This document shows positions 1 through 47,051 of a stretch of DNA of 47,051 nucleotides, piece after piece. Under the pieces are notes generated by a model. That model was not told the origin of the DNA. It ran no database searches and was given only the letters and a program-made list of their open reading frames with translations. Position 1 is the first letter of the stretch. Every line of letters begins with the position of its first letter. Location of the stretch: IMG/VR virus record IMGVR_UViG_3300005527_000008, positions 1 through 47,051 of that record; one strand, 5' to 3'. The stretch comes from a virus. The translations under genes were made by a program, and so were the position numbers.

Positions 1-120
1 CTAAAATCTTGTCCCCCGATAAGGACAGCTATATCTACGTAGTCTAAATCGAGCACACACGCTTGATGCGCGACTTGCAGCCAATATTCACTAGGGACGA
101 TCTCTGAACCCTCAGGCCCC
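1..120. repeat. Left copy of the 120-bp terminal overlap
   Basis: Identical base for base to 46932-47051. The yqaJ-type gene reads continuously across the join in one frame, so this is best read as an assembly overlap showing that the molecule is circular (or circularly permuted), with a unique length of about 46,931 bp. It is not a separate genetic element. Confidence 0.95.
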
Positions 121-476
121 CATTTATGAGCATTGTGGAGGGTAGCTGTCTTGCATTCTAAGACGGCGTTCTCGCCAACGATTTTTCTATCGATATGAGA
201 GACGATGAAGGGATATTCTTTGTGGACGAATGTTTCATCCGTCTCTTCTAACGTTTTCCCTGTCCTCTTGGCATATTCATTGGCAACAACGGCTTCTAGC
301 GTTGTCCCCCAATAAACGGCGGGAACATCGGATATATCCGTAGGCTCTGTGACCCCCATCTTTAAAAAATAAATGTCGAGAGGGGAAGCCCATTTGCTTT
401 TGCCAGCGATGGCTATAAGCTCTGTGCTCCCTATTCCCTTACGCCTTTTTTCTTTCTGCTCATTTGTGAGGGACAT
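1..476 (-). CDS. YqaJ-family phage recombination exonuclease (5' part; continues at 46931 down to 46493)
   Basis: N-terminal 158 codons of a 304-residue protein that crosses the circular junction. YqaJ proteins are lambda-exonuclease-like PD-(D/E)XK nucleases that resect dsDNA 5' ends for a RecT/Bet annealing partner; recT lies two genes downstream. Visible family signatures are RRKGIG near residue 11, YWGTTLE (Glu61), SHID (Asp96) and LECKT (Glu107, Lys109), which give the E-D-ExK catalytic set; Gln134 lies in the following helix. The usual GGSD near the N-terminus reads GSTE here. The start is ATG 476, with GAGGA nine bases upstream, inside the 3' end of the preceding small membrane gene. 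The family call is firm; activity is inferred from conserved residues. Confidence 0.93.
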   Translation of the reverse strand, partial: MSLTNEQKEKRRKGIGSTELIAIAGKSKWASPLDIYFLKMGVTEPTDISDVPAVYWGTTLEAVVANEYAKRTGKTLEETDETFVHKEYPFIVSHIDRKIVGENAVLECKTATLHNAHKWGPEGSEIVPSEYWLQVAHQACVLDLDYVDIAVLIGGQDF

Positions 477-669
477 CGTGTGAATCCTCATAGAACGACG
501 CGTTTAGTATCTCTTCCTGTTTTTGTCTCTCTACATCTTCGTTATAAACAAGAATATTGAATTTATGCATTTCTCGTAACTCTGAATGAATCATAATTGA
601 ATACCCTGTTTGGAGGCTCATCAGGATTAGGAATATAAACAGAAAAAAGTTTGTGATGTTATTGTTCAT
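460..669 (-). CDS. Small membrane protein, 69 aa
   Basis: Unrecognised. Residues 6-24 form one hydrophobic segment, followed by a charged tail of about 45 residues, so a single-pass inner-membrane protein is likely. It is the third of three tiny membrane-protein genes linked by ATGA overlaps (874 down to 460), and its 3' end overlaps the yqaJ-type gene by 17 nt. The start ATG 669 shares bases with the upstream stop codon, implying translational coupling. A spanin or membrane-anchored inhibitor role is possible but no motif supports it. Confidence 0.75.
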   Translation of the reverse strand: MNNNITNFFLFIFLILMSLQTGYSIMIHSELREMHKFNILVYNEDVERQKQEEILNASFYEDSHDVPHK

Positions 670-797
670 TTTATCAGTCTTTCTAATTTTTCTAGACGTT
701 CTTGTATTGATATGCTTTCAATCTTATTGATTATTGTTATAATAACAACGAGAAACATAAAGATGAAGATTCTTCTGTCGGATTTATTTCTATTCAT
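666..797 (-). CDS. Small membrane protein, 43 aa
   Basis: Short gene linked on both sides by ATGA stop/start overlaps (upstream stop at 794-796, downstream start at 667-669). The product has a basic N-terminus (MNRNKSDRR), a hydrophobic helix at residues 10-24 and a C-terminal amphipathic helix with ERLEKLERL, which looks like a short coiled coil. The topology is that of a miniature type II membrane protein. Function unknown; the topology resembles very small inner-membrane spanins, but that is only an analogy. Confidence 0.6.
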   Translation of the reverse strand: MNRNKSDRRIFIFMFLVVIITIINKIESISIQERLEKLERLIK

Positions 798-874
798 TTC
801 TTAACCGAGGTACAGCACATTACGCCGATAAATAAAAACATTGACACACCTGCTAACAAAAAAAGTATGGTCAT
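794..874 (-). CDS. Membrane micropeptide, 26 aa
   Basis: MTILFLLAG followed by an almost wholly hydrophobic stretch ending in MCCTSVKK. The start has an excellent Shine-Dalgarno sequence (AAAGGGAG, six bases before ATG) and the stop overlaps the next start as ATGA, which is why I accept so short a gene. It is the first of the 26/43/69-residue membrane trio and lies just 20 bp from the opposite-strand tRNA. The two cysteines do not form a proper lipobox (Met precedes Cys), so a lipoprotein is not supported. Confidence 0.5.
   Translation of the reverse strand: MTILFLLAGVSMFLFIGVMCCTSVKK
841..871 (+). promoter_or_regulatory. Possible promoter of the tRNA-Asn gene
   Basis: A perfect TTGACA at 841-846 is followed after 19 bp by TATGGT (866-871), about 25 bp before the mature tRNA 5' end. 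The spacer is longer than optimal and the -10 is weak. It is the only plus-strand promoter candidate near the tRNA, which is flanked entirely by minus-strand genes. Confidence 0.3.
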
Positions 875-894
875 TTAAACTCCCTTTAAAATAT

Positions 895-970
895 TCCCCG
901 CTAGCTCAGCTGGTAGAGCAAGTGGCTGTTAACCACTAGGTCGGCAGTTCGAATCTGTCGCGGGGAGCCA
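895..970 (+). tRNA. tRNA-Asn (anticodon GTT), CCA encoded
   Basis: All arms fold. The acceptor stem TCCCCGC (895-901) pairs fully with GCGGGGA (960-966); the D-arm is GCTC/GAGC; the anticodon stem AGTGG/CCACT encloses the loop CTGTTAA with anticodon GTT (928-930); the T-arm GGCAG/CTGTC has one G-T pair around TTCGAAT; discriminator G967 is followed by an encoded CCA at 968-970. The U1-A72 pair is usual for bacterial tRNA-Asn. The gene runs against all its neighbours, and its 3' end is one base from the stop codon of the converging gene at 972. No integrase is present, so it is more likely a functional phage tRNA than an attachment-site remnant. Confidence 0.95.
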
Positions 971-971
971 T

Positions 972-1514
972 TTAGACGCCCAATGCCATTTCTGAAAATA
1001 ATTTGTCACCCATGTGAAGTAAATTTATTAACAGATCAATCGCTAACTCTTTATATTTTTCGTCGGTTTTTAAAAATTGTTCAAGGACGTCTTCAATGAG
1101 AGGATTAATCTCATCGCCTACAATTTTATAGATTTTAATCTTATGTGCTTGTTTTTTTATGTCCAGATTGCTCGTGCAGGGTTCATCTCTTAAGCAAAAT
1201 GAGTAAGTGTACGGTACATTTTTTTGAAAAAACAAAAGTGCACGCTCCCTGTCAAATAATTCTTTTGACACTTCTGTTTGTGAACCAAATTTAATGTAGG
1301 AGAGTGGCTTAAGAGTGACTCTATCCGACTTCTTAAATAGGTCTATTTTGGATAGGCCCTCTTTTCTGCCTTCTTCGGGTAAAGGAGAAAGCGATCTTTT
1401 TCTGCTTGCCCGTGTATATCCATGATCAACAGTTTGGCTATTATCTTCTGCTGAATAAGCGTTCATTGCTGTCCCTAAAAGCAGGGAAGCAATTATGAAT
1501 AGTTTTTTAGTCAT
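972..1514 (-). CDS. Exported protein with Sec signal peptide, 180 aa, unknown function
   Basis: A classic signal peptide (MTKK, hydrophobic core, cleavage near AYSA-ED, about residue 22) precedes a hydrophilic, charged mature domain. A basic stretch RASRKRS lies near residue 38, and two cysteines (about 107 and 112) could form a periplasmic disulfide. No known domain was recognised. It lies at the end of the endolysin cluster: the start overlaps the preceding gene by 8 nt and has AAGGA eight bases upstream. Being exported and lysis-linked, it could act in the periplasm during lysis or as a secreted host-interaction factor. There is no lipobox, so it is not an obvious outer-membrane spanin. 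Confidence 0.8.
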   Translation of the reverse strand: MTKKLFIIASLLLGTAMNAYSAEDNSQTVDHGYTRASRKRSLSPLPEEGRKEGLSKIDLFKKSDRVTLKPLSYIKFGSQTEVSKELFDRERALLFFQKNVPYTYSFCLRDEPCTSNLDIKKQAHKIKIYKIVGDEINPLIEDVLEQFLKTDEKYKELAIDLLINLLHMGDKLFSEMALGV

Positions 1515-1776
1515 CTGTCATTTCCTTTAGTGAATCTCTTATCTCTTTTAATGTTAAGTTAATATTTCCTAGTTCTTCTTCTATATTCAGAAGTCCTTCC
1601 GAAAGTTCTGTGCGGCTCGCGTTCATCTCCAATGTTTTAATCATGCTTTCAAGGGGTATTATATCATGTTTGTTCCCTTGAGCCGAGGAGTGCAAAGTTC
1701 TTCTGTATTCAGGGAGAATGAGTTCATAAACATCATCCAACATATTTAAGATTTGGTCTTGAATGTCTGGTGTCAT
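1507..1776 (-). CDS. Small acidic coiled-coil protein, 89 aa
   Basis: No known family. The sequence is predominantly helical, with heptad-like leucine/isoleucine spacing over about residues 53-86 that suggests a C-terminal coiled coil. No membrane segment or signal peptide. The ATG at 1776 overlaps the endolysin stop codon (ATGA) and has a strong AAGGAG seven bases upstream. It sits between the endolysin and an exported protein, so a cytoplasmic accessory role in the lysis cluster is possible but not shown. Confidence 0.75.
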   Translation of the reverse strand: MTPDIQDQILNMLDDVYELILPEYRRTLHSSAQGNKHDIIPLESMIKTLEMNASRTELSEGLLNIEEELGNINLTLKEIRDSLKEMTDD

Positions 1777-2294
1777 ATCTTTTCTCCTTTAAATTTATCA
1801 TTAACTTCTTTAACACTATATACAGCAGCTACTTCTTGCTTTCTTAACTGTATATGGCCAGGATCAAAAATCGTCTTAAAGTAATAACCCGATGTTAACC
1901 CTAATTCCACGGCTTCTACGGCCAAAATTTCATATCTATGATCCTTTCCATCCCATACGGCGCTGCCGTTTTCTTCAACATAAAAATCTATTCCCTCACC
2001 CCAATTATGCCAAGAAAAGCCTGGGATGGCGTTGGTAACGTGGAACCCATTAGAAGGTCCCACCTTACGAATGATAGAAGCTAGATAAGGAGCCCCTTTA
2101 TCAATAAGCTCTTCTATTTTTGCGTTTATAACCGCCGTAGGCCTCGATTGTCTCCATAGCTTAGCTTGCTCCTCTAATGAGCGCAGACCGAAATAAGGGA
2201 CGACGTTGATCCCATGCTTATCTGCCATATTTATTATGAGACAAAGCGCATGCTCCCCTAAGGCGGGGTTGATGTTTTTCCAACTAAAGGCCAT
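1773..2294 (-). CDS. Endolysin: M15-family L-alanyl-D-glutamate peptidase (VanY-like)
   Basis: Peptidoglycan peptidase that cleaves stem peptides to lyse the host. The M15 zinc motif is complete: SWHNWGEGIDF (His96, Asp103; family pattern SxHxxGxxxD) and DPGHIQL (His147). Upstream, GLRSLEEQAKLWRQSR matches the usual substrate-groove segment. At 173 aa it is the normal size for a single-domain phage M15 endolysin. There is no signal peptide or membrane anchor, so it needs a holin; the likely holin gene lies about 4 kb downstream in the same minus-strand block (44704-44883). The start has AAGGA eight bases upstream and overlaps the previous stop (TAATG). Confidence 0.92.
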   Translation of the reverse strand: MAFSWKNINPALGEHALCLIINMADKHGINVVPYFGLRSLEEQAKLWRQSRPTAVINAKIEELIDKGAPYLASIIRKVGPSNGFHVTNAIPGFSWHNWGEGIDFYVEENGSAVWDGKDHRYEILAVEAVELGLTSGYYFKTIFDPGHIQLRKQEVAAVYSVKEVNDKFKGEKI

Positions 2295-2527
2295 TATCTT
2301 TTTCCTTCGAATTCCTCTAAAATTTCTTGCAATGAGTTGCTAATGGAATGTATATCGACGGCCATTGAAAATCCATGAAGTTCTTCGGCTTGATAAGAAC
2401 TTATAGTCCCAAACTCTTTTTCTGCTTCAGAGCATTCTTTTAAAAGAACCCCCCAATAACGGTATAAAATCTCCTGCGTAAGACGGTCGTAGTCCGTTTC
2501 AATTATATTAGTTTTTTCAATTGTCAT
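2294..2527 (-). CDS. Hypothetical acidic protein, 77 aa
   Basis: Unrecognised, mostly helical and acidic, ending in EILEEFEGKR. Soluble, with no signal or membrane segment. The start ATG overlaps the upstream 46-residue membrane-protein stop (ATGA) and the stop overlaps the endolysin start (TAATG), so it is translationally linked to both. That tight coupling makes a lysis-associated role plausible but unproven. Confidence 0.75.
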   Translation of the reverse strand: MTIEKTNIIETDYDRLTQEILYRYWGVLLKECSEAEKEFGTISSYQAEELHGFSMAVDIHSISNSLQEILEEFEGKR

Positions 2528-2664
2528 CGTCTTAAACTTTCTCGATATTCTTTGATCTTAGTACCTATTAATTGCATTAAAAAATTTACGCATTTGTTGG
2601 CGTAGTGGAAATACACAAAAGACAATACAGACATAACGATTACAAATAATATTTTATGTGTCAT
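2524..2664 (-). CDS. Single-pass membrane protein, 46 aa
   Basis: A short gene filling what would otherwise be a gap. The product starts MTHKILFVIVMSVLSF, giving one hydrophobic helix at residues 4-20, followed by a basic amphipathic tail (KIKEYRESLRR). The stop overlaps the next start as ATGA, and its start overlaps the end of the preceding repeat-protein gene by 11 nt. Two genes ahead of the endolysin, it could be a holin, pinholin-like or inner-membrane spanin component. The better holin candidate is at 44704-44883. Confidence 0.6.
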   Translation of the reverse strand: MTHKILFVIVMSVLSFVYFHYANKCVNFLMQLIGTKIKEYRESLRR

Positions 2665-2854
2665 GATTCTTTTTTATCCCCTCCCTATTAGCATCATAGT
2701 AAGCCTTCTTACTCTTTAAGACCTTTTCCCTGTTAGTTTCATAGTAAGCCCTTCGGTTCTCCAAGATTTTTTTCTTATAGCGTTGATAATACTTCCTAGA
2801 GTATTCCCTGTCGAACTCCCTTTTATATTCTACCTTGTATTCTTCTTTAACCAT
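2654..2854 (-). CDS. Basic helical-repeat protein, 66 aa (possibly the split-off end of the upstream gene)
   Basis: Contains about three copies of the 15-residue unit seen in the neighbouring gene at 2830-3231, here as YYQRYKKKILENRR, AYYETNREKVLKSKK and AYYDANREGIKKN. It begins in a different frame, 25 nt before the upstream gene stops, and the repeat pattern continues across the overlap. A frameshift in one longer array (about 11 units) is therefore a natural explanation; two independent overlapping genes are also possible. There is only a weak ribosome-binding site. Very high Lys/Arg content suggests nucleic-acid or membrane-surface binding; function unknown. Confidence 0.6.
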   Translation of the reverse strand: MVKEEYKVEYKREFDREYSRKYYQRYKKKILENRRAYYETNREKVLKSKKAYYDANREGIKKNHDT

Positions 2855-3231
2855 TTATCTTTGTTGTTCCTATAGTACTCTTTTCCTTTTTCTAATAGCT
2901 TCTCCCTATTAGCGTCATAGTATGCCTTCTTGCCTTTTAGGATCTTTTCCCTATTAACTTCACGGTATTTCTTTTGACGCTCTAACACCTTGTCTCTGTT
3001 TTTTTGATAAGACTGTTTATGATGCCCCTGAACCTTACTCTTATTAGCCTCTATGTACGCCTTTTGAGCCTCCAAGAGCCTTTCTCGGTTCGCCTGATAG
3101 TAAACTTTTCTATATGCACAGATCTTGTCTCTGTTCCTCTGATAGTAAACTTTTCTATATGCACAGATCTTGTCTCTGTTCCTCTGATAGTAAGTTTTTT
3201 TAGCTTTTTTTTTGCTCTCTGTCCCCGTCAT
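2830..3231 (-). CDS. Basic protein of eight tandem 15-residue 'YYxxNRDKI' repeats, 133 aa
   Basis: After a short MTGTESKKK start, nearly the whole protein is a tandem array with period 15 (consensus K-x-Y-Y-x-x-N-R-D/E-K-I/L-x-x-x-K). Each unit should be one helix with paired tyrosines and an Asn-Arg cap. Similar NRE/DK arrays occur in scattered phage and giant-virus proteins without a firm function. Two units (DNA 3094-3183) are identical at the DNA level, a recent tandem duplication. The start overlaps the 30-residue gene (ATGA) and has AGAGGA six bases upstream. The strong basic charge suggests binding to nucleic acid. Confidence 0.7.
   Translation of the reverse strand: MTGTESKKKAKKTYYQRNRDKICAYRKVYYQRNRDKICAYRKVYYQANRERLLEAQKAYIEANKSKVQGHHKQSYQKNRDKVLERQKKYREVNREKILKGKKAYYDANREKLLEKGKEYYRNNKDKWLKKNTR
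3094..3194. repeat. 45-bp tandem repeat inside the basic repeat gene
   Basis: Units 3094-3138 and 3139-3183 are identical, with a partial third starting at 3184. Each unit equals one 15-residue protein repeat, so array length can change in frame by slippage or unequal recombination. Confidence 0.9.
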
Positions 3232-3320
3232 TGGTCCTCTGCATCCTCTTCTTCCTTATAAAGATCCGTAAGGATTTTATCCCTTAGGTATTCCCTATCT
3301 TCTTCTGTAAGTTCTTTCAT
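3228..3320 (-). CDS. Small acidic protein, 30 aa
   Basis: MKELTEEDREYLRDK followed by a very acidic C-terminus (KEEEDAEDQ). It sits directly upstream of the strongly basic repeat protein and overlaps its start as ATGA. AGG lies seven bases before its ATG. Opposite charge plus translational coupling suggests it could mask or partner the basic repeat protein; this is inference only. Confidence 0.45.
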   Translation of the reverse strand: MKELTEEDREYLRDKILTDLYKEEEDAEDQ

Positions 3321-3380
3321 ACAAAACCTAACTCATTAAATTTATTTATTTTTAATTGAAAGAAAATCATTTGTAAATGA

Positions 3381-3635
3381 TTATAATGCGCTGCTCATCA
3401 CTTTTTTTTCATGCTCTAAAGCAGCTATAAGAGAAATGAGGGAAATCATGCGGGAGGGAGAATTTTTGATGTTGGCTTCTATTGTGTCCATGACGATGTC
3501 AAAAAGGATTGTTGTAAAGATTTCCATGGAATCGTCAACGAAGAAAGTCCCATCTCCTTTTTCTTCTGGATTGAAGGGTGTTTTGACGAAGATTGTCTTT
3601 TTTTTTGGAAAGTCTACGATATTATCCTTGCTCAT
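3381..3635 (-). CDS. Hypothetical protein, 84 aa
   Basis: Unrecognised soluble protein. The N-terminal KDNIVDFPKKK is followed by a helical segment with alternating hydrophobic residues. It overlaps the end of the VRR-NUC gene by 14 nt, so the two are likely co-expressed. A role in recombination or nuclease regulation is possible by position only. The 60 bases between it and the next gene show nothing. Confidence 0.75.
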   Translation of the reverse strand: MSKDNIVDFPKKKTIFVKTPFNPEEKGDGTFFVDDSMEIFTTILFDIVMDTIEANIKNSPSRMISLISLIAALEHEKKVMSSAL

Positions 3636-4065
3636 TTAGGATCCCCCAATCTTTTAAGATAAGTGTGGCTTCTTCCGTTGTGTAAACTTCAAAGTATGGA
3701 ACATTTTTATCTGCACACCATTCCTTAAAAAGGATCTGGCTCTCGTTCAACTTTTTCCCTTTATCTTTAAATTCTATGCAACCGGCCCCATTGTTCCACA
3801 AGAACACATAATCAGATACCCCATTAATCTTCCCCAATACCTTTAAAAGGCTCCCAAAGTTCCATTGAGTCCCATTTGAAACCTCATTGCAGGGATGAAA
3901 CCAAATTGCGCTCAAGGAGCTTTGCATTGTCCATTGTTTTAGGCAAACAACGAATCTAGCGCACTCCTTGTGTTCTGCTTTTATGGACGCGAAGTTGAAC
4001 GATGGGACAACCCTGGTCAGGAATAGATTAAAATATTTTTTGAAGGTTATTGCCGGTATGGACAA
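3622..4065 (-). CDS. VRR-NUC domain nuclease, 147 aa
   Basis: VRR-NUC proteins are small PD-(D/E)XK nucleases, several acting as Holliday-junction or flap nucleases. The core is visible: a Glu in HKECARF (about residue 33), FHPCNE (the family 'HxPNE' element), NGAGCIEFKDKGKKLNESQ (ExK catalytic pair plus downstream Gln) and a C-terminal YTTEEATLILKDWGIL that matches the family's closing helix. It is the first gene of the minus-strand early block, beside the 387-bp divergent control region. The start is uncertain: the best candidate is TTG 4065, without a clear ribosome-binding site, but the first conserved Glu requires a start upstream of about 3975. Confidence 0.85.
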   Translation of the reverse strand: MSIPAITFKKYFNLFLTRVVPSFNFASIKAEHKECARFVVCLKQWTMQSSLSAIWFHPCNEVSNGTQWNFGSLLKVLGKINGVSDYVFLWNNGAGCIEFKDKGKKLNESQILFKEWCADKNVPYFEVYTTEEATLILKDWGILNEQG

Positions 4066-4082
4066 AATACAGTAAACGCAAG

Positions 4083-4106
4083 AATTATAATTAAATAATT
4101 ATAATT
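4083..4106. repeat. Paired 10-bp palindromes AATTATAATT (operator-like)
   Basis: The perfect palindrome occurs at 4083-4092 and 4097-4106, 14 bp apart centre to centre, immediately upstream of the minus-strand early block. Spacing and symmetry suit a dimeric regulator, and the same bases supply TATAAT-like hexamers on both strands. No repressor gene is recognisable nearby. Confidence 0.45.
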
Positions 4107-4147
4107 AGTTTATCGTTTCAAGTATAGATAATGTTACAAGCCCCTAA

Positions 4148-4179
4148 CCCATCCACACAAAGGAAATAAGATGGATGGG
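4148..4179. repeat. 8-bp inverted repeat (CCCATCCA / TGGATGGG)
   Basis: Perfect arms at 4148-4155 and 4172-4179 with a 16-bp spacer containing AAGGAAATAAG. In RNA the hairpin would sequester the ribosome-binding site of the possible 21-codon ORF at 4171. It may equally be a DNA operator. It is not followed by a T-run, so it is not a terminator. Confidence 0.4.
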
Positions 4180-4451
4180 AGAGGAGAACGTGTGAAGATT
4201 TCATGTTTTAGCGATGATGTGGAAAGACATCAATGAAACTACAGACAACAATGACTAAGCCGTTAACTTTTAGGAGCCCTGGCTAGATAGTGTCTCTTCA
4301 CGTTCTTGTTATACGATCAATCTAAATTCAGGTCAAGAAATATTTTTATGAAATCAAAAAAGTTCTCTGTTGCGCTTCGGTTGCCCCCCCCCATAGTATT
4401 AGTCTTGGAAAGATATCATGAAGCAACAGAGCCAAAGACATAAGGTGTAAC

Positions 4452-6287
4452 ATGACAAAGCGTAACGTCGATAAATTCATAGAAGCGATGCAACAGGATG
4501 GCCTTATTCCTCCCCCTAATATACAGGCCGATGGTGCATTCCATCGCTTTCCAGGTATAGGGAAGGGACCGAAGAACACGGCCGGTTGGTATGTATTAAA
4601 TGACGACTATGGGGCCTATGGTGATTATAGCAGCGACCTTAGCAAAGGTTGGAGTGATACAACCGCCCCAGCGACCCCCATTGAAAAGAAAATACGCGAC
4701 CAAAAGATAGCCGCCTCACAACGTCAAGCAGCTGATGACTTGGCAAAAAGCTATGAAGACGGTGCCATAAAGGCAGCTGCACAGTTTAGGATGTTCCCTC
4801 TCATAGGCGTATCGGCCTACCTAACCCGTAAAAAGATCGAACAAGATGGATCCCTCGGCGTCAGATTCGGTAAAGATGAGGGAGATGAAGTCTTCATCGC
4901 CGTTCCAAGATACGATATAGACGGTAAGCTCTGGTCTTTCGAAAAGATATATGAAGATGGACGCAAAAGCTCCTTCAAAGGGGGAAGGAAAAAGGGCTGT
5001 TTGCATCAGCTAGGGACTATTGACCCTGGTGCCACTATATACGTAGCAGAAGGGTTCGCGACCGCCTACAGCATCCATAAAGCGACCTCTAAGGGCGTGT
5101 TTATAACATTCGGCATCGGTAATCTAGAAGAGGTTACGTCTGCCATTAAAAAACAGTGGCCCAATAATCCCATAATCATCGCAGGGGACCTTACAGATAA
5201 GGACAAAACAACCAAGATCGCCGATGATCTTAAATGCTCCGTCAGCTCCCCAGTGTTTAATAAAATATACGACGAATCAGATCCAAAAGACCGTAAGGAC
5301 TGGAATGATCTCTATTGTCTGGAAGGCATCGACGTCGTTAAACAACAACTCATGGTTGAGCCTGACGAGAATCTAGAGCCGCAGTGGAAAGTGTTATCCA
5401 CGCAAGACTTCTTGGATCAAAGTGTTAAACCAAGAGAATTTATTATGTTCCCCGTTGTACAACAGCAAAGCCTAACCATGATTTATGCAGGCCGAGGTGT
5501 AGGGAAAACCTTTGTCGCCCTCAATTTAGCTTTAGCTATTGCTAATGATGGTTCTATGTTCAATGGGTTGTGGAGAAGTACAAAGCCCGCATCCGTTCTT
5601 TATGTGGATGGAGAAATGCCCGTTGTCTCTATGCAAGAAAGAATCTCAAGCATATTGAGGAACAACCCTGAGTGCAGACTTAACTATTCTGACCGGCTTC
5701 ATATCTTTAGTAATGATAATCAAAAGAATTCAATCCCTGACCTTTCCACTAAAGAAGGGAGGGGTTTGATTGAAGCTCATTTGGAAGGCATCGATCTTGT
5801 CATCCTCGACAACATATCAACCTTGTGTCGCTCAGGGAAAGAGAATGACGCCGAAAGCTGGAACTCAATGCAAGAATGGCAAATCCACCTTAGGAGGCTG
5901 GGGAAATCAGTTCTATCCATCCATCATGCAGGGAAAGGGGGAGGACAACGAGGGACCTCAAAACGTGAAGACATCCTAGATACAGTCATATCCCTAAAAC
6001 ACCCCTCAGACTATGAACCCGAACAAGGGGCCAGATTCGAAGTCCATTACGAAAAGGCACGCGGGATTATGGGTGACGCCGTCAAAACATTCGAAGCAAG
6101 GCTATTCATGAATCAAGAAGGGATGAGATGGGAAACAAAAACCCTGGACGCCTCCCTCATGGAACAAGTCATCAAACTTAAAGAAGAAGGGTTGAGTGAA
6201 CGAAAGATTGCCGAGCTGTTAAATTCACCAAAAACTAAAGTCCACAGAATTCTGGAAAAAGCCAGAGAGAAAGGCTTGATCATTTAG
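4452..6287 (+). CDS. Replicative Toprim primase / RepA-type hexameric helicase, 611 aa
   Basis: A replication initiator/helicase of the phage RepA/AAA_25 kind. The Toprim half has VAEGFATAYS (about residue 198) and IIIAGDLTDKD (about residue 237, the DxD), with DWNDL near residue 295. A RecA-like ATPase follows: Walker A GRGVGKT (347-353), Walker B VLYVDGEMP (about 381-389), LVILDNIST and the SIHHAGKGGGQRGTS sensor loop. The C-terminus (about 571-611) has a resolvase-like HTH (LSERKIAELLNSPKTKVHRI), suitable for binding origin DNA. The iteron array begins 62 bp after the stop, supporting origin recognition by this protein. The start has AAGGTG six bases upstream. No polymerase gene exists, so host polymerase is probably used. 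Confidence 0.9.
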   Translation: MTKRNVDKFIEAMQQDGLIPPPNIQADGAFHRFPGIGKGPKNTAGWYVLNDDYGAYGDYSSDLSKGWSDTTAPATPIEKKIRDQKIAASQRQAADDLAKSYEDGAIKAAAQFRMFPLIGVSAYLTRKKIEQDGSLGVRFGKDEGDEVFIAVPRYDIDGKLWSFEKIYEDGRKSSFKGGRKKGCLHQLGTIDPGATIYVAEGFATAYSIHKATSKGVFITFGIGNLEEVTSAIKKQWPNNPIIIAGDLTDKDKTTKIADDLKCSVSSPVFNKIYDESDPKDRKDWNDLYCLEGIDVVKQQLMVEPDENLEPQWKVLSTQDFLDQSVKPREFIMFPVVQQQSLTMIYAGRGVGKTFVALNLALAIANDGSMFNGLWRSTKPASVLYVDGEMPVVSMQERISSILRNNPECRLNYSDRLHIFSNDNQKNSIPDLSTKEGRGLIEAHLEGIDLVILDNISTLCRSGKENDAESWNSMQEWQIHLRRLGKSVLSIHHAGKGGGQRGTSKREDILDTVISLKHPSDYEPEQGARFEVHYEKARGIMGDAVKTFEARLFMNQEGMRWETKTLDASLMEQVIKLKEEGLSERKIAELLNSPKTKVHRILEKAREKGLII

Positions 6288-6348
6288 TACCTAGGTTCCA
6301 TCTCTGGAATAAGGTATATTTGTGACTTGATTTGAATGTTTCAGTTCT

Positions 6349-6599
6349 GGTCCAAGAGTGGTCCAAGAGTGGTCCACTTAGATAGCGGACCAAGCGGACC
6401 AAGCGGACCACTACTAAAAAATGTTAGGGTTTGTGCGGTTCACAGAGAAAGATTAGTGGTCCACTTCTTGGACCAGAGTGGACCAGCCAACTAACCCCTG
6501 GTCCAAGAGTGGTCCGGGTGGTCCAAGAGTGGTCCACTTTTTGGACCAGAAAAAAGCCATAGTTACTGCGGCTCACAGGCATAGTGGTCCGGGTGGTCC
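6349..6599. repeat. Iteron array: 16 copies of GGWCC
   Basis: GGTCC or GGACC begins at 6349, 6360, 6371, 6387, 6396, 6405, 6458, 6470, 6480, 6500, 6511, 6520, 6531, 6543, 6586 and 6595. Most starts are 9-12 bp apart, about one helical turn, with longer repeats such as GGTCCAAGAGT and GGTCCGGGT. A second motif, TGCGGYTCACAG, occurs at 6434-6445 and 6567-6578. It lies directly after the primase-helicase gene and before an AT-rich tract, the arrangement of a theta-type replication origin. Confidence 0.85.
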
Positions 6600-6757
6600 G
6601 GTTTTATGCATCAGGGGGCTGATTCAGTCCCTTATCCTATGACGCCATCACGACCATACCCATCGTCACGCCTATAGCTACCCCTATATCCATTCCCATA
6701 CCTACATACCCTCACGTATATATATTTATATAGTTATATATATTATTATATATATAT
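6600..6757. other. AT-rich putative DNA-unwinding element and G-poor tract of the replication origin
   Basis: From about 6640 to 6713 the plus strand is very poor in G (short C- and A-rich words such as CATACCC). From 6714 to 6757 it is almost pure A/T (TATATA runs). A C-rich strand followed by an easily melted AT tract beside iterons is typical of an origin where a helicase loads. The AT tract also overlaps the start of the next gene, so it may contain a promoter as well. Confidence 0.65.
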
Positions 6758-7130
6758 GACTATGTATGACTCCCTGCCTGAATGTATCAAAAGATTATCT
6801 AATATCGAAAAACCTTCTAAAATTAGACTAAAATTATGGGTATCAATCCAAAGAGAAATCAGAATTCTCAATAAACCAGATAACACTAACCTGGCTAAAT
6901 TAAGTCACCCACAATGGTCAATACTCGATATCCTCGGATGCCATAAAACAAACCCACACCAAAGATACGATTGTATGGGCCTATTCATGCTCACAGAAGG
7001 AAGAACAATTCATGATGTACAAGAAGATGGGATAATCCTAAGAACTAGGTCAGGGGCATTGCAAAAATACGGCAAGAAAATTTGGATGCCATCTGACATG
7101 ATAAACATCCTAGACCTAGATGAGAATTAA
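6756..7130 (+). CDS. Hypothetical protein, 124 aa
   Basis: Not recognised. Soluble, basic in the first half (KIRLKLWVSIQREIRIL) with no signal or membrane segment. Its ATG (6756, or the in-frame ATG 6762) lies at the end of the AT-rich origin tract and lacks a ribosome-binding site, so the start is uncertain. A small basic protein beside an origin could be an accessory replication or origin-binding protein, but nothing in its sequence proves that. A hairpin terminator follows at 7162-7192. Confidence 0.7.
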   Translation: MTMYDSLPECIKRLSNIEKPSKIRLKLWVSIQREIRILNKPDNTNLAKLSHPQWSILDILGCHKTNPHQRYDCMGLFMLTEGRTIHDVQEDGIILRTRSGALQKYGKKIWMPSDMINILDLDEN

Positions 7131-7161
7131 AAGCCGTCCCTTGCTTAAATCCCCACCCAGG

Positions 7162-7192
7162 AAGAAGGGAATCGATCTTCTCCTTCTTTTTC
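7162..7192 (+). terminator. Rho-independent terminator (probable)
   Basis: AAGAAGG (7162-7168) pairs with CCTTCTT (7182-7188) around a 13-nt loop, followed by a T-rich run. The stem is only moderately GC-rich. It would end the primase-origin transcript before the next group of small genes. The rest of 7131-7286 shows only a weak promoter-like TTGAAT near 7228. Confidence 0.5.
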
Positions 7193-7286
7193 TTACGTTA
7201 GATGAATTTTAATTAACTTTTCAACTGGAATTTGAATTGAGGATTCGTTAAGTTGTATTCATCAACGCAACACAAAGGGAAACAAA

Positions 7287-7418
7287 ATGAAACTCAACGA
7301 TATTATCTTCGCATACATAGCCTTCGTTACAATTATGGCAATAGACCTATACATAAACTTTGATGGTAGAGGGGATGTCATAGAACGCCTCATCCAATCT
7401 CAGAACTTACTGCAATAA
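7287..7418 (+). CDS. Small membrane protein, 43 aa
   Basis: MKLNDIIFAYIAFVTIMAIDLYINF followed by a short polar tail. One hydrophobic segment spans residues 5-23, so a single-pass inner-membrane protein is likely. The ATG has AAAGGGA about eight bases upstream. It heads a three-gene group with the 126- and 55-residue proteins, ending at the strong terminator at 8005. Function unknown. Confidence 0.6.
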   Translation: MKLNDIIFAYIAFVTIMAIDLYINFDGRGDVIERLIQSQNLLQ

Positions 7419-7441
7419 TAACTAAAGAAAAGGAATTAATT

Positions 7442-7822
7442 ATGGCTAATCGATATCTACAAAACACAGCGTCAGGAATACCTATGCCCATACATCACCA
7501 TAAACCTCTAGATATGGATAAAATCATTTGTAACCGATACAAAACACAAGATTGTTCACTAACCTATAGAGAAAAAGAAATCATTGAAGAGAGTTTAAAC
7601 ACATCCTCCAAATCGAAGATAACAGATCAATGGACCGTCACGGACGCTATGGCGAGCACACTCCTAGGAGGGGATTATAAAGTCTTTACATACGAAATGA
7701 TGGGACCTACAGGGAATTCATTTGGAAGAACAGTAATATACCTCATGACAGGGAAAGAGCCCGGGCAAGTCATTAAAATAGACCCGAATGAGAAAGCGCT
7801 TACTATGTGGGTGGGTAAGTAA
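7442..7822 (+). CDS. Hypothetical protein, 126 aa
   Basis: Unrecognised soluble protein. A histidine-rich spot (PIHHHKP near residue 17) and two cysteines (about 30 and 38) could bind metal, but spacing does not match a known zinc finger. It has a good ribosome-binding site (AAGGA, eight bases). Its stop codon overlaps the start of the next gene (TAATG), implying coupled translation. Confidence 0.75.
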   Translation: MANRYLQNTASGIPMPIHHHKPLDMDKIICNRYKTQDCSLTYREKEIIEESLNTSSKSKITDQWTVTDAMASTLLGGDYKVFTYEMMGPTGNSFGRTVIYLMTGKEPGQVIKIDPNEKALTMWVGK

Positions 7823-7989
7823 TGCCGATAAAGATACGTAAGGGGAAGACCGATCCTCTTGACCTGGTTAGGAATAGAAAAGGTGAACGATTTTCTATGA
7901 TCGATGATCCTAATCATAAAAAAACTGATAAAGAGAAAAAGGCGAAGAACAAAGAGAAACTAGAAAGATTTCTAGGGAAGAAGGACTGA
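7822..7989 (+). CDS. Very basic small protein, 55 aa
   Basis: MPIKIRKGKTDPLDLVRNRKG, then a Lys/Glu-rich C-terminal helix (KKTDKEKKAKNKEKLERFLGKKD). The start overlaps the preceding stop (TAATG). The charge suggests nucleic-acid or ribosome contact; no family recognised. A strong terminator begins 15 bp after its stop. Confidence 0.65.
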   Translation: MPIKIRKGKTDPLDLVRNRKGERFSMIDDPNHKKTDKEKKAKNKEKLERFLGKKD

Positions 7990-8004
7990 ATAAGGATTTT
8001 ACAA

Positions 8005-8034
8005 GGGCGGTAGTTAACACCCGCCCTTTTTTTT
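8005..8034 (+). terminator. Strong rho-independent terminator
   Basis: GGGCGG (8005-8010) pairs with CCGCCC (8021-8026), loop TAGTTAACAC, followed by eight T (8027-8034). It closes the plus-strand group before the inverted terminase gene. The reverse strand lacks a matching T-run, so it works mainly in the plus direction. Confidence 0.9.
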
Positions 8035-8099
8035 ATGACCGGAAAAGTGCGTTAACTAGTTCGCACGCTTGACAAAAAGAGGACCAGTCCGGGTATCAG

Positions 8100-8117
8100 G
8101 CGGTATAATAGTACCGC
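8100..8117. repeat. Inverted repeat GCGGTA-N6-TACCGC enclosing a TATAAT
   Basis: Arms 8100-8105 and 8112-8117. TATAAT (8104-8109) lies across the left arm and spacer. A perfect TTGACA exists at 8069-8074, but the spacer to TATAAT is 29 bp, too long for an ordinary sigma-70 promoter. This could be an operator or an activator-dependent promoter reading into the four palindromes downstream. Confidence 0.4.
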
Positions 8118-8145
8118 GTTTATAAAACTTTTTGATAACGAAAAT

Positions 8146-8242
8146 CACTATATGTAGTATGTAATAATGAATATAGCTACTACATGTGGTATAAACCCCC
8201 TACATATAGTGTAATCCATATGAATACCCACTATATATAGTG
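8146..8242. repeat. Cluster of four related palindromic sites (CACTATATGTAG type)
   Basis: CACTATATGTAG (8146-8157), ACTACATGTGGT (8179-8190), CTACATATAGTG (8200-8211, exact reverse complement of the first) and CACTATATATAGTG (8229-8242, a perfect 14-bp palindrome). The consensus is a dyad, CACTAYATRTAGTG. They fill the 3' intergenic space between the plus-strand terminator and the end of the terminase gene and look like binding sites for one dimeric protein. Confidence 0.7.
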
Positions 8243-8246
8243 CCTC

Positions 8247-9908
8247 CTACCGACCGTCATACAAGGGCTTGTCATGATCTCTCCAATGGTTCATCTGGAT
8301 TGGCTCTGGATCTAACGGATGCTGCACCCAACCACCCGAGTTAATACGGATAAAGGCCTGGCTCATCGTATCAATCAAGTCATTGCTCTCCATATTAGGG
8401 AATGAGATAGCGCTCTCAACAAACAAGTCAGCGAAAGGCTCTAGCTTGGTAAAATGAGGTGCCTTTGCTGGCATCCATACACGTCCAGACTCTATCAGGG
8501 GGGTGGCTAGACGCGCTCTGGTCAGCTTATCTCCATACTTGTTAGGGTCGAACCTGGTTACCATAGCCCCAGCCCTGTGCAAGTCAGCGATGAGAGCTAG
8601 CCCACTTGCCTTAGCTTCTACTAGGATCGTATTGGGAGCCAGCTTGTAACTCGTGCTCATAGGGTTATCAATGTCATTGTCATAGTAGTTACGGGCCAAC
8701 CTCTGTGCCATATCCCTAAGCTCGGGGTATTCTATCCTCCCTCTGAACAAGCTAAGCAAGATGATATTGGGGACATTGAATTCATTGTAGAACACGCCCC
8801 ACGTAGTGCAGGCACTGTAACTAACATTAGCCGCCTGTCTCTTCGTACTAGGGCGCGTAAATGCCGTGTCCCAAGACTGTAGGATAAATTCGCAGGCTGG
8901 CAGCTCATCCTGACACCACCAGTTAAACCATCCCTTCTTAATAATCCCCCCTTCACTAGGCGACGGCCTCTGTTGGAACTGACCACTTATGGTATATTCA
9001 GAGTTGAGCTTAGACTTAAGCCCATCAACAATCTCTCTGGTTAGGTATGAAGGCCAAAGTAATTCTCCCTCCTTGGTTCGGGGGTCTTTCCACTTCTTTC
9101 CCTCTGTACTTTTTAAAGGGATTGTAACGCATCTGCTTCCTTTCTCATATTCCATTGGCAGACGGAGATGCACAAGGCTAGAGTCTTTCTGCCCAAGAAG
9201 ATGCCCCGTCAAGTCTCTCTGGTGTAGCCTCTGTTGGATCACGATACGGCAATACCTGGAGAAGTCATTCATACGGGTTGTAACAGCGGCGTCCCACCAA
9301 GAGTTTGTCGTTTCTCTTGTTACGTCCGAATTCATGTCCATAACGTTGTTGGGGTCGTCACATATAACAAAATGGCCTCGGAGACCGGTCGTAGGCCCTC
9401 CGATCGAGCTGGCTATCCGATATCCTCCCTTATCATTGGCGAACATCGTCTTAGAGTTGCTATCTCCCCGCATGCTAAACCTATTCCCCCAAAGCTTTTG
9501 AAACCAATCACTTTGAATAAGTCTTCGACAATCCGAACTATCCTTTAACGCTAGGAACTGACCATAGCTAAGGCAGAAGAACTTAAGCGAAGGGTCCTTA
9601 GTCCAACACCAAGCGGGGAACATGATTGAACAAATGTACGTCTTCATGAACCCAGGGGGGATGTTTATAACAAGGCTTCTAACTTCGCCGTTGTAGCATG
9701 CCTCTAGGTGTTCGGATATTGCTTCTATGTGCCATCCTTCTTTAAAGGTGTGCCTGCCCTCCAGAACGGGGAATGCGCGTTTAATGAACTCATACAAGGA
9801 CCCCTCACAAAGCTCCCTCTCTTCATGGTGATCATCCTTCCAATCAACAATCTTTTCGTATCTTTGGTTGGCCCTATTAAGCATTGATCTAATGAGTTTG
9901 TTTGACAT
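8247..9908 (-). CDS. terL: Terminase large subunit (TerL), 553 aa
   Basis: ATP-driven packaging motor and headful/site nuclease. The N-terminal ATPase has a Walker A-like INIPPGFMKT (81-90; the common PPRHGKS is replaced by PPGFMKT) and Walker B VICDDP with acidic residues 184-185. The RNase H-like nuclease has SWDTAF (Asp347), LVEAKASG (Glu431) and NDLIDTM (Asp510/Asp513). Length is normal for the TIGR01630-type phage terminases. Unusually it lies on the minus strand, opposite to portal and capsid genes, alone between a plus-strand terminator and a plus-strand outer-membrane protein gene. No small terminase subunit is adjacent; a DUF5681-like gene at 42345 is the only candidate. Confidence 0.95.
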   Translation of the reverse strand: MSNKLIRSMLNRANQRYEKIVDWKDDHHEERELCEGSLYEFIKRAFPVLEGRHTFKEGWHIEAISEHLEACYNGEVRSLVINIPPGFMKTYICSIMFPAWCWTKDPSLKFFCLSYGQFLALKDSSDCRRLIQSDWFQKLWGNRFSMRGDSNSKTMFANDKGGYRIASSIGGPTTGLRGHFVICDDPNNVMDMNSDVTRETTNSWWDAAVTTRMNDFSRYCRIVIQQRLHQRDLTGHLLGQKDSSLVHLRLPMEYEKGSRCVTIPLKSTEGKKWKDPRTKEGELLWPSYLTREIVDGLKSKLNSEYTISGQFQQRPSPSEGGIIKKGWFNWWCQDELPACEFILQSWDTAFTRPSTKRQAANVSYSACTTWGVFYNEFNVPNIILLSLFRGRIEYPELRDMAQRLARNYYDNDIDNPMSTSYKLAPNTILVEAKASGLALIADLHRAGAMVTRFDPNKYGDKLTRARLATPLIESGRVWMPAKAPHFTKLEPFADLFVESAISFPNMESNDLIDTMSQAFIRINSGGWVQHPLDPEPIQMNHWRDHDKPLYDGR

Positions 9909-10018
9909 CTAGGTAATATGAAAAAGTTGCATATAGTACATAATCTCTCAAAGGATGGACAAAATACACAAGTATTTGGTAATATAGATTCAAATGCTAA
10001 CAAGTAATTGAATGACTC

Positions 10019-10645
10019 ATGAATATTAAACTAACCGCGACTACCCTTATTATACTATCAACTACTGCAGCACTGTCGAACGAAGGCGCCTACGTAGGTG
10101 GGTTTCTAGGGCACAATAACTTTCGTGATGAATTCGCAATACGCTCAACTGAACACTCAAAAAAAGTTAAAAATACTGAGCACAATCTAGGTTATGGTCT
10201 GTTCGCTGGTTACGGTAAGAAGATTAACGATTCCTATGTCGGTATTGAAGCAGGTTTATCTAACGGATACCCAAATAAGCGGCATTCCATGGTGGGACAA
10301 CGCCCACATAACCCCGAAGGTTGGAAATACCAAAAGGGTGTCGTGATGTCAATCTCCCCTCGAGTCGGTTACTTCATCAACAGCGAATACATGGTCTATT
10401 CAAAACTTGGCATCGAAAGAAGTAAAGATAAAGCCATTCACTACTTGTATAACCTACGCCCCATGTCCTATTCAAAAACCGTCACAAATTTAGTTCCAGG
10501 CGTTGGAATTGAAAAGGTATCCGCCAATACAAGCGTAAGGCTCGAGTACTCACGTGATTTCGGGAAGAAAATTACTATGAATAAGGATCTCGCTCTTGGT
10601 TATACCAATCAACAAATCAAAGCAGGGTTCACGGTCAAGATATAG
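10019..10645 (+). CDS. Outer-membrane beta-barrel protein (Lom/Omp25-like moron), 208 aa
   Basis: A signal peptide (residues 1-20, ending AALS) precedes GAYVGGFLGHNNF, the common first strand of small outer-membrane porin/opacity-type barrels. Alternating polar/hydrophobic strands follow (YGLFAGYGKK, YVGIEAGLS, MSISPRVGYFI, YMVYSKLGIER, TVTNLVPGVGIEKV, TSVRLEYSRDFG, QQIKAGFTVKI), consistent with an eight-stranded barrel. The final residue is Ile rather than the usual aromatic. Phage-borne barrels such as lambda Lom alter the host surface during lysogeny or infection; superinfection blocking or host adhesion is the inference here. The gene is divergent from terL, lacks a clear ribosome-binding site and adjoins an IS630-type HTH gene, so it looks like a moron acquired by transfer. 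Confidence 0.85.
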   Translation: MNIKLTATTLIILSTTAALSNEGAYVGGFLGHNNFRDEFAIRSTEHSKKVKNTEHNLGYGLFAGYGKKINDSYVGIEAGLSNGYPNKRHSMVGQRPHNPEGWKYQKGVVMSISPRVGYFINSEYMVYSKLGIERSKDKAIHYLYNLRPMSYSKTVTNLVPGVGIEKVSANTSVRLEYSRDFGKKITMNKDLALGYTNQQIKAGFTVKI

Positions 10646-10733
10646 ATAAGAGCCCTATGAAGCCTCTATCATTCTTATGGCTAATTATCGGCCGTTTAAT
10701 GACGAAATAATCGACAAATAGCGGATATATAAT

Positions 10734-11060
10734 TCACTTAGAGAGGGGGCGCTTGGTGTATCCCCTTCCAAACCCCATTTCTTTAAACCTCATCCAGATT
10801 AAAGATTCGCTTACATTGAAATGTTTAGCATAGTGAGCGATATTACACGCGGGGTTTTTGACAGCATAAGCCTCTAAATCGTCTAAGCTTAGCTTTCTAG
10901 AGTACCTTCTGTTCTCTAGTGACCCATACTTCTTTATTTTATACACCCATGTAAAAATCGTGTTGTACCTAACATTGAAAAGCCGAGAGGCATCTGTTTT
11001 GCTTCCTCCAGCATCAATAAAATCAATTACTTGTTTCCTAAGTTCTACAGGATAGTACAT
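10734..11060 (-). CDS. IS630-type transposase N-terminal HTH (orfA-like), orphan, 108 aa
   Basis: MYYPVELRKQVIDFIDAGG with TDASRLFNVRYNTIFTWV is the first helix-turn-helix of IS630/Tc1-family orfA. A second winged-helix segment follows (LSLDDLEAYAVKNP and AHYAKHFNVSESLIWMRFKEMG). The catalytic DDE half is missing: downstream on the minus strand there are only 88 bp before the converging outer-membrane gene. It is therefore an IS remnant, or a DNA-binding domain kept as a regulator. No terminal inverted repeats or target duplications were found around it. Confidence 0.8.
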   Translation of the reverse strand: MYYPVELRKQVIDFIDAGGSKTDASRLFNVRYNTIFTWVYKIKKYGSLENRRYSRKLSLDDLEAYAVKNPACNIAHYAKHFNVSESLIWMRFKEMGFGRGYTKRPLSK

Positions 11061-11126
11061 TTAGACCCTATGTTTTAATGAGTGTTGGGGCTGCCGTTCT
11101 TTAAGCGACTGACTCTAACGATCAAG

Positions 11127-11297
11127 ATGTTGTCTAAGAAGGATAATAACTCAGACCACTTAAACGAAGAACCAAACCCGAGTGCCCCTAACCCGTTAAG
11201 TTTATTGTGGCGTGCACGCCCTAGTATTTCAAGATTAATCTTGTTCGGCGTGCTAAGTTTATGGGGTGATAGCATCGAATATATGATTAGAGAATGA
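11127..11297 (+). CDS. Small hypothetical protein, 56 aa, possible membrane association
   Basis: Proline/asparagine-rich N-terminal half (NEEPNPSAPNPLSLLW), then a moderately hydrophobic segment (ISRLILFGVLSLWG) and IEYMIRE at the end. I start at ATG 11127; GTG 11082 would add 15 residues. The ribosome-binding site is weak, and the reverse strand is also open here, so the call is tentative. It agrees in direction with the following genes. Confidence 0.4.
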   Translation: MLSKKDNNSDHLNEEPNPSAPNPLSLLWRARPSISRLILFGVLSLWGDSIEYMIRE

Positions 11298-11324
11298 TGG
11301 CGAACCAATGGAGATGCCTTTTCA

Positions 11325-11612
11325 ATGATTCATGAAGTGACTACTCCTGGTAAGGCTGATCTCGTACGCCCTTTCGATGAAATCAAGCAATCGGGATTAG
11401 AAAAATATTATTGTTACTTTGAAGAGCGTTCAGCTATCCGTGAGTTTGAAGGCGGGTTGCCTCGATATGATGGTAAGGAGAATCTAGCAAACAGCGCTGA
11501 TTGGCAGGCGATGAATGATACCGTCTATTTGTTTATGGAAGACAACAACCTCGACAACCTCGACGTCGCTAGTGTCGAGGTCAATCAGTTCATTAAGAAA
11601 ATGGTGATATAA
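11325..11612 (+). CDS. Hypothetical protein, 95 aa, with 'ERSAIREFEGGLPR' motif
   Basis: Acidic soluble protein. Residues 33-50 (EERSAIREFEGGLPRYDG) resemble the ERAAIxEFDGGLxRxEAE segment found at the ends of many phage replication proteins and in small phage ORFs, usually of unknown role. GGAG lies ten bases before the ATG. The first secure gene of the plus-strand run leading to the portal. Confidence 0.75.
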   Translation: MIHEVTTPGKADLVRPFDEIKQSGLEKYYCYFEERSAIREFEGGLPRYDGKENLANSADWQAMNDTVYLFMEDNNLDNLDVASVEVNQFIKKMVI

Positions 11613-11641
11613 TGAAATAGGAACAGAAATAAGGATATTAA

Positions 11642-12031
11642 ATGCAAATATTAATACCAGACAGTGAAGAGAGCCGTAGAATCCAAAGTCTGATGAGAGA
11701 GGGTATGTATAAATTGTTTTGGGGAGAAGAGGCGCCGAAAGGCCCCGCTAGTCCACTTGTACAGGCGTTAAGAGAAGGACTGGGACAAGTCGGACTTAAA
11801 CACCTTGCTGAGGATGTCGCCGAGATTACAGAATGCCAGAGAGAAAGACGGGAAGAAGAATCTAAATTAACAGCATGCGACAATGAGAGTGACACATGGA
11901 TCGACAATAATACGGTCATATTAAGGAAGCCTAGCTCTGATAGTCCTAGTATTGATGAAACAAAAATTACTGAAGAGAGTAAGGATTCAAGTGCCTTTGA
12001 AAAACAAACAGGAGAAGATAATGGAAATTAA
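11642..12031 (+). CDS. Hypothetical protein, 129 aa
   Basis: Unrecognised. The N-terminal 60 residues look folded (LIPDSEESRRIQSLMREGMYKLFW, LVQALREGLGQVGLKHLAEDVAEI); the rest is acidic, Ser/Thr/Glu-rich and probably disordered. The start has AAGGA at good spacing. The last 11 nt overlap the next start, indicating coupling. Confidence 0.75.
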   Translation: MQILIPDSEESRRIQSLMREGMYKLFWGEEAPKGPASPLVQALREGLGQVGLKHLAEDVAEITECQRERREEESKLTACDNESDTWIDNNTVILRKPSSDSPSIDETKITEESKDSSAFEKQTGEDNGN

Positions 12032-12719
12032 TAAAGATATTTTGCGAAAAGTGATAATGGGCGAGCAATTAAATGAAGATGAGGTGCGAGGATATTTGAA
12101 GTATGATCTGCCTCTAACCCCGCACATTAAGAGCGAGGCGGAGCGCATGAATATGATCAAAAAATCTATAGAACGTGATGTAACTTTAACAACCGTTAAC
12201 GTAGAGGAGATCCCACAACCAACAAAGGAAACGACTAATGAAAATTATAGAGCAAATGTTCGGACTGAAATAAAAGAAACTGCTGAAAAAATCTTTGAAG
12301 ATCTACAAGCTTTAATGTTTGAAGACAAATTAAAGAACAAACAAAATGAAGATGAGAGCACTTTACGTTCTCTATATATAAAATTTGAAGAACCTTCCGA
12401 AAATATTTTTCCTGGTTTTAAGAGATTCGATAGAGACAACCCACCGTATTGGTTGAAAGAAGCTTTTGAGCCCACATTTAAGTATCCATTTGGCAGCCAA
12501 TCCGGCGATCCCAAGAAGTTCAAAAGACTCGACGGTCAAGAAGACTTAATGAGTGTGGCTAGTGCAGAGGAGTTCTTAGCGGAATATGGGCAGATTAAAG
12601 TCAGTCTTAATGACGTCCCAAACACACTTGTTAATGATCTTCCTTATTTTAAGGAGTCTGACTTGTGTAAATACCTTAAAGGGGTTCTGACGACAGCTAT
12701 CGAAATTCTTGATGCATAA
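12021..12719 (+). CDS. Hypothetical acidic protein, 232 aa
   Basis: Unrecognised. I start at ATG 12021 because AGGAG stands six to seven bases upstream; an upstream in-frame start at 11952 would lie within the preceding gene. The helical, charged first half is followed by an aromatic/proline-rich region (FPGFKRFDRDNPPYW, FEPTFKYPFGS) and a C-terminal helical part. No signal or membrane segment. Position before the portal suggests an early-late accessory role; a terminase small subunit is conceivable but there is no HTH to support it. Confidence 0.75.
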   Translation: MEINKDILRKVIMGEQLNEDEVRGYLKYDLPLTPHIKSEAERMNMIKKSIERDVTLTTVNVEEIPQPTKETTNENYRANVRTEIKETAEKIFEDLQALMFEDKLKNKQNEDESTLRSLYIKFEEPSENIFPGFKRFDRDNPPYWLKEAFEPTFKYPFGSQSGDPKKFKRLDGQEDLMSVASAEEFLAEYGQIKVSLNDVPNTLVNDLPYFKESDLCKYLKGVLTTAIEILDA

Positions 12720-12737
12720 GTAACGGAGTTATAGCTC

Positions 12738-12803
12738 ATGCTAACGAACATTTTCTTGACAATTCGTTCGTTAGCTAATTTTAAAGAGGCGAACTTCTTA
12801 TGA
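12738..12803 (+). CDS. Possible 21-residue peptide
   Basis: ATG 12738 has GGAG ten bases upstream, and the stop overlaps the next ATG as ATGA. The peptide is MLTNIFLTIRSLANFKEANFL. It contains the inverted repeat at 12740-12775, so the DNA may be regulatory rather than coding. Very short and weakly supported. Confidence 0.3.
   Translation: MLTNIFLTIRSLANFKEANFL
12740..12775. repeat. Perfect 10-bp inverted repeat with TTGACA in the loop
   Basis: GCTAACGAAC (12740-12749) and GTTCGTTAGC (12766-12775) enclose 16 bp containing a perfect TTGACA (12756-12761). A -10 at normal spacing is poor (TTTTAA). There is no T-run beyond a short TTTT. It could be an operator around a promoter, or an attenuator hairpin. 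Confidence 0.5.
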
Positions 12804-12949
12804 TAATTATACTACAATCATTTTTAATCCTGGTGGCGGCTGCCGCAATAATACTGATTGGTTTATTTGGGTATCATATGAACAAGCTAATAAACTCTAA
12901 GATTGAGCGAAAAATAGAAGAGCTACGAAGAGAGATCAATGAGCAATAA
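12800..12949 (+). CDS. Small membrane protein, 49 aa
   Basis: Residues 1-25 are hydrophobic (MIIILQSFLILVAAAAIILIG region). A 24-residue charged helix follows (KIERKIEELRREINEQ) that should form a short coiled coil. GAGG lies ten bases before the ATG, and the 3' end overlaps the next gene by 11 nt. The topology is that of a tiny N-in/C-out membrane protein; an inner-membrane spanin-like or assembly role is possible but unsupported. Confidence 0.6.
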   Translation: MIIILQSFLILVAAAAIILIGLFGYHMNKLINSKIERKIEELRREINEQ

Positions 12950-13205
12950 TGATTGTATAGACAAAACACTGAATGCCGTTGAAGATTATTATCCAACGCG
13001 GTATCTAAATCATCAAGAACAGATTGTCTATAGCTATTTTGGAGCAGATAAAGTTCTAGATAAATATGGTCCTAGACAAGCAGCTATCCGAGATGAGATA
13101 CATCGGCAACGCACAATAACTAACATTAAGATCTTCGGCTTATATGCGGTGACAGCAATCTACGTCATCTTGATGATATGGATAAGTATTCATTCTCTTG
13201 TTTAG
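12939..13205 (+). CDS. Hypothetical protein with C-terminal membrane segment, 88 aa
   Basis: A polar N-terminal domain (about 60 residues) is followed by one hydrophobic helix (IFGLYAVTAIYVILMIWISI, residues 65-84) and a three-residue tail, giving a tail-anchored topology. It overlaps the preceding small membrane gene by 11 nt, so both are made together. No family recognised. Confidence 0.7.
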   Translation: MSNNDCIDKTLNAVEDYYPTRYLNHQEQIVYSYFGADKVLDKYGPRQAAIRDEIHRQRTITNIKIFGLYAVTAIYVILMIWISIHSLV

Positions 13206-13251
13206 TTAATCAACATTCTGTTATTGTAAATGTATTCTAATCACCACAGAG

Positions 13252-13260
13252 TATACTTAC
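13252..13260 (+). promoter_or_regulatory. TATACTTA late-promoter-like motif before the portal
   Basis: TATACTTAC lies directly before the portal TTG start. The same core precedes other late genes at 17119, 17168, 19523, 24609 and 24648. If it is a -10 element here, the transcript would begin at or just after the proposed start codon, so either the message is nearly leaderless or the true start is downstream. Confidence 0.4.
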
Positions 13261-15714
13261 TTGAATCGTCAGAACACACAAGAAGAACCACAAGAATTCG
13301 ATTTCTCACAGGGTCCAGACGGACCAGAGATGGTTAATGGCGCTCAGGTTATGCAAACGCCCGATGGGGGCGCTATCGTTGACTTCCAGCCAAGTTATGG
13401 GAAACCATTCGAAGGAACGCACCAAGAGAACTTAGCAACCGTCCTAGAAGAAATGCAGATGGCAACCATCGCCGCTACTCTTCTCGACTCAATTGAAGAC
13501 GATATTGATTCCCGCTCTGAATGGGAAAACATGCTTAAGGAAGGCATTGAGCAGTTAGGCCTTAAGACTGAGAAGAAAGAGTTTCCATTTAAGGACGCTT
13601 CAAACATCTATTCCTCCGCCTTCATGCAATCGTTGTTATCATTCGTAGCAACGGCGCGTAGCGAGCTCTTACCTCCCCAAGGCCCTGTTAAGATATCCAT
13701 CGTTGGGAACAGCAATACACAGATAGAAGATCAGTCTGATCGTGTCCAGAAATGGATGAACTACTTCCTTACAGAGATAGCAGAAGAATACTATACCGAT
13801 ACTGAACAAGCATTAATGTGGTGCGGCCTTTATGGTTCAGTCTTTAAGAAGACGTACTTTGACCCCGTTCTAAACCGACCAACATCTCTTTTTATAAAGC
13901 CTCAAGACTTCGTTGTTAATTACGGTGCTTCTTCCCTTAATACTGCGACTAGAGCGACAGAGATTATCCACCTAACCAAGCGCGAGATAAAGATCCGGCA
14001 GGCATCTGGGATGTATCGTGACATTATGATCCATCCTCAAGATGATATCATGTCCGATCAATCACCAATCGAAGAGCAGATCAACAAGATCAGTGGTATT
14101 GAGCCTTCTAACTTTGAATACAATGACGAATACGAGCTTTATGAATGTCACTGCGATCTAGATATCCCTGGAATAGAACATAAGGACGAGAACGGGGAAG
14201 ATACAGGCATCCCATTGCCCTATATCGTCACGCTAGACGTGAAAAGCCGCAAGGTCCTATCTATATATAGGAACTGGGAAGAAAACGATCCACACTACAA
14301 GAAAATCAACCACTTTACTCATCTGTTGTTCTTAACAGGGCTGGGGTTCTATGGCTATGGATTGGCGCATATAGCAGGGGGATCTGCAAAAGCTGCGACT
14401 ATCCTACTTCGACAGATCATGGACGCTGGAATGCTTTCAAACTTCCCAGGTGGTTTACGAACAAAAGGGATGAGATTAACAGACAATAACCTAAGAGTAG
14501 GGCCAACAGAGTTTATTGAAGTCGAGACGGGTGGGTTACCTATTGATCAGGCTGTAATGATGATGCCGTACAAAGAGCCATCTGCAACGCTTTATAACCT
14601 GTATGAGAAATTAGAAGATAGCGTTTTAAAGTTGGCAGCAGCAGGCGACGCGCCATTAGCAGATTTCAATCCTAATGCGCCCGTAGGAACAACCCTAGCG
14701 TTGCTAGAGCAATCACATAAGGTCCAGAGCAGCATTATTAGGCGATTACACCAGGCGTTTAGAAACGAATTTAAGCTCCTTTTTAAACTCTTTAGTAAGT
14801 GTCTTCCTGATTCTCCGTACCCATTTAATGTAGTCGGAGAACAAACCGCTGTTATGCGTTCTGACTTTTCTGATCAATTGAACATCGTCCCTGTTTCAGA
14901 TCCAAATCTAAGTAATTCTACACAAAGATTGATAACTTGGGAAGCCATCAGCAGAACAGCCAATGAACATCCAGAGCTTCACAATATGCGTGAGGTTGTT
15001 AAGAAGTTCTATGAAGCGCTTAAGGTGCCTGACATAGATAGCATTTTGCTGCCTGCCCCAGAGGACGCAAAACCACTTGACCCCATCTCAGAGAATCAGA
15101 ATGCAATGACAGGAAAGCCATTAAAGGCAGGCCTTGATCAAGATCATGATTCTCATATGGCTGTGCATGGGCAGATACTCCAAGACCCTGCAATAGCTCA
15201 ATCGAATCCTCAATTGGCGCAGACACTTCAAGCTCATATTCAAGAACATATGGCCTTAAAGTATCTAATCCAAATGCAACAGGCTCTTCAATTCCAGATG
15301 CCCGAAGACCCATCGCAAATCCCTCCTGAGATGCAGAACCAGATTGCCATGGCGGCGGCTCAGCAGATTCAACAACGACAACAGCAACAGCAAGAACAGC
15401 AGCCACAACCTATAGACCCTGCGGCCGTCATGATGAAGGATGTTGAGGTAAAGGCTATGGGGATCCAAGAAACGGCTAAGGCGAACGAAGCTAAGAATCA
15501 ATTGGAGATGCAGAAAATGCAGCATAACTTCGAGCTTAGACAGGCGGAGCTTATGCAAAAGCAGCAAGAGATGGACCATAAGAATCAAATGGACCGAATG
15601 AAGTTAGAGATAGATCAGTACAAGATGAACATGCAGCAGATGCAAAAGGAGCAAGAACTATTCTTGAAAGAACAAGAATTCATGAATAAAAAAACTGGAT
15701 TTGACTTGTCGTGA
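13261..15714 (+). CDS. Portal protein, 817 aa
   Basis: Dodecameric head vertex through which DNA enters and leaves. The order (unknown small genes, portal, scaffold, capsid) and the conserved ASNIYSSAFMQSLLSFVATARSELLPPQGPVK region identify the large podovirus-type portal; ATTLLALLEQ-like VGTTLALLEQSHKVQSS occurs near residue 480. The C-terminus is unusual: a Gln-rich stretch around residues 700-718 leads into a long charged, Met/Gln-rich coiled coil (about 725-812), reminiscent of an extended portal barrel. The start is TTG, supported by the continuous N-terminal reading and a GAG eight to nine bases upstream; ATG 13330 is the alternative. Confidence 0.9.
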   Translation: MNRQNTQEEPQEFDFSQGPDGPEMVNGAQVMQTPDGGAIVDFQPSYGKPFEGTHQENLATVLEEMQMATIAATLLDSIEDDIDSRSEWENMLKEGIEQLGLKTEKKEFPFKDASNIYSSAFMQSLLSFVATARSELLPPQGPVKISIVGNSNTQIEDQSDRVQKWMNYFLTEIAEEYYTDTEQALMWCGLYGSVFKKTYFDPVLNRPTSLFIKPQDFVVNYGASSLNTATRATEIIHLTKREIKIRQASGMYRDIMIHPQDDIMSDQSPIEEQINKISGIEPSNFEYNDEYELYECHCDLDIPGIEHKDENGEDTGIPLPYIVTLDVKSRKVLSIYRNWEENDPHYKKINHFTHLLFLTGLGFYGYGLAHIAGGSAKAATILLRQIMDAGMLSNFPGGLRTKGMRLTDNNLRVGPTEFIEVETGGLPIDQAVMMMPYKEPSATLYNLYEKLEDSVLKLAAAGDAPLADFNPNAPVGTTLALLEQSHKVQSSIIRRLHQAFRNEFKLLFKLFSKCLPDSPYPFNVVGEQTAVMRSDFSDQLNIVPVSDPNLSNSTQRLITWEAISRTANEHPELHNMREVVKKFYEALKVPDIDSILLPAPEDAKPLDPISENQNAMTGKPLKAGLDQDHDSHMAVHGQILQDPAIAQSNPQLAQTLQAHIQEHMALKYLIQMQQALQFQMPEDPSQIPPEMQNQIAMAAAQQIQQRQQQQQEQQPQPIDPAAVMMKDVEVKAMGIQETAKANEAKNQLEMQKMQHNFELRQAELMQKQQEMDHKNQMDRMKLEIDQYKMNMQQMQKEQELFLKEQEFMNKKTGFDLS

Positions 15715-15802
15715 CAAGTATCGGAATAATTGATATTAAATATAGTCGCAATTTGTGCAATAATATAAAGCAGTAAGATTTGGGACTCAAGGAATAGCGT
15801 TC

Positions 15803-15976
15803 ATGAATAATGTAGTAAACCACTACCTAAATAATACGGCTTCATTGAAAGCCTATAACCATATGATCGAACCTCAATTAAAAAGGGCGATTAAAAATGT
15901 ACCACCCAAAAACGATGCACCAACAATCTTGCTTAACAGTGCACAAAACAATAATGGAGTTAAAAAACATGGGTAA
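15803..15976 (+). CDS. Small hypothetical protein, 57 aa
   Basis: MNNVVNHYLNNTASLKAY at the start, basic and Asn-rich overall. A very good ribosome-binding site (AAGGA, nine bases) supports it. Its stop overlaps the start of the next gene (ATGGGTAA). It is soluble with no recognised family and opens the small operon of low-complexity virion-type proteins between portal and terminator. Confidence 0.6.
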   Translation: MNNVVNHYLNNTASLKAYNHMIEPQLKRAIKNVPPKNDAPTILLNSAQNNNGVKKHG

Positions 15977-16496
15977 CAAATACATTGGAGAGACAGGATC
16001 GAAAGTCTCTATGGGCAAGAGAGAGCAATCTCTTTCACGCTCTTTAACAAAGAATCCCGCTGAACGCGTCCTTATGGAGTCCCATAAGCGTGGCGGAAGT
16101 GTCGGCAGCCAACAAAAATGCCGCAAAGCTATGGGCGGAGAAATGACAGGAGCTAGAGCACCCAGAGCATCGAGCCCTGGTGGCGGTGGTTATACGCCTT
16201 CACAATATAGTAAGGGCGGCCATGCCGCAAAAGGTAGCACACATGCTTCTCATCATGCTCGCATTAAAAGAGCATTGGGTGGAGCTATTACAGCTTTACA
16301 GAATGCAGATAGGATGATCGGCGTTGCGCAAGGCATGCCTGGCGCCGCTATGGACCGTGCAAGGAATACAGCCAACGCCATGAATACACGCGCTCAGAAT
16401 GTAGGAAGTGCTATGAGATCACGCGCTCAGAATGTAGGCAACGCTATAAGATCAGGCGCGCAAGGTGTCGACGATGCGTTCAGAGGAAGGCAATAA
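15969..16496 (+). CDS. Basic Gly/Ala-rich virion-type protein, 175 aa
   Basis: Starts MGNKYIGETGSK, parallel to MVNKYPGETSK of the next gene, so the two share an N-terminal motif. I start at ATG 15969 (GGAG ten bases upstream) because of that match. The middle is Gly/Ser/His-rich and basic; the C-terminus carries three near-repeats of RAQNVG with regular Ala/Met spacing. No membrane segment. The KRGG- and KGGH-type patches also occur in the ejection proteins of this phage, hinting at a structural or internal virion role. Confidence 0.7.
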   Translation: MGNKYIGETGSKVSMGKREQSLSRSLTKNPAERVLMESHKRGGSVGSQQKCRKAMGGEMTGARAPRASSPGGGGYTPSQYSKGGHAAKGSTHASHHARIKRALGGAITALQNADRMIGVAQGMPGAAMDRARNTANAMNTRAQNVGSAMRSRAQNVGNAIRSGAQGVDDAFRGRQ

Positions 16497-16497
16497 A

Positions 16498-17058
16498 ATG
16501 GTTAATAAATATCCAGGTGAAACATCAAAGTTCGCTGAAGATAAGCCTTTATCCTCTTTCATTGGCAAGAACAAAGCCAAAGATGTATTGATGAATTCCG
16601 GAAGAAATGACGGGATACAACATAAATTCGGCGGTGGCCTTATGATGGCAGAAGGATTATCCGCTGCTTTACCAGCAGTTTTACCAGCAGTAATCGGCGG
16701 TATTCAGGGGGCAATGGATAGACGGCGCCAGAAGAAAGAGGAAGCTCTTAATATGGGGATGAGCTTTAAAGATTATAAGAAACGGCGTCGAGACGGGACA
16801 CTTTATCAGGGACAACCACAGCAGGGTTATGGTCAACAAGGCCAAAGCCAAGGCTCCGGCGGCGGATATGGTCAACAGAGTTATCAGCAACCACAGCAGG
16901 GATACGGACAACAGAGCCAAGGCTACGGCGGTGGATATGGTGGACAAGAAGATTATGGACAGCAGAGTTATGGTGGCGGTTATGGCGGTTACAAAGAAGG
17001 CGGTGCAATGAAACGCGCTGCTGGTGGTGTAGGTAAAACGCGCAAAAATCAATATTAA
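16498..17058 (+). CDS. Low-complexity Gly/Tyr/Gln-rich (prion-like) virion-type protein, 186 aa
   Basis: N-terminus MVNKYPGETSK, paralogous to the previous gene. A hydrophobic Ala/Leu segment (LSAALPAVLPAVIGGIQGAM, about 54-73) is followed by a basic linker (RRRQKK, KKRRRDG). A roughly 70-residue tract made almost only of Gly, Tyr, Gln and Ser comes next (GYGQQ, GGGYGQQSYQQ, GGYGGYKEGG), resembling FUS-type prion-like domains. Start chosen at ATG 16498 with AGGAAGG upstream. A strong terminator follows. Virion or assembly role inferred from location only. Confidence 0.75.
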   Translation: MVNKYPGETSKFAEDKPLSSFIGKNKAKDVLMNSGRNDGIQHKFGGGLMMAEGLSAALPAVLPAVIGGIQGAMDRRRQKKEEALNMGMSFKDYKKRRRDGTLYQGQPQQGYGQQGQSQGSGGGYGQQSYQQPQQGYGQQSQGYGGGYGGQEDYGQQSYGGGYGGYKEGGAMKRAAGGVGKTRKNQY

Positions 17059-17082
17059 ATATTCTGTAATTATATCTAAACT

Positions 17083-17113
17083 AGGGGATGACTGGAAAGC
17101 ATCCCCTTTTTTA
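17083..17113 (+). terminator. Strong rho-independent terminator
   Basis: AGGGGATG (17083-17090) pairs with CATCCCCT (17100-17107) around ACTGGAAAG, followed by a T6 run. It separates the portal/low-complexity operon from the chaperonin/scaffold operon, which has its own promoter just downstream. Confidence 0.9.
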
Positions 17114-17134
17114 TTGCCTATACTTAATTTTTAG

Positions 17135-17176
17135 TTGACACGGTTTGCCCCGTATCGCAATACTATGTATACTTAA
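17135..17176 (+). promoter_or_regulatory. Promoter of the chaperonin-scaffold operon
   Basis: Two overlapping readings: TTGCCC (17145-17150), 17 bp, TATACT (17168-17173); or TTGACA (17135-17140), 18 bp, AATACT (17159-17164). It follows a terminator directly. The stretch CAATACTATGTATACTTAA is nearly identical to one before the decoration/capsid operon at 19512. A further TATACTTAA is at 17119. CCTA-TACA-TAGG (17178-17189) is a small dyad near the start site. Confidence 0.65.
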
Positions 17177-17196
17177 CCTATACATAGGAATTGCAA

Positions 17197-17502
17197 ATGA
17201 TTCTAAAGAAATTCGTAGACGACTTAATGGATGATCTACAAACCAAGCTAAACGATGTAGCCGTCCCTCTCAATACTATTCTCCACGAACAAGTCGGTAA
17301 ATATCACCACGGTATTGGCGTTATCCAAGGCCTCAGAGTAGCAGCAGACTCGGCGCAAGACCTTTGGAAGAAATACGTAAGCGGAGATAGAGACGAGCCC
17401 TCACAAGGCATGCCTCAAGCCCCCCTACAACCCGAAATGCCCCTAAAAGCAAACGTTCCAGGTGTAACACCTGAAATCTTCGATGCTGAGTACAATGTTT
17501 AA
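17197..17502 (+). CDS. Hypothetical protein, 101 aa
   Basis: Helical N-terminal two-thirds, then a proline-rich tail (MPQAPLQPEMPLKANVPGVTP). Not recognised. The start is ATG 17197 with TAGGAA seven bases upstream rather than the in-frame TTG six bases earlier. First gene after the promoter; it overlaps the GroES-like gene by 8 nt, so it may help in head assembly. Confidence 0.75.
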   Translation: MILKKFVDDLMDDLQTKLNDVAVPLNTILHEQVGKYHHGIGVIQGLRVAADSAQDLWKKYVSGDRDEPSQGMPQAPLQPEMPLKANVPGVTPEIFDAEYNV

Positions 17503-17923
17503 TTTATTTAGGAAGCCAAAGACTCCCATCATGAATCAAGACGAACTTATTAAACAAGCCCTCGACGTTGATCACCTCTCAGACCTCGTAGACCTTCGAA
17601 GCAGAACACTTCTCCTTCAGATCTATAAGGTCGAGGAAGTCACACGGGGTGGCATCATCATGCCTTCATCGGTTATCGATAGCTCAAAATTCGATAACCG
17701 GATTGGACGTGTTCTCAGTATAGGACCTCATTCCTACGACGATATAGACTACTACCCTTCAGGCCCACTCTGTGCGGTTGGTGAATGGGTCGTCTATTGG
17801 AGGCATGACGCATCCCTCCTCACCATTAACAAAATCGATTGCGCTATCTTGCCTGCGAACAAAGTCATGTTCGCCACCAAGATGCCTGAGCTAATCGATA
17901 CCAGCTATCACGTAGGGAAATAA
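17495..17923 (+). CDS. GroES-like co-chaperonin, 142 aa
   Basis: The Cpn10 fold is recognisable: RTLLLQIYKVEEVTRGGIIMPSS holds the mobile loop with GGIIM, matching the GGIVL tripeptide that docks on GroEL. FDNRIGRVLSIGP is the roof strand; CAVGEWVVYWRHDASLLTI and CAILPANKVMFAT close the barrel. Host GroES is about 95 aa; this one has an N-terminal extension of about 35 residues. As with T4 gp31, it would cap host GroEL to help fold the capsid protein made from the same operon. ATG 17495 is preferred; ATG 17531 is an alternative. Confidence 0.85.
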   Translation: MFNLFRKPKTPIMNQDELIKQALDVDHLSDLVDLRSRTLLLQIYKVEEVTRGGIIMPSSVIDSSKFDNRIGRVLSIGPHSYDDIDYYPSGPLCAVGEWVVYWRHDASLLTINKIDCAILPANKVMFATKMPELIDTSYHVGK

Positions 17924-17926
17924 CAT

Positions 17927-19006
17927 ATGGCCCAAAATATGCAAGAAGCCCTAACAACCATCAACGATGCTATCCACAATGTTCAGGACGAGAAAAGACC
18001 GAATCCGGCAGATAGCATTGAAGTTATCCTTGATGAAGATCATGGTCCCGATACAGCCGATATACTGGGGATAAAAGAGTCGAACCGAGACGTCCAGAAA
18101 GACCAAGAAGACGAAGATAAAGAGCAGCGTCTAAGGCACCCACGTAGGCGTCAAACGTCCCATCAACGTATTGCAGAGATGACCTATAAGAATAAAGTCT
18201 TAGAAAGTCAGTTGATGCAAGAGCGTCAGAGAATAGAGGCCCTCGAGAGAGACAACCGGCATATAGCAGACATAGCCTCTCAAAAAGAAGAGGTGGCAAT
18301 AGCTCAATATGAACACGCCCTAAGAGTTAAAGCAGAAGCCGCCAAACATATCCTCGAAGAAGCTATAGAGGATGGCGACACATCTAAACAAGCAGAAGCC
18401 CAACAACTTATGACTCAGTTCGGGGCAGAGCTAGCACTCCTTAAAAAACAAAAAGAGACAGCCCCCCATCAGTCCTATCAAAGAGAGTATCAAGAACCTG
18501 CATACGCGCAACAAATGTATGCGCCTCCTGTGGAAGAACCGACAAATCCTCATTTTGACGAATGGCTAGATCGTAACCACTGGTTTGGTCAAGACCCACA
18601 TCTAACCGAAGAAGTTAATAACTACGCTACCGAGCTTACAAAGGTCTTCAGATACAACAACCTAGATCATCTCATTGGGACTCCAGATTTTTTCAAAGCT
18701 GTAGATGACGGGATGGCAGCCAAATATAGGGTGAACGCCTCCAACCAAGAACCCCAAAGACAACAATCATATGCAGGAAGGATGGCACCCGTGGCTCCTA
18801 TCAATAGACAAGGCGGTTATGCAGGGAATTCGCACGGTGGAGACAGACCAAATCAGGTCAGACTATCAAAAGAGCAGTGTGAAATCGCGGACAGCCTACC
18901 ATTAACACACCCAGATGGGACCCCTAAATCAGCACCTGAGAAACGTAGAGCCTACGCCTACGAACTCGCTAACCCAAGAGCACGTAACGGCCTGAGAGGA
19001 ATATAA
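17927..19006 (+). CDS. Scaffolding protein, 359 aa
   Basis: Acidic, Gln/Glu-rich and largely coiled coil over about residues 60-190 (MTYKNKVLESQLMQERQRIEALERDNRHIAD region), with a disordered middle and a basic C-terminal segment. This is typical of internal scaffolds of short-tailed phages. It lies between the co-chaperonin and the capsid genes. A good ribosome-binding site (AGGGA, eight bases) supports ATG 17927. Function from position and composition; there is no sequence motif unique to scaffolds. Confidence 0.75.
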   Translation: MAQNMQEALTTINDAIHNVQDEKRPNPADSIEVILDEDHGPDTADILGIKESNRDVQKDQEDEDKEQRLRHPRRRQTSHQRIAEMTYKNKVLESQLMQERQRIEALERDNRHIADIASQKEEVAIAQYEHALRVKAEAAKHILEEAIEDGDTSKQAEAQQLMTQFGAELALLKKQKETAPHQSYQREYQEPAYAQQMYAPPVEEPTNPHFDEWLDRNHWFGQDPHLTEEVNNYATELTKVFRYNNLDHLIGTPDFFKAVDDGMAAKYRVNASNQEPQRQQSYAGRMAPVAPINRQGGYAGNSHGGDRPNQVRLSKEQCEIADSLPLTHPDGTPKSAPEKRRAYAYELANPRARNGLRGI

Positions 19007-19007
19007 A

Positions 19008-19472
19008 ATGACAGTACGCAGAGAAAAACTCATGAGTCCTGAAAAGGCCATCCACGAACAATTCAATTTTCAAGCTGATCACATGGGAAGCTTAGGGATC
19101 CCCCCTGAACAGATCCCTGATGGTACGGATTATTTATGGGTTGTCGAATCTGTAAATGACAAGCCCGATCACAGGCCTCTTGCTCTTGCTCTTAGAAAGG
19201 GATGGAAAGCAGTCCCGCCGGATCGTCACCCTGAATTGACCCCTGGGATCAACCTAGGAGGTGCTTATAAGGATATGGACAGGTCAGCCATTCGTGTTGG
19301 TGGATTGATCCTAATGGAACGATCAAAAGATCTAGGCTACCAAGAGCGTCGTCAGCAGAACGAATATACCAATCAAGTTCTAAAGCAAGCAAAGTGGGCA
19401 AATGATGGTATGGCTGACCCAATGGTACCTTGGAGAACCTTCATCGATGAAGAAAAGCGAGAAGTATACTAA
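19008..19472 (+). CDS. Conserved-type phage protein after scaffold, 154 aa
   Basis: Soluble, with the pattern LWVVESVNDKPDHRPLALALRKGWKAVPPDRHPEL then GGLILMERSKDLGYQERR. I recall this arrangement from phage proteins next to scaffold genes, but no function is known. AGAGGAAT precedes the ATG. Ends before a promoter region. Confidence 0.75.
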   Translation: MTVRREKLMSPEKAIHEQFNFQADHMGSLGIPPEQIPDGTDYLWVVESVNDKPDHRPLALALRKGWKAVPPDRHPELTPGINLGGAYKDMDRSAIRVGGLILMERSKDLGYQERRQQNEYTNQVLKQAKWANDGMADPMVPWRTFIDEEKREVY

Positions 19473-19489
19473 TATTTTTTGAATATTTG

Positions 19490-19531
19490 AGTATTGTATA
19501 TTTACAATGAGCAATACTTATGTATACTTAA
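19490..19531 (+). promoter_or_regulatory. Promoter with internal dyad before the decoration/capsid operon
   Basis: TTTACA (19501-19506), 16 bp, TATACT (19523-19528), continuing as TATACTTAA. The dyad AGTATTG (19490-19496) / CAATACT (19512-19518) flanks the -35 and could be an operator. CAATACT followed by ATGTATACTTAA is shared with the promoter at 17158-17176. Confidence 0.6.
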
Positions 19532-19543
19532 AATAATACGTCC

Positions 19544-19638
19544 TCGACCTCTGTACACTAAGAGGCAAGAGTCGATGAACCGTCGTAAAGTTTAAGGTTG
19601 TCTTTCCGATGATGCGCATTTTGCGAACCTAACAAAAA
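19544..19638 (+). other. Structured 5' leader of the decoration/capsid mRNA
   Basis: About 140 nt separate the promoter from the first start codon. TCGAC (19544-19548) pairs with GTCGA (19571-19575), with CTCT/AGAG inside, giving a two-tier hairpin. A second possible stem joins AGGTT near 19597 with AACCT near 19626 around GCGCA/TGCG. The very strong AGGAGG site follows at about 19667. It may stabilise the highly expressed capsid message. Confidence 0.4.
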
Positions 19639-19676
19639 ACTGATCACTCAGATTGTTTTTATTTTTAGGAGGCAAA

Positions 19677-20549
19677 ATGTCTTACGGTATTAATGCTCCT
19701 GTCGGGTTCCGCCCAACTTCTTATGTTAGCGGTGCTCCTTGGACAGGCAAATTCTCATACTACTTAATCGAAGGCGGTTACAATACTTCAATTTTCCAAG
19801 GCGACTTGGTTAGTCGAGTGGCCGGCGCAAACGGGTATATTAAAAAACTTCTACCAACTGAAATTAATGGTGGAAACGGAGCCCCCGCGCTCGGTGTTTT
19901 CTTAGGTTGCGAATATGTAACCCCAGGAGCTCAATCAAATATCACTCCTGTAACAAATTCTCCTTATTGGCCTGCTAACCAGGCCATCAAGGCAGGGACA
20001 GTTGTTTACGCGAAAGTTATTGATGACTCAGAAGTCATCTACGATGTCCAAACAAACGGCACCGTAAACTTGGCGTCTATGGGCGGGAATGCTTCCTTTG
20101 CCCTAGGAGCAGGAAGTACAGTCACAGGTCTTTCAGGCGAAGTGATAGATGTGGGCACAATTTCTAAGGCCGCCTCATTCCGCGCATCAGGTGCTAGCAC
20201 TTTAACAGGTACCGTAAACCTAGTTATCCCAGCTGTAGGCATTACCGCAAACTCATTAGTTATGTTAACTCGTAAAACCGCAGGCGGTGGCGCAGGGAAC
20301 TTAACAATCACTATTCAACCTGGTGTTTCTTTCACAGTTGTCTCGAGCAACGGGGCGGATAACTCTGCATTCAATTATCAAGTCCTCCCGGGCACCGATG
20401 ACAATAGCTTCCTGCCTTTGAAGTTGCTTTATGCAACCCAAGTCCCAGGAAACACATTTGACCCAATCACAGGTGCTGGAATTTTGAATGGCAACATCTC
20501 TGTAATCTTAAATAACAGCGCTTATCGCGTTGGCACACAAGGAGTTTAA
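19677..20549 (+). CDS. Capsid-associated (decoration-type) protein with inserted beta-sandwich module, 290 aa
   Basis: The N-terminal part (MSYGINAPVGFRP, GDLVSRVAGANGYIKKLLP, LGVFLGCEYV) and the C-terminal part (LPLKLLYATQVPGN, NISVILNNSAYRVG) read like one phage head protein usually encoded beside the capsid gene. Residues about 166-236 look like an insertion: a Gly/Ser/Thr-rich beta-module with ITANSLVML and IQPGVSFTVVSSNGAD. The same module occurs in the 376-residue protein downstream and at the ends of two fibres. The start ATG 19677 has a near-perfect AGGAGG. Decoration role inferred from position. Confidence 0.75.
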   Translation: MSYGINAPVGFRPTSYVSGAPWTGKFSYYLIEGGYNTSIFQGDLVSRVAGANGYIKKLLPTEINGGNGAPALGVFLGCEYVTPGAQSNITPVTNSPYWPANQAIKAGTVVYAKVIDDSEVIYDVQTNGTVNLASMGGNASFALGAGSTVTGLSGEVIDVGTISKAASFRASGASTLTGTVNLVIPAVGITANSLVMLTRKTAGGGAGNLTITIQPGVSFTVVSSNGADNSAFNYQVLPGTDDNSFLPLKLLYATQVPGNTFDPITGAGILNGNISVILNNSAYRVGTQGV

Positions 20550-20554
20550 TCACT

Positions 20555-21457
20555 ATGGCAACAACTACTTCAGATATTGCCGCCCTCTTGCGTCCAGGCT
20601 TAGCGGCGGTTATTGGCGACTACAACACTTATGAAGACGAATGGAAATCGATTTATTCGCACCATGTGTCAGATAAGCAAGTTGAATACGAAGTCGAAAT
20701 GAAACTTTTGAGCATTGCTCAAATGAAACAAGAAGGCGGTTCAGTCTCTTATGACAAGATGGCGCAACGCTTCATTACTTCGTACCTACACCAATACTTC
20801 GGTATCGGCTTTATCTTAACAAGACAAGCTTTGCTAGATAACTTGTACAAGGACAGATTCCCAATGGCTGTAACGTCATTGAAAGACTCTCTGCGCCAAG
20901 TTAAGAACATCCAAGCAGCGAACCTGTTTAACAACGGTTTCAACCCTGGAGCTCCAATCGGTGACGGTCAGCCTCTATACTCTGTCAACCATCCTATCGA
21001 TGGCGGTATTGTATCGAATACTTTCGTTGTCCCCGCGCAGCTTAATGAAACATCTCTCGAAGATGCGATCACAAACATTAGCTTATTCAGAAACGCAGCT
21101 GGTTTGTTGGTTAAGAATACCCCGAAGCGCTTAATCGTTCCGCCTTCATTGCAGTTTACTGCAAGCAGGTTGCTGAACTCTAAGTATCGCGTAGGAACAG
21201 CTAACAACGATATCAATGCAATCTACCATGACAATTATATCTCTCAAGGATACATGGTAAATCACTTCTTAACATCTCCAACAGCTTGGTTCATCCAAAC
21301 TGATAACTCGAATGGATTTAAATACTATGAACGCGAACCCTTAGACATCGACATTTTCACTGACATTGACACAGATAACCTAAAAGTTCGGGCAATCGAG
21401 CGTTACTCATTCGGTAACAGCGACTTCCGTTCAACTTTCGGTTCTCAAGGTGCATAA
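20555..21457 (+). CDS. Major capsid protein, 300 aa
   Basis: Reads as an HK97-fold phage capsid subunit of the Mu gpT-like kind: MATTTSDIAALLRPGL, then YDKMAQRFITSYLHQYFGIGFILTRQAL, GDGQPLYSVNHP (loop before the P-domain), LIVPPSLQFTASRLLNS and a C-terminal DIDTDNLKVRAIERYSFGNSDFRSTFG. No separate protease or long N-terminal delta domain is visible, consistent with use of a separate scaffold. AAGGAG stands before the ATG. It follows the decoration-type gene after 5 bp. The GroES-like protein of the preceding operon may assist its folding. Confidence 0.85.
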   Translation: MATTTSDIAALLRPGLAAVIGDYNTYEDEWKSIYSHHVSDKQVEYEVEMKLLSIAQMKQEGGSVSYDKMAQRFITSYLHQYFGIGFILTRQALLDNLYKDRFPMAVTSLKDSLRQVKNIQAANLFNNGFNPGAPIGDGQPLYSVNHPIDGGIVSNTFVVPAQLNETSLEDAITNISLFRNAAGLLVKNTPKRLIVPPSLQFTASRLLNSKYRVGTANNDINAIYHDNYISQGYMVNHFLTSPTAWFIQTDNSNGFKYYEREPLDIDIFTDIDTDNLKVRAIERYSFGNSDFRSTFGSQGA

Positions 21458-21485
21458 GTCTAAATAATTTAAGGAGTATCCCTCA

Positions 21486-22616
21486 ATGGCAGTTAATTAT
21501 ATCCCAAACCCATCACAAGGGTCACAGTTTTCAGACGGTGTCCGTGTAGGACCAGGGTTCCAAGCGCAATATACAACTGGCATCGGGGGTACTCCTCCCG
21601 TCCTTTTAGAGACAGCCTCTCTGAATAAAGCCCCAGGTACACAACTCGCGTCATGGGCAGTCTATGACATCGCCCCAGCTGCTTCTGCTGTCAATAACTT
21701 ATCACTAGCGGCCACAACCGTAGGTGCTGGCTATCTGACATTAGCTCCAGCTGCAGGCGTCACAAGAGTATCTAAGTTCGGCCTTACTAACGTTTTGGAA
21801 CTAGACGTTCCTCGCGCTGTGTCTTTGACTCAAGCGGCGGCCGGTAACGTTGGTCAACTAACTGTAACAGGTTATGACCAATACGGCATTCGCATGCAAG
21901 AGTTAATCACGAGCATTGTGGATGAGACGGTAGACGGCGTGAAAGCATTTAAGTGGATTACAGCCCTTTATTTCTCAGCGGCATCCGGTACAAACATCTC
22001 TGTAGGAACAGCGAACGTGTTCGGTCTGCCTTGGAGGGTTGATAACTCCAATTACATTAATTATGCATTTGAAGGAATCCCAGAGGTACCTTTCGACACA
22101 ATTACAGGGAATGCAACATTTGTTGATGCAGCAACCCCACAAGTTATAACGGGCATCCCGTACATGGACGCGGATACAGCTATTATTTGGTCAGTCATTA
22201 CGCCTAACGGGCCAGATGAAGTAACAATTACTCGTCAAAATGGTGTAGGTTTTACATTCACGACAATCGATGGTGACACGTCAGTAGTTTCATGGGCGGT
22301 TTTCCCTAGCCCAGCTGCAATCGAAGGACAAGGCTCAGTAGTCTTCACCCCTGCTTATAACGTAGTGGGAGCAGATCCTTTCCCACCTTCCGCTTCCACC
22401 TTAACGACTCCTGACGTTAGAGGGACATTAGCAGTCCAAAGTATAGACCCCGATGGGATCTTAAGATTAAGTGCCTTCGCTTACGTTTTGGGTTCCAACC
22501 CACTACCAGACACAACAATTCGTAATCTGGATATGTATAGTAACGCCTCTATTCCTAATGAGCTTACCCTAAATGGTTATGCCCAGTTCTGGAGTAGCGT
22601 TAACTCGGGAAGCTAA
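21486..22616 (+). CDS. Virion structural protein with two beta modules, 376 aa
   Basis: All-beta, Ala/Thr/Gly-rich. Residues about 105-185 (PRAVSLTQAAAGNVGQLTVTG, QELITSIVDE, ISVGTANVFGLP) match a domain also present in the next protein (ARTVSITSANDL, FTIRGF, FSVGTGTSG). Residues about 208-277 (GNATFV, DADTAIIWSVITP, GVGFTFTTIDGD, WAVFP) are another copy of the beta-sandwich module of the decoration-type protein and fibres. Position directly after the capsid gene suggests a head surface or vertex component. Function not known. Confidence 0.7.
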   Translation: MAVNYIPNPSQGSQFSDGVRVGPGFQAQYTTGIGGTPPVLLETASLNKAPGTQLASWAVYDIAPAASAVNNLSLAATTVGAGYLTLAPAAGVTRVSKFGLTNVLELDVPRAVSLTQAAAGNVGQLTVTGYDQYGIRMQELITSIVDETVDGVKAFKWITALYFSAASGTNISVGTANVFGLPWRVDNSNYINYAFEGIPEVPFDTITGNATFVDAATPQVITGIPYMDADTAIIWSVITPNGPDEVTITRQNGVGFTFTTIDGDTSVVSWAVFPSPAAIEGQGSVVFTPAYNVVGADPFPPSASTLTTPDVRGTLAVQSIDPDGILRLSAFAYVLGSNPLPDTTIRNLDMYSNASIPNELTLNGYAQFWSSVNSGS

Positions 22617-22619
22617 TAT

Positions 22620-23285
22620 ATGGCAAGGTTAATCACTCAAGTATGGCCTGCTGCCTCGGTTGATGAATATGCCGCGCTTCAAGATGTCCTGGCTGGTGCT
22701 AGCGTTAAGCTAAAAGGCACCAACAGGGGTCTGTTGCCTGGCATTGATTACGGGGCAAGGACAGTTAGTATAACGAGTGCTAACGACTTAAGTGCTGTTA
22801 ACTTTACAATACGTGGCTTTTTATTCAATATTCCCGTGGAAGAAATAATAGCAGGGCCAAACAACAACACTGTTTATACGACGGGTGCCAATTCACAATT
22901 TACATCCATCACAGCGATTACAGTCGATGCGGATGCAAATGAGTTTTCAGTGGGAACGGGGACGTCAGGAGTTTTGAATCCTATGACTCTAAATCCCCAT
23001 GTAAGTAGTTTTGGTGTCTCTATAGATGTTATTGTGGATAATAATATTGAATATTCACTCTTGCAATCTTTGGAAAAAGTGAACCTCATTACTCCCGAAG
23101 GGAACCGACTTAACCAAGAGAGTGTCACGGAGAGTTCGTTCCCGATCCCAGGGGCACTCGTTCCATCAACAGCACGTCAATATGCAGAAATTTTCGGCCC
23201 CGTGCAGACAATCTTATGTCTAATAAATGAGAATACGACTGACGGTGACCTTAAGATTCATATCCTCCAACAGGGGATTGCATAA
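22620..23285 (+). CDS. Virion structural protein, 221 aa
   Basis: All-beta, sharing the VSITS...TIRG...VGTG domain (about residues 40-120) with the preceding protein, so the two likely arose by duplication. The C-terminal part (PGALVPSTARQYAEIFGPVQTILCLI) is separate. Its stop overlaps the next start (TAATG). A head or head-tail interface protein is likely by location. Confidence 0.7.
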   Translation: MARLITQVWPAASVDEYAALQDVLAGASVKLKGTNRGLLPGIDYGARTVSITSANDLSAVNFTIRGFLFNIPVEEIIAGPNNNTVYTTGANSQFTSITAITVDADANEFSVGTGTSGVLNPMTLNPHVSSFGVSIDVIVDNNIEYSLLQSLEKVNLITPEGNRLNQESVTESSFPIPGALVPSTARQYAEIFGPVQTILCLINENTTDGDLKIHILQQGIA

Positions 23286-23566
23286 TGCACAATAGAGACG
23301 ATCATGACCACATCATGCAAGACTTTCGCTACAGCCATACACCAGGTTTGTGTCTTCCCCAACACAAAGCAAGTGGCGGTGGAATGTGGATTCAGGATGC
23401 TATCAAGAATCCTGGAGCTCTTCACAAGTCATTAGGCGTTCCTAAGGCTAGTAAGATACCTCAAGCGAAGCTTGCAAAAACATCTCACAGCAAAAACCCA
23501 CTTTTAAAAAAAAGAGCAACACTTGCGATAACACTTAAGAAGTTCGGCAAGAACCGAGGGGGATAA
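23285..23566 (+). CDS. Small basic protein, 93 aa
   Basis: His-rich start (MHNRDDHDHIMQD), then a Lys/Ala-rich basic C-terminal half (LKKRATLAITLKKFGKNRGG). Start overlaps the upstream stop and its own stop is one base before the next ATG. Similar small basic proteins sit between capsid and adaptor genes in other short-tailed phages; no function is known. Confidence 0.7.
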   Translation: MHNRDDHDHIMQDFRYSHTPGLCLPQHKASGGGMWIQDAIKNPGALHKSLGVPKASKIPQAKLAKTSHSKNPLLKKRATLAITLKKFGKNRGG

Positions 23567-23567
23567 T

Positions 23568-24617
23568 ATGGCCACAAGTGGATCATATGACTTCGGGGAC
23601 ATCCAAGCAGACGATATTATCAGGGAAGCTTATGAGCGGTGCGGCATTGTTTCGGACCTTCTAGACGGGCTTAAAATTCAATCAGCTCTTAGCTCACTCA
23701 ACTTCATGCTCACTCAATGGGTTAATCGTGGACTAAACCTCTGGACAATCGAAAAAGATATGATCCAGATCAATGCAGGGCAGTCTACATATTCTCTTCC
23801 GCCGGCTACAGTTGACATCCTAGAACTTACAGCAGCCCAGATAACGCGTCTCAATGCGTCGGGGACAGCTACTTCAAGTACGGGCACAGCTAACAACGCT
23901 TTCGATGGGAACCCCGCTACAGCGTGCACACAGACAGCCGCTGATGGGTGGATAGAATGGAATTATGGACCTACAGACTTTCAGAATATTCAGTATGTCG
24001 GCATTCAATCAAATGAAACGACACGTTACACAATATCTATAGAATATTCCTATGACGGCATTATCTTTATAGATGCATATCCAAATCCAGATAATGTCTT
24101 ATATCCATTAGGTCAGCAGATATGGTATGTCCTTCCTGCCCCTGTAAATGCCCCTATATGGCGCATAAAAGAGACCAATGGTGGCACATTAAACATACAA
24201 GAAGTTTATTTCTGTATTCCTAATGTATCGCGTCTCATGACCCGCATATCACGAGAAGAATACATAGCCATTGCAAATAAGAGTCGGCAAGCGACAGCAA
24301 GTAGTTATTACATAGATAGGACAAAGAACCCCGTCCTTAACCTATGGCCAACTCCCGATACCACATACCCATACATGATCTACAACAGAGCACGTCAGGT
24401 TCAAGACATAGGGACGCTCCTAAACAACGTTGATGCCCCTCAAAGGTTCTATGAGGCTATTGTTGCAGGGTTAGCCTCTCGCTTAGCAGTAAAATTCGCA
24501 ATGGATAGATACCCGATTCTAGCTGATTTAGCAGAGAAGAGTTATATGCAGGCGGCTCAGCAGGACGTAGAAAAAGTGCCTATGAGAATCCAGCCTAATT
24601 ACATAAGCTATACTTAA
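23568..24617 (+). CDS. Head-tail adaptor (P22 gp4-like) with inserted F5/8 type C (discoidin-like) domain, 349 aa
   Basis: The N-terminal half (ADDIIREAYERCGI, SALSSLNFMLTQWVNRGLNLWTIEK, YSLPPATVDILE) and C-terminal half (SRLMTRISREEYIAI, SSYYIDR, LNLWPTPDTTYPYMIYNRARQVQDIG, ASRLAVKFA) are the known short-tail adaptor that sits below the portal. Between them, residues about 88-217 do not belong to that fold. They carry NNAFDGNPATACTQ, GWIEWNYG, YVGIQSN, TISIEYSYDGIIF and WRIKETNGGTLNIQEVYF, the signatures of F5/8C galactose-binding-like domains. The insertion falls in the adaptor's surface loop, so virions may display a glycan-binding collar. Confidence 0.85.
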   Translation: MATSGSYDFGDIQADDIIREAYERCGIVSDLLDGLKIQSALSSLNFMLTQWVNRGLNLWTIEKDMIQINAGQSTYSLPPATVDILELTAAQITRLNASGTATSSTGTANNAFDGNPATACTQTAADGWIEWNYGPTDFQNIQYVGIQSNETTRYTISIEYSYDGIIFIDAYPNPDNVLYPLGQQIWYVLPAPVNAPIWRIKETNGGTLNIQEVYFCIPNVSRLMTRISREEYIAIANKSRQATASSYYIDRTKNPVLNLWPTPDTTYPYMIYNRARQVQDIGTLLNNVDAPQRFYEAIVAGLASRLAVKFAMDRYPILADLAEKSYMQAAQQDVEKVPMRIQPNYISYT

Positions 24618-24656
24618 CTATATATTACTTTTATTGTAAAAATATCATATACTTAA
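24609..24656 (+). promoter_or_regulatory. Two TATACTTAA motifs (possible late promoter)
   Basis: TATACTTAA at 24609-24617 (overlapping the adaptor stop codon) and at 24648-24656, 30-70 bp before the next gene. TTACTT stands 17 bp before the second copy, a weak -35. The motif matches those before the portal, chaperonin and capsid operons. Confidence 0.45.
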
Positions 24657-24685
24657 TCTATGTATTGTAGTGGATTAAAGTATAG

Positions 24686-24958
24686 ATGCTCCGTCATAAA
24701 GGCAAATACACAAAGATTGATAGAAACAACCCCCTCGCCGTCGCTCGTTGCGACTATAGCGGATTGCTCTGTCGTCATGCCGATTTGATAAAGCAAATGG
24801 AATACAAAGGGACAGCACTCGTATGGACAGGGTTTTGGGTCAATAAAGTATTCGCAGACAAGCCAAACCCTCAAAATCTAGTCCCAGTCCTATTGCCAGA
24901 TCCATACCCAATCTACAGCCCGCGGCCCGATGACTCTAAAAATCCACCAAATTCATAA
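24686..24958 (+). CDS. Conserved small phage protein with CDYSGxL motif, 90 aa
   Basis: The pattern KGKYTKIDRNNPLAVARCDYSGLLC, KQMEYKGTALVWTGFWV and ADKPNPQ is one I recall as a recurrent short protein next to adaptor and fibre genes of short-tailed phages. The two cysteines and His (CDYSGLLCRH) could form part of a metal site. Function unknown. The Pro-rich tail is probably disordered. Confidence 0.75.
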   Translation: MLRHKGKYTKIDRNNPLAVARCDYSGLLCRHADLIKQMEYKGTALVWTGFWVNKVFADKPNPQNLVPVLLPDPYPIYSPRPDDSKNPPNS

Positions 24959-24970
24959 GGAATTAAAAGA

Positions 24971-25777
24971 ATGGCTCTTCCTGAAACCTCAGCATACGTC
25001 GTATCTCAAAGAAGCAATGATGACCCCGTAAACTCCCGCGTCATACAAGGGCAACGAGGCATTGTTATTTCAGACAGCGGCCCAGGTGGATCTATTCTAG
25101 TAGAGCCGACCCAAATGATCGGATCTATCGAAGATATTCTAACCGTAGGGTTCCTCATTAGAGAAGAAGGGGATGTGGCCGATACACGCATTTTAACAAC
25201 TGACGGCTCTATCAATATCACCAATGCTGACGGTGCGAACGGAAATCCAATCCTATCGGTTGCCGCTGGCGGGACAGTGCAGAAAGTGAATGTAGCCGTT
25301 AACGGGACCACTATCGGCAATAGATCGACTTTAAATTTTATCCCCAATGGTGGAATTGGAATCACTGCAACTGATAATGGCGGATCGAATTCAATTGATA
25401 TCGCTCTGTCAGCCTCAGGTGGTGGTGGCGGCGGTAGCGGAACAGTCACCTCTGTAGGCATTACAAATCTCGGCGGCGGTTTAACAATCACGAACTCTCC
25501 CATTACAACAAGTGGGGACATCAACATTGAGATAGATAACCCGGGCGGTGGGGCCCCCTCCGATGCTGAATACATTATTGGAACAGCAGATGCAGGACTA
25601 CCCAATGCTCAAGCTCTAGGGCCCCTATCTACTATTGAATACTCGGGCAGCATACTCATTAACAACACGAATGGCACAACAGGGACACTTGGATATGTCC
25701 CATTTGTAGATGGGTCTTCGGACAAACCATTCATTTTGGGCAACAATATTATGCTCCCATACTTCACACCAGCTTAA
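24971..25777 (+). CDS. Tail fibre-type protein, 268 aa
   Basis: Glycine/threonine/isoleucine-rich beta-structure. A folded N-terminal region (MALPETSAYVVSQRSNDDPVN, GQRGIVISDSGPGGS) may attach it to the tail; then fibre-like repeats follow (ILTTDGSINITNADG, GGIGITATDNGGSNSIDIALS). After a GGGGGGSG hinge comes TVTSVGITNLGGGLTITNSPITTSG, a common tail-fibre motif. First of three consecutive fibre genes. Trimeric assembly inferred. Confidence 0.75.
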   Translation: MALPETSAYVVSQRSNDDPVNSRVIQGQRGIVISDSGPGGSILVEPTQMIGSIEDILTVGFLIREEGDVADTRILTTDGSINITNADGANGNPILSVAAGGTVQKVNVAVNGTTIGNRSTLNFIPNGGIGITATDNGGSNSIDIALSASGGGGGGSGTVTSVGITNLGGGLTITNSPITTSGDINIEIDNPGGGAPSDAEYIIGTADAGLPNAQALGPLSTIEYSGSILINNTNGTTGTLGYVPFVDGSSDKPFILGNNIMLPYFTPA

Positions 25778-25788
25778 GGATAAAAATC

Positions 25789-26829
25789 ATGGCACCTGCA
25801 CCAAATTTTGCTATCGGCAATAATATTCTTACCGCGAGTCCGGGACCTTTAGGATCCATAGGGATAGGATTTAATATTATGACATCCCTGGCAACCGGGG
25901 TCGAAAATATCGGGATTGGGATAAACTCACTCACAACGAACGAATATGGCTCTTATAATATTGCGATTGGGAATGGAGTCCTTAATAGCAACACAACAGG
26001 CGCTGCCAACACAGCGGTTGGAAATTCAGCCCTTAACTCGAACTCCACTGGGGCAGAGAATACCGCGATTGGGTATAGTTCGCTTTCATCCAGCGGCAGT
26101 GGGTATAAAAATGTAGCGATCGGCTATAATTCTCTAAAATTTGCTTACACCACTATAGAATGTACGGCGGTAGGTGCCGACTCATTAATACAAATGGAGG
26201 GAGAGGGGAATACGGCTATTGGGTCGTTTAGTGGTTCCGGCACACAGTCTAACTACTGTACATTTTTGGGGGCATCTACTCTCGCTTCTTCTGGAGTTGA
26301 AAACTCTGTTGCTATCGGACACTCCTGCATAGTAACGACGAATAACTCAGTTGTTCTGGGTAATAGCGGCTCTCAAAGTTCTTTCGTCGGGATAGGGACA
26401 TCCTCTCCAGAATACGCCCTCCATATTGGCTCAGATAGTGGCCTAGATCCTGAAATCTTCATGAACCCAACTGGTGGCACTACGCCACCGCCTGGGACAG
26501 GGATTGTATTAAGTGCTTTTGAAAATTCATTGAATGTGTCTAGCCCATCGGCAGGGCGCTCAGGAAGGGCTGTAACAGCTAGAACCGGGGGGGCAGATGA
26601 CACCTGTGGCAGGGCCACCCTTAACGGAACCGTTAACGTTGTCATCAGCACAACAGCCGTTAGAACAGATTCTATAATCTTATTAACCCCGATCCTTACA
26701 GGGACGCTGGGCGGCATAATAATCGTCGACAGCATTAATGACGGTGTTTCATTCAGCGTTCATAGCAGTCAAGTCGCAGATGACACAGATTTCTTCTGGC
26801 TGATCGTTAATCCGACACAATTAATATAA
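25789..26829 (+). CDS. YadA-head-like fibre protein, short version, 346 aa
   Basis: The first 170 residues are left-handed beta-roll repeats of the trimeric autotransporter head kind (IGIGFNIMTSL, NIGIGINSL, NTAVGNSALNSNSTGAENTAIG). A neck-like SSFVGIGTSSPEYALHIGS follows, then a linker and a C-terminal beta-sandwich module (about 273-342: CGRATLNGTVNVVI, TDSIILL, GVSFSVHSSQVADD). The next gene has the same order but far more repeats, so the two are tandem paralogs. The C-terminal module is shared with capsid-region proteins. Receptor binding inferred. Confidence 0.85.
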   Translation: MAPAPNFAIGNNILTASPGPLGSIGIGFNIMTSLATGVENIGIGINSLTTNEYGSYNIAIGNGVLNSNTTGAANTAVGNSALNSNSTGAENTAIGYSSLSSSGSGYKNVAIGYNSLKFAYTTIECTAVGADSLIQMEGEGNTAIGSFSGSGTQSNYCTFLGASTLASSGVENSVAIGHSCIVTTNNSVVLGNSGSQSSFVGIGTSSPEYALHIGSDSGLDPEIFMNPTGGTTPPPGTGIVLSAFENSLNVSSPSAGRSGRAVTARTGGADDTCGRATLNGTVNVVISTTAVRTDSIILLTPILTGTLGGIIIVDSINDGVSFSVHSSQVADDTDFFWLIVNPTQLI

Positions 26830-26845
26830 TAAAAGGAAAAAGATA

Positions 26846-29275
26846 ATGAACCCAGCTGATTTTGCCATCGGATATAACTGCCTCTTAAACTCAACGGGTT
26901 TGAACTCAAATGTAGCCATCGGATTCGACATAATGACCTCAGTAGCGCCTGGGGCATCTAATGTAGCAGTAGGAAGAAGCATCCTTCTCGAAAACGAGGG
27001 GAGCGGAAACGTAGCCCTAGGGATTGAGGTATTGAACTCAAATACTACTGGCGCCGATAATATCGGCATAGGGAACATAGCACTATTCTCAAATATCTCC
27101 GGCAGCCGAAACGTAGCAATTGGCGCTCAAAGTTCCGTAGCAAGCATATCAAACAGTGATAATGTGGGGGTGGGCACTGGCTCACTTCTTAACATGAGGG
27201 GAGACCAAAATATAGGAGTTGGCACGAGTGCATTGCACGGGTCAGCGGTACAGGAGGATAACACAGGGTCGAATAACGTGGCTGTAGGGCATGAAGCTCT
27301 ACTTAGCAACGCCGCAGGAAGTTCCAATATTGGCATAGGGGACATAGCACTATTCTCAAATATCTCCGGCAACCGAAACGTAGCAATTGGCGTTCAAAGT
27401 TCCGTAGCAAGCATATCAAACAGTGATAATGTGGGGGTGGGCGGTGAATCACTTCTTAACATGAGGGGAGACCAAAATATAGGAGTTGGCACGCGTGCAT
27501 TGCGCGGGTCAGCGGTACAGGAGGATAACACAGGGTCGAATAACGTGGCTGTAGGGCATGAAGCTCTACTTAGCAACGCCGCAGGAAGTTCCAACATAGC
27601 GGTCGGGCCTTCATCTCTACTTAACAACACAACGGGCGATTTCAACGTAGCGGTCGGGTCTTCATCTCTAAATAGCAACACGATAGGCAGTAATAACGTA
27701 GCGGTTGGGAGACAGTCTCTACAGTACAATACAGAGGGCAATGCCAACATAGCGGTTGGGACACAATCTCTACAGAGCAACACGACGGGCAGCTCCAACA
27801 TAGCGGTTGGGTTTGTATCTCTATTTAGCAACACGACGGGCAGCTCCAACATAGCGGTTGGGTCTTCATCTCTTACTAGCAACACGACGGGCAGTACCAA
27901 CTTAGCGGTCGGGCCTTCATCTCTATTTAACAACACGACGGGCAATTCCAACGTAGCGGTTGGAGGTTCATCTCTATTTAGCAACACGACGGGCGATTTC
28001 AATTCAGCTTTTGGGCCTTCATCTCTTACTAGCAACACGATAGGCAGTAATAACGTAGCGGTTGGAACTTTATCTCTATTTAGCAACACGATAGGCAGTA
28101 ATAACATAGCGGTTGGGAGACAGTCTCTACAGTACAATACAGAGGGCAGCTCCAACGTAGCGGTTGGAGGTTCATCTCTAAATAGCAACACAACGGGCGA
28201 TTCCAACATAGCGGTTGGAAATTCATCTCTAAGTAGCAACACAACAGGCACTGCCAACATAGCGGTCGGGCCTTCATCTCTAAATAGCAATACAGAGGGC
28301 GGTTTCAACATAGCGGTTGGAAATTCATCTCTATTTAGCAACACAACGGGCAGTATCAACATAGCGGTCGGGCCTTCATCTCTACTTAACAACACAACGG
28401 GCGATTTCAACTTAGCGGTCGGGCCTTCATCTCTAAGTAGCAACACGACGGGCGGTAATAACATAGCGGTTGGGTCTTCATCTCTTACTAGCAACACGAC
28501 GGGAACGGATAATGTGGCTTTGGGGCTGAATAGTTTAAACGGGAATGTTACCGCGAACGAAAGCGTGGCGATCGGTAATAATGCCCTACTAGCATCAGAT
28601 ACAATGAATAATACCGCAGTGGGCACGCGCGCCTTAAACACTCTTACGAGTGGTAGTAGTAACGTCGCTTTGGGGTGGGAGGCTGGTGCAACGGCAACAA
28701 ACCTCCAGGGCTGCACATTATTGGGCCCTCAAACCTCTGCTACTAACGGTATAAACAATTCCGTTGCCATTGGGGCCAGCGCTTTTGTAAATACCTCTAA
28801 TTCTATTTCTTTAGGGGTAGGGTCGGCGGGAGTGAGCAGCTTTGTCGGGATAGGTAACCCATCTCCTGCTTATGCCTTGGATATAGGGACATTTAACTCT
28901 CTTCCTCCTGAAATCAAGTTGCAAAATGACGCTACCACGCCTGCAGCACCTGTATCAGGAACAATAATAAGAACTGTAAGCAACGCTCTCCGTGTAGAAA
29001 GCGGTTCTCTTTCTAGAACCGGTATAGTCGTTACAGCGAATAACACTGGAGCAGCTCAAACCTGTGGTAGGGCTACTCTTGCTTCTGGGAATGTCACAGT
29101 CGCATCAACAGCTGTCACGGCTAACTCTATAATCGTAGCTACAAAACACTTCCCATCGAGTGACAATGATGGTGTTTTAAGGATCAGTGCTATCGTCCCC
29201 GGCGTCTCGTTTACGCTTACTTCTCACAAAGGAGGAGACACGTCTACAGTCAGCTGGATAATGGTGAACCCATAA
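26846..29275 (+). CDS. Long YadA-head-like repeat fibre, 809 aa
   Basis: Dominated by beta-roll repeats. An N-terminal set of varied units is partly duplicated (89-residue block twice, about residues 73-250). Eighteen 17-residue units follow (about 249-554) with consensus xNIAVGxSSLxSNTTGx, then less regular units, an ALDIG neck (about residue 677) and the C-terminal beta-sandwich module (about 740-809: CGRATLASGNVTV, TANSIIVAT, GVSFTLTSHKGGD). The fold would be a long, stiff trimeric adhesin. The regular repeats also leave the reverse strand free of stops, which creates a false 440-codon ORF. Expected role: host receptor binding. Confidence 0.88.
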   Translation: MNPADFAIGYNCLLNSTGLNSNVAIGFDIMTSVAPGASNVAVGRSILLENEGSGNVALGIEVLNSNTTGADNIGIGNIALFSNISGSRNVAIGAQSSVASISNSDNVGVGTGSLLNMRGDQNIGVGTSALHGSAVQEDNTGSNNVAVGHEALLSNAAGSSNIGIGDIALFSNISGNRNVAIGVQSSVASISNSDNVGVGGESLLNMRGDQNIGVGTRALRGSAVQEDNTGSNNVAVGHEALLSNAAGSSNIAVGPSSLLNNTTGDFNVAVGSSSLNSNTIGSNNVAVGRQSLQYNTEGNANIAVGTQSLQSNTTGSSNIAVGFVSLFSNTTGSSNIAVGSSSLTSNTTGSTNLAVGPSSLFNNTTGNSNVAVGGSSLFSNTTGDFNSAFGPSSLTSNTIGSNNVAVGTLSLFSNTIGSNNIAVGRQSLQYNTEGSSNVAVGGSSLNSNTTGDSNIAVGNSSLSSNTTGTANIAVGPSSLNSNTEGGFNIAVGNSSLFSNTTGSINIAVGPSSLLNNTTGDFNLAVGPSSLSSNTTGGNNIAVGSSSLTSNTTGTDNVALGLNSLNGNVTANESVAIGNNALLASDTMNNTAVGTRALNTLTSGSSNVALGWEAGATATNLQGCTLLGPQTSATNGINNSVAIGASAFVNTSNSISLGVGSAGVSSFVGIGNPSPAYALDIGTFNSLPPEIKLQNDATTPAAPVSGTIIRTVSNALRVESGSLSRTGIVVTANNTGAAQTCGRATLASGNVTVASTAVTANSIIVATKHFPSSDNDGVLRISAIVPGVSFTLTSHKGGDTSTVSWIMVNP
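27061..27594. repeat. 267-bp near-identical tandem duplication inside the fibre gene
   Basis: 27061-27327 and 27328-27594 differ at only a handful of bases and keep frame (89 codons). The low divergence suggests a recent duplication or gene conversion. Confidence 0.85.
27590..28507. repeat. Eighteen tandem 51-bp units inside the fibre gene
   Basis: Each unit encodes 17 residues with AAC(ATA/GTA)GCGGT(T/C)GG and AGCAACACGACGGGC nearly invariant at the DNA level. Variation is concentrated in the codons after the AVG glycine and before the Asn-Thr-Thr turn. The array can expand or contract in frame. Confidence 0.9.
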
Positions 29276-29961
29276 TGGCATTAGAGAAAAACAAAACAGG
29301 CAGTTATACCCAAGTAGGACCAGGAACTGAGCTATTTACTATAGATCTTGGCGTCGATGTAGTCGCAGTTATCAAGTACTTCTATTTCTCGATCGACGCA
29401 GGTCTAAACACGGCTATTGTCCGTATCACTGCCGATGCTATCCCTACGTTAGGTGGGGCAGGAAGATTCTATGCCTCAAATGGGAATGTCTCTTCTGCTG
29501 TCGTTGTGGATAATGATAGACAGGTTATCATTAGCGTAGATGCTGCAGACGCCCATGCACGGTACATAAATGTTTCTCTCCTGCAACCTGCTGGACAAGT
29601 ATTCTCATATGCGATGAGCTATATAGAGATTCCACAAGTAGTACCGTCACCTTCTGCTAGTTTTTCAAACGATATCACTCAGTTCCAGAACGTACAGAAT
29701 GCGCAGATATTCATTGCCCCTGCCAACGTTGCGACACTCATAAAGTCTATATATGTAACGAGAACGACCGGGACCCCAGTGGCTCATAAACTTTTTCTTA
29801 ATACAGAACAATATTCTGATTTTGAGACACCAATAGCATCAGGGACAGTAGGATTTAATATGCCTATATATCTATCCCCTGGAGATGGTCTTTTTATAGC
29901 GACAGATGTTTTAAATGCCTCGGATAACATTGTGTACGTCTCTTACACGACGAATACGTAA
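29275..29961 (+). CDS. Virion structural protein, 228 aa (tail/fibre-associated)
   Basis: All-beta, no known motif: TELFTIDLGVDVVAVIKYFYFSIDA, then two similar halves (each with an IFIAPANVATLIKSIYV- or FTIDLGVDVVAVIKYFY-type strand set). This suggests an internal duplication of a roughly 110-residue domain. The start overlaps the fibre stop (TAATG), so the two are translated together. Probably a fibre attachment or chaperone-like partner; not shown. Confidence 0.7.
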   Translation: MALEKNKTGSYTQVGPGTELFTIDLGVDVVAVIKYFYFSIDAGLNTAIVRITADAIPTLGGAGRFYASNGNVSSAVVVDNDRQVIISVDAADAHARYINVSLLQPAGQVFSYAMSYIEIPQVVPSPSASFSNDITQFQNVQNAQIFIAPANVATLIKSIYVTRTTGTPVAHKLFLNTEQYSDFETPIASGTVGFNMPIYLSPGDGLFIATDVLNASDNIVYVSYTTNT

Positions 29962-29969
29962 GGAGATGT

Positions 29970-30611
29970 ATGGCATTCGAACTTACATATCAAACTCTTT
30001 ATGATACAATTTTATCGTATTTAGAGCGGGATGACTTAGACGTTAAAGATAATATTCCCGTCTTTATCATGCTCGGCCAAAGACGCATTTCCAAGGATTC
30101 TAAGACACTTGGCCTTGAGGTCTATATGACTGGCAACTTTACCCCCGGGAATGGTGTTCTTATAAAACCCGCCCGATGGAGGAGTACGATTACTTTCAAC
30201 GTAGGGAGTAATGGCCCTGGATTTAACACCAGGAATCAATTGCTTCTTCGTAGTTATGAGTTCTGCCGCGAATATTGGCCTGATGACACAGAGACAGGAT
30301 TTCCTAAGTATTTTTCTGATTACGGGTACAACAACTGGTTAATTGTTCCTACGCCCGATATAGCCTACCCATTTGAGGTGGCTTATTCAGAGCAATCACA
30401 GCCATTGGATCTAACCAATCAGACAAACTGGCTTACAGAGAACGCACCTGAATTGCTTATTTATGCTTCTCTTTTGGAAGCGATGATCTTTGTTAAAGAC
30501 GATGAGCGTGTTCAAACTTACAAACAGTTCTATCTCGAAGCGCTTATCGGTCTTAACGCTGAAGATAAGGGCCGTATCACCGATCGTTATTCGAAAAGGA
30601 CAAAAGATTAA
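29970..30611 (+). CDS. Tail adaptor protein (SU10-adaptor-like), 213 aa
   Basis: Matches the conserved short-tail adaptor pattern: LYDTILSYLERDD, FIMLGQRRISKDSKTLGLEVYMTG, KPARWRSTITFNV, an RSYEFCREYWPD segment, and a C-terminal NAPELLIYASLLEAMIFVKDDERVQTYKQFYLEALIGLNAEDK. Members join head connector to tail hub. It lies before another appendage gene and the hub gene. The stop overlaps the following start (TAATG). Confidence 0.8.
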   Translation: MAFELTYQTLYDTILSYLERDDLDVKDNIPVFIMLGQRRISKDSKTLGLEVYMTGNFTPGNGVLIKPARWRSTITFNVGSNGPGFNTRNQLLLRSYEFCREYWPDDTETGFPKYFSDYGYNNWLIVPTPDIAYPFEVAYSEQSQPLDLTNQTNWLTENAPELLIYASLLEAMIFVKDDERVQTYKQFYLEALIGLNAEDKGRITDRYSKRTKD

Positions 30612-31888
30612 TGTCATATACAAATATTTTTGGTGGTACACCTATACAGCCCTCAGATGTTAGTTACCGCGAAATTACACTAACAGAGAATATAACTCTT
30701 GTTTGGCCCTCATCATTCGTTGACACAACAGAAGTCGTCGCAAAGTTAATGGACGTAATATCAAATGGAGATATATTTGACATCAATATGCCCTCAGCAA
30801 TGCAGGTCTCTGTCGGCGAAAGCGTTATATATAAGAATATGGGTGTTCAGGCATTCACTGTATATGACGCCGGTGGCGGAGAGATTATCCAAATAGATCC
30901 TGGAGAAGCATTTTATATATATGTCAAAGACAATACGACTGACGCTGGGATTTGGGGAGTCACGCAGTATGGGACAGGGGCATCCACCGCAGACGCTTAC
31001 ACTTTAGAAGGGTTTGGGTTAACTACCCTAGCTGCAACACTCAATACGGAATTCAGTGTTGTCGAAAAAGATGACGACTATACAGTTAGTGCATTGGACC
31101 GAGCAACTCTCTTTAAATTTGTGGGAGGACAAGCAGCATTTACGTTGCCCTCCCCCGCAGGTGCAGGTATTGGTAACGGGTTCTTCTTTTCGATTCATAA
31201 CATTAGTGCAGCAGGTCAATTAACAATCATTCCTACGGGAGTCGGCGTTCTTATAGATGGCTTCGCAAACTTTATCATGAGGCCTACAGAATCATCTTTC
31301 TTCGTGACAGATGGGGTAAATTGGTTCTCCCTTGGATATGGAAAATCTACGTTATTTACAGTAGGAATCCTAAATAAAGTTGTTATTGGCCCTGGACCAG
31401 TTGTCCTGACAACGGCCGAAGCAAACCTTTTAGTCCATCAATTCTCAGGTAACCTTACCGGAAACGTTCAGATCACCTATCCTAATGTTAACGCTCAATA
31501 TTATGTGAAGAATGAGACTATAGGCGGTTTCAGCCTCATTCTAACAATAGCTGGGTCTGCGAACCCGATAACTCTCATCCCTGATGCATCTCTCATCCTT
31601 TATTCGGATGGGACTGATCTCCATAGTATCCCGACTGAAGCGCCGGGCTCTGTGGCTTTCGCAGATGGAACAGCAGCACAACCATCCATTCGTTTTGTCA
31701 GTGACCAGACAACGGGTATTTATTTAGATTCTCTAGGCAATCTCGGGATCTCTGCGTCAGGTAATCCAACCGTTATTATTGATGGCAATGATTTGGCAAG
31801 CTTTGTCCCTATAAATTCTTTTAATGGAGGGTATCTTGATTATGGGCGTAATCTCTATTCTTTAATACGAGCTTACGACAATGGCTGA
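30611..31888 (+). CDS. Tail appendage/fibre-type protein, 425 aa
   Basis: Beta-rich with repeated jelly-roll-like segments: FDINMPSAMQVSVGESVIYKN, ATLFKFVGGQAAFTLPSP, FFFSIHNISAAGQLTIIP, AQYYVKNETIGGFSLILTI, each followed by a glycine-rich turn. FADGTAAQPSIRFVSDQTTGIYLDS near residue 350 is a motif common before the tips of phage tail fibres. Coupled to both neighbours by overlaps (TAATG upstream, 8 nt downstream). Likely another receptor-contact protein. Confidence 0.75.
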   Translation: MSYTNIFGGTPIQPSDVSYREITLTENITLVWPSSFVDTTEVVAKLMDVISNGDIFDINMPSAMQVSVGESVIYKNMGVQAFTVYDAGGGEIIQIDPGEAFYIYVKDNTTDAGIWGVTQYGTGASTADAYTLEGFGLTTLAATLNTEFSVVEKDDDYTVSALDRATLFKFVGGQAAFTLPSPAGAGIGNGFFFSIHNISAAGQLTIIPTGVGVLIDGFANFIMRPTESSFFVTDGVNWFSLGYGKSTLFTVGILNKVVIGPGPVVLTTAEANLLVHQFSGNLTGNVQITYPNVNAQYYVKNETIGGFSLILTIAGSANPITLIPDASLILYSDGTDLHSIPTEAPGSVAFADGTAAQPSIRFVSDQTTGIYLDSLGNLGISASGNPTVIIDGNDLASFVPINSFNGGYLDYGRNLYSLIRAYDNG

Positions 31889-33440
31889 TCATAAAATATT
31901 ACCCCTAAAGCCCACTCCTGGCATTCAAAGAGACCTGACACAATTCGACAGCACGGGCTACATAGACGGGCAATGGGTAAGATTCTATAAAGGATACCCT
32001 CGTAAAATAGGCGGATTTCAGCTCTTAACGCCAGGATCGACAGAAATCACAAGAACTCTGTTCTCTGTTAAGAAATCCGAATCATTCGACTTATATATGG
32101 GGAGAGAATCAGGGGTTACGGTCACTAATTATCTTGTTTCAGGAGCAGCATCCCCAGAGATAGACAGGACGCCTTTAGACTATGTTCCTCATGAGAATAA
32201 CCAATGGTCGTTTGAACTATTCAACACCCAAGTAGATGGCGTACCTACTCTATTAATTTTTGCTCACGTAGCTCACAAAGCGCACGACATTAGCAACACG
32301 ACAAATGGTGAACTTTATTATGGGGATGTTAATAGCACGGCTCCCTTGACGCGAGTATATCAAGACTCTCCCACAAACTTAGTTCCTCTTATATATAATG
32401 GCGGCATCGTTGCTGTTCCTCCGTTCTTATTCGCGTACGGAAACGGGGGTGTTGTTTCGTGGTCAAAATCGGGAAATCCTCTTATGTGGGACGATGTCGA
32501 TATCGCATCCATCGCAGGAACGAAAATTGTTGCAGGGTGGCGAACAAGAGGGAGTACAGCCCCTACTGTATTATTTTGGTCATTAGATAGTCTTATCAGG
32601 GGGACATTTATTTCTGAGGATCTTGGGTTTAGCTTCAACACAATTGAAGATGATATATCAATATTATCTCCTAGAAGCATCATTAAATACGATCAGGTCT
32701 ATTATTGGGTAGGAGCGGATCAATTCTATTACTACAACGGCGTGGTCCAAAGCATCACGAATACATTTTCGACAGATTGGTTTTTTAACAATTTAAATAA
32801 AGAACAATCAGCGAAAGTGTTTGGAGTCAGCATTCGGCGATACAATGAAATTTGGTGGTTCTACCCTCGTGGAAACGCTACTGAATGTACACACGCTATT
32901 ATATTCAACGTTAAGGAAAATATTTGGTATGACACACAGCTTCCTAGATCCCATGGGATATCTGCGAATTTATATACGTATCCGATCATGGCGGATTCGA
33001 CAACGGTTATTAACCTTGACGCAGAAGTTGACCCAGAAACTAACCAGCGGCCGATAACATATCCTATATGGACCCATGAAAAGGGCAATAACCAGATTCT
33101 GTTTAATCAAATATTCGCGATCAGATCATCATTTGAGACAAATATTATGGATCTGTTCGAACAGAATGGAAATGACAGGCAATTACGTATTCGAAGGATT
33201 GAACCGAACTTCATCCAAACAGGGGATATGAACGTTAGGGTTATCAATCGCGGGTTCTCTCAGGGAGACCTGCAGCCTTCTCCCCTATATACGTTTAGCC
33301 CAGATCAATCAAAAATTGACATGAATGAGATGGGGCGTCTTGTAAGTCTTAAGTTCACGAGCGATACCCAGGACGGTTTCTATCAAATGGGCAAGGTTCT
33401 TTTGAATATCGCCGAGGGTGACGTGAGACCGAAGAGTTAG
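31881..33440 (+). CDS. Tail hub/nozzle protein (P22 gp10 / T7 gp12-like role), 519 aa
   Basis: The N-terminal LKPTPGIQRDLTQFDSTGYIDGQWVRFYKGYPRKIGGFQ is highly typical of the beta-propeller tail hub of short-tailed phages. Blades are suggested by repeated aromatic motifs (YWVGADQFYYYNG, RRYNEIWWFYPRG, NIWYDTQLPRSHG). The C-terminal part (RRIEPNF, GFSQGDLQPSPLYTFS, RLVSLKFTSDTQDGFYQMG) closes the ring. It forms the distal tube closed until ejection. Length normal. Confidence 0.85.
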   Translation: MADHKILPLKPTPGIQRDLTQFDSTGYIDGQWVRFYKGYPRKIGGFQLLTPGSTEITRTLFSVKKSESFDLYMGRESGVTVTNYLVSGAASPEIDRTPLDYVPHENNQWSFELFNTQVDGVPTLLIFAHVAHKAHDISNTTNGELYYGDVNSTAPLTRVYQDSPTNLVPLIYNGGIVAVPPFLFAYGNGGVVSWSKSGNPLMWDDVDIASIAGTKIVAGWRTRGSTAPTVLFWSLDSLIRGTFISEDLGFSFNTIEDDISILSPRSIIKYDQVYYWVGADQFYYYNGVVQSITNTFSTDWFFNNLNKEQSAKVFGVSIRRYNEIWWFYPRGNATECTHAIIFNVKENIWYDTQLPRSHGISANLYTYPIMADSTTVINLDAEVDPETNQRPITYPIWTHEKGNNQILFNQIFAIRSSFETNIMDLFEQNGNDRQLRIRRIEPNFIQTGDMNVRVINRGFSQGDLQPSPLYTFSPDQSKIDMNEMGRLVSLKFTSDTQDGFYQMGKVLLNIAEGDVRPKS

Positions 33441-33443
33441 CGT

Positions 33444-33689
33444 ATGACAGCGATAACATTACCTGTAAAGATTGATTTTAAGACATGGGCTCAACAGATA
33501 ATTGAAGATTTGCCGAATATAGAAATGCCCTTTCCGGGAGAAGAAGAAGACTGGGAAGATTGGGTTTCAAAAATCATTCTGAATAACCCAGGTATAGATG
33601 TTCCAATCGCCAAATATCTGACTTATAAGACATCGGAGCATTGGAGAGAGTGGGCTGAGCACTTTGTTGTGATAGTGCAATCCTCATAG
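33444..33689 (+). CDS. Small Trp-rich phage protein, 81 aa
   Basis: Two copies of a W-x-x-W motif (FKTWAQQIIEDLPNIEMPFPGEEEDWEDW and SEHWREWAEHFV) around a Pro-rich centre; acidic. I recall short proteins of this pattern following hub genes in short-tailed phages. Probably a minor tail or ejection-linked protein. Starts four bases after the hub stop. Confidence 0.7.
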   Translation: MTAITLPVKIDFKTWAQQIIEDLPNIEMPFPGEEEDWEDWVSKIILNNPGIDVPIAKYLTYKTSEHWREWAEHFVVIVQSS

Positions 33690-33741
33690 CACAATTGATA
33701 AATATATCTTTTTGAATATATAATAATAGTCAAGTTATTGT

Positions 33742-33774
33742 TATACTGTAAAGTAATTACACATTACTTATACT
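33742..33774 (+). promoter_or_regulatory. Possible promoter of the ejection-protein genes
   Basis: TATACT occurs at 33742-33747 and again at 33769-33774 (TATACTGAG). The second ends nine bases before the TTG start of the next gene, leaving almost no leader. The -35 at 17 bp is only CTGTAA. Weaker match to the late motif than elsewhere. Confidence 0.35.
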
Positions 33775-33783
33775 GAGAATAAC

Positions 33784-35160
33784 TTGGACACACAATTCTT
33801 ACAAAACAATATTCCAGCACCTTATCAACAGAGCTTGCAAGCTGATACTTCTAACCTGGCTAGAGGTGGGAGTGCAAAAGCTCCTAAAATGGTTGTTGCT
33901 CACTTCAGCAAAAAAGAATTGGATGATCTTGATGATCTTCGTGGCCACAGTGCCAGAGATTCAACAACAGGTTATCGGGAATACAAAGACTTAGAATATC
34001 TCCTGGAAAATCCGCACATCCGCGCTCACATAGAATCGCATGTAAGAGGAAAAAGACGTCACCGAGCAATGGGTGGATCAATGGGCTCCGATATGGCTTC
34101 AATGGGTCGTAATGGCGACAATGAAATGGCGCTTATTACCCCTAAAACTGCCCAAATGTTCGACGGTATGGCAGGTCAACAGAGTATTAATCCTCACACC
34201 AACAAGCCTGAATACTTCAGTTTAAGTGGCGCTTTTAGCGGCCTTGGTAGCTCTTTAAGTTCTGGATTGTCCAGCGCAGGAAGTGCCATGGGAAGTGGAT
34301 TATCCTCTATGGGCTCAGGCCTTCAATCTGCTTATACAGCAGCTTCTCCTTACGCCAAACAATTCGGAGAGGCTGCGGCCCCTCATGCGCAGAACTTTGC
34401 AGCCCAGATGACACCTCATCTAGCTCAAGGTCTTGGCAATGCAGCGCAATCTTGGGGGCAAGGACAAGATTTCAGAAGTGCTCTCGGCCAAGGGATGAGA
34501 GGCGGCATGCAAAGCGGTCTTCAATCCATGGGAAACAATGAGAGTAATCCTGCCTGGATGCGTGGAGCCTCTCAAATGGGCGGCGGCATGATGAATGCCT
34601 ACAACAATAGACAAGATATGGGCGGTGCTTTCCGTCAACAGCTATCGAATCAAATGCCTGGAATGACGAATTACGGCATGAGCCAGATGGAACAAAGAGG
34701 GGCTCCCCAGTGGGCCCAACAAGGCTTACAGGGGATGGGTAATACAGCTCAACAGGGTCTAACTGGTGGAGACTGGAGGGGTGCTGCGCGTCAAGGAGCA
34801 GCTAATACATTCGGTGCAGGCATGAATCAAGCTCAACAACAAATGCCTCAACAGTGGCAAGGAATGATGGGCGGTCTTAACCAAGCAGGTCAAGCCGGCA
34901 TCAGAGGACAAGGTGACTGGAGACAGGGAGCAGGGCAAGCCTTCGGCGGTGCAATGCAAGGCGCACAGCAGAGCATGGGGCAAGGAATGCCGCAATGGGC
35001 ACACCAAGGCATGGATCAAGGTCGTCAAGTAGGACAGAGCATGTTTGACACAGGAATGCAAGGTGGAGATTGGCAAAATGCTGGGCGTCAAGGTTTAGGC
35101 CAGATGGGCCAGAACATGATGCAGAGCTATGCGCCATATGAACAGGGCTACCGCAGCTAA
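33784..35160 (+). CDS. Ejection/internal virion-type protein, 458 aa
   Basis: The N-terminal third is paralogous to the next protein: FLQNNIPAPY / ILNENVPSPF, MVVAHFSKKELDDLDDLRG / VIVVHISKDEIKSLDDLQG, and NGDNEMALITPKTAQMFDG...INPHTNKPEYFS / GGDTELVIFPTMLADLLDE...INPRTGLREYS. The rest is low-complexity Gly/Gln/Met/Ala with recurring QQWxxMMGGLNQA- and GDWRxGAxQ-like units. Such flexible, Ala/Gly-rich proteins after the tail genes are usually ejected with DNA. The TTG start is supported by the alignment with the paralog and GAG eight bases upstream. Confidence 0.75.
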   Translation: MDTQFLQNNIPAPYQQSLQADTSNLARGGSAKAPKMVVAHFSKKELDDLDDLRGHSARDSTTGYREYKDLEYLLENPHIRAHIESHVRGKRRHRAMGGSMGSDMASMGRNGDNEMALITPKTAQMFDGMAGQQSINPHTNKPEYFSLSGAFSGLGSSLSSGLSSAGSAMGSGLSSMGSGLQSAYTAASPYAKQFGEAAAPHAQNFAAQMTPHLAQGLGNAAQSWGQGQDFRSALGQGMRGGMQSGLQSMGNNESNPAWMRGASQMGGGMMNAYNNRQDMGGAFRQQLSNQMPGMTNYGMSQMEQRGAPQWAQQGLQGMGNTAQQGLTGGDWRGAARQGAANTFGAGMNQAQQQMPQQWQGMMGGLNQAGQAGIRGQGDWRQGAGQAFGGAMQGAQQSMGQGMPQWAHQGMDQGRQVGQSMFDTGMQGGDWQNAGRQGLGQMGQNMMQSYAPYEQGYRS

Positions 35161-35188
35161 TTAAAAACTTTCGGTGAGAGGCAATGTT

Positions 35189-37807
35189 ATGAACCCGGAA
35201 ATTCTAAACGAAAACGTTCCGTCCCCCTTTGACTCTCAGAAGAGTCCGCAACAACAGGAAGAAATGCCTGTAATTGTTGTTCATATCTCTAAAGATGAAA
35301 TCAAATCATTAGATGATCTACAAGGGGGGGCCTCTTTCGACGAAGAGACGGGTGTAAGAGAATACAAAGGAATTGCAAAAATCTTCCAGGAGACACCTGA
35401 ACTCGCCGAGATTTTCGTGGCCGCTGGGAAAGACATTACAGATAATGGAAAGTTAGATAATCCTGATTTTAAGACAATTTATGAAGAAGCGAAGAAAAGG
35501 CTTCCTAATTATCAAGAATCTCCTGCTGATTATAATCCAGAAATTGAGAAAGCAGCTGAACTTGGCGAAGGTGGAGACACAGAGCTTGTTATCTTCCCAA
35601 CCATGTTGGCTGACCTTTTGGATGAAATCAGAGGGGAAAGAAAGATCAATCCTCGTACAGGATTAAGAGAATATAGCTGGAAGAATCTTAAGAATTCATT
35701 CTTGCGCGTGGCTGCAACAGTCGCTGGCGGTATAGCTGGAGCTTATGCAGGACAACCTGGGGTGGGTGCCGCTCTTGGAAACTTGGCAGGGCGTATGGCG
35801 ACGGGGCAGAGTGCAGGCAGCGCTTTCCTGCCAGCCGCTAAGAACTATGGTTACACGATGGCGGCTCAAGGAGCCGCTGGCTTAGCAAACAGCGCCTTTC
35901 CAGGGATGGCAGAATCGGTAAAAAATGTCGCAGGGACTGGATTCTTCGGGAATGCTGCAGGTAAGTTCCTGAATCAGGGTCAGGGTATGGGATTCCTCGG
36001 AAATACGACTGGCAGCCAATCTGGCTGGGGCGGCGCGTTAGGAAGCGATTACGGCGGCCTAGGAGGTTTGTTAGGCGTGGGCGGTAGTAATTCTGCTAGC
36101 GCTTCTAACCCGACTCCTCAGAGTGCTGTAGGAGCTGGAAATGCCTCCGCAGCAGCAGCTGAATCTGGTAGAACAGGCTTTATGAAAAGCCCGCTTATGA
36201 GTGTATTATCGAGTCCGGCGACTCTAATGCTTGCCTCCACAGCTCTTCAGATGAAAGGTCAAAAAGACGAAAGAAGAGAGATGGAGAAGATTAATCGGCA
36301 AGGTTCTCAAGCATTTAAACAAGCCGCAACAGATCCTAACATGACGAGAAGTCTTCCTGGTCCTACATGGATACAGAGGGTAGTGTACAAGCGTGGTCCT
36401 GATGGGCAGATGTACCCAGCTACTGAAGCTGTCCCAGTATACCCAGGACAACCAGCACCAATAAATCAACAATTGCCTCCTCCTGATGCCGATCCTAACG
36501 CTGAAGCCTCACCTGCCTTTAGAAGCGGAGGTCGTGTAAAAAGAGCAAGGGGCGGAAGTTCAGGGGCCCCTAGTCGAGAATACGGTTATTATGACTCTGG
36601 CAGTAGCGGGGACAGTCATTCGGCGGCAAACAATGCGGCTATGAATAGTTATCTAGCTAGTCTAGATAGTGGAGGTGGCAGTAGTGGAGATGCGTCTGGT
36701 TATGGTAATTCTCCATACACTTCTGCAGACAAGCAAGCCCTTAGTAGCCATATACATGAATTAGCAAGCAGACCTGACTGGGGCCATCATGGAACTGCAT
36801 CTACACCCCATTCTACTCCGAGCACATGGCAATCTCAGCTGGGAGCCGTGGCCCCTCTTTTAGGGGGGGTACTTGGCGGCCCAATTGGTGCTCTTGCAGG
36901 TTCTGGTGTCGGTGCTTTTCTAAGACCACCAACCACAGGGCAGATGGCAATGGATAAGGTTGTTGATACGTTTATACCTGGAATGGGTGGACTAGTTAAT
37001 GAATTTGGCCCGAGCTTTAGTCAAATAAAAGATGTGCTCACTGGCAATATTGAAGGGATTCCCTTCCAGAAAGATGCTGGAGGAAGCAGAGATGACGCTT
37101 CTGGTTATGGTAATGCGCCACAAGGCCATTCTAGAGCAAGTGAAGAAAAACGTTTTAAGATGGACAAAGAGAGTGTTAACCCTTCTAGGACTAGAGGAAG
37201 AAGTCTTCCTGGTCCTACATGGATACAGAGGGTAGTGTACAAGCGTGGTCCTGATGGGCAGATGTACCCAGCTACTGAAGCTGTCCCAGTATACCCAGGA
37301 CAGCCAGCACCAATAAATCAACAATTGCCTCCTTTTAAAAGAGGTGGACGCGTGAATAATGGTATGAATCCTATGCACGGGAATCAGGCCGGGTATATCG
37401 GGGGCCCTGGGAAAGGGCAAGATGATAAGATCCCTAAAGATGTACCTGAGGGGAGCTATATCATCGATGCAAGTTCAGTTTCTATGTTTGGCGATGGTTC
37501 CAGTCGCGCTGGGAAAGATGAACTAGATAGAGCAGTCGCTCTTATCAGAAAGAAAATGCCCATTCCTGCTCATAAACTAGCAAGGGGCGGAAATATCGGC
37601 AAGAGGATGATCCCAGCGATGTTATCAGACGGAGAATATGAGATTGACCCCATGACAGTCACTGCGATTGGTGGAGGATCTAATAAAAAAGGCGCTAAAT
37701 TTTTAAAGTCTGCTGTTAAACAACTGCGCCAGCATAAAAATAGCAATGGGGATAGATTGCCTCCTAGAGCTAAAGATTTAATCTCTTACCTGAAGGGAGC
37801 CTCATAA
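35189..37807 (+). CDS. Large ejection/internal virion-type protein, 872 aa
   Basis: The N-terminal domain matches the preceding paralog. A long Gly/Ala-rich hydrophobic region (about 170-380, e.g. AATVAGGIAGAYAG) could insert in membranes. A 45-residue segment beginning SLPGPTWIQRVVYKRGPDG occurs twice in frame (DNA 36347-36481 and 37199-37333). The C-terminal domain (IIDASSVSMFGDGSS, ARGGNIGKRMIPAMLSDGEYEIDPMTVTAIGGG, KSAVKQLRQHK) is a pattern I recall from phage internal proteins. I start at ATG 35189 (AGAGG eight bases upstream) rather than the in-frame GTG 15 bases earlier. Function inferred. Confidence 0.75.
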   Translation: MNPEILNENVPSPFDSQKSPQQQEEMPVIVVHISKDEIKSLDDLQGGASFDEETGVREYKGIAKIFQETPELAEIFVAAGKDITDNGKLDNPDFKTIYEEAKKRLPNYQESPADYNPEIEKAAELGEGGDTELVIFPTMLADLLDEIRGERKINPRTGLREYSWKNLKNSFLRVAATVAGGIAGAYAGQPGVGAALGNLAGRMATGQSAGSAFLPAAKNYGYTMAAQGAAGLANSAFPGMAESVKNVAGTGFFGNAAGKFLNQGQGMGFLGNTTGSQSGWGGALGSDYGGLGGLLGVGGSNSASASNPTPQSAVGAGNASAAAAESGRTGFMKSPLMSVLSSPATLMLASTALQMKGQKDERREMEKINRQGSQAFKQAATDPNMTRSLPGPTWIQRVVYKRGPDGQMYPATEAVPVYPGQPAPINQQLPPPDADPNAEASPAFRSGGRVKRARGGSSGAPSREYGYYDSGSSGDSHSAANNAAMNSYLASLDSGGGSSGDASGYGNSPYTSADKQALSSHIHELASRPDWGHHGTASTPHSTPSTWQSQLGAVAPLLGGVLGGPIGALAGSGVGAFLRPPTTGQMAMDKVVDTFIPGMGGLVNEFGPSFSQIKDVLTGNIEGIPFQKDAGGSRDDASGYGNAPQGHSRASEEKRFKMDKESVNPSRTRGRSLPGPTWIQRVVYKRGPDGQMYPATEAVPVYPGQPAPINQQLPPFKRGGRVNNGMNPMHGNQAGYIGGPGKGQDDKIPKDVPEGSYIIDASSVSMFGDGSSRAGKDELDRAVALIRKKMPIPAHKLARGGNIGKRMIPAMLSDGEYEIDPMTVTAIGGGSNKKGAKFLKSAVKQLRQHKNSNGDRLPPRAKDLISYLKGAS
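36347..36481. repeat. 135-bp direct repeat, copy 1
   Basis: Matches 37199-37333 with one base difference, 852 bp apart and in the same frame of the large ejection protein. A nearby shorter pair (ASGYGN) suggests that a larger block was duplicated and then diverged around this segment. Confidence 0.9.
37199..37333. repeat. 135-bp direct repeat, copy 2
   Basis: Second copy of 36347-36481, differing at one base. Recombination between copies would delete 284 codons in frame. Confidence 0.9.
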
Positions 37808-37808
37808 T

Positions 37809-40181
37809 ATGCCTCGTACATATTATTATCAATCTCAAAACCCTCCGAATTTTTACACTGGTCAACTCGATCCAGACTTTCAACCGATAAATTTAGGATT
37901 AGATCCATACGACCCTCATGGACGAGCCCCTGAATTAGGCCCCGCACCTGATCCGCACCCTGCTTTGCCTGCAGGCTATACAGGGACAAGCATGCCACAG
38001 TACATGCATGATGCTGTCTATCGTTTGTTACATAGTGCCGATATAAATGCGCAAAAGACGTATGAACCTTATATGGGACAAAGGTTTGCACCACAGACTA
38101 CAACAGAACGTGGGGCAAAGACTTCTATGCAGGGAGCTATTAACGCCCCAGTACAACAAGGCGCATATGACCGAGCTATGGAAGCTGCCCAAGAGGTTAT
38201 GGGACAATCCGCCATGGGAGAAGAAGCTCAGGGTCTCTTAGGTATTGCCGCCATCAATCCATCCCGGAAATATGGTCAGTACATGAATCCTTATCAAGAG
38301 AAGGTTTTAGACGTACTTGAGCGTAGAGCCAATAAGAATTTAACTGAGAATATTCTTCCCAGCATTCGTTCTAACTTCATTAGCCAAGGTGCTTACAACA
38401 GTGGTAAGCGGAATGAGATGGAAGCAAGAGCGGCTAGAGACATGCAAGAATCTCTTATGAATCAACAAGCTGGCGTCTTAAGTCAAGGGTATGAGAAGGC
38501 ATTAGGACAAGTTAACATAGATCAACAAAAGGCATTACAAGCTGCCAATCTCTTATCTAATACTTCTCAAAGTGATCTATGGCGTCAAGGGACGACTGCA
38601 AAAGACGTGATGAACCTAGCTTCTCAAGCACAGCGTGACAAACTGATGCAACTCGATGTTTTAAGTCAGATGGGAGCACAAGAAAGGGCTTTAGAACAAC
38701 AAAAGAACGACTTCGCTTTTGAACAACATTTGGCGGCCCACGAGTTCCCATTCCAACAACAAGCTCGTTTAAACGAGGCTGTACGGGGATTGCCGGCTAC
38801 AGGACAATATACGCGCCAAACTACCTACACTCCACAATCTGCGCCTGTTACGAGCCCATACTCAGCTATGGGTAACGCACTAGGGGCGTTCGGAGCGGCA
38901 CAAGCTTCAAGGCAATCTGCAAGAGGCGGCCATTTCGCACAAGGAGGCCCCGTAACAGCTGAGCCTATGCAGCAGAATCCATCTCCAGAGAGAGAGAGAA
39001 TGTTAGGTGTCGCTGGTGATTTTGTGTCTGGAAAGCATGATCTCAACCCAGGAATGATGATGCTGGCACATATGTACGGGAATATGGGTAAGCACCATAC
39101 CCCAGGAAACATGTGGGCATCTATGAATAAATCTATCCAACCTGGTGTAGAGGCATTTGAAAAGTCTCACCAAAGAAATAGTGATAATCAGCTACAAGCA
39201 GCGAATCTGTTTAGGCTTATAGATCACTCCAGATCGGAAGAAAGAAAACATCAAGACGCGCTCTCACAAAAGAAAGATGAATTGGCTTTGGATAAGGCTT
39301 ACAAGATGGGGCTATTAGATCTGAATAGAGGGAAAGCCCATGCAGGCCAAGAGGTGAAGAGCAACATTAAAGAAGTTAACGGTAAGCTATATAACATAGG
39401 GATAGACCCTACAACAGGCAGGCACCAAGCGACGCTTGTTGAGGGTGTAGAACCCCCTAGCGAAATCAATATGTCAAAGTTAAATGCTGTCGATAAAAAG
39501 GCATTAATGGACGCTCAAGCGTTCCTAGGGTCTTCTAGCTCATTCGGCCAAACACTGGATGAATTAGAGGTTGAGGCAGCGAAATTAAATACAGGTCCTA
39601 CCATCTCTACAATGCTGCCGAATAAGGATGACAGTTTCTTAACAGCTGCTGGGAAGGGTATATCAAGATCATTAGGGGCAACCCCTGGGGATCTAAGCGA
39701 TGTGGGTAAATTCGAAAATCTAACGAATGACCTTGTCCTTAAGGGCGGGAACCAGCTGAAAGGCAGCACTGTCCCCCTTGGAAAACTTAGAATGATGGAG
39801 AAGACCAAACCTGAGCTATCGAAAACACGAGAAGCGAACCTAGCGTCCATTAAACATTACAAAGATGATTTGGAACGTGGGAAAGAAGCTTCACAATATA
39901 TCATAGACAAGGTTATGAGTGGTGTACCTTCCCCGAAGGCAATTGCAGCTTTTGAAAGATATTGGGATGATAAACAAGCCTCCGTTAGAAAGAATGCCCC
40001 ATTTAATAAAACTCCAGATGATTACCTAAATGGTAATGCTCGGGATGAATCTAAATCAGCGATGATTAGGGAGGGCTCTGCTAAGGAAGCTATTAAAATG
40101 GTTGCACCGGATGGACGTATTGGCATGATCCCATCTCAGAATGTTGAAGCTGCTATGAGATCGGGGTTTACTCGTGGGTAA
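37809..40181 (+). CDS. Ejection/internal virion-type protein, 790 aa
   Basis: A Pro/Tyr-rich start, then a long Gln/Ala-rich helical region (about 100-330, including YMNPYQEKVLDVLERRANKNL and SNFISQGAYNSGKRNEMEARAARDMQES). This region is a pattern known from internal virion proteins of short-tailed phages. A glycine-rich hinge (ARGGHFAQGGP near residue 378) leads to a mixed C-terminal half with NIKEVNGKLYNIGIDPTTG. No transglycosylase or peptidase motif seen. The last 8 nt overlap the next start. Confidence 0.75.
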   Translation: MPRTYYYQSQNPPNFYTGQLDPDFQPINLGLDPYDPHGRAPELGPAPDPHPALPAGYTGTSMPQYMHDAVYRLLHSADINAQKTYEPYMGQRFAPQTTTERGAKTSMQGAINAPVQQGAYDRAMEAAQEVMGQSAMGEEAQGLLGIAAINPSRKYGQYMNPYQEKVLDVLERRANKNLTENILPSIRSNFISQGAYNSGKRNEMEARAARDMQESLMNQQAGVLSQGYEKALGQVNIDQQKALQAANLLSNTSQSDLWRQGTTAKDVMNLASQAQRDKLMQLDVLSQMGAQERALEQQKNDFAFEQHLAAHEFPFQQQARLNEAVRGLPATGQYTRQTTYTPQSAPVTSPYSAMGNALGAFGAAQASRQSARGGHFAQGGPVTAEPMQQNPSPERERMLGVAGDFVSGKHDLNPGMMMLAHMYGNMGKHHTPGNMWASMNKSIQPGVEAFEKSHQRNSDNQLQAANLFRLIDHSRSEERKHQDALSQKKDELALDKAYKMGLLDLNRGKAHAGQEVKSNIKEVNGKLYNIGIDPTTGRHQATLVEGVEPPSEINMSKLNAVDKKALMDAQAFLGSSSSFGQTLDELEVEAAKLNTGPTISTMLPNKDDSFLTAAGKGISRSLGATPGDLSDVGKFENLTNDLVLKGGNQLKGSTVPLGKLRMMEKTKPELSKTREANLASIKHYKDDLERGKEASQYIIDKVMSGVPSPKAIAAFERYWDDKQASVRKNAPFNKTPDDYLNGNARDESKSAMIREGSAKEAIKMVAPDGRIGMIPSQNVEAAMRSGFTRG

Positions 40182-42327
40182 CAAATTAAACTTTGAGGAT
40201 TTTGGTGGGAAAGAAATTCCTTTCTCACAAGAAGACCCTAAATTAAACTTTGAGGATTTTGGCGGGAGCGAGATTAGCAAACCGCCAGAAGAAGCAAAGA
40301 AAGAAGGAGCGCTTCCACGTGATATCATGAGGGAAGAACCTAAGCCAAGGGCGAAGAAATCTACTTCTCTATACGATACACTAAAAAGTGGAGCTCAATC
40401 TTTCTCGAAAGGAGCAAGAAACGTAGCCGCAGGTATTGGGGATGTAGGGGATTTATTCTCCCTCCCGATAACAGCTACCTCAAGAGCCTTGGGGCTTTAC
40501 GACTTTAAGCCTATGGGCGAGCAGATAGGACAAGGGATAGATACGGCGACTGGAGGCTATACAAAACCTGTAACGAAGAGAGAAAAGGTATCTGAGGCCG
40601 TGGCTCGGGCAGTTACCGGCATCCCTGTTTTAGGAGGTGGTGCGTCGGCTTTGATGAAGCTATTAGGGACCACAAGCCGGACAGGAAAAGTCGCAAAGGG
40701 TCTTAAGGATATAAGTGAGCTTACACCTCAGAATATAGGATCCACAGCACTCGCTAGCGGGACAACACAGCACATCCTTAACCAAGACCCAGAACAACCT
40801 TTGGTTGCTCCTCTGGCCGGGTTATTGGCTGCTATAGGTGGCAATGCTGCTTTAGGCGCGACCAAATTAGGGGCGAGGAGTCTAACAAAGGCAGGAAGAT
40901 CAAAAACGAAGGCAATGATAGGAGAGAATCTTAGCGTTAATCCTGAGAAGGTAGAGGCAATGTTAGCGGCAGATATGCCCTTAACCCTTAATGCCGTCAC
41001 TGATTCTGGGCCCGTACAAAGAGCTTACAATATTACAAGAAAATCTCCTTTTGCTGGTCCTATCATCCATGAGGCAGATCTTAAGCAATTGGCTCATATC
41101 GAGAATGTGACGGGGATGACCCCCGAATCTCTTAAGAATTTAACCCCTGAAGCCGCTGGTAAATTGGCAAAATCAGGCATTGATACCTATAAAACAAATC
41201 TAGGTAAAAAAATGGGGGACTATGAGTTAGAACTAGAGAAATATTTAAAACATGCGGACGCTAATGGTAATAATCTTGTTAATATTGATGCTCCCCTGGA
41301 GAACTTATTAAGCAAACTCACGAAGCTAAAGGGTCCCGCAGCACAAGAATCCTTCATGAAGACACCAATAGGGAAAGACTTAAACTACCTTCAAAAGCAA
41401 TACGCTGAATTTGGTGGAGCAATCCCTTATGAGAACCTTAAAGCCTTTTTGGCTAATCTCCGTGAGAACAAGATAACTACGTTTGGTCTCATCGGAAAGA
41501 AAACCCAAGGGGAGATCAAGCATCTCGAAAAGGGCCTCACAAAATCAATCGGAGACTATTTTTCGTCTATAAGCCCTGAAGCAAAAAAGATTTGGGGGGA
41601 ACGGAACGCTTTCTATTCCCAATATGCACAAGATGTAAAACCTCATTTTAACGACATCTTAAAAGCATATAAGAATTCAGAGCCTGCAGCTTTCAATAAG
41701 ATATTCTTTGAATCTAAGAACTCGGCTAGGAAGCTTAAGCCACTCTACGAGGCTTTCTCTCCCGATGAAGCTCAAGATTTTACGCATATGTTCCTAAACA
41801 AATTAGGAGCCGCTAATCGTAAGGGCGATTACAATGCCTTCACAATGGCTGATAAATTTAGAGGGCTCCCAAAGCCCACACAACATGTTCTTTTGTCAGG
41901 ATTTGATAATGAGTCCCGAAAGAAGTTCCCAAAGGTTGTAGATGCAGTTAGGGCGTTAGGAGAAGGTGCCTTAGAGGGGAATCCTTCCCAGACAGCGTAT
42001 ACTCAAAATTTCATAGATACTTACAATAACTTGATGAAAAAGTCACAGATAGGATTGGCTGCGCTCGCAACAGGGAATCTACCTCTTGCAACGACAACAG
42101 CTGCTTTAGCAGCAGTACCTATTATTGCGACTAAATTCGCGGCTAAAAAGATATTCACGAATCCTGATTTTATTAAAGGCATTTATGATGGTATGAAAGC
42201 GAACCCGAAGCAGGCCCCAAGATATCTAGAAAGCCTTACCAGAAGAGGGAAGGCAGGCCGTTTAATCCTTACAGAAATTCAAACTATGCTGAATAATCAG
42301 GACGCAGAACAAGAGAGACCAGGGTAG
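40174..42327 (+). CDS. Ejection/internal virion-type protein with DFGG repeats, 717 aa
   Basis: GTG start (40174) overlaps the upstream stop; GGGG lies about eight bases before. The N-terminus holds two copies of KLNFEDFGG (residues 4-12 and 23-31), short linear repeats probably used for docking. An Ala/Gly-rich amphipathic region with possible membrane segments (about 145-245) follows, then long helical parts (340-560), and near residue 630 a hydrophobic IGLAALATGNLPLATTTAAL. Last gene of the late run; it may span the cell envelope during ejection. Ends at a shared hairpin. Confidence 0.75.
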   Translation: MGNKLNFEDFGGKEIPFSQEDPKLNFEDFGGSEISKPPEEAKKEGALPRDIMREEPKPRAKKSTSLYDTLKSGAQSFSKGARNVAAGIGDVGDLFSLPITATSRALGLYDFKPMGEQIGQGIDTATGGYTKPVTKREKVSEAVARAVTGIPVLGGGASALMKLLGTTSRTGKVAKGLKDISELTPQNIGSTALASGTTQHILNQDPEQPLVAPLAGLLAAIGGNAALGATKLGARSLTKAGRSKTKAMIGENLSVNPEKVEAMLAADMPLTLNAVTDSGPVQRAYNITRKSPFAGPIIHEADLKQLAHIENVTGMTPESLKNLTPEAAGKLAKSGIDTYKTNLGKKMGDYELELEKYLKHADANGNNLVNIDAPLENLLSKLTKLKGPAAQESFMKTPIGKDLNYLQKQYAEFGGAIPYENLKAFLANLRENKITTFGLIGKKTQGEIKHLEKGLTKSIGDYFSSISPEAKKIWGERNAFYSQYAQDVKPHFNDILKAYKNSEPAAFNKIFFESKNSARKLKPLYEAFSPDEAQDFTHMFLNKLGAANRKGDYNAFTMADKFRGLPKPTQHVLLSGFDNESRKKFPKVVDAVRALGEGALEGNPSQTAYTQNFIDTYNNLMKKSQIGLAALATGNLPLATTTAALAAVPIIATKFAAKKIFTNPDFIKGIYDGMKANPKQAPRYLESLTRRGKAGRLILTEIQTMLNNQDAEQERPG

Positions 42328-42348
42328 ACGCATTTTAGATGCGCCTAC
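42324..42348. terminator. Hairpin between converging genes, containing both stop codons
   Basis: GTAG-A-CGCAT (42324-42333) pairs with ATGCG-C-CTAC (42339-42348), loop TTTAG, one A/C mismatch. The plus-strand stop (TAG 42325-42327) lies in one arm and the minus-strand stop (42345-42347) in the other. Only a weak T-rich flank follows on the plus side; likely a bidirectional block to read-through. Confidence 0.6.
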
Positions 42349-42806
42349 AATTTATTAGCATTCTCGATAACTTCTAGTTTGTGCTTGAGATCTTCTACCA
42401 TGACTTGAAGTTCGTTTGTTTCTATGAGCTTACGTCGAATGTCGAAGTGCTCAAGGATCTCTAAAGATTCTGCAGGTGATATTTCAGCATTGATCATCCT
42501 GTCACAAATATCATCACAGGCAAGCCCAATACCCTCCAGGGTGGAAAGATTATATGGATTAAGCTTAATTAGTCTCCCTTTCCCAAAGTAGTGTGTGCGC
42601 TCGATAAGGAGCCTGGAAGCAGCTACATCTCCATTCTTTGCTTGTTGGACGACAACAGCGACGATATCTTCCATATTCTGTTCGCCTATGACATCCAGAT
42701 ATGTTTTGCTCTTCGTCCTGCTGCCTTTTGGCCTTCCTGTCCCAAATTTATTGCCTGGCTTGAATGTTCCGGCGTGTGTTTTTTTTGGTTTAATTAGTAT
42801 GTCCAA
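42345..42806 (-). CDS. DUF5681-like phage protein (possible terminase small subunit), 153 aa
   Basis: FKPGNKFGTGRPKGSRTKSK is the typical start of DUF5681-type phage proteins. It is followed by VVVQQAKNGDVAASRLLIERTHYFGKGRLIKL, then ISPAESLEILEHFDIRRKLIETNELQVMVEDLKHKLEVIE, which match the family's core and C-terminal helix. These proteins often occur with packaging genes and are sometimes suggested to be small terminase subunits. Here it is far from TerL, but no better candidate exists. The TTG start is supported by AGAGGA six to seven bases upstream. Confidence 0.75.
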   Translation of the reverse strand: MDILIKPKKTHAGTFKPGNKFGTGRPKGSRTKSKTYLDVIGEQNMEDIVAVVVQQAKNGDVAASRLLIERTHYFGKGRLIKLNPYNLSTLEGIGLACDDICDRMINAEISPAESLEILEHFDIRRKLIETNELQVMVEDLKHKLEVIENANKL

Positions 42807-42826
42807 AATATTCCTCTAATACTCAT

Positions 42827-43315
42827 TTATTCTATACTGTCAAGTATATCTTGTATATTATACTCATCATGCGCAACAAAATAAAGCGCATTTCTTGATT
42901 TGAATATCGGGCACTCTTTACCTGTCAAAATATTCCTTTTCTTATCTAATTCTGACTTAGTGTCCTTTGACGTATTCGCATACTTAGAAGGGATTATATT
43001 GCTGAAATTAAACGTTACAAATGGGATAACATTCTCAAATCCGGTCTGGATAGGTTCTGGTTCAATAGGTGTTTCTGGGGGCTCATTATCGCTCTTGAAT
43101 TCATCCTCATTCAACATATGCCTTATAACTATATATCGATAAAGAATCTCGTTCTGGCGCTTCTCTTGATGGAAGAAAGTGTTAAGAGTGGGATCATTGA
43201 AGTGTTTGATGGTTTCCTTTTTAACTCCCTTAAACAACTCATAAAGACGGGACTGAGTTTCCTTATCTTCTGTCTTTCTAAAAAAGAATATTTCCGGCTC
43301 TTTGTATTCTATCAT
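42827..43315 (-). CDS. Hypothetical protein, 162 aa
   Basis: Charged, helical N-terminal half (RKTEDKETQSRLYELFKGVKKETIKHF) and an acidic Pro-rich linker (EPPETPIEPEPIQ). The C-terminal part is possibly beta-structured (VIPFVTFNFSNIIPSKY, NALYFVAHDEYNIQDILDS). No family recognised. A promoter-like sequence lies about 36 bp upstream, so it and the DUF5681-like gene may be expressed separately from the rest of the block. Confidence 0.7.
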   Translation of the reverse strand: MIEYKEPEIFFFRKTEDKETQSRLYELFKGVKKETIKHFNDPTLNTFFHQEKRQNEILYRYIVIRHMLNEDEFKSDNEPPETPIEPEPIQTGFENVIPFVTFNFSNIIPSKYANTSKDTKSELDKKRNILTGKECPIFKSRNALYFVAHDEYNIQDILDSIE

Positions 43316-43565
43316 TTCGCTTAATATCTAAATGTTTGCTGTATAGATATATTATAGACTAAGTGAAAGACAATCAATGTGGGATTCCTTTCCCTCATTG
43401 TCATTGACCAACAATTTATGATATTGTTTATTTTGTGTATGTCCCAAGCATACGGCGTGCCATATCGTACAAATAATGAGTACCCCTCTTTTCAGAGGAT
43501 AATGTGGGAGAATGGCCCACTATGAGCACGCACTAACGAACAAACTTGGATACGCTGCCAACCCC
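43316..43565 (-). other. 250-bp non-coding stretch with promoter and two small hairpins
   Basis: A good -10 (TATAAT, 43356-43351 on the minus strand) has TTGATT (43377-43372) 15 bp upstream, an imperfect promoter for the two downstream genes. Further upstream are hairpins CCTCT-TTTC-AGAGG (43485-43498) and GTGGG-N7-CCCAC (43504-43520), without T-runs. No gene of useful length. An untranslated leader or small RNA is possible. Confidence 0.45.
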
Positions 43566-43790
43566 TTATGTTTTTGGCGTGCCTAGTCCTGTCACTATAT
43601 AATTAAAATTCCAATCGGCCATTTCCTCAATTTTACTCATAGCGAAGGCGAATAAGTCGTTATAATCTTTATTATAGTTCTTATTGTCCTCGCTAGGGAA
43701 AAGACCTATTTTAAAAGCTAATTCATAAGCCATTTTGAGAGATTCAGTCCGCAGACTCAGTTTTTCATGATTTTGTAATTTGGTCATCAT
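43566..43790 (-). CDS. Hypothetical protein, 74 aa
   Basis: Helical, slightly acidic. MMTKLQNHEKLSLRTESLKMAYELAFKIG and a Trp-containing end (EEMADWNFNYIVTGLG). Not recognised. Starts 27 bp after ssb and is probably co-transcribed. Confidence 0.7.
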   Translation of the reverse strand: MMTKLQNHEKLSLRTESLKMAYELAFKIGLFPSEDNKNYNKDYNDLFAFAMSKIEEMADWNFNYIVTGLGTPKT

Positions 43791-43816
43791 TCTAATCCCT
43801 TAGAGTGCGATACCCC

Positions 43817-44242
43817 TCAGAAAGGGATATCGTCATCTATATAGTCATCGTTTGTTTTCTTTTGAGATACTGAGTTTGCATCAGGTGTAACACGATTATC
43901 GAGAAGAACGAGCCTGCCATTAAAACGAGGGATAAGGACTTCTGTGACAACATGTTCCTTATTATCTTTATCCATCCATTTCCTAGTTTGTAGCTGCCCT
44001 TCGAGATAAACCTTTGATCCTTTTTTAAGATATTTCTCGGCAATTTCACCGAGTTGCTCGTTCATAATAACGACTCGGTTCCACTCCGTTCTTTCTTTTT
44101 TCTCACCTGTAGTCTTATCTTTCCAATGCTCACTTGTGGCGACGGATAGACGTACGGGTTTCATCCCATTCGTTAGTGTCTTAACTTCTGGGTCTTGGCC
44201 TAGATTGCCAATCAAAATAACTTTATTAACAGAACCGGACAT
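43817..44242 (-). CDS. ssb: Single-stranded DNA-binding protein, 141 aa
   Basis: Canonical bacterial-type SSB. OB-fold from [21 protein letters not shown] through [30 protein letters not shown] (about residues 4-105), Trp residues in WKDKT and TEWNRVV for base stacking, a short linker, and the acidic tip DDDIPF that recruits host repair and replication proteins. Complements the RecT/YqaJ recombination pair and the primase-helicase of this phage. Confidence 0.96.
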
Positions 44243-44272
44243 ATATTTTAGACTTTCTTTTTTTAGTTATGC

Positions 44273-44707
44273 TTACCGGTGGACTAATCTTAAAGTTCTG
44301 ACATCTAATAACGCATTATCATAGTAAGACCCGGAGCCAACCGCTATAGAGCCTTTCAAATAATAAGAAGATTTAATGTCGAATTCTGCAATATTAAAAT
44401 GATGCCGAATGTCTGATGCGTCTCTATAAAATGTAAAACCTGGCTTTGGCAATGCTGCTACCTCATTAAGAAACTCCACCAGAGAAGGGTCTATTTTGGG
44501 AATTATTGTTACAGGGATAACCTCTTCAGCCACAACGGCTCTTGGTGCCTTCGTGACCTCTGGCTCATTCTGGTACCCTAGGCAGTATCCAATCATAGAT
44601 AGGATGCTACCTGATCTGCATGTTGAACTTTGTTTCTCTGCCAACTCATTATCCGCGGCAAAAGCTGTAGACATAAGTAGTGACGATATTATTAAAAACT
44701 TTTTCAT
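44273..44707 (-). CDS. Exported protein with Sec signal peptide, 144 aa, unknown function
   Basis: MKKFLIISSLLMSTAFAADN is an ideal signal peptide cut after AFA (about residue 17). Mature part: two cysteines (about 29 and 42, possible disulfide), a Pro/Val-rich linker (EEVIPVTIIPKIDP), and a beta-like C-terminal half (GFTFYRDASDIRHHFNIAEF, YYLKGSIAVGSGSYYDNALLDVRTLRLV). The start overlaps the holin stop (ATGA). Periplasmic or secreted; position beside a holin makes a lysis-accessory role possible. Confidence 0.8.
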   Translation of the reverse strand: MKKFLIISSLLMSTAFAADNELAEKQSSTCRSGSILSMIGYCLGYQNEPEVTKAPRAVVAEEVIPVTIIPKIDPSLVEFLNEVAALPKPGFTFYRDASDIRHHFNIAEFDIKSSYYLKGSIAVGSGSYYDNALLDVRTLRLVHR

Positions 44708-44883
44708 TTTATATCCTTTTTCTCAATTGTAAAAATATCAGTGACGCCTAGGAGGCCCAGGACGAGCACAATGATTTGGTCTATGTTATCGGGAGTGAAA
44801 TACATAACAACACTCCCTACGACGCCTATAATGCCTTTCCAAGTTGACACTTCTTTGAGGCGACACTTCATGTAGTCGAGCAT
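44704..44883 (-). CDS. Holin-like protein, 59 aa
   Basis: CRLKEVSTWKGIIGVVGSVV, then YFTPDNIDQIIVLVLGLLGV and a charged tail (IEKKDIK), is the standard pattern of small phage holins (RLKEPSTW, glycine-rich membrane helix, PE-x-I turn, second helix, charged end). Two membrane helices at about 16-30 and 34-52. Start ATG 44883 overlaps the preceding gene by 16 nt; ATG 44871, which overlaps that gene's stop as ATGA, would give 55 aa. Works with the M15 endolysin encoded at 1773-2294. Confidence 0.8.
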   Translation of the reverse strand: MLDYMKCRLKEVSTWKGIIGVVGSVVMYFTPDNIDQIIVLVLGLLGVTDIFTIEKKDIK

Positions 44884-45128
44884 ATTGCTTCAGAAATTAC
44901 GGCTAAATCAATCCAGAAGTCAGCGTTATCTTCGAAAACTCTGGCGACCCCTGTAGCCGTATCTTTCTTCCCTTCTTTGTGCTCGGAAAGAATTTTTTCT
45001 TTGATGTCTTCTACAGAAAGTGTTGTCTCAAATCCAAGATCGCTTAATAAGCGTCTCACAGATATATTAGCACCAAATATTTTGTCTATGAGCGTTTCTT
45101 CAAATAATTTTATGGGGCTACATGTCAT
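44868..45128 (-). CDS. Hypothetical protein, 86 aa
   Basis: Start chosen at ATG 45128 (AAGGA about nine bases upstream), overlapping the stop of the small upstream gene as ATGA. Helical, mixed charge: FEETLIDKIFGANISVRRLLSDLGFETTLSVEDIKEKIL and a C-terminal WIDLAVISEAICSTT. No known family. Lies directly before the holin, with its stop inside the holin start region. Confidence 0.7.
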   Translation of the reverse strand: MTCSPIKLFEETLIDKIFGANISVRRLLSDLGFETTLSVEDIKEKILSEHKEGKKDTATGVARVFEDNADFWIDLAVISEAICSTT

Positions 45129-45220
45129 TCTACCATCCTTTTTTTGTTTACCTCCCAAACTATGTATGTTGGAGGTATGAAGATTGCTAATCCGATAATA
45201 ACACCACAAAGAATATCCAA
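45125..45220 (-). CDS. Possible membrane micropeptide, 31 aa (TTG start)
   Basis: TTG 45220 is preceded by AGAGAG at seven bases and the stop overlaps the next start (ATGA). The peptide has a hydrophobic segment (ILCGVIIGLAIFIPPTYIVW) and ends NKKRMVE. It fills the gap between recT and the 86-residue gene. Weak because of size and the rare start, but several genes here use TTG. Confidence 0.4.
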   Translation of the reverse strand: MDILCGVIIGLAIFIPPTYIVWEVNKKRMVE

Positions 45221-45223
45221 AAT

Positions 45224-46000
45224 TTAGCTCTCTAGCATTTCGATCATTTCATCGCTTTTGGATGTCGCCTTTTCTTCTGGGACATCATCGCTCCATAAGG
45301 ATTCTACACCTTGATCGATTGTTATTTTATCTTCTGTCGTTGAATCATCTACCTCTATGGCTGCTATTATATCAGCAGTTTTAGGAAGATACTTACACAA
45401 TTGTTTGATCGCGGTTTTTCTCCTCATAGCACTGGGATGTGTCTGCCAAGGTCCATTCCTGAAAGTCTTAGATGTTCTCATGATAGCATCGACTTCTTCC
45501 ATGGTGAGTATCTCGGATTGGATAGTCCCCCCTACAAGCTTTGCGTAGGCATAAACACCAATGCAAGCCCCTCTATCTTTAAGGCATGGTCTATGGACAA
45601 GTTGTTCTTCTGTCCCATAGGACACGTAGAACTCATCATTTTCATAAACTTCCTTAGCAACTATGGAGAGGACTTTACCTGTCCTTAGAACGAGTTCTAT
45701 GAGGCCCTGATATCCTATCTGGACCTGGACTTCCTTACCATAAGGGATAAGGTGGACGAGCCCCAGGTGATCTCCTGGCTCGAGTCCTAGCATTGCACAA
45801 CGCATGATAGCGTTGATAAATGATAGGGGATTACAGGCAGCTAATTGTGGACTTTTTCGGATACAAGAGAGAGAGACGCTCGCCATCCTATCTGGGGTTA
45901 GATAGGATGGGAGAACTTTCTTCATCTTGTTCTTGAAATCGTCATTGGATAAGAAATCAACGACAGTTTCTGGCTTCTTTTTATTAACGATTTGGTTCAT
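45224..46000 (-). CDS. recT: RecT-family single-strand annealing protein, 258 aa
   Basis: RecT proteins coat resected ssDNA and anneal it to homologous DNA. The conserved core is clear: LSCIRKSPQLAACNPLSFINAIMRCAMLGLEPG (about 46-78), HLIPYGKEVQVQIGYQGLIELVLRTGKV (about 84-111), VYENDEFYVSYGTEEQLVHRP, GVYAYAKLVGG, and PSAMRRKTAIKQLCKYLP. Normal length. The start overlaps the upstream HTH gene by 17 nt. Works with the YqaJ-type exonuclease encoded upstream. Confidence 0.95.
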   Translation of the reverse strand: MNQIVNKKKPETVVDFLSNDDFKNKMKKVLPSYLTPDRMASVSLSCIRKSPQLAACNPLSFINAIMRCAMLGLEPGDHLGLVHLIPYGKEVQVQIGYQGLIELVLRTGKVLSIVAKEVYENDEFYVSYGTEEQLVHRPCLKDRGACIGVYAYAKLVGGTIQSEILTMEEVDAIMRTSKTFRNGPWQTHPSAMRRKTAIKQLCKYLPKTADIIAAIEVDDSTTEDKITIDQGVESLWSDDVPEEKATSKSDEMIEMLES

Positions 46001-46493
46001 TTTCGAGCGCTCTTCTTTCAGCCGGTGTTAATTTTTTATAAGCCTTAAGTTCTGACTTCTCGAATTTGTGGGGCTCGTTTTTATTTCTCGGCAGGCTTTT
46101 AGGACCTTGTTTCTTATAGATTCTCATCATCAAAGCCTTATCGGATAACCCTAGATAATCAGCGGCCTCTTTTAAAGAAAAGGGCTTCCCAGAGTCCTCT
46201 TTTTTTTTAACATCTTCGATTGTATCGGCAGGCTCTGCTGGTCGGATGGGTTCTTGAGGTGCCATAGAAAATTCCGCGTCAGGAGCTGGAGGAAGCCCAA
46301 AGACAGAGGAGGTTTCGCCTCCTGATGGCGCGACATGTTCTTTATTCTTTGTATAAAGTGTTTCGAGAAGATGATCGTTCCAATCCTCCATAAACCACTC
46401 AAAAGCTGCCTTTGTCGTCTCAAATGAGAATCCATGGGATATCATTGTCTCAAAAACATATTTCTTTAATTCTAATATTTCTTTTCTATCCAT
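45984..46493 (-). CDS. HTH protein between exonuclease and recT, 169 aa
   Basis: N-terminal helical domain (MDRKEILELKKYVFETMISHGFSFETTKAAFEWF), a disordered Pro/Gly-rich middle, and a C-terminal excisionase/MerR-like helix-turn-helix (PFSLKEAADYLGLSDKALMMRIYKKQGPKSLPRN, about 108-141) with a basic end. HTH_17-type domains bind DNA in excisionases and regulators. Coupled to both neighbours (1-nt and 17-nt overlaps). Could regulate the recombination operon or guide RecT/YqaJ to specific DNA; role unproven. Confidence 0.75.
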   Translation of the reverse strand: MDRKEILELKKYVFETMISHGFSFETTKAAFEWFMEDWNDHLLETLYTKNKEHVAPSGGETSSVFGLPPAPDAEFSMAPQEPIRPAEPADTIEDVKKKEDSGKPFSLKEAADYLGLSDKALMMRIYKKQGPKSLPRNKNEPHKFEKSELKAYKKLTPAERRALENEPNR

Positions 46494-47051
46494 TACCTTA
46501 TTCTTAATGTTCGTGTTGTTGTTTCTTTACTGTACTTTTTATATATATCAGGGCTCTCGGCCTTCATAAGAAGAGTATCCAATCTATTACTCACTATTTC
46601 TCTATAAGTCGCTAAGATTGTCTTTCCATCTGTGTCCATGATGGAGAACGAGTCTGCGATTTTAGAACATATCTGAGTTTTATGTTTTTCCTCTTCCTCT
46701 TGGAGATTTTTTATCTTTTCTCGTATCTCCTTTAATTTATCTATCGTATATCTTGACTCCTCGTCAATGATTTTCGCTTCCTCATTTGTTGGACGCGGAA
46801 AAAGTTTTAGAATATCCGAGGTAGATTGAGGACTTGGTGGCACTCCTTTTTCGACGTGATCCAGCCAGAATCGCTTGCAGATTTCTATAATCTTTTCTTC
46901 TAACTTTAGGTTCCTTCTATATCTATAAGTTCTAAAATCTTGTCCCCCGATAAGGACAGCTATATCTACGTAGTCTAAATCGAGCACACACGCTTGATGC
47001 GCGACTTGCAGCCAATATTCACTAGGGACGATCTCTGAACCCTCAGGCCCC
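46493..47051 (-). CDS. YqaJ-family exonuclease (3' part; runs off the window into 476..1)
   Basis: C-terminal part of the 304-residue nuclease described at 1-476; bases 46932-47051 repeat that region. Here are YWLQVAHQACVLDLDYVDIAVLIGGQDFR, the typical YqaJ central strand and loop, a basic RYRRN, and a long charged coiled-coil C-terminus (DKLKEIREKIKNLQEEEEKHK) typical of YqaJ proteins. It is complete only when the molecule is circular. Its stop overlaps the next start by one base. Confidence 0.93.
   Translation of the reverse strand, partial: GPEGSEIVPSEYWLQVAHQACVLDLDYVDIAVLIGGQDFRTYRYRRNLKLEEKIIEICKRFWLDHVEKGVPPSPQSTSDILKLFPRPTNEEAKIIDEESRYTIDKLKEIREKIKNLQEEEEKHKTQICSKIADSFSIMDTDGKTILATYREIVSNRLDTLLMKAESPDIYKKYSKETTTRTLRIR
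46932..47051. repeat. Right copy of the 120-bp terminal overlap
   Basis: Identical to 1-120; see that entry. Confidence 0.95.

Follow-up and report, generated by a model that had tools for sequence, protein, structure and literature searches.

A small beta-sandwich module that in other phages sits at the tip of tail spikes and fibres is re-used on proteins of the capsid region in the uncultured virus analyzed here, and its closest relatives carry it in tandem arrays and, in one of them and to judge by the sequences, in a block that was copied between two neighboring head genes. The window, i.e., the whole stretch of DNA that was analyzed, is a 47 kb virus record (47,051 nucleotides) in which four proteins, designated A to D, contain the module (Table 1). 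The original prediction had proposed four related segments in these proteins, one in each, and all of them were located where it had put them. The four belong to one beta-sandwich family, with PF24146 (K1-lyase_C) detected directly in A, C and D and B recognized as a divergent member by profile comparison and shuffling.

Table 1. Features of the window (positions in nucleotides).
Feature	Position	Strand	Remarks
GroES-like gene	17483		identity by position
Scaffold-like gene	17927		identity by position
Protein A	19677..20549	+	290 aa; predicted beta-tulip capsid cement/decoration protein with inserted K1-lyase_C module
Inserted module of A	20181..20414	+	residues 169-246; zero occupancy in 35 relatives; PF24146 51.8 bits (excised segment)
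Major capsid protein (MCP)	20555..21457	+	Phage_capsid_4 / Mu gpT-like; Pfam PF25209, PHROG 4523/371
Protein B	21486..22616	+	376 aa; head-region protein with divergent module, directly downstream of MCP
Divergent module of B	22095..22316	+	residues 204-277, within region ~196-306
Protein E	22620..23285	+	homologue (alignment and BLASTP) of the L335 head-region protein with three modules
Adaptor	23568		SU10_adaptor
Protein C	25789..26829	+	346 aa; short YadA/LbR-like repeat stalk and terminal module; phrog_4636 tail spike protein, E=1.7e-16
C-terminal module of C	26578..26817	+	PF24146 46 bits (excised segment)
Protein D	26846..29275	+	809 aa; long YadA/LbR-like repeat stalk and terminal module; phrog_4636, E=4e-100
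C-terminal module of D	29036..29272	+	PF24146 71 bits (excised segment)

The head genes follow the order GroES-like, scaffold-like, a 154-aa protein, A, MCP, B, E and adaptor, and then come C and D. Up to A and the MCP this order is the same in Pelagibacter phage HTVC023P, Roseobacter phage CRP-902, Caulobacter phage GB2A and others, with A immediately upstream of the MCP there as well as here, so that the window is, by gene order, an HTVC023P-like phage. Upstream of these genes, positions 10019-10645 code for an OmpA-type outer-membrane beta-barrel (OMP_b-brl, E=8e-11; OmpA_membrane, 3e-8) that had no match in 13 related records and may be a surface or exclusion protein taken over from a host.

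When the whole proteins were compared with Pfam, PF24146, whose curated cut-off is 27 bits, matched residues 171-236 of A (47 bits), 272-340 of C (41 bits) and 739-807 of D (64 bits), in each case over nearly the whole 70-position model, and the excised segments of the three also scored above the cut-off. The domain envelopes were residues 162-239 in A, 204-277 in B, 264-343 in C and 731-809 in D. The shared motif that had been proposed stood only in part, since the literal “TANSII” is present in D alone and the equivalent stretches read TANSLV in A, RTDSII in C and DADTAI in B. BLASTP within the window connected A with C (5e-7), A with D (5e-4) and, weakly, A with B (0.04). A profile made exclusively from external phages (Streptomyces, Klebsiella) gave 83 bits for D, 45 for A, 42 for C and 12.8 for B, the last of which was reached by 1 of 20,000 shuffles. 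The profile of A, C and D found in turn the C-terminus of the K1-specific depolymerase 9k4a (residues 850-920, E=4.4e-7) and, as a weak match, residues 591-669 of the K1 lyase 7w1c (E=0.58); sequence searches of the PDB with A or D alone gave no match, and a literature search for PF24146 returned nothing.

The segment of B deserves separate treatment. Once excised, its sole Pfam match was PF24146, at 16.1 bits and under the cut-off of 27. Against a profile of the other copies it scored 17.9 bits (14.5 for the whole protein), a segment score that none of 20,000 shuffles reached (maximum ~12 bits), and it stood above all decoys, the best of which among ~4,100 ORFs had 8.0 bits. None of the remaining proteins of the window exceeded 2 bits, the other beta-rich ones included. 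Chance or convergent likeness among unrelated beta-rich segments, which could be argued from the Ser/Thr/Gly-rich composition of all of them and from B alone falling under the Pfam cut-off, is therefore extremely improbable: the Pfam scores rule it out for A, C and D, composition-matched shuffles and decoys stay below the module scores, and relatives carry four modules at the very site of B. Taken together, the Pfam, profile, shuffle and decoy scores indicate that the four segments are one family, of which B is a divergent, degenerate copy. The module also explains an annotation trap, the label of PHROG 24355 (“polysaccharide deacetylase”) falling on head proteins; this family matches A, D, L335 and L304 (the last two being viral contigs described below) only through its last ~70 residues, which are the module.

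The usual place of the module is the end of the protein. Among 88 copies at 75 loci in viral contigs, 76 end 12 residues or less from the C-terminus, and the arrays of L335 and L304 account for 11 of the remaining 12. The named carriers infect Streptomyces and Klebsiella, and the genes are annotated as tail fibre, minor tail, tailspike or hypothetical protein; the module is found on the capsule-depolymerase spikes of Klebsiella phages. In C and D it takes the terminal position typical of the family; A and B carry it internally. Another 42 records with relatives of A or B gave no match to PF24146, a null that is not proof of absence, and neither did 8 complete phages.

The clearest case of insertion is protein A. 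It had been proposed that the module interrupts an otherwise continuous head protein, and the alignment with 35 non-redundant relatives confirms this exactly: the 78 residues from 169 to 246 have zero occupancy, and nearly every relative has residues in the flanks (141-168 and 247-259). Homologues without the insertion are many and measure 177-221 aa. They include eight from isolates or complete records (183-198 aa) that align to A on both sides of the segment, more than 150 from viral contigs (177-217 aa), and those of L335 (218 aa) and L304 (221 aa). Outside the window, a 290-aa A was seen in near-identical contigs only, and the insert, which keeps the reading frame, returns unchanged in other contigs of this lineage. 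A search of the DNA for traces of a recent transposition into A gave only an 8-nt repeat around the insert, which chance could produce.

A model of the insertion-free family (built from L014 with 30 sequences; pLDDT 88.5, pTM 0.83) places the insertion point in a loop between strands 137-148 and 155-160. The Foldseek leads for this base were the capsid proteins of T1, FCWL1, TW1 and Pam3, with probabilities of 0.85-0.99 and E values of only 0.0045-0.09 at a TM of ~0.4. In the AlphaFold2 model of full-length A the base was good and both the insert (pLDDT ~57, shallow alignment) and the C-terminus were poor; the alignment rows had been truncated, since the C-termini of the relatives got forced into the insert. 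Foldseek with this model gave no match, and the seven-stranded beta-sandwich fold of the insert is taken from its homologue. The cement proteins of T1 share a beta-tulip fold with TW1 gp56 and lambda gpD and are trimers on threefold and quasi-threefold axes, and the extra C-terminus of T1 gp48 faces outward and has been suggested to aid adsorption (PMC11945409). From the predicted fold we infer, with this support, that A is a capsid cement protein. Separate inserts may also be present in two predicted viral proteins whose structures resemble the base of A, namely A0A6J5KVI4 (258 aa) and A0A6J5KKF4 (306 aa).

A different domain was noticed in the SU10-like head-tail adaptor of the window (23568-24617, 349 aa). 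Its best adaptor stretch is at residues 222-335, and ahead of it residues 98-170 have an F5/8 type C (discoidin-like) match (E=7e-4, below the cut-off). The adaptors of L335 and L304 are also long (358 and 362 aa) and those of L014 and L016 short (226 and 224 aa); this is apparently another beta-sandwich inserted into a structural protein.

For protein B further evidence came from relatives. Its one homologue in the phage collection, in MW202545 (37% over 135 residues), finds 80 others in viral contigs, and all of them are without the region around residues 196-306 of B. These MW202545-type homologues carry another module near the N-terminus (L013 4586-5551; L174-L253), a second, independent fibre module on a head-region protein; in the homologue of L180 it is recognized by PHROG 38233 (“tail fiber protein”, 6e-10). 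A scan of viral contigs with the module profile found L335 and L304, the closest relatives of the window found (MCP identity of 53 and 49%), where the homologue of B comes after the MCP, as it does in MW202545. In these two the protein is much larger (626 aa in L335 and 640 aa in L304) and contains four tandem copies of PF24146, located between the conserved stretches “VFGLP” and “T-DVRG”, i.e., at the site of the module in B, which amounts to an independent identification of the B segment. In L335 the following gene, the homologue of E, carries three more copies that correspond, in the same order, to copies 2-4 of its B gene, with 70.8% amino-acid identity over 260 residues and 72.5% DNA identity over 666 nt, and in a tree each pair of L335 copies groups beside the corresponding copy of L304. 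The ordered match, the identity and the paired tree positions indicate that a three-module block was copied between the two adjacent head genes of L335, most simply after its split from L304. The totals in these relatives are 4 and 7 copies, all in head genes, and E of the window has no module (2.0 bits against the module profile).

The two fibres have a simpler history. C and D, encoded in tandem, are paralogous over their entire length (40% over 357 residues), so their modules represent one acquisition followed by gene duplication. The stalk of D contains a 51-nt tandem array of 18 copies and two 267-nt repeats that are 96% identical (27059-28503). In a near-identical contig (L005, 6549-8723) D has 724 aa instead of 809; either the length of the stalk varies with the number of repeats or these were collapsed in the assembly.

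That the module is mobile between phage proteins, as originally predicted, is supported. The further proposal that it spread by recombination within one genome applies to the block of L335 and is not shown for the older copies of the window. The modules of A, B and C/D are 20-40% identical to one another, that of D is closest to the copies of Streptomyces phages (47%), and no DNA similarity among the copies was detected beyond 33 nt in C/D. The tree built to date the spread within the window placed the copies on long branches without resolution. Separate acquisitions and old internal copying fit the window copies equally well. The minus strand of the window also codes for a RecT-family recombinase (45224-46000, E=5e-45) that may bring about module shuffling.

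The role of the module can be approached from the K1 lyase, in which the domain is a beta-sandwich of four plus three strands and three copies of it come together as a dome by which the trimer is sealed and locked (PMC8822698). Trimer capping is the sole demonstrated role that we have found for the PF24146 family, and on balance it seems probable that a trimer-capping surface knob is what has been re-used on head and fibres. Normally the module is found at the far C-terminal end of trimeric tail fibres and spikes; here it has also been spliced into the loop between two neighboring strands of the predicted cement protein A, and in the head protein B it occupies a site that L335 and L304 also use. 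If A forms cement trimers on the threefold axes, three inserted modules would be brought together over each axis, which makes a capsid knob natural, and the capsid would thereby show the same kind of exposed trimeric tip as the fibres. That the knob is outward and trimeric is inferred; its most likely job would be to stabilise the spike and to set the surface properties of the particle, and weak multivalent adhesion, a guess, would be a plausible added benefit. The module of A is tethered at both ends, as opposed to the free C-terminal tip of the K1 lyase, and this could keep the dome from forming. We have ranked first the reading of a structural knob that may also adhere weakly.

A purely structural part, acting as folding nucleus and trimer clamp on the fibres and as an extra stabiliser of the cement trimer on the head, with no ligand at all, is a possibility that we hold below an even chance. 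It agrees with the role in the K1 lyase (PMC8822698) and with the C-terminal position in most carrier proteins, although more than 150 relatives of A manage without the module and the two relatives that have modules in B lack them in A, so that the head needs no fixed place for it. It is rather unlikely that the module is mainly adhesive, i.e., that on head and fibres it binds a host-surface or environmental glycan and so gives the virion many weak contacts that keep it at the cell until the fibres engage. The arrays totalling 4 and 7 copies would suit avidity, Klebsiella capsule-depolymerase spikes carry the module, decoration proteins are often adhesive (PMC7602432), and in Douge Ig-like domains of the capsid and tail, which have another fold, bind the host surface and glycans (PMC13033339); however, both sugar sites of the K1 lyase are in the beta-helix region, outside this domain (PMC8822698), and with copies only 20-40% identical an identical binding face would not be expected. 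The idea of the same glycan-binding face on head and fibres, part of the original prediction, is not taken as shown because the copies share too little sequence.

Improbable, in our opinion, is neutral hitch-hiking, in which the insertion of a common phage module was tolerated and has been kept by drift. The decay of the B module and the different numbers of modules in close relatives could be read in this way, but the A insert keeps the reading frame, is typical of the family (52 bits) and is seen again unchanged in other contigs of this lineage, and the relatives hold ordered arrays with conserved copies. We give very little credit to the module as a homotypic connector, and not an adhesin, with head-borne domes docking or folding back the module-tipped LbR fibres in a whisker-like manner.

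The base of A may share its predicted fold with the beta-tulip cement proteins (T1 gp48/gp49, TW1 gp56, lambda gpD), and its gene lies, as theirs do, beside that of the MCP; A matched no solved chain by sequence. T1 gp48, too, has an extra domain, outward and C-terminal, whereas the extra domain of A is an internal K1-lyase_C module. Insertion-free relatives of A match phrog_37556, a family of unknown function, several of them end to end; A itself was not reported as a match, having diverged and gained the module. The Klebsiella phage K1 lyase (PDB 7w1c/9k4a) has the same sequence family as A, C and D, in the C-terminal position seen in C and D. The modules of A and B differ in being internal and in belonging to capsid-region proteins without a lyase, and L335 and L304 differ in having tandem arrays.

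A parallel is offered by the phage Ig-like domains (Fraser et al., 2006, via PMC9022992; Douge, PMC13033339), which are likewise small beta-sandwiches re-used on head, tail and fibres, either inserted or appended. Five classes of structural proteins in phages carry them (PMC9022992), and in Douge the ones of the capsid and the tail tube attach to host glycans (PMC13033339). Our module belongs to a different fold family (none of the proteins A-D has a Pfam match to the Ig, Big or FN3 families), and the protein that hosts it is a predicted cement protein and not a major capsid or tail-tube protein. The sharing of Ig-like domains between head and tail is thus extended to a second beta-sandwich family, another instance of phages re-using surface parts across different structures, and one that offers, in insertion-free cement proteins, a single insert, tandem arrays and a copied block, a clean series for studying the process.

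Follow-up and report, generated by a model that had tools for sequence, protein, structure and literature searches.

Here, we report that a virus genome encodes a podophage-type portal-tail adaptor into which a discoidin-like domain has been grafted. The window, that is, the whole stretch of DNA analysed, is a 47,051-base virus record, and the open reading frame at 23568..24617 on the + strand encodes a 349 aa protein of the SU10/podophage portal-tail family carrying an F5/8C-type insert. This anatomy, an adaptor with a discoidin insert, is secure, while the mechanism is not, and the finding is a variant of two known kinds, the podophage adaptor and the module-decorated virion ring. A sequence-only reading of the same DNA had proposed the architecture, which we confirmed, as the frame is present and the Pfam family SU10_adaptor scores above its cut-off.

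The SU10_adaptor family (PF24175) matched the protein at 38.1 bits against a cut-off of 27 (E 2.9e-9), with the best stretch at residues 222-335. Matches in PHROGs were phrog_12985 (E 2.1e-24) and, on the adaptor N-terminus, phrog_637, 'head-tail adaptor Ad3' (E 7.8e-5). The full-length AF2 model, based on an alignment of 76 sequences, had a mean pLDDT of 90.7 and a pTM of 0.80, and was laid out as two helices, a beta-region at residues 61-276 and two helices, which is the SU10-type order, in which a dock-like beta-domain separates helix 2 from helix 3 and a C-terminal segment comes last. The N-terminal part of the core (23568..23840, +; AF2 secondary structure and family alignment) holds helices 14-24 and 34-54 and strands 61-67, 74-76 and 81-94, the last being the first arm of the dock hairpin. 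The inserted discoidin (F5/8C, CBM32-like) beta-sandwich, residues 92-218, occupies 23841..24221 (+; Pfam, AF2, VIA-align and profile against PDB), and the C-terminal part of the core (24222..24614, +; Pfam, AF2) supplies the second arm of the hairpin, the remaining beta-domain, helices 292-310 and 312-333, and a low-confidence tail. The nearest model in BFVD was a 350-residue protein of an uncultured phage, 38% identical over the full length, and chain d of the cyanophage A4 portal-tail structure (9k09_d) ranked fourth in a Foldseek search with the 349-aa model. Solved structures showed no sequence link to the adaptor at E <= 5 with phmmer or E <= 1 with a profile.

The insert is classed as an F5/8C fold, although we do not call it a member of Pfam PF00754. 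The limits given by the sequence-only reading, residues 88-217, proved correct to about 4 residues, with VIA-align giving 92/93-217/218 on CBM32 domains, and the signatures it had named, FDGNPATA, GWIEWNYG and EYSYDG, lie at residues 112-119, 127-134 and 159-164. F5_F8_type_C (PF00754) scored 20.2 bits over residues 98-170 of the whole adaptor, and the search with the insert alone did find the domain (23.0 bits, E 9.5e-5) but below the cut-off of 28.2. Across the whole record, PF00754 matched this insert only. The insert blocks had pLDDT values of 88-97, and the best structural neighbours of the predicted model were F5/8C and CBM32 domains, so that the proposed fold was borne out and no other fold was predicted. 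The best VIA-align match of the model was 4a42_B, the CBM32-6 of CpGH89 (Z 17.8, rmsd 1.9 A, 121/126 residues); matches down to about Z 16.8 were tied with it, among them 7d2a, the sugar-bound CBM32 of AlyQ. All 50 matches listed were carbohydrate-binding or F5/8C-like domains, or enzymes containing one. APC10 subunits and neuropilin also appeared among the structural matches. The F5/8C folds of APC10 and neuropilin act as protein binders. While the beta-sandwich is common to the insert and to CBM32 and F5/8C domains such as 4a42 and 7d2a, the insert is only 12-22% identical to them among the matches listed, has short loops and is part of a phage virion protein.

The hairpin that receives the insert in place of its turn lies after helix 2 and before helix 3, and its arms in the AF2 model are strands 81-94 and 208-223. 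According to PMC6702177 and PMC9509320, T7 and SU10 adaptors combine a helix bundle with a fibre dock and, at the C-terminus, an embracing segment. In SU10, loops of the dock extend radially and carry the long fibres; the P22 and Sf6 adaptors are without a dock. By its position relative to these published descriptions, the beta-domain would be the dock. Because the hairpin sits where SU10 and T7 have the fibre dock, the outward projection of the insert envisaged in the earlier reading is likely. A comparison of the hairpin with the SU10 fibre dock loop gave no significant hhalign match, the SU10 side being a single sequence, and the insert-bearing family as a whole had no significant hhalign link to the single SU10 gp11 sequence. 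The adaptors of SU10, T7 and P-SCSP1u are dodecamers according to PMC9509320, PMC6702177 and PMC10575957, and by analogy the inserted domains may form a ring of 12. The protein shares with SU10 gp11 and T7 gp11 (PF24175, 7z47) the two helices, beta-domain, two helices and C-terminal tail, and differs from them in that its dock hairpin holds a discoidin domain of 127 residues.

We found 15 matches to the adaptor among 50,697 phage records. Phage MW202545 carries the same insert at the same hairpin and Caulobacter phage RW a shorter one; the adaptors of CRP-901, DSL-LC04, HTVC023P and Pag-Yong1 have no insert, and that of HTVC027P has an insert which, by eye, is unlike F5/8C. IMG/VR was scanned with the MW202545 protein (289 relatives), the RW protein (178 relatives) and the adaptor core (at least 594 relatives), and the best 80 of each were taken. 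The F5/8C insert (F-type) was at the same hairpin in 80/80 of the best 80 of 289 from the MW202545 query, and a shortened insert (R-type) was present in 80/80 of the best 80 of 178 from the RW query. In total, 249 adaptors comprised 81 F-type, 81 R-type, 57 without insert and 30 long enough for other inserts, the last assigned by length and profile, with some read by eye; these counts omit the adaptor's own locus and its near-identical records (L001-L004), and they are not natural frequencies, since the queries bore the insert and the best 80 were taken. An earlier locus search had matched 252/253 loci. The position of the domain had been called unusual, a description to be qualified, since two large environmental phage clades carry it as a rule. 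No publication title on a discoidin domain in a phage adaptor or tail, or on F5/8C in a head-tail virion, was found in the literature, and a scan of genome contigs for a host found no relative.

The two kinds of insert are homologous (hhalign 98.6%, E 7e-16, 82 columns), the R-type being without the FDGN part, that is, the N-terminal part of the F-type. Among 16 diverse inserts, nine match PF00754 at E <= 0.1, and the R-type profile finds hexosaminidase domains that are F5/8C-like (E 4e-4). The model of one R-type adaptor (L109, pLDDT 83.4) keeps the discoidin sandwich, at Z 11-13 over 92-105 residues. Its core matched the adaptor chains of A4, LME-1, Carin-1, GP4 and KHP30 at Z 12.8-14.1, with A4 at 14.1, over the whole length with the insert skipped, 9k09_d covering model residues 9-320. 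The best core fold matches obtained through this model, the chains of A4 (9k09_d, also matched by the model of the F-type adaptor itself), GP4 (8jov), LME-1 (9efk) and Carin-1 (8ck1), are 193-216 residues long and differ from the insert-bearing proteins in being too short for a core plus a discoidin domain.

Wherever the profile resolves inserts of at least 15 residues, it places them at its positions 83, 88 and 96, and the sequences read showed further inserted segments in the loop before the hairpin and in a later loop after 'RPIQVW'. Three such segments of relatives (L175:754-1002, L197:2551-2793 and L186:654-926), found at this hairpin, close to it or in a later loop, are by eye unlike F5/8C, and a Pfam search of these three gave no match. 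Another adaptor, that of phage 023Pt_psg01 (L013:3602-4699), carries an N-terminal extension of about 120 residues that appears cupredoxin-like by eye.

The record also encodes a second, paralogous SU10-type adaptor of 213 aa (29970..30611, +), identified by Pfam (81.2 bits), PDB chains 9nwi_A and 7z47_A, and SU10 gp11, to which it is closer in sequence than the insert-bearing adaptor is. The two adaptor families are paralogous by hhalign (E 1.9e-22). The closest phage relatives of the second adaptor are in RW (47%) and MW202545 (43%), whose first adaptors both carry an insert, and a search with it for further relatives of the lineage returned only 4 near-identical records. RW and MW202545 are also closest for the 519-aa 'phage stabilization protein' at 31881..33440 (+; phrog_3287 and relatives), a putative nozzle whose presence points to a podophage-like tail, whereas the major capsid protein (20555..21457, +; Pfam, PHROGs and relatives) is closest to that of the insert-free DSL-LC04. 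In a tree of the core, the adaptor grouped with insert-free adaptors and not with the F- and R-type clade (SH-aLRT 100), while the 39 insert-bearing rows also formed one side of a branch of support 0. The first grouping may imply two separate gains of the insert, but the support-0 branch and a second adaptor and nozzle-like gene closest to insert-bearing phages make the picture a mixed one. The insert-bearing lineages may be one clade, and therefore their association with a gene order may be a single event.

Elsewhere in the window, the portal protein lies at 13261..15714 (+; phrog_1216, E 1.2e-37), and a Cpn10-like (GroES) co-chaperonin at 17483-17923 in the head gene cluster (22.2 bits against a cut-off of 21.1); CRP-901 has a Cpn10-like co-chaperonin annotated at the same place. 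ORF 10019-10645 encodes an OmpA-like outer-membrane beta-barrel (PF13505 E 7.8e-11, PF01389 E 3e-8), a phage-encoded outer-membrane protein that may serve surface remodelling or superinfection exclusion. A primase-helicase-like protein (AAA_25 and Toprim) is encoded at 4452-6287 and a RecT recombinase at 45224-46000.

Downstream of the insert-bearing adaptor, the order is a 90-aa gene, a 268-aa likely fibre gene, two repeat fibres, a 228-aa ORF and the second adaptor, 5.4 kb away. SU10 likewise has its adaptor gene gp11 followed by the long fibre genes gp12 and gp13. The 90-aa product (24686..24958, +) is homologous to that of a Cys-rich (CDGC) gene following the adaptor in an insert-free clade (phmmer E 5.5e-12 against L207 and 1.7e-8 against L209), and we would read its Cys pattern as zinc-ribbon-like. 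The 268-aa protein (24971..25777, +), positioned as SU10 gp12, is a likely proximal tail-fibre protein, with residues 46-146 matching a tail fibre from Synechococcus phage S-CBS4 (E 5e-3). The two fibre/tailspike ORFs of 346 and 809 aa (25789..29275, +; 25789-26829 and 26846-29275) contain repeated N-T-T-G-x-x-N-I-A-V-G units, which to us seem to resemble trimeric adhesin heads, and end in K1-lyase_C. This domain is also near the C-terminus of ORF 19653-20549, upstream of the capsid gene, and is thus shared by three ORFs.

This gene order suggested that the insert might be a required fibre dock. An ORF of at least 500 aa was among the first three downstream in 51/52 F, 34/49 R, 1/36 insert-free and 0/8 other-insert loci, a count from which loci with less than 3.5 kb downstream were dropped, in which the insert-free bin includes some other-insert adaptors, and in which a further bin ('other80', 3/4) mixes one other insert with mis-binned R-type. 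With stop-to-stop ORFs, one of at least 500 aa started within 2.5 kb downstream in 47/47 F, 34/47 R, 7/23 insert-free and 5/12 other-insert loci; it was missing in 13/47 R loci, and also in phage RW. The gap between the two adaptors, for those loci where the second was seen, was 164-938 bp in 48/50 insert-free loci and at most 969 bp in 29 other-insert loci, but 1537-7098 bp in 19 R loci (1423 bp in one more, L111), and the 5 F loci had 7144-7429 bp. L207 and L209, the two insert-free loci outside this range, pointed to a sister clade with insert-free adaptors in 80/80. In this clade the small Cys-rich gene comes after the adaptor; a fibre-like ORF comes next in 38/80 by motif and is also present in all 8 rows inspected of 32 others, and 10 are too short. 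Since insert-free adaptors of this clade also precede fibre-like genes, fibres attach without the insert; the fibre block tracks the wider lineage rather than the insert, and the insert therefore cannot be an essential dock for the fibres, nor is it the primary one.

The sequence-only reading had further supposed a ring of 12 sugar-binding sites at the neck. The canonical galactose site of CBM32-5 is made of His, Tyr, Arg, Asn and Phe, and both CBM32-1 and CBM32-6 lack this site and showed no binding when tested, as stated in PMC3313936. In a profile alignment with 7blg (CBM32 with galactose), whose aligned residues would by their pattern be its galactose ligands, Thr stands in place of the His in the insert family and the Arg/Asn loop is shortened, a comparison of the His and Arg/Asn positions by sequence alignment and not by superposition. 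Taking all His contexts in the 81 F-type inserts, that of the adaptor under study included, a His occurs somewhere in 62/81 and in the Arg/Asn loop in 0/81. The combination of His, aromatic, Arg, Asn and aromatic residues seen in canonical galactose sites is absent from the insert. With Thr at the His position, a short Arg/Asn loop that never holds a His and a shortened version that persists, sugar binding is unsupported: the insert, as judged from its residues, is not a canonical galactose lectin, and the case for a lectin is weak. F-type inserts keep, in 81/81, the FD motif and the C-terminal Glu, which we take to be the structural calcium site of the discoidin fold. The N-terminal third of the F-type insert, presumably the loop end of the fold, is more variable than the rest (mean entropy 1.02 against 0.72 bits; adaptor core regions, 0.40-0.76 bits).

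We tentatively favour, at somewhat less than an even chance, a structural role of the insert as a protein-protein module at the fibre base. Here, a discoidin-fold (F5/8C, CBM32-like) sandwich has been grafted into the hairpin turn of the fibre-dock-like beta-domain, each subunit of the presumed ring of 12 would bear one extra domain outside the neck, probably pointing outward, and the modules would brace the fibres or neck by protein contacts. The missing canonical sugar site, the persistence of the shortened version and the other segments at the same site in relatives are observations behind this preference, together with the fibre genes that usually follow insert-bearing adaptors and the protein binding by F5/8C folds elsewhere. 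Against it, the insert-free sister clade (80/80) also precedes fibre-like genes, a large ORF within 2.5 kb also follows some insert-free and other-insert adaptors, the variable N-terminal third would also fit changing surface ligands, and the tied top fold matches include the sugar-bound 7d2a.

A second, rather unlikely explanation is an accessory adhesin, in which discoidin domains on the ring would use a non-canonical site to attach to a glycan of the host surface and so add weak multivalent adsorption. CBM32 and CBM62 folds dominate the structural matches, and the more variable third lies at the loop end of this fold; however, the canonical galactose-site residues are absent, the domain persists in the R-type clade despite the loss of its N-terminal part, and CBM32-6, among the tied best matches, is reported as non-sugar-binding (PMC3313936). 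The evolved Dits of siphophages, described in PMC7291167, carry carbohydrate-binding modules in peripheral loops of a virion ring protein, as the adaptor carries its module fold here, and bind host cells, but the ring here is the portal-tail adaptor and not the tail tip, the module is different, and its sugar binding is putative.

Passive decoration, with a hairpin that tolerates beta-modules which have no specific partner and make the neck bulkier or more stable, is improbable. It would suit the 30/249 adaptors long enough for other inserts, beta-rich by eye where read and in the same or nearby loops, and the insert-free relatives are common (57/249). However, mean column identity of the insert is 70% among 16 F-type and 75% among 10 R-type sequences and the insert is in 80/80 and 80/80 scan loci, more than expected of a neutral passenger, albeit in scans biased by insert-bearing queries. 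It is similarly doubtful that the dock hairpin is a plug-in socket of the neck for discoidin, shortened discoidin and other beta-rich modules, whose discoidin form makes an adhesin ring, with a non-canonical site for a host polymer, while the fibres engage the receptor. An assembly chimera or misread frame fusing the adaptor with an unrelated gene is refuted for practical purposes by the single open frame, the continuous high-confidence AF2 model, three additional IMG/VR records that match part of the adaptor at 100%, and the homologous architecture, with the domain at the same place, in distant relatives such as MW202545 and many contigs; we found nothing in favour of a chimera.

The adaptor takes the idea behind the evolved Dit, a ring protein fitted with carbohydrate-module folds, beyond the tail tip to short-tailed phages and their portal-tail adaptor, and shows one hairpin of the adaptor ring repeatedly bearing additional domains in uncultured phages. 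Should the domain brace fibres, the adaptor type could help to predict fibre architecture; should it bind glycans, models of host range built on fibres only would miss a binding site.
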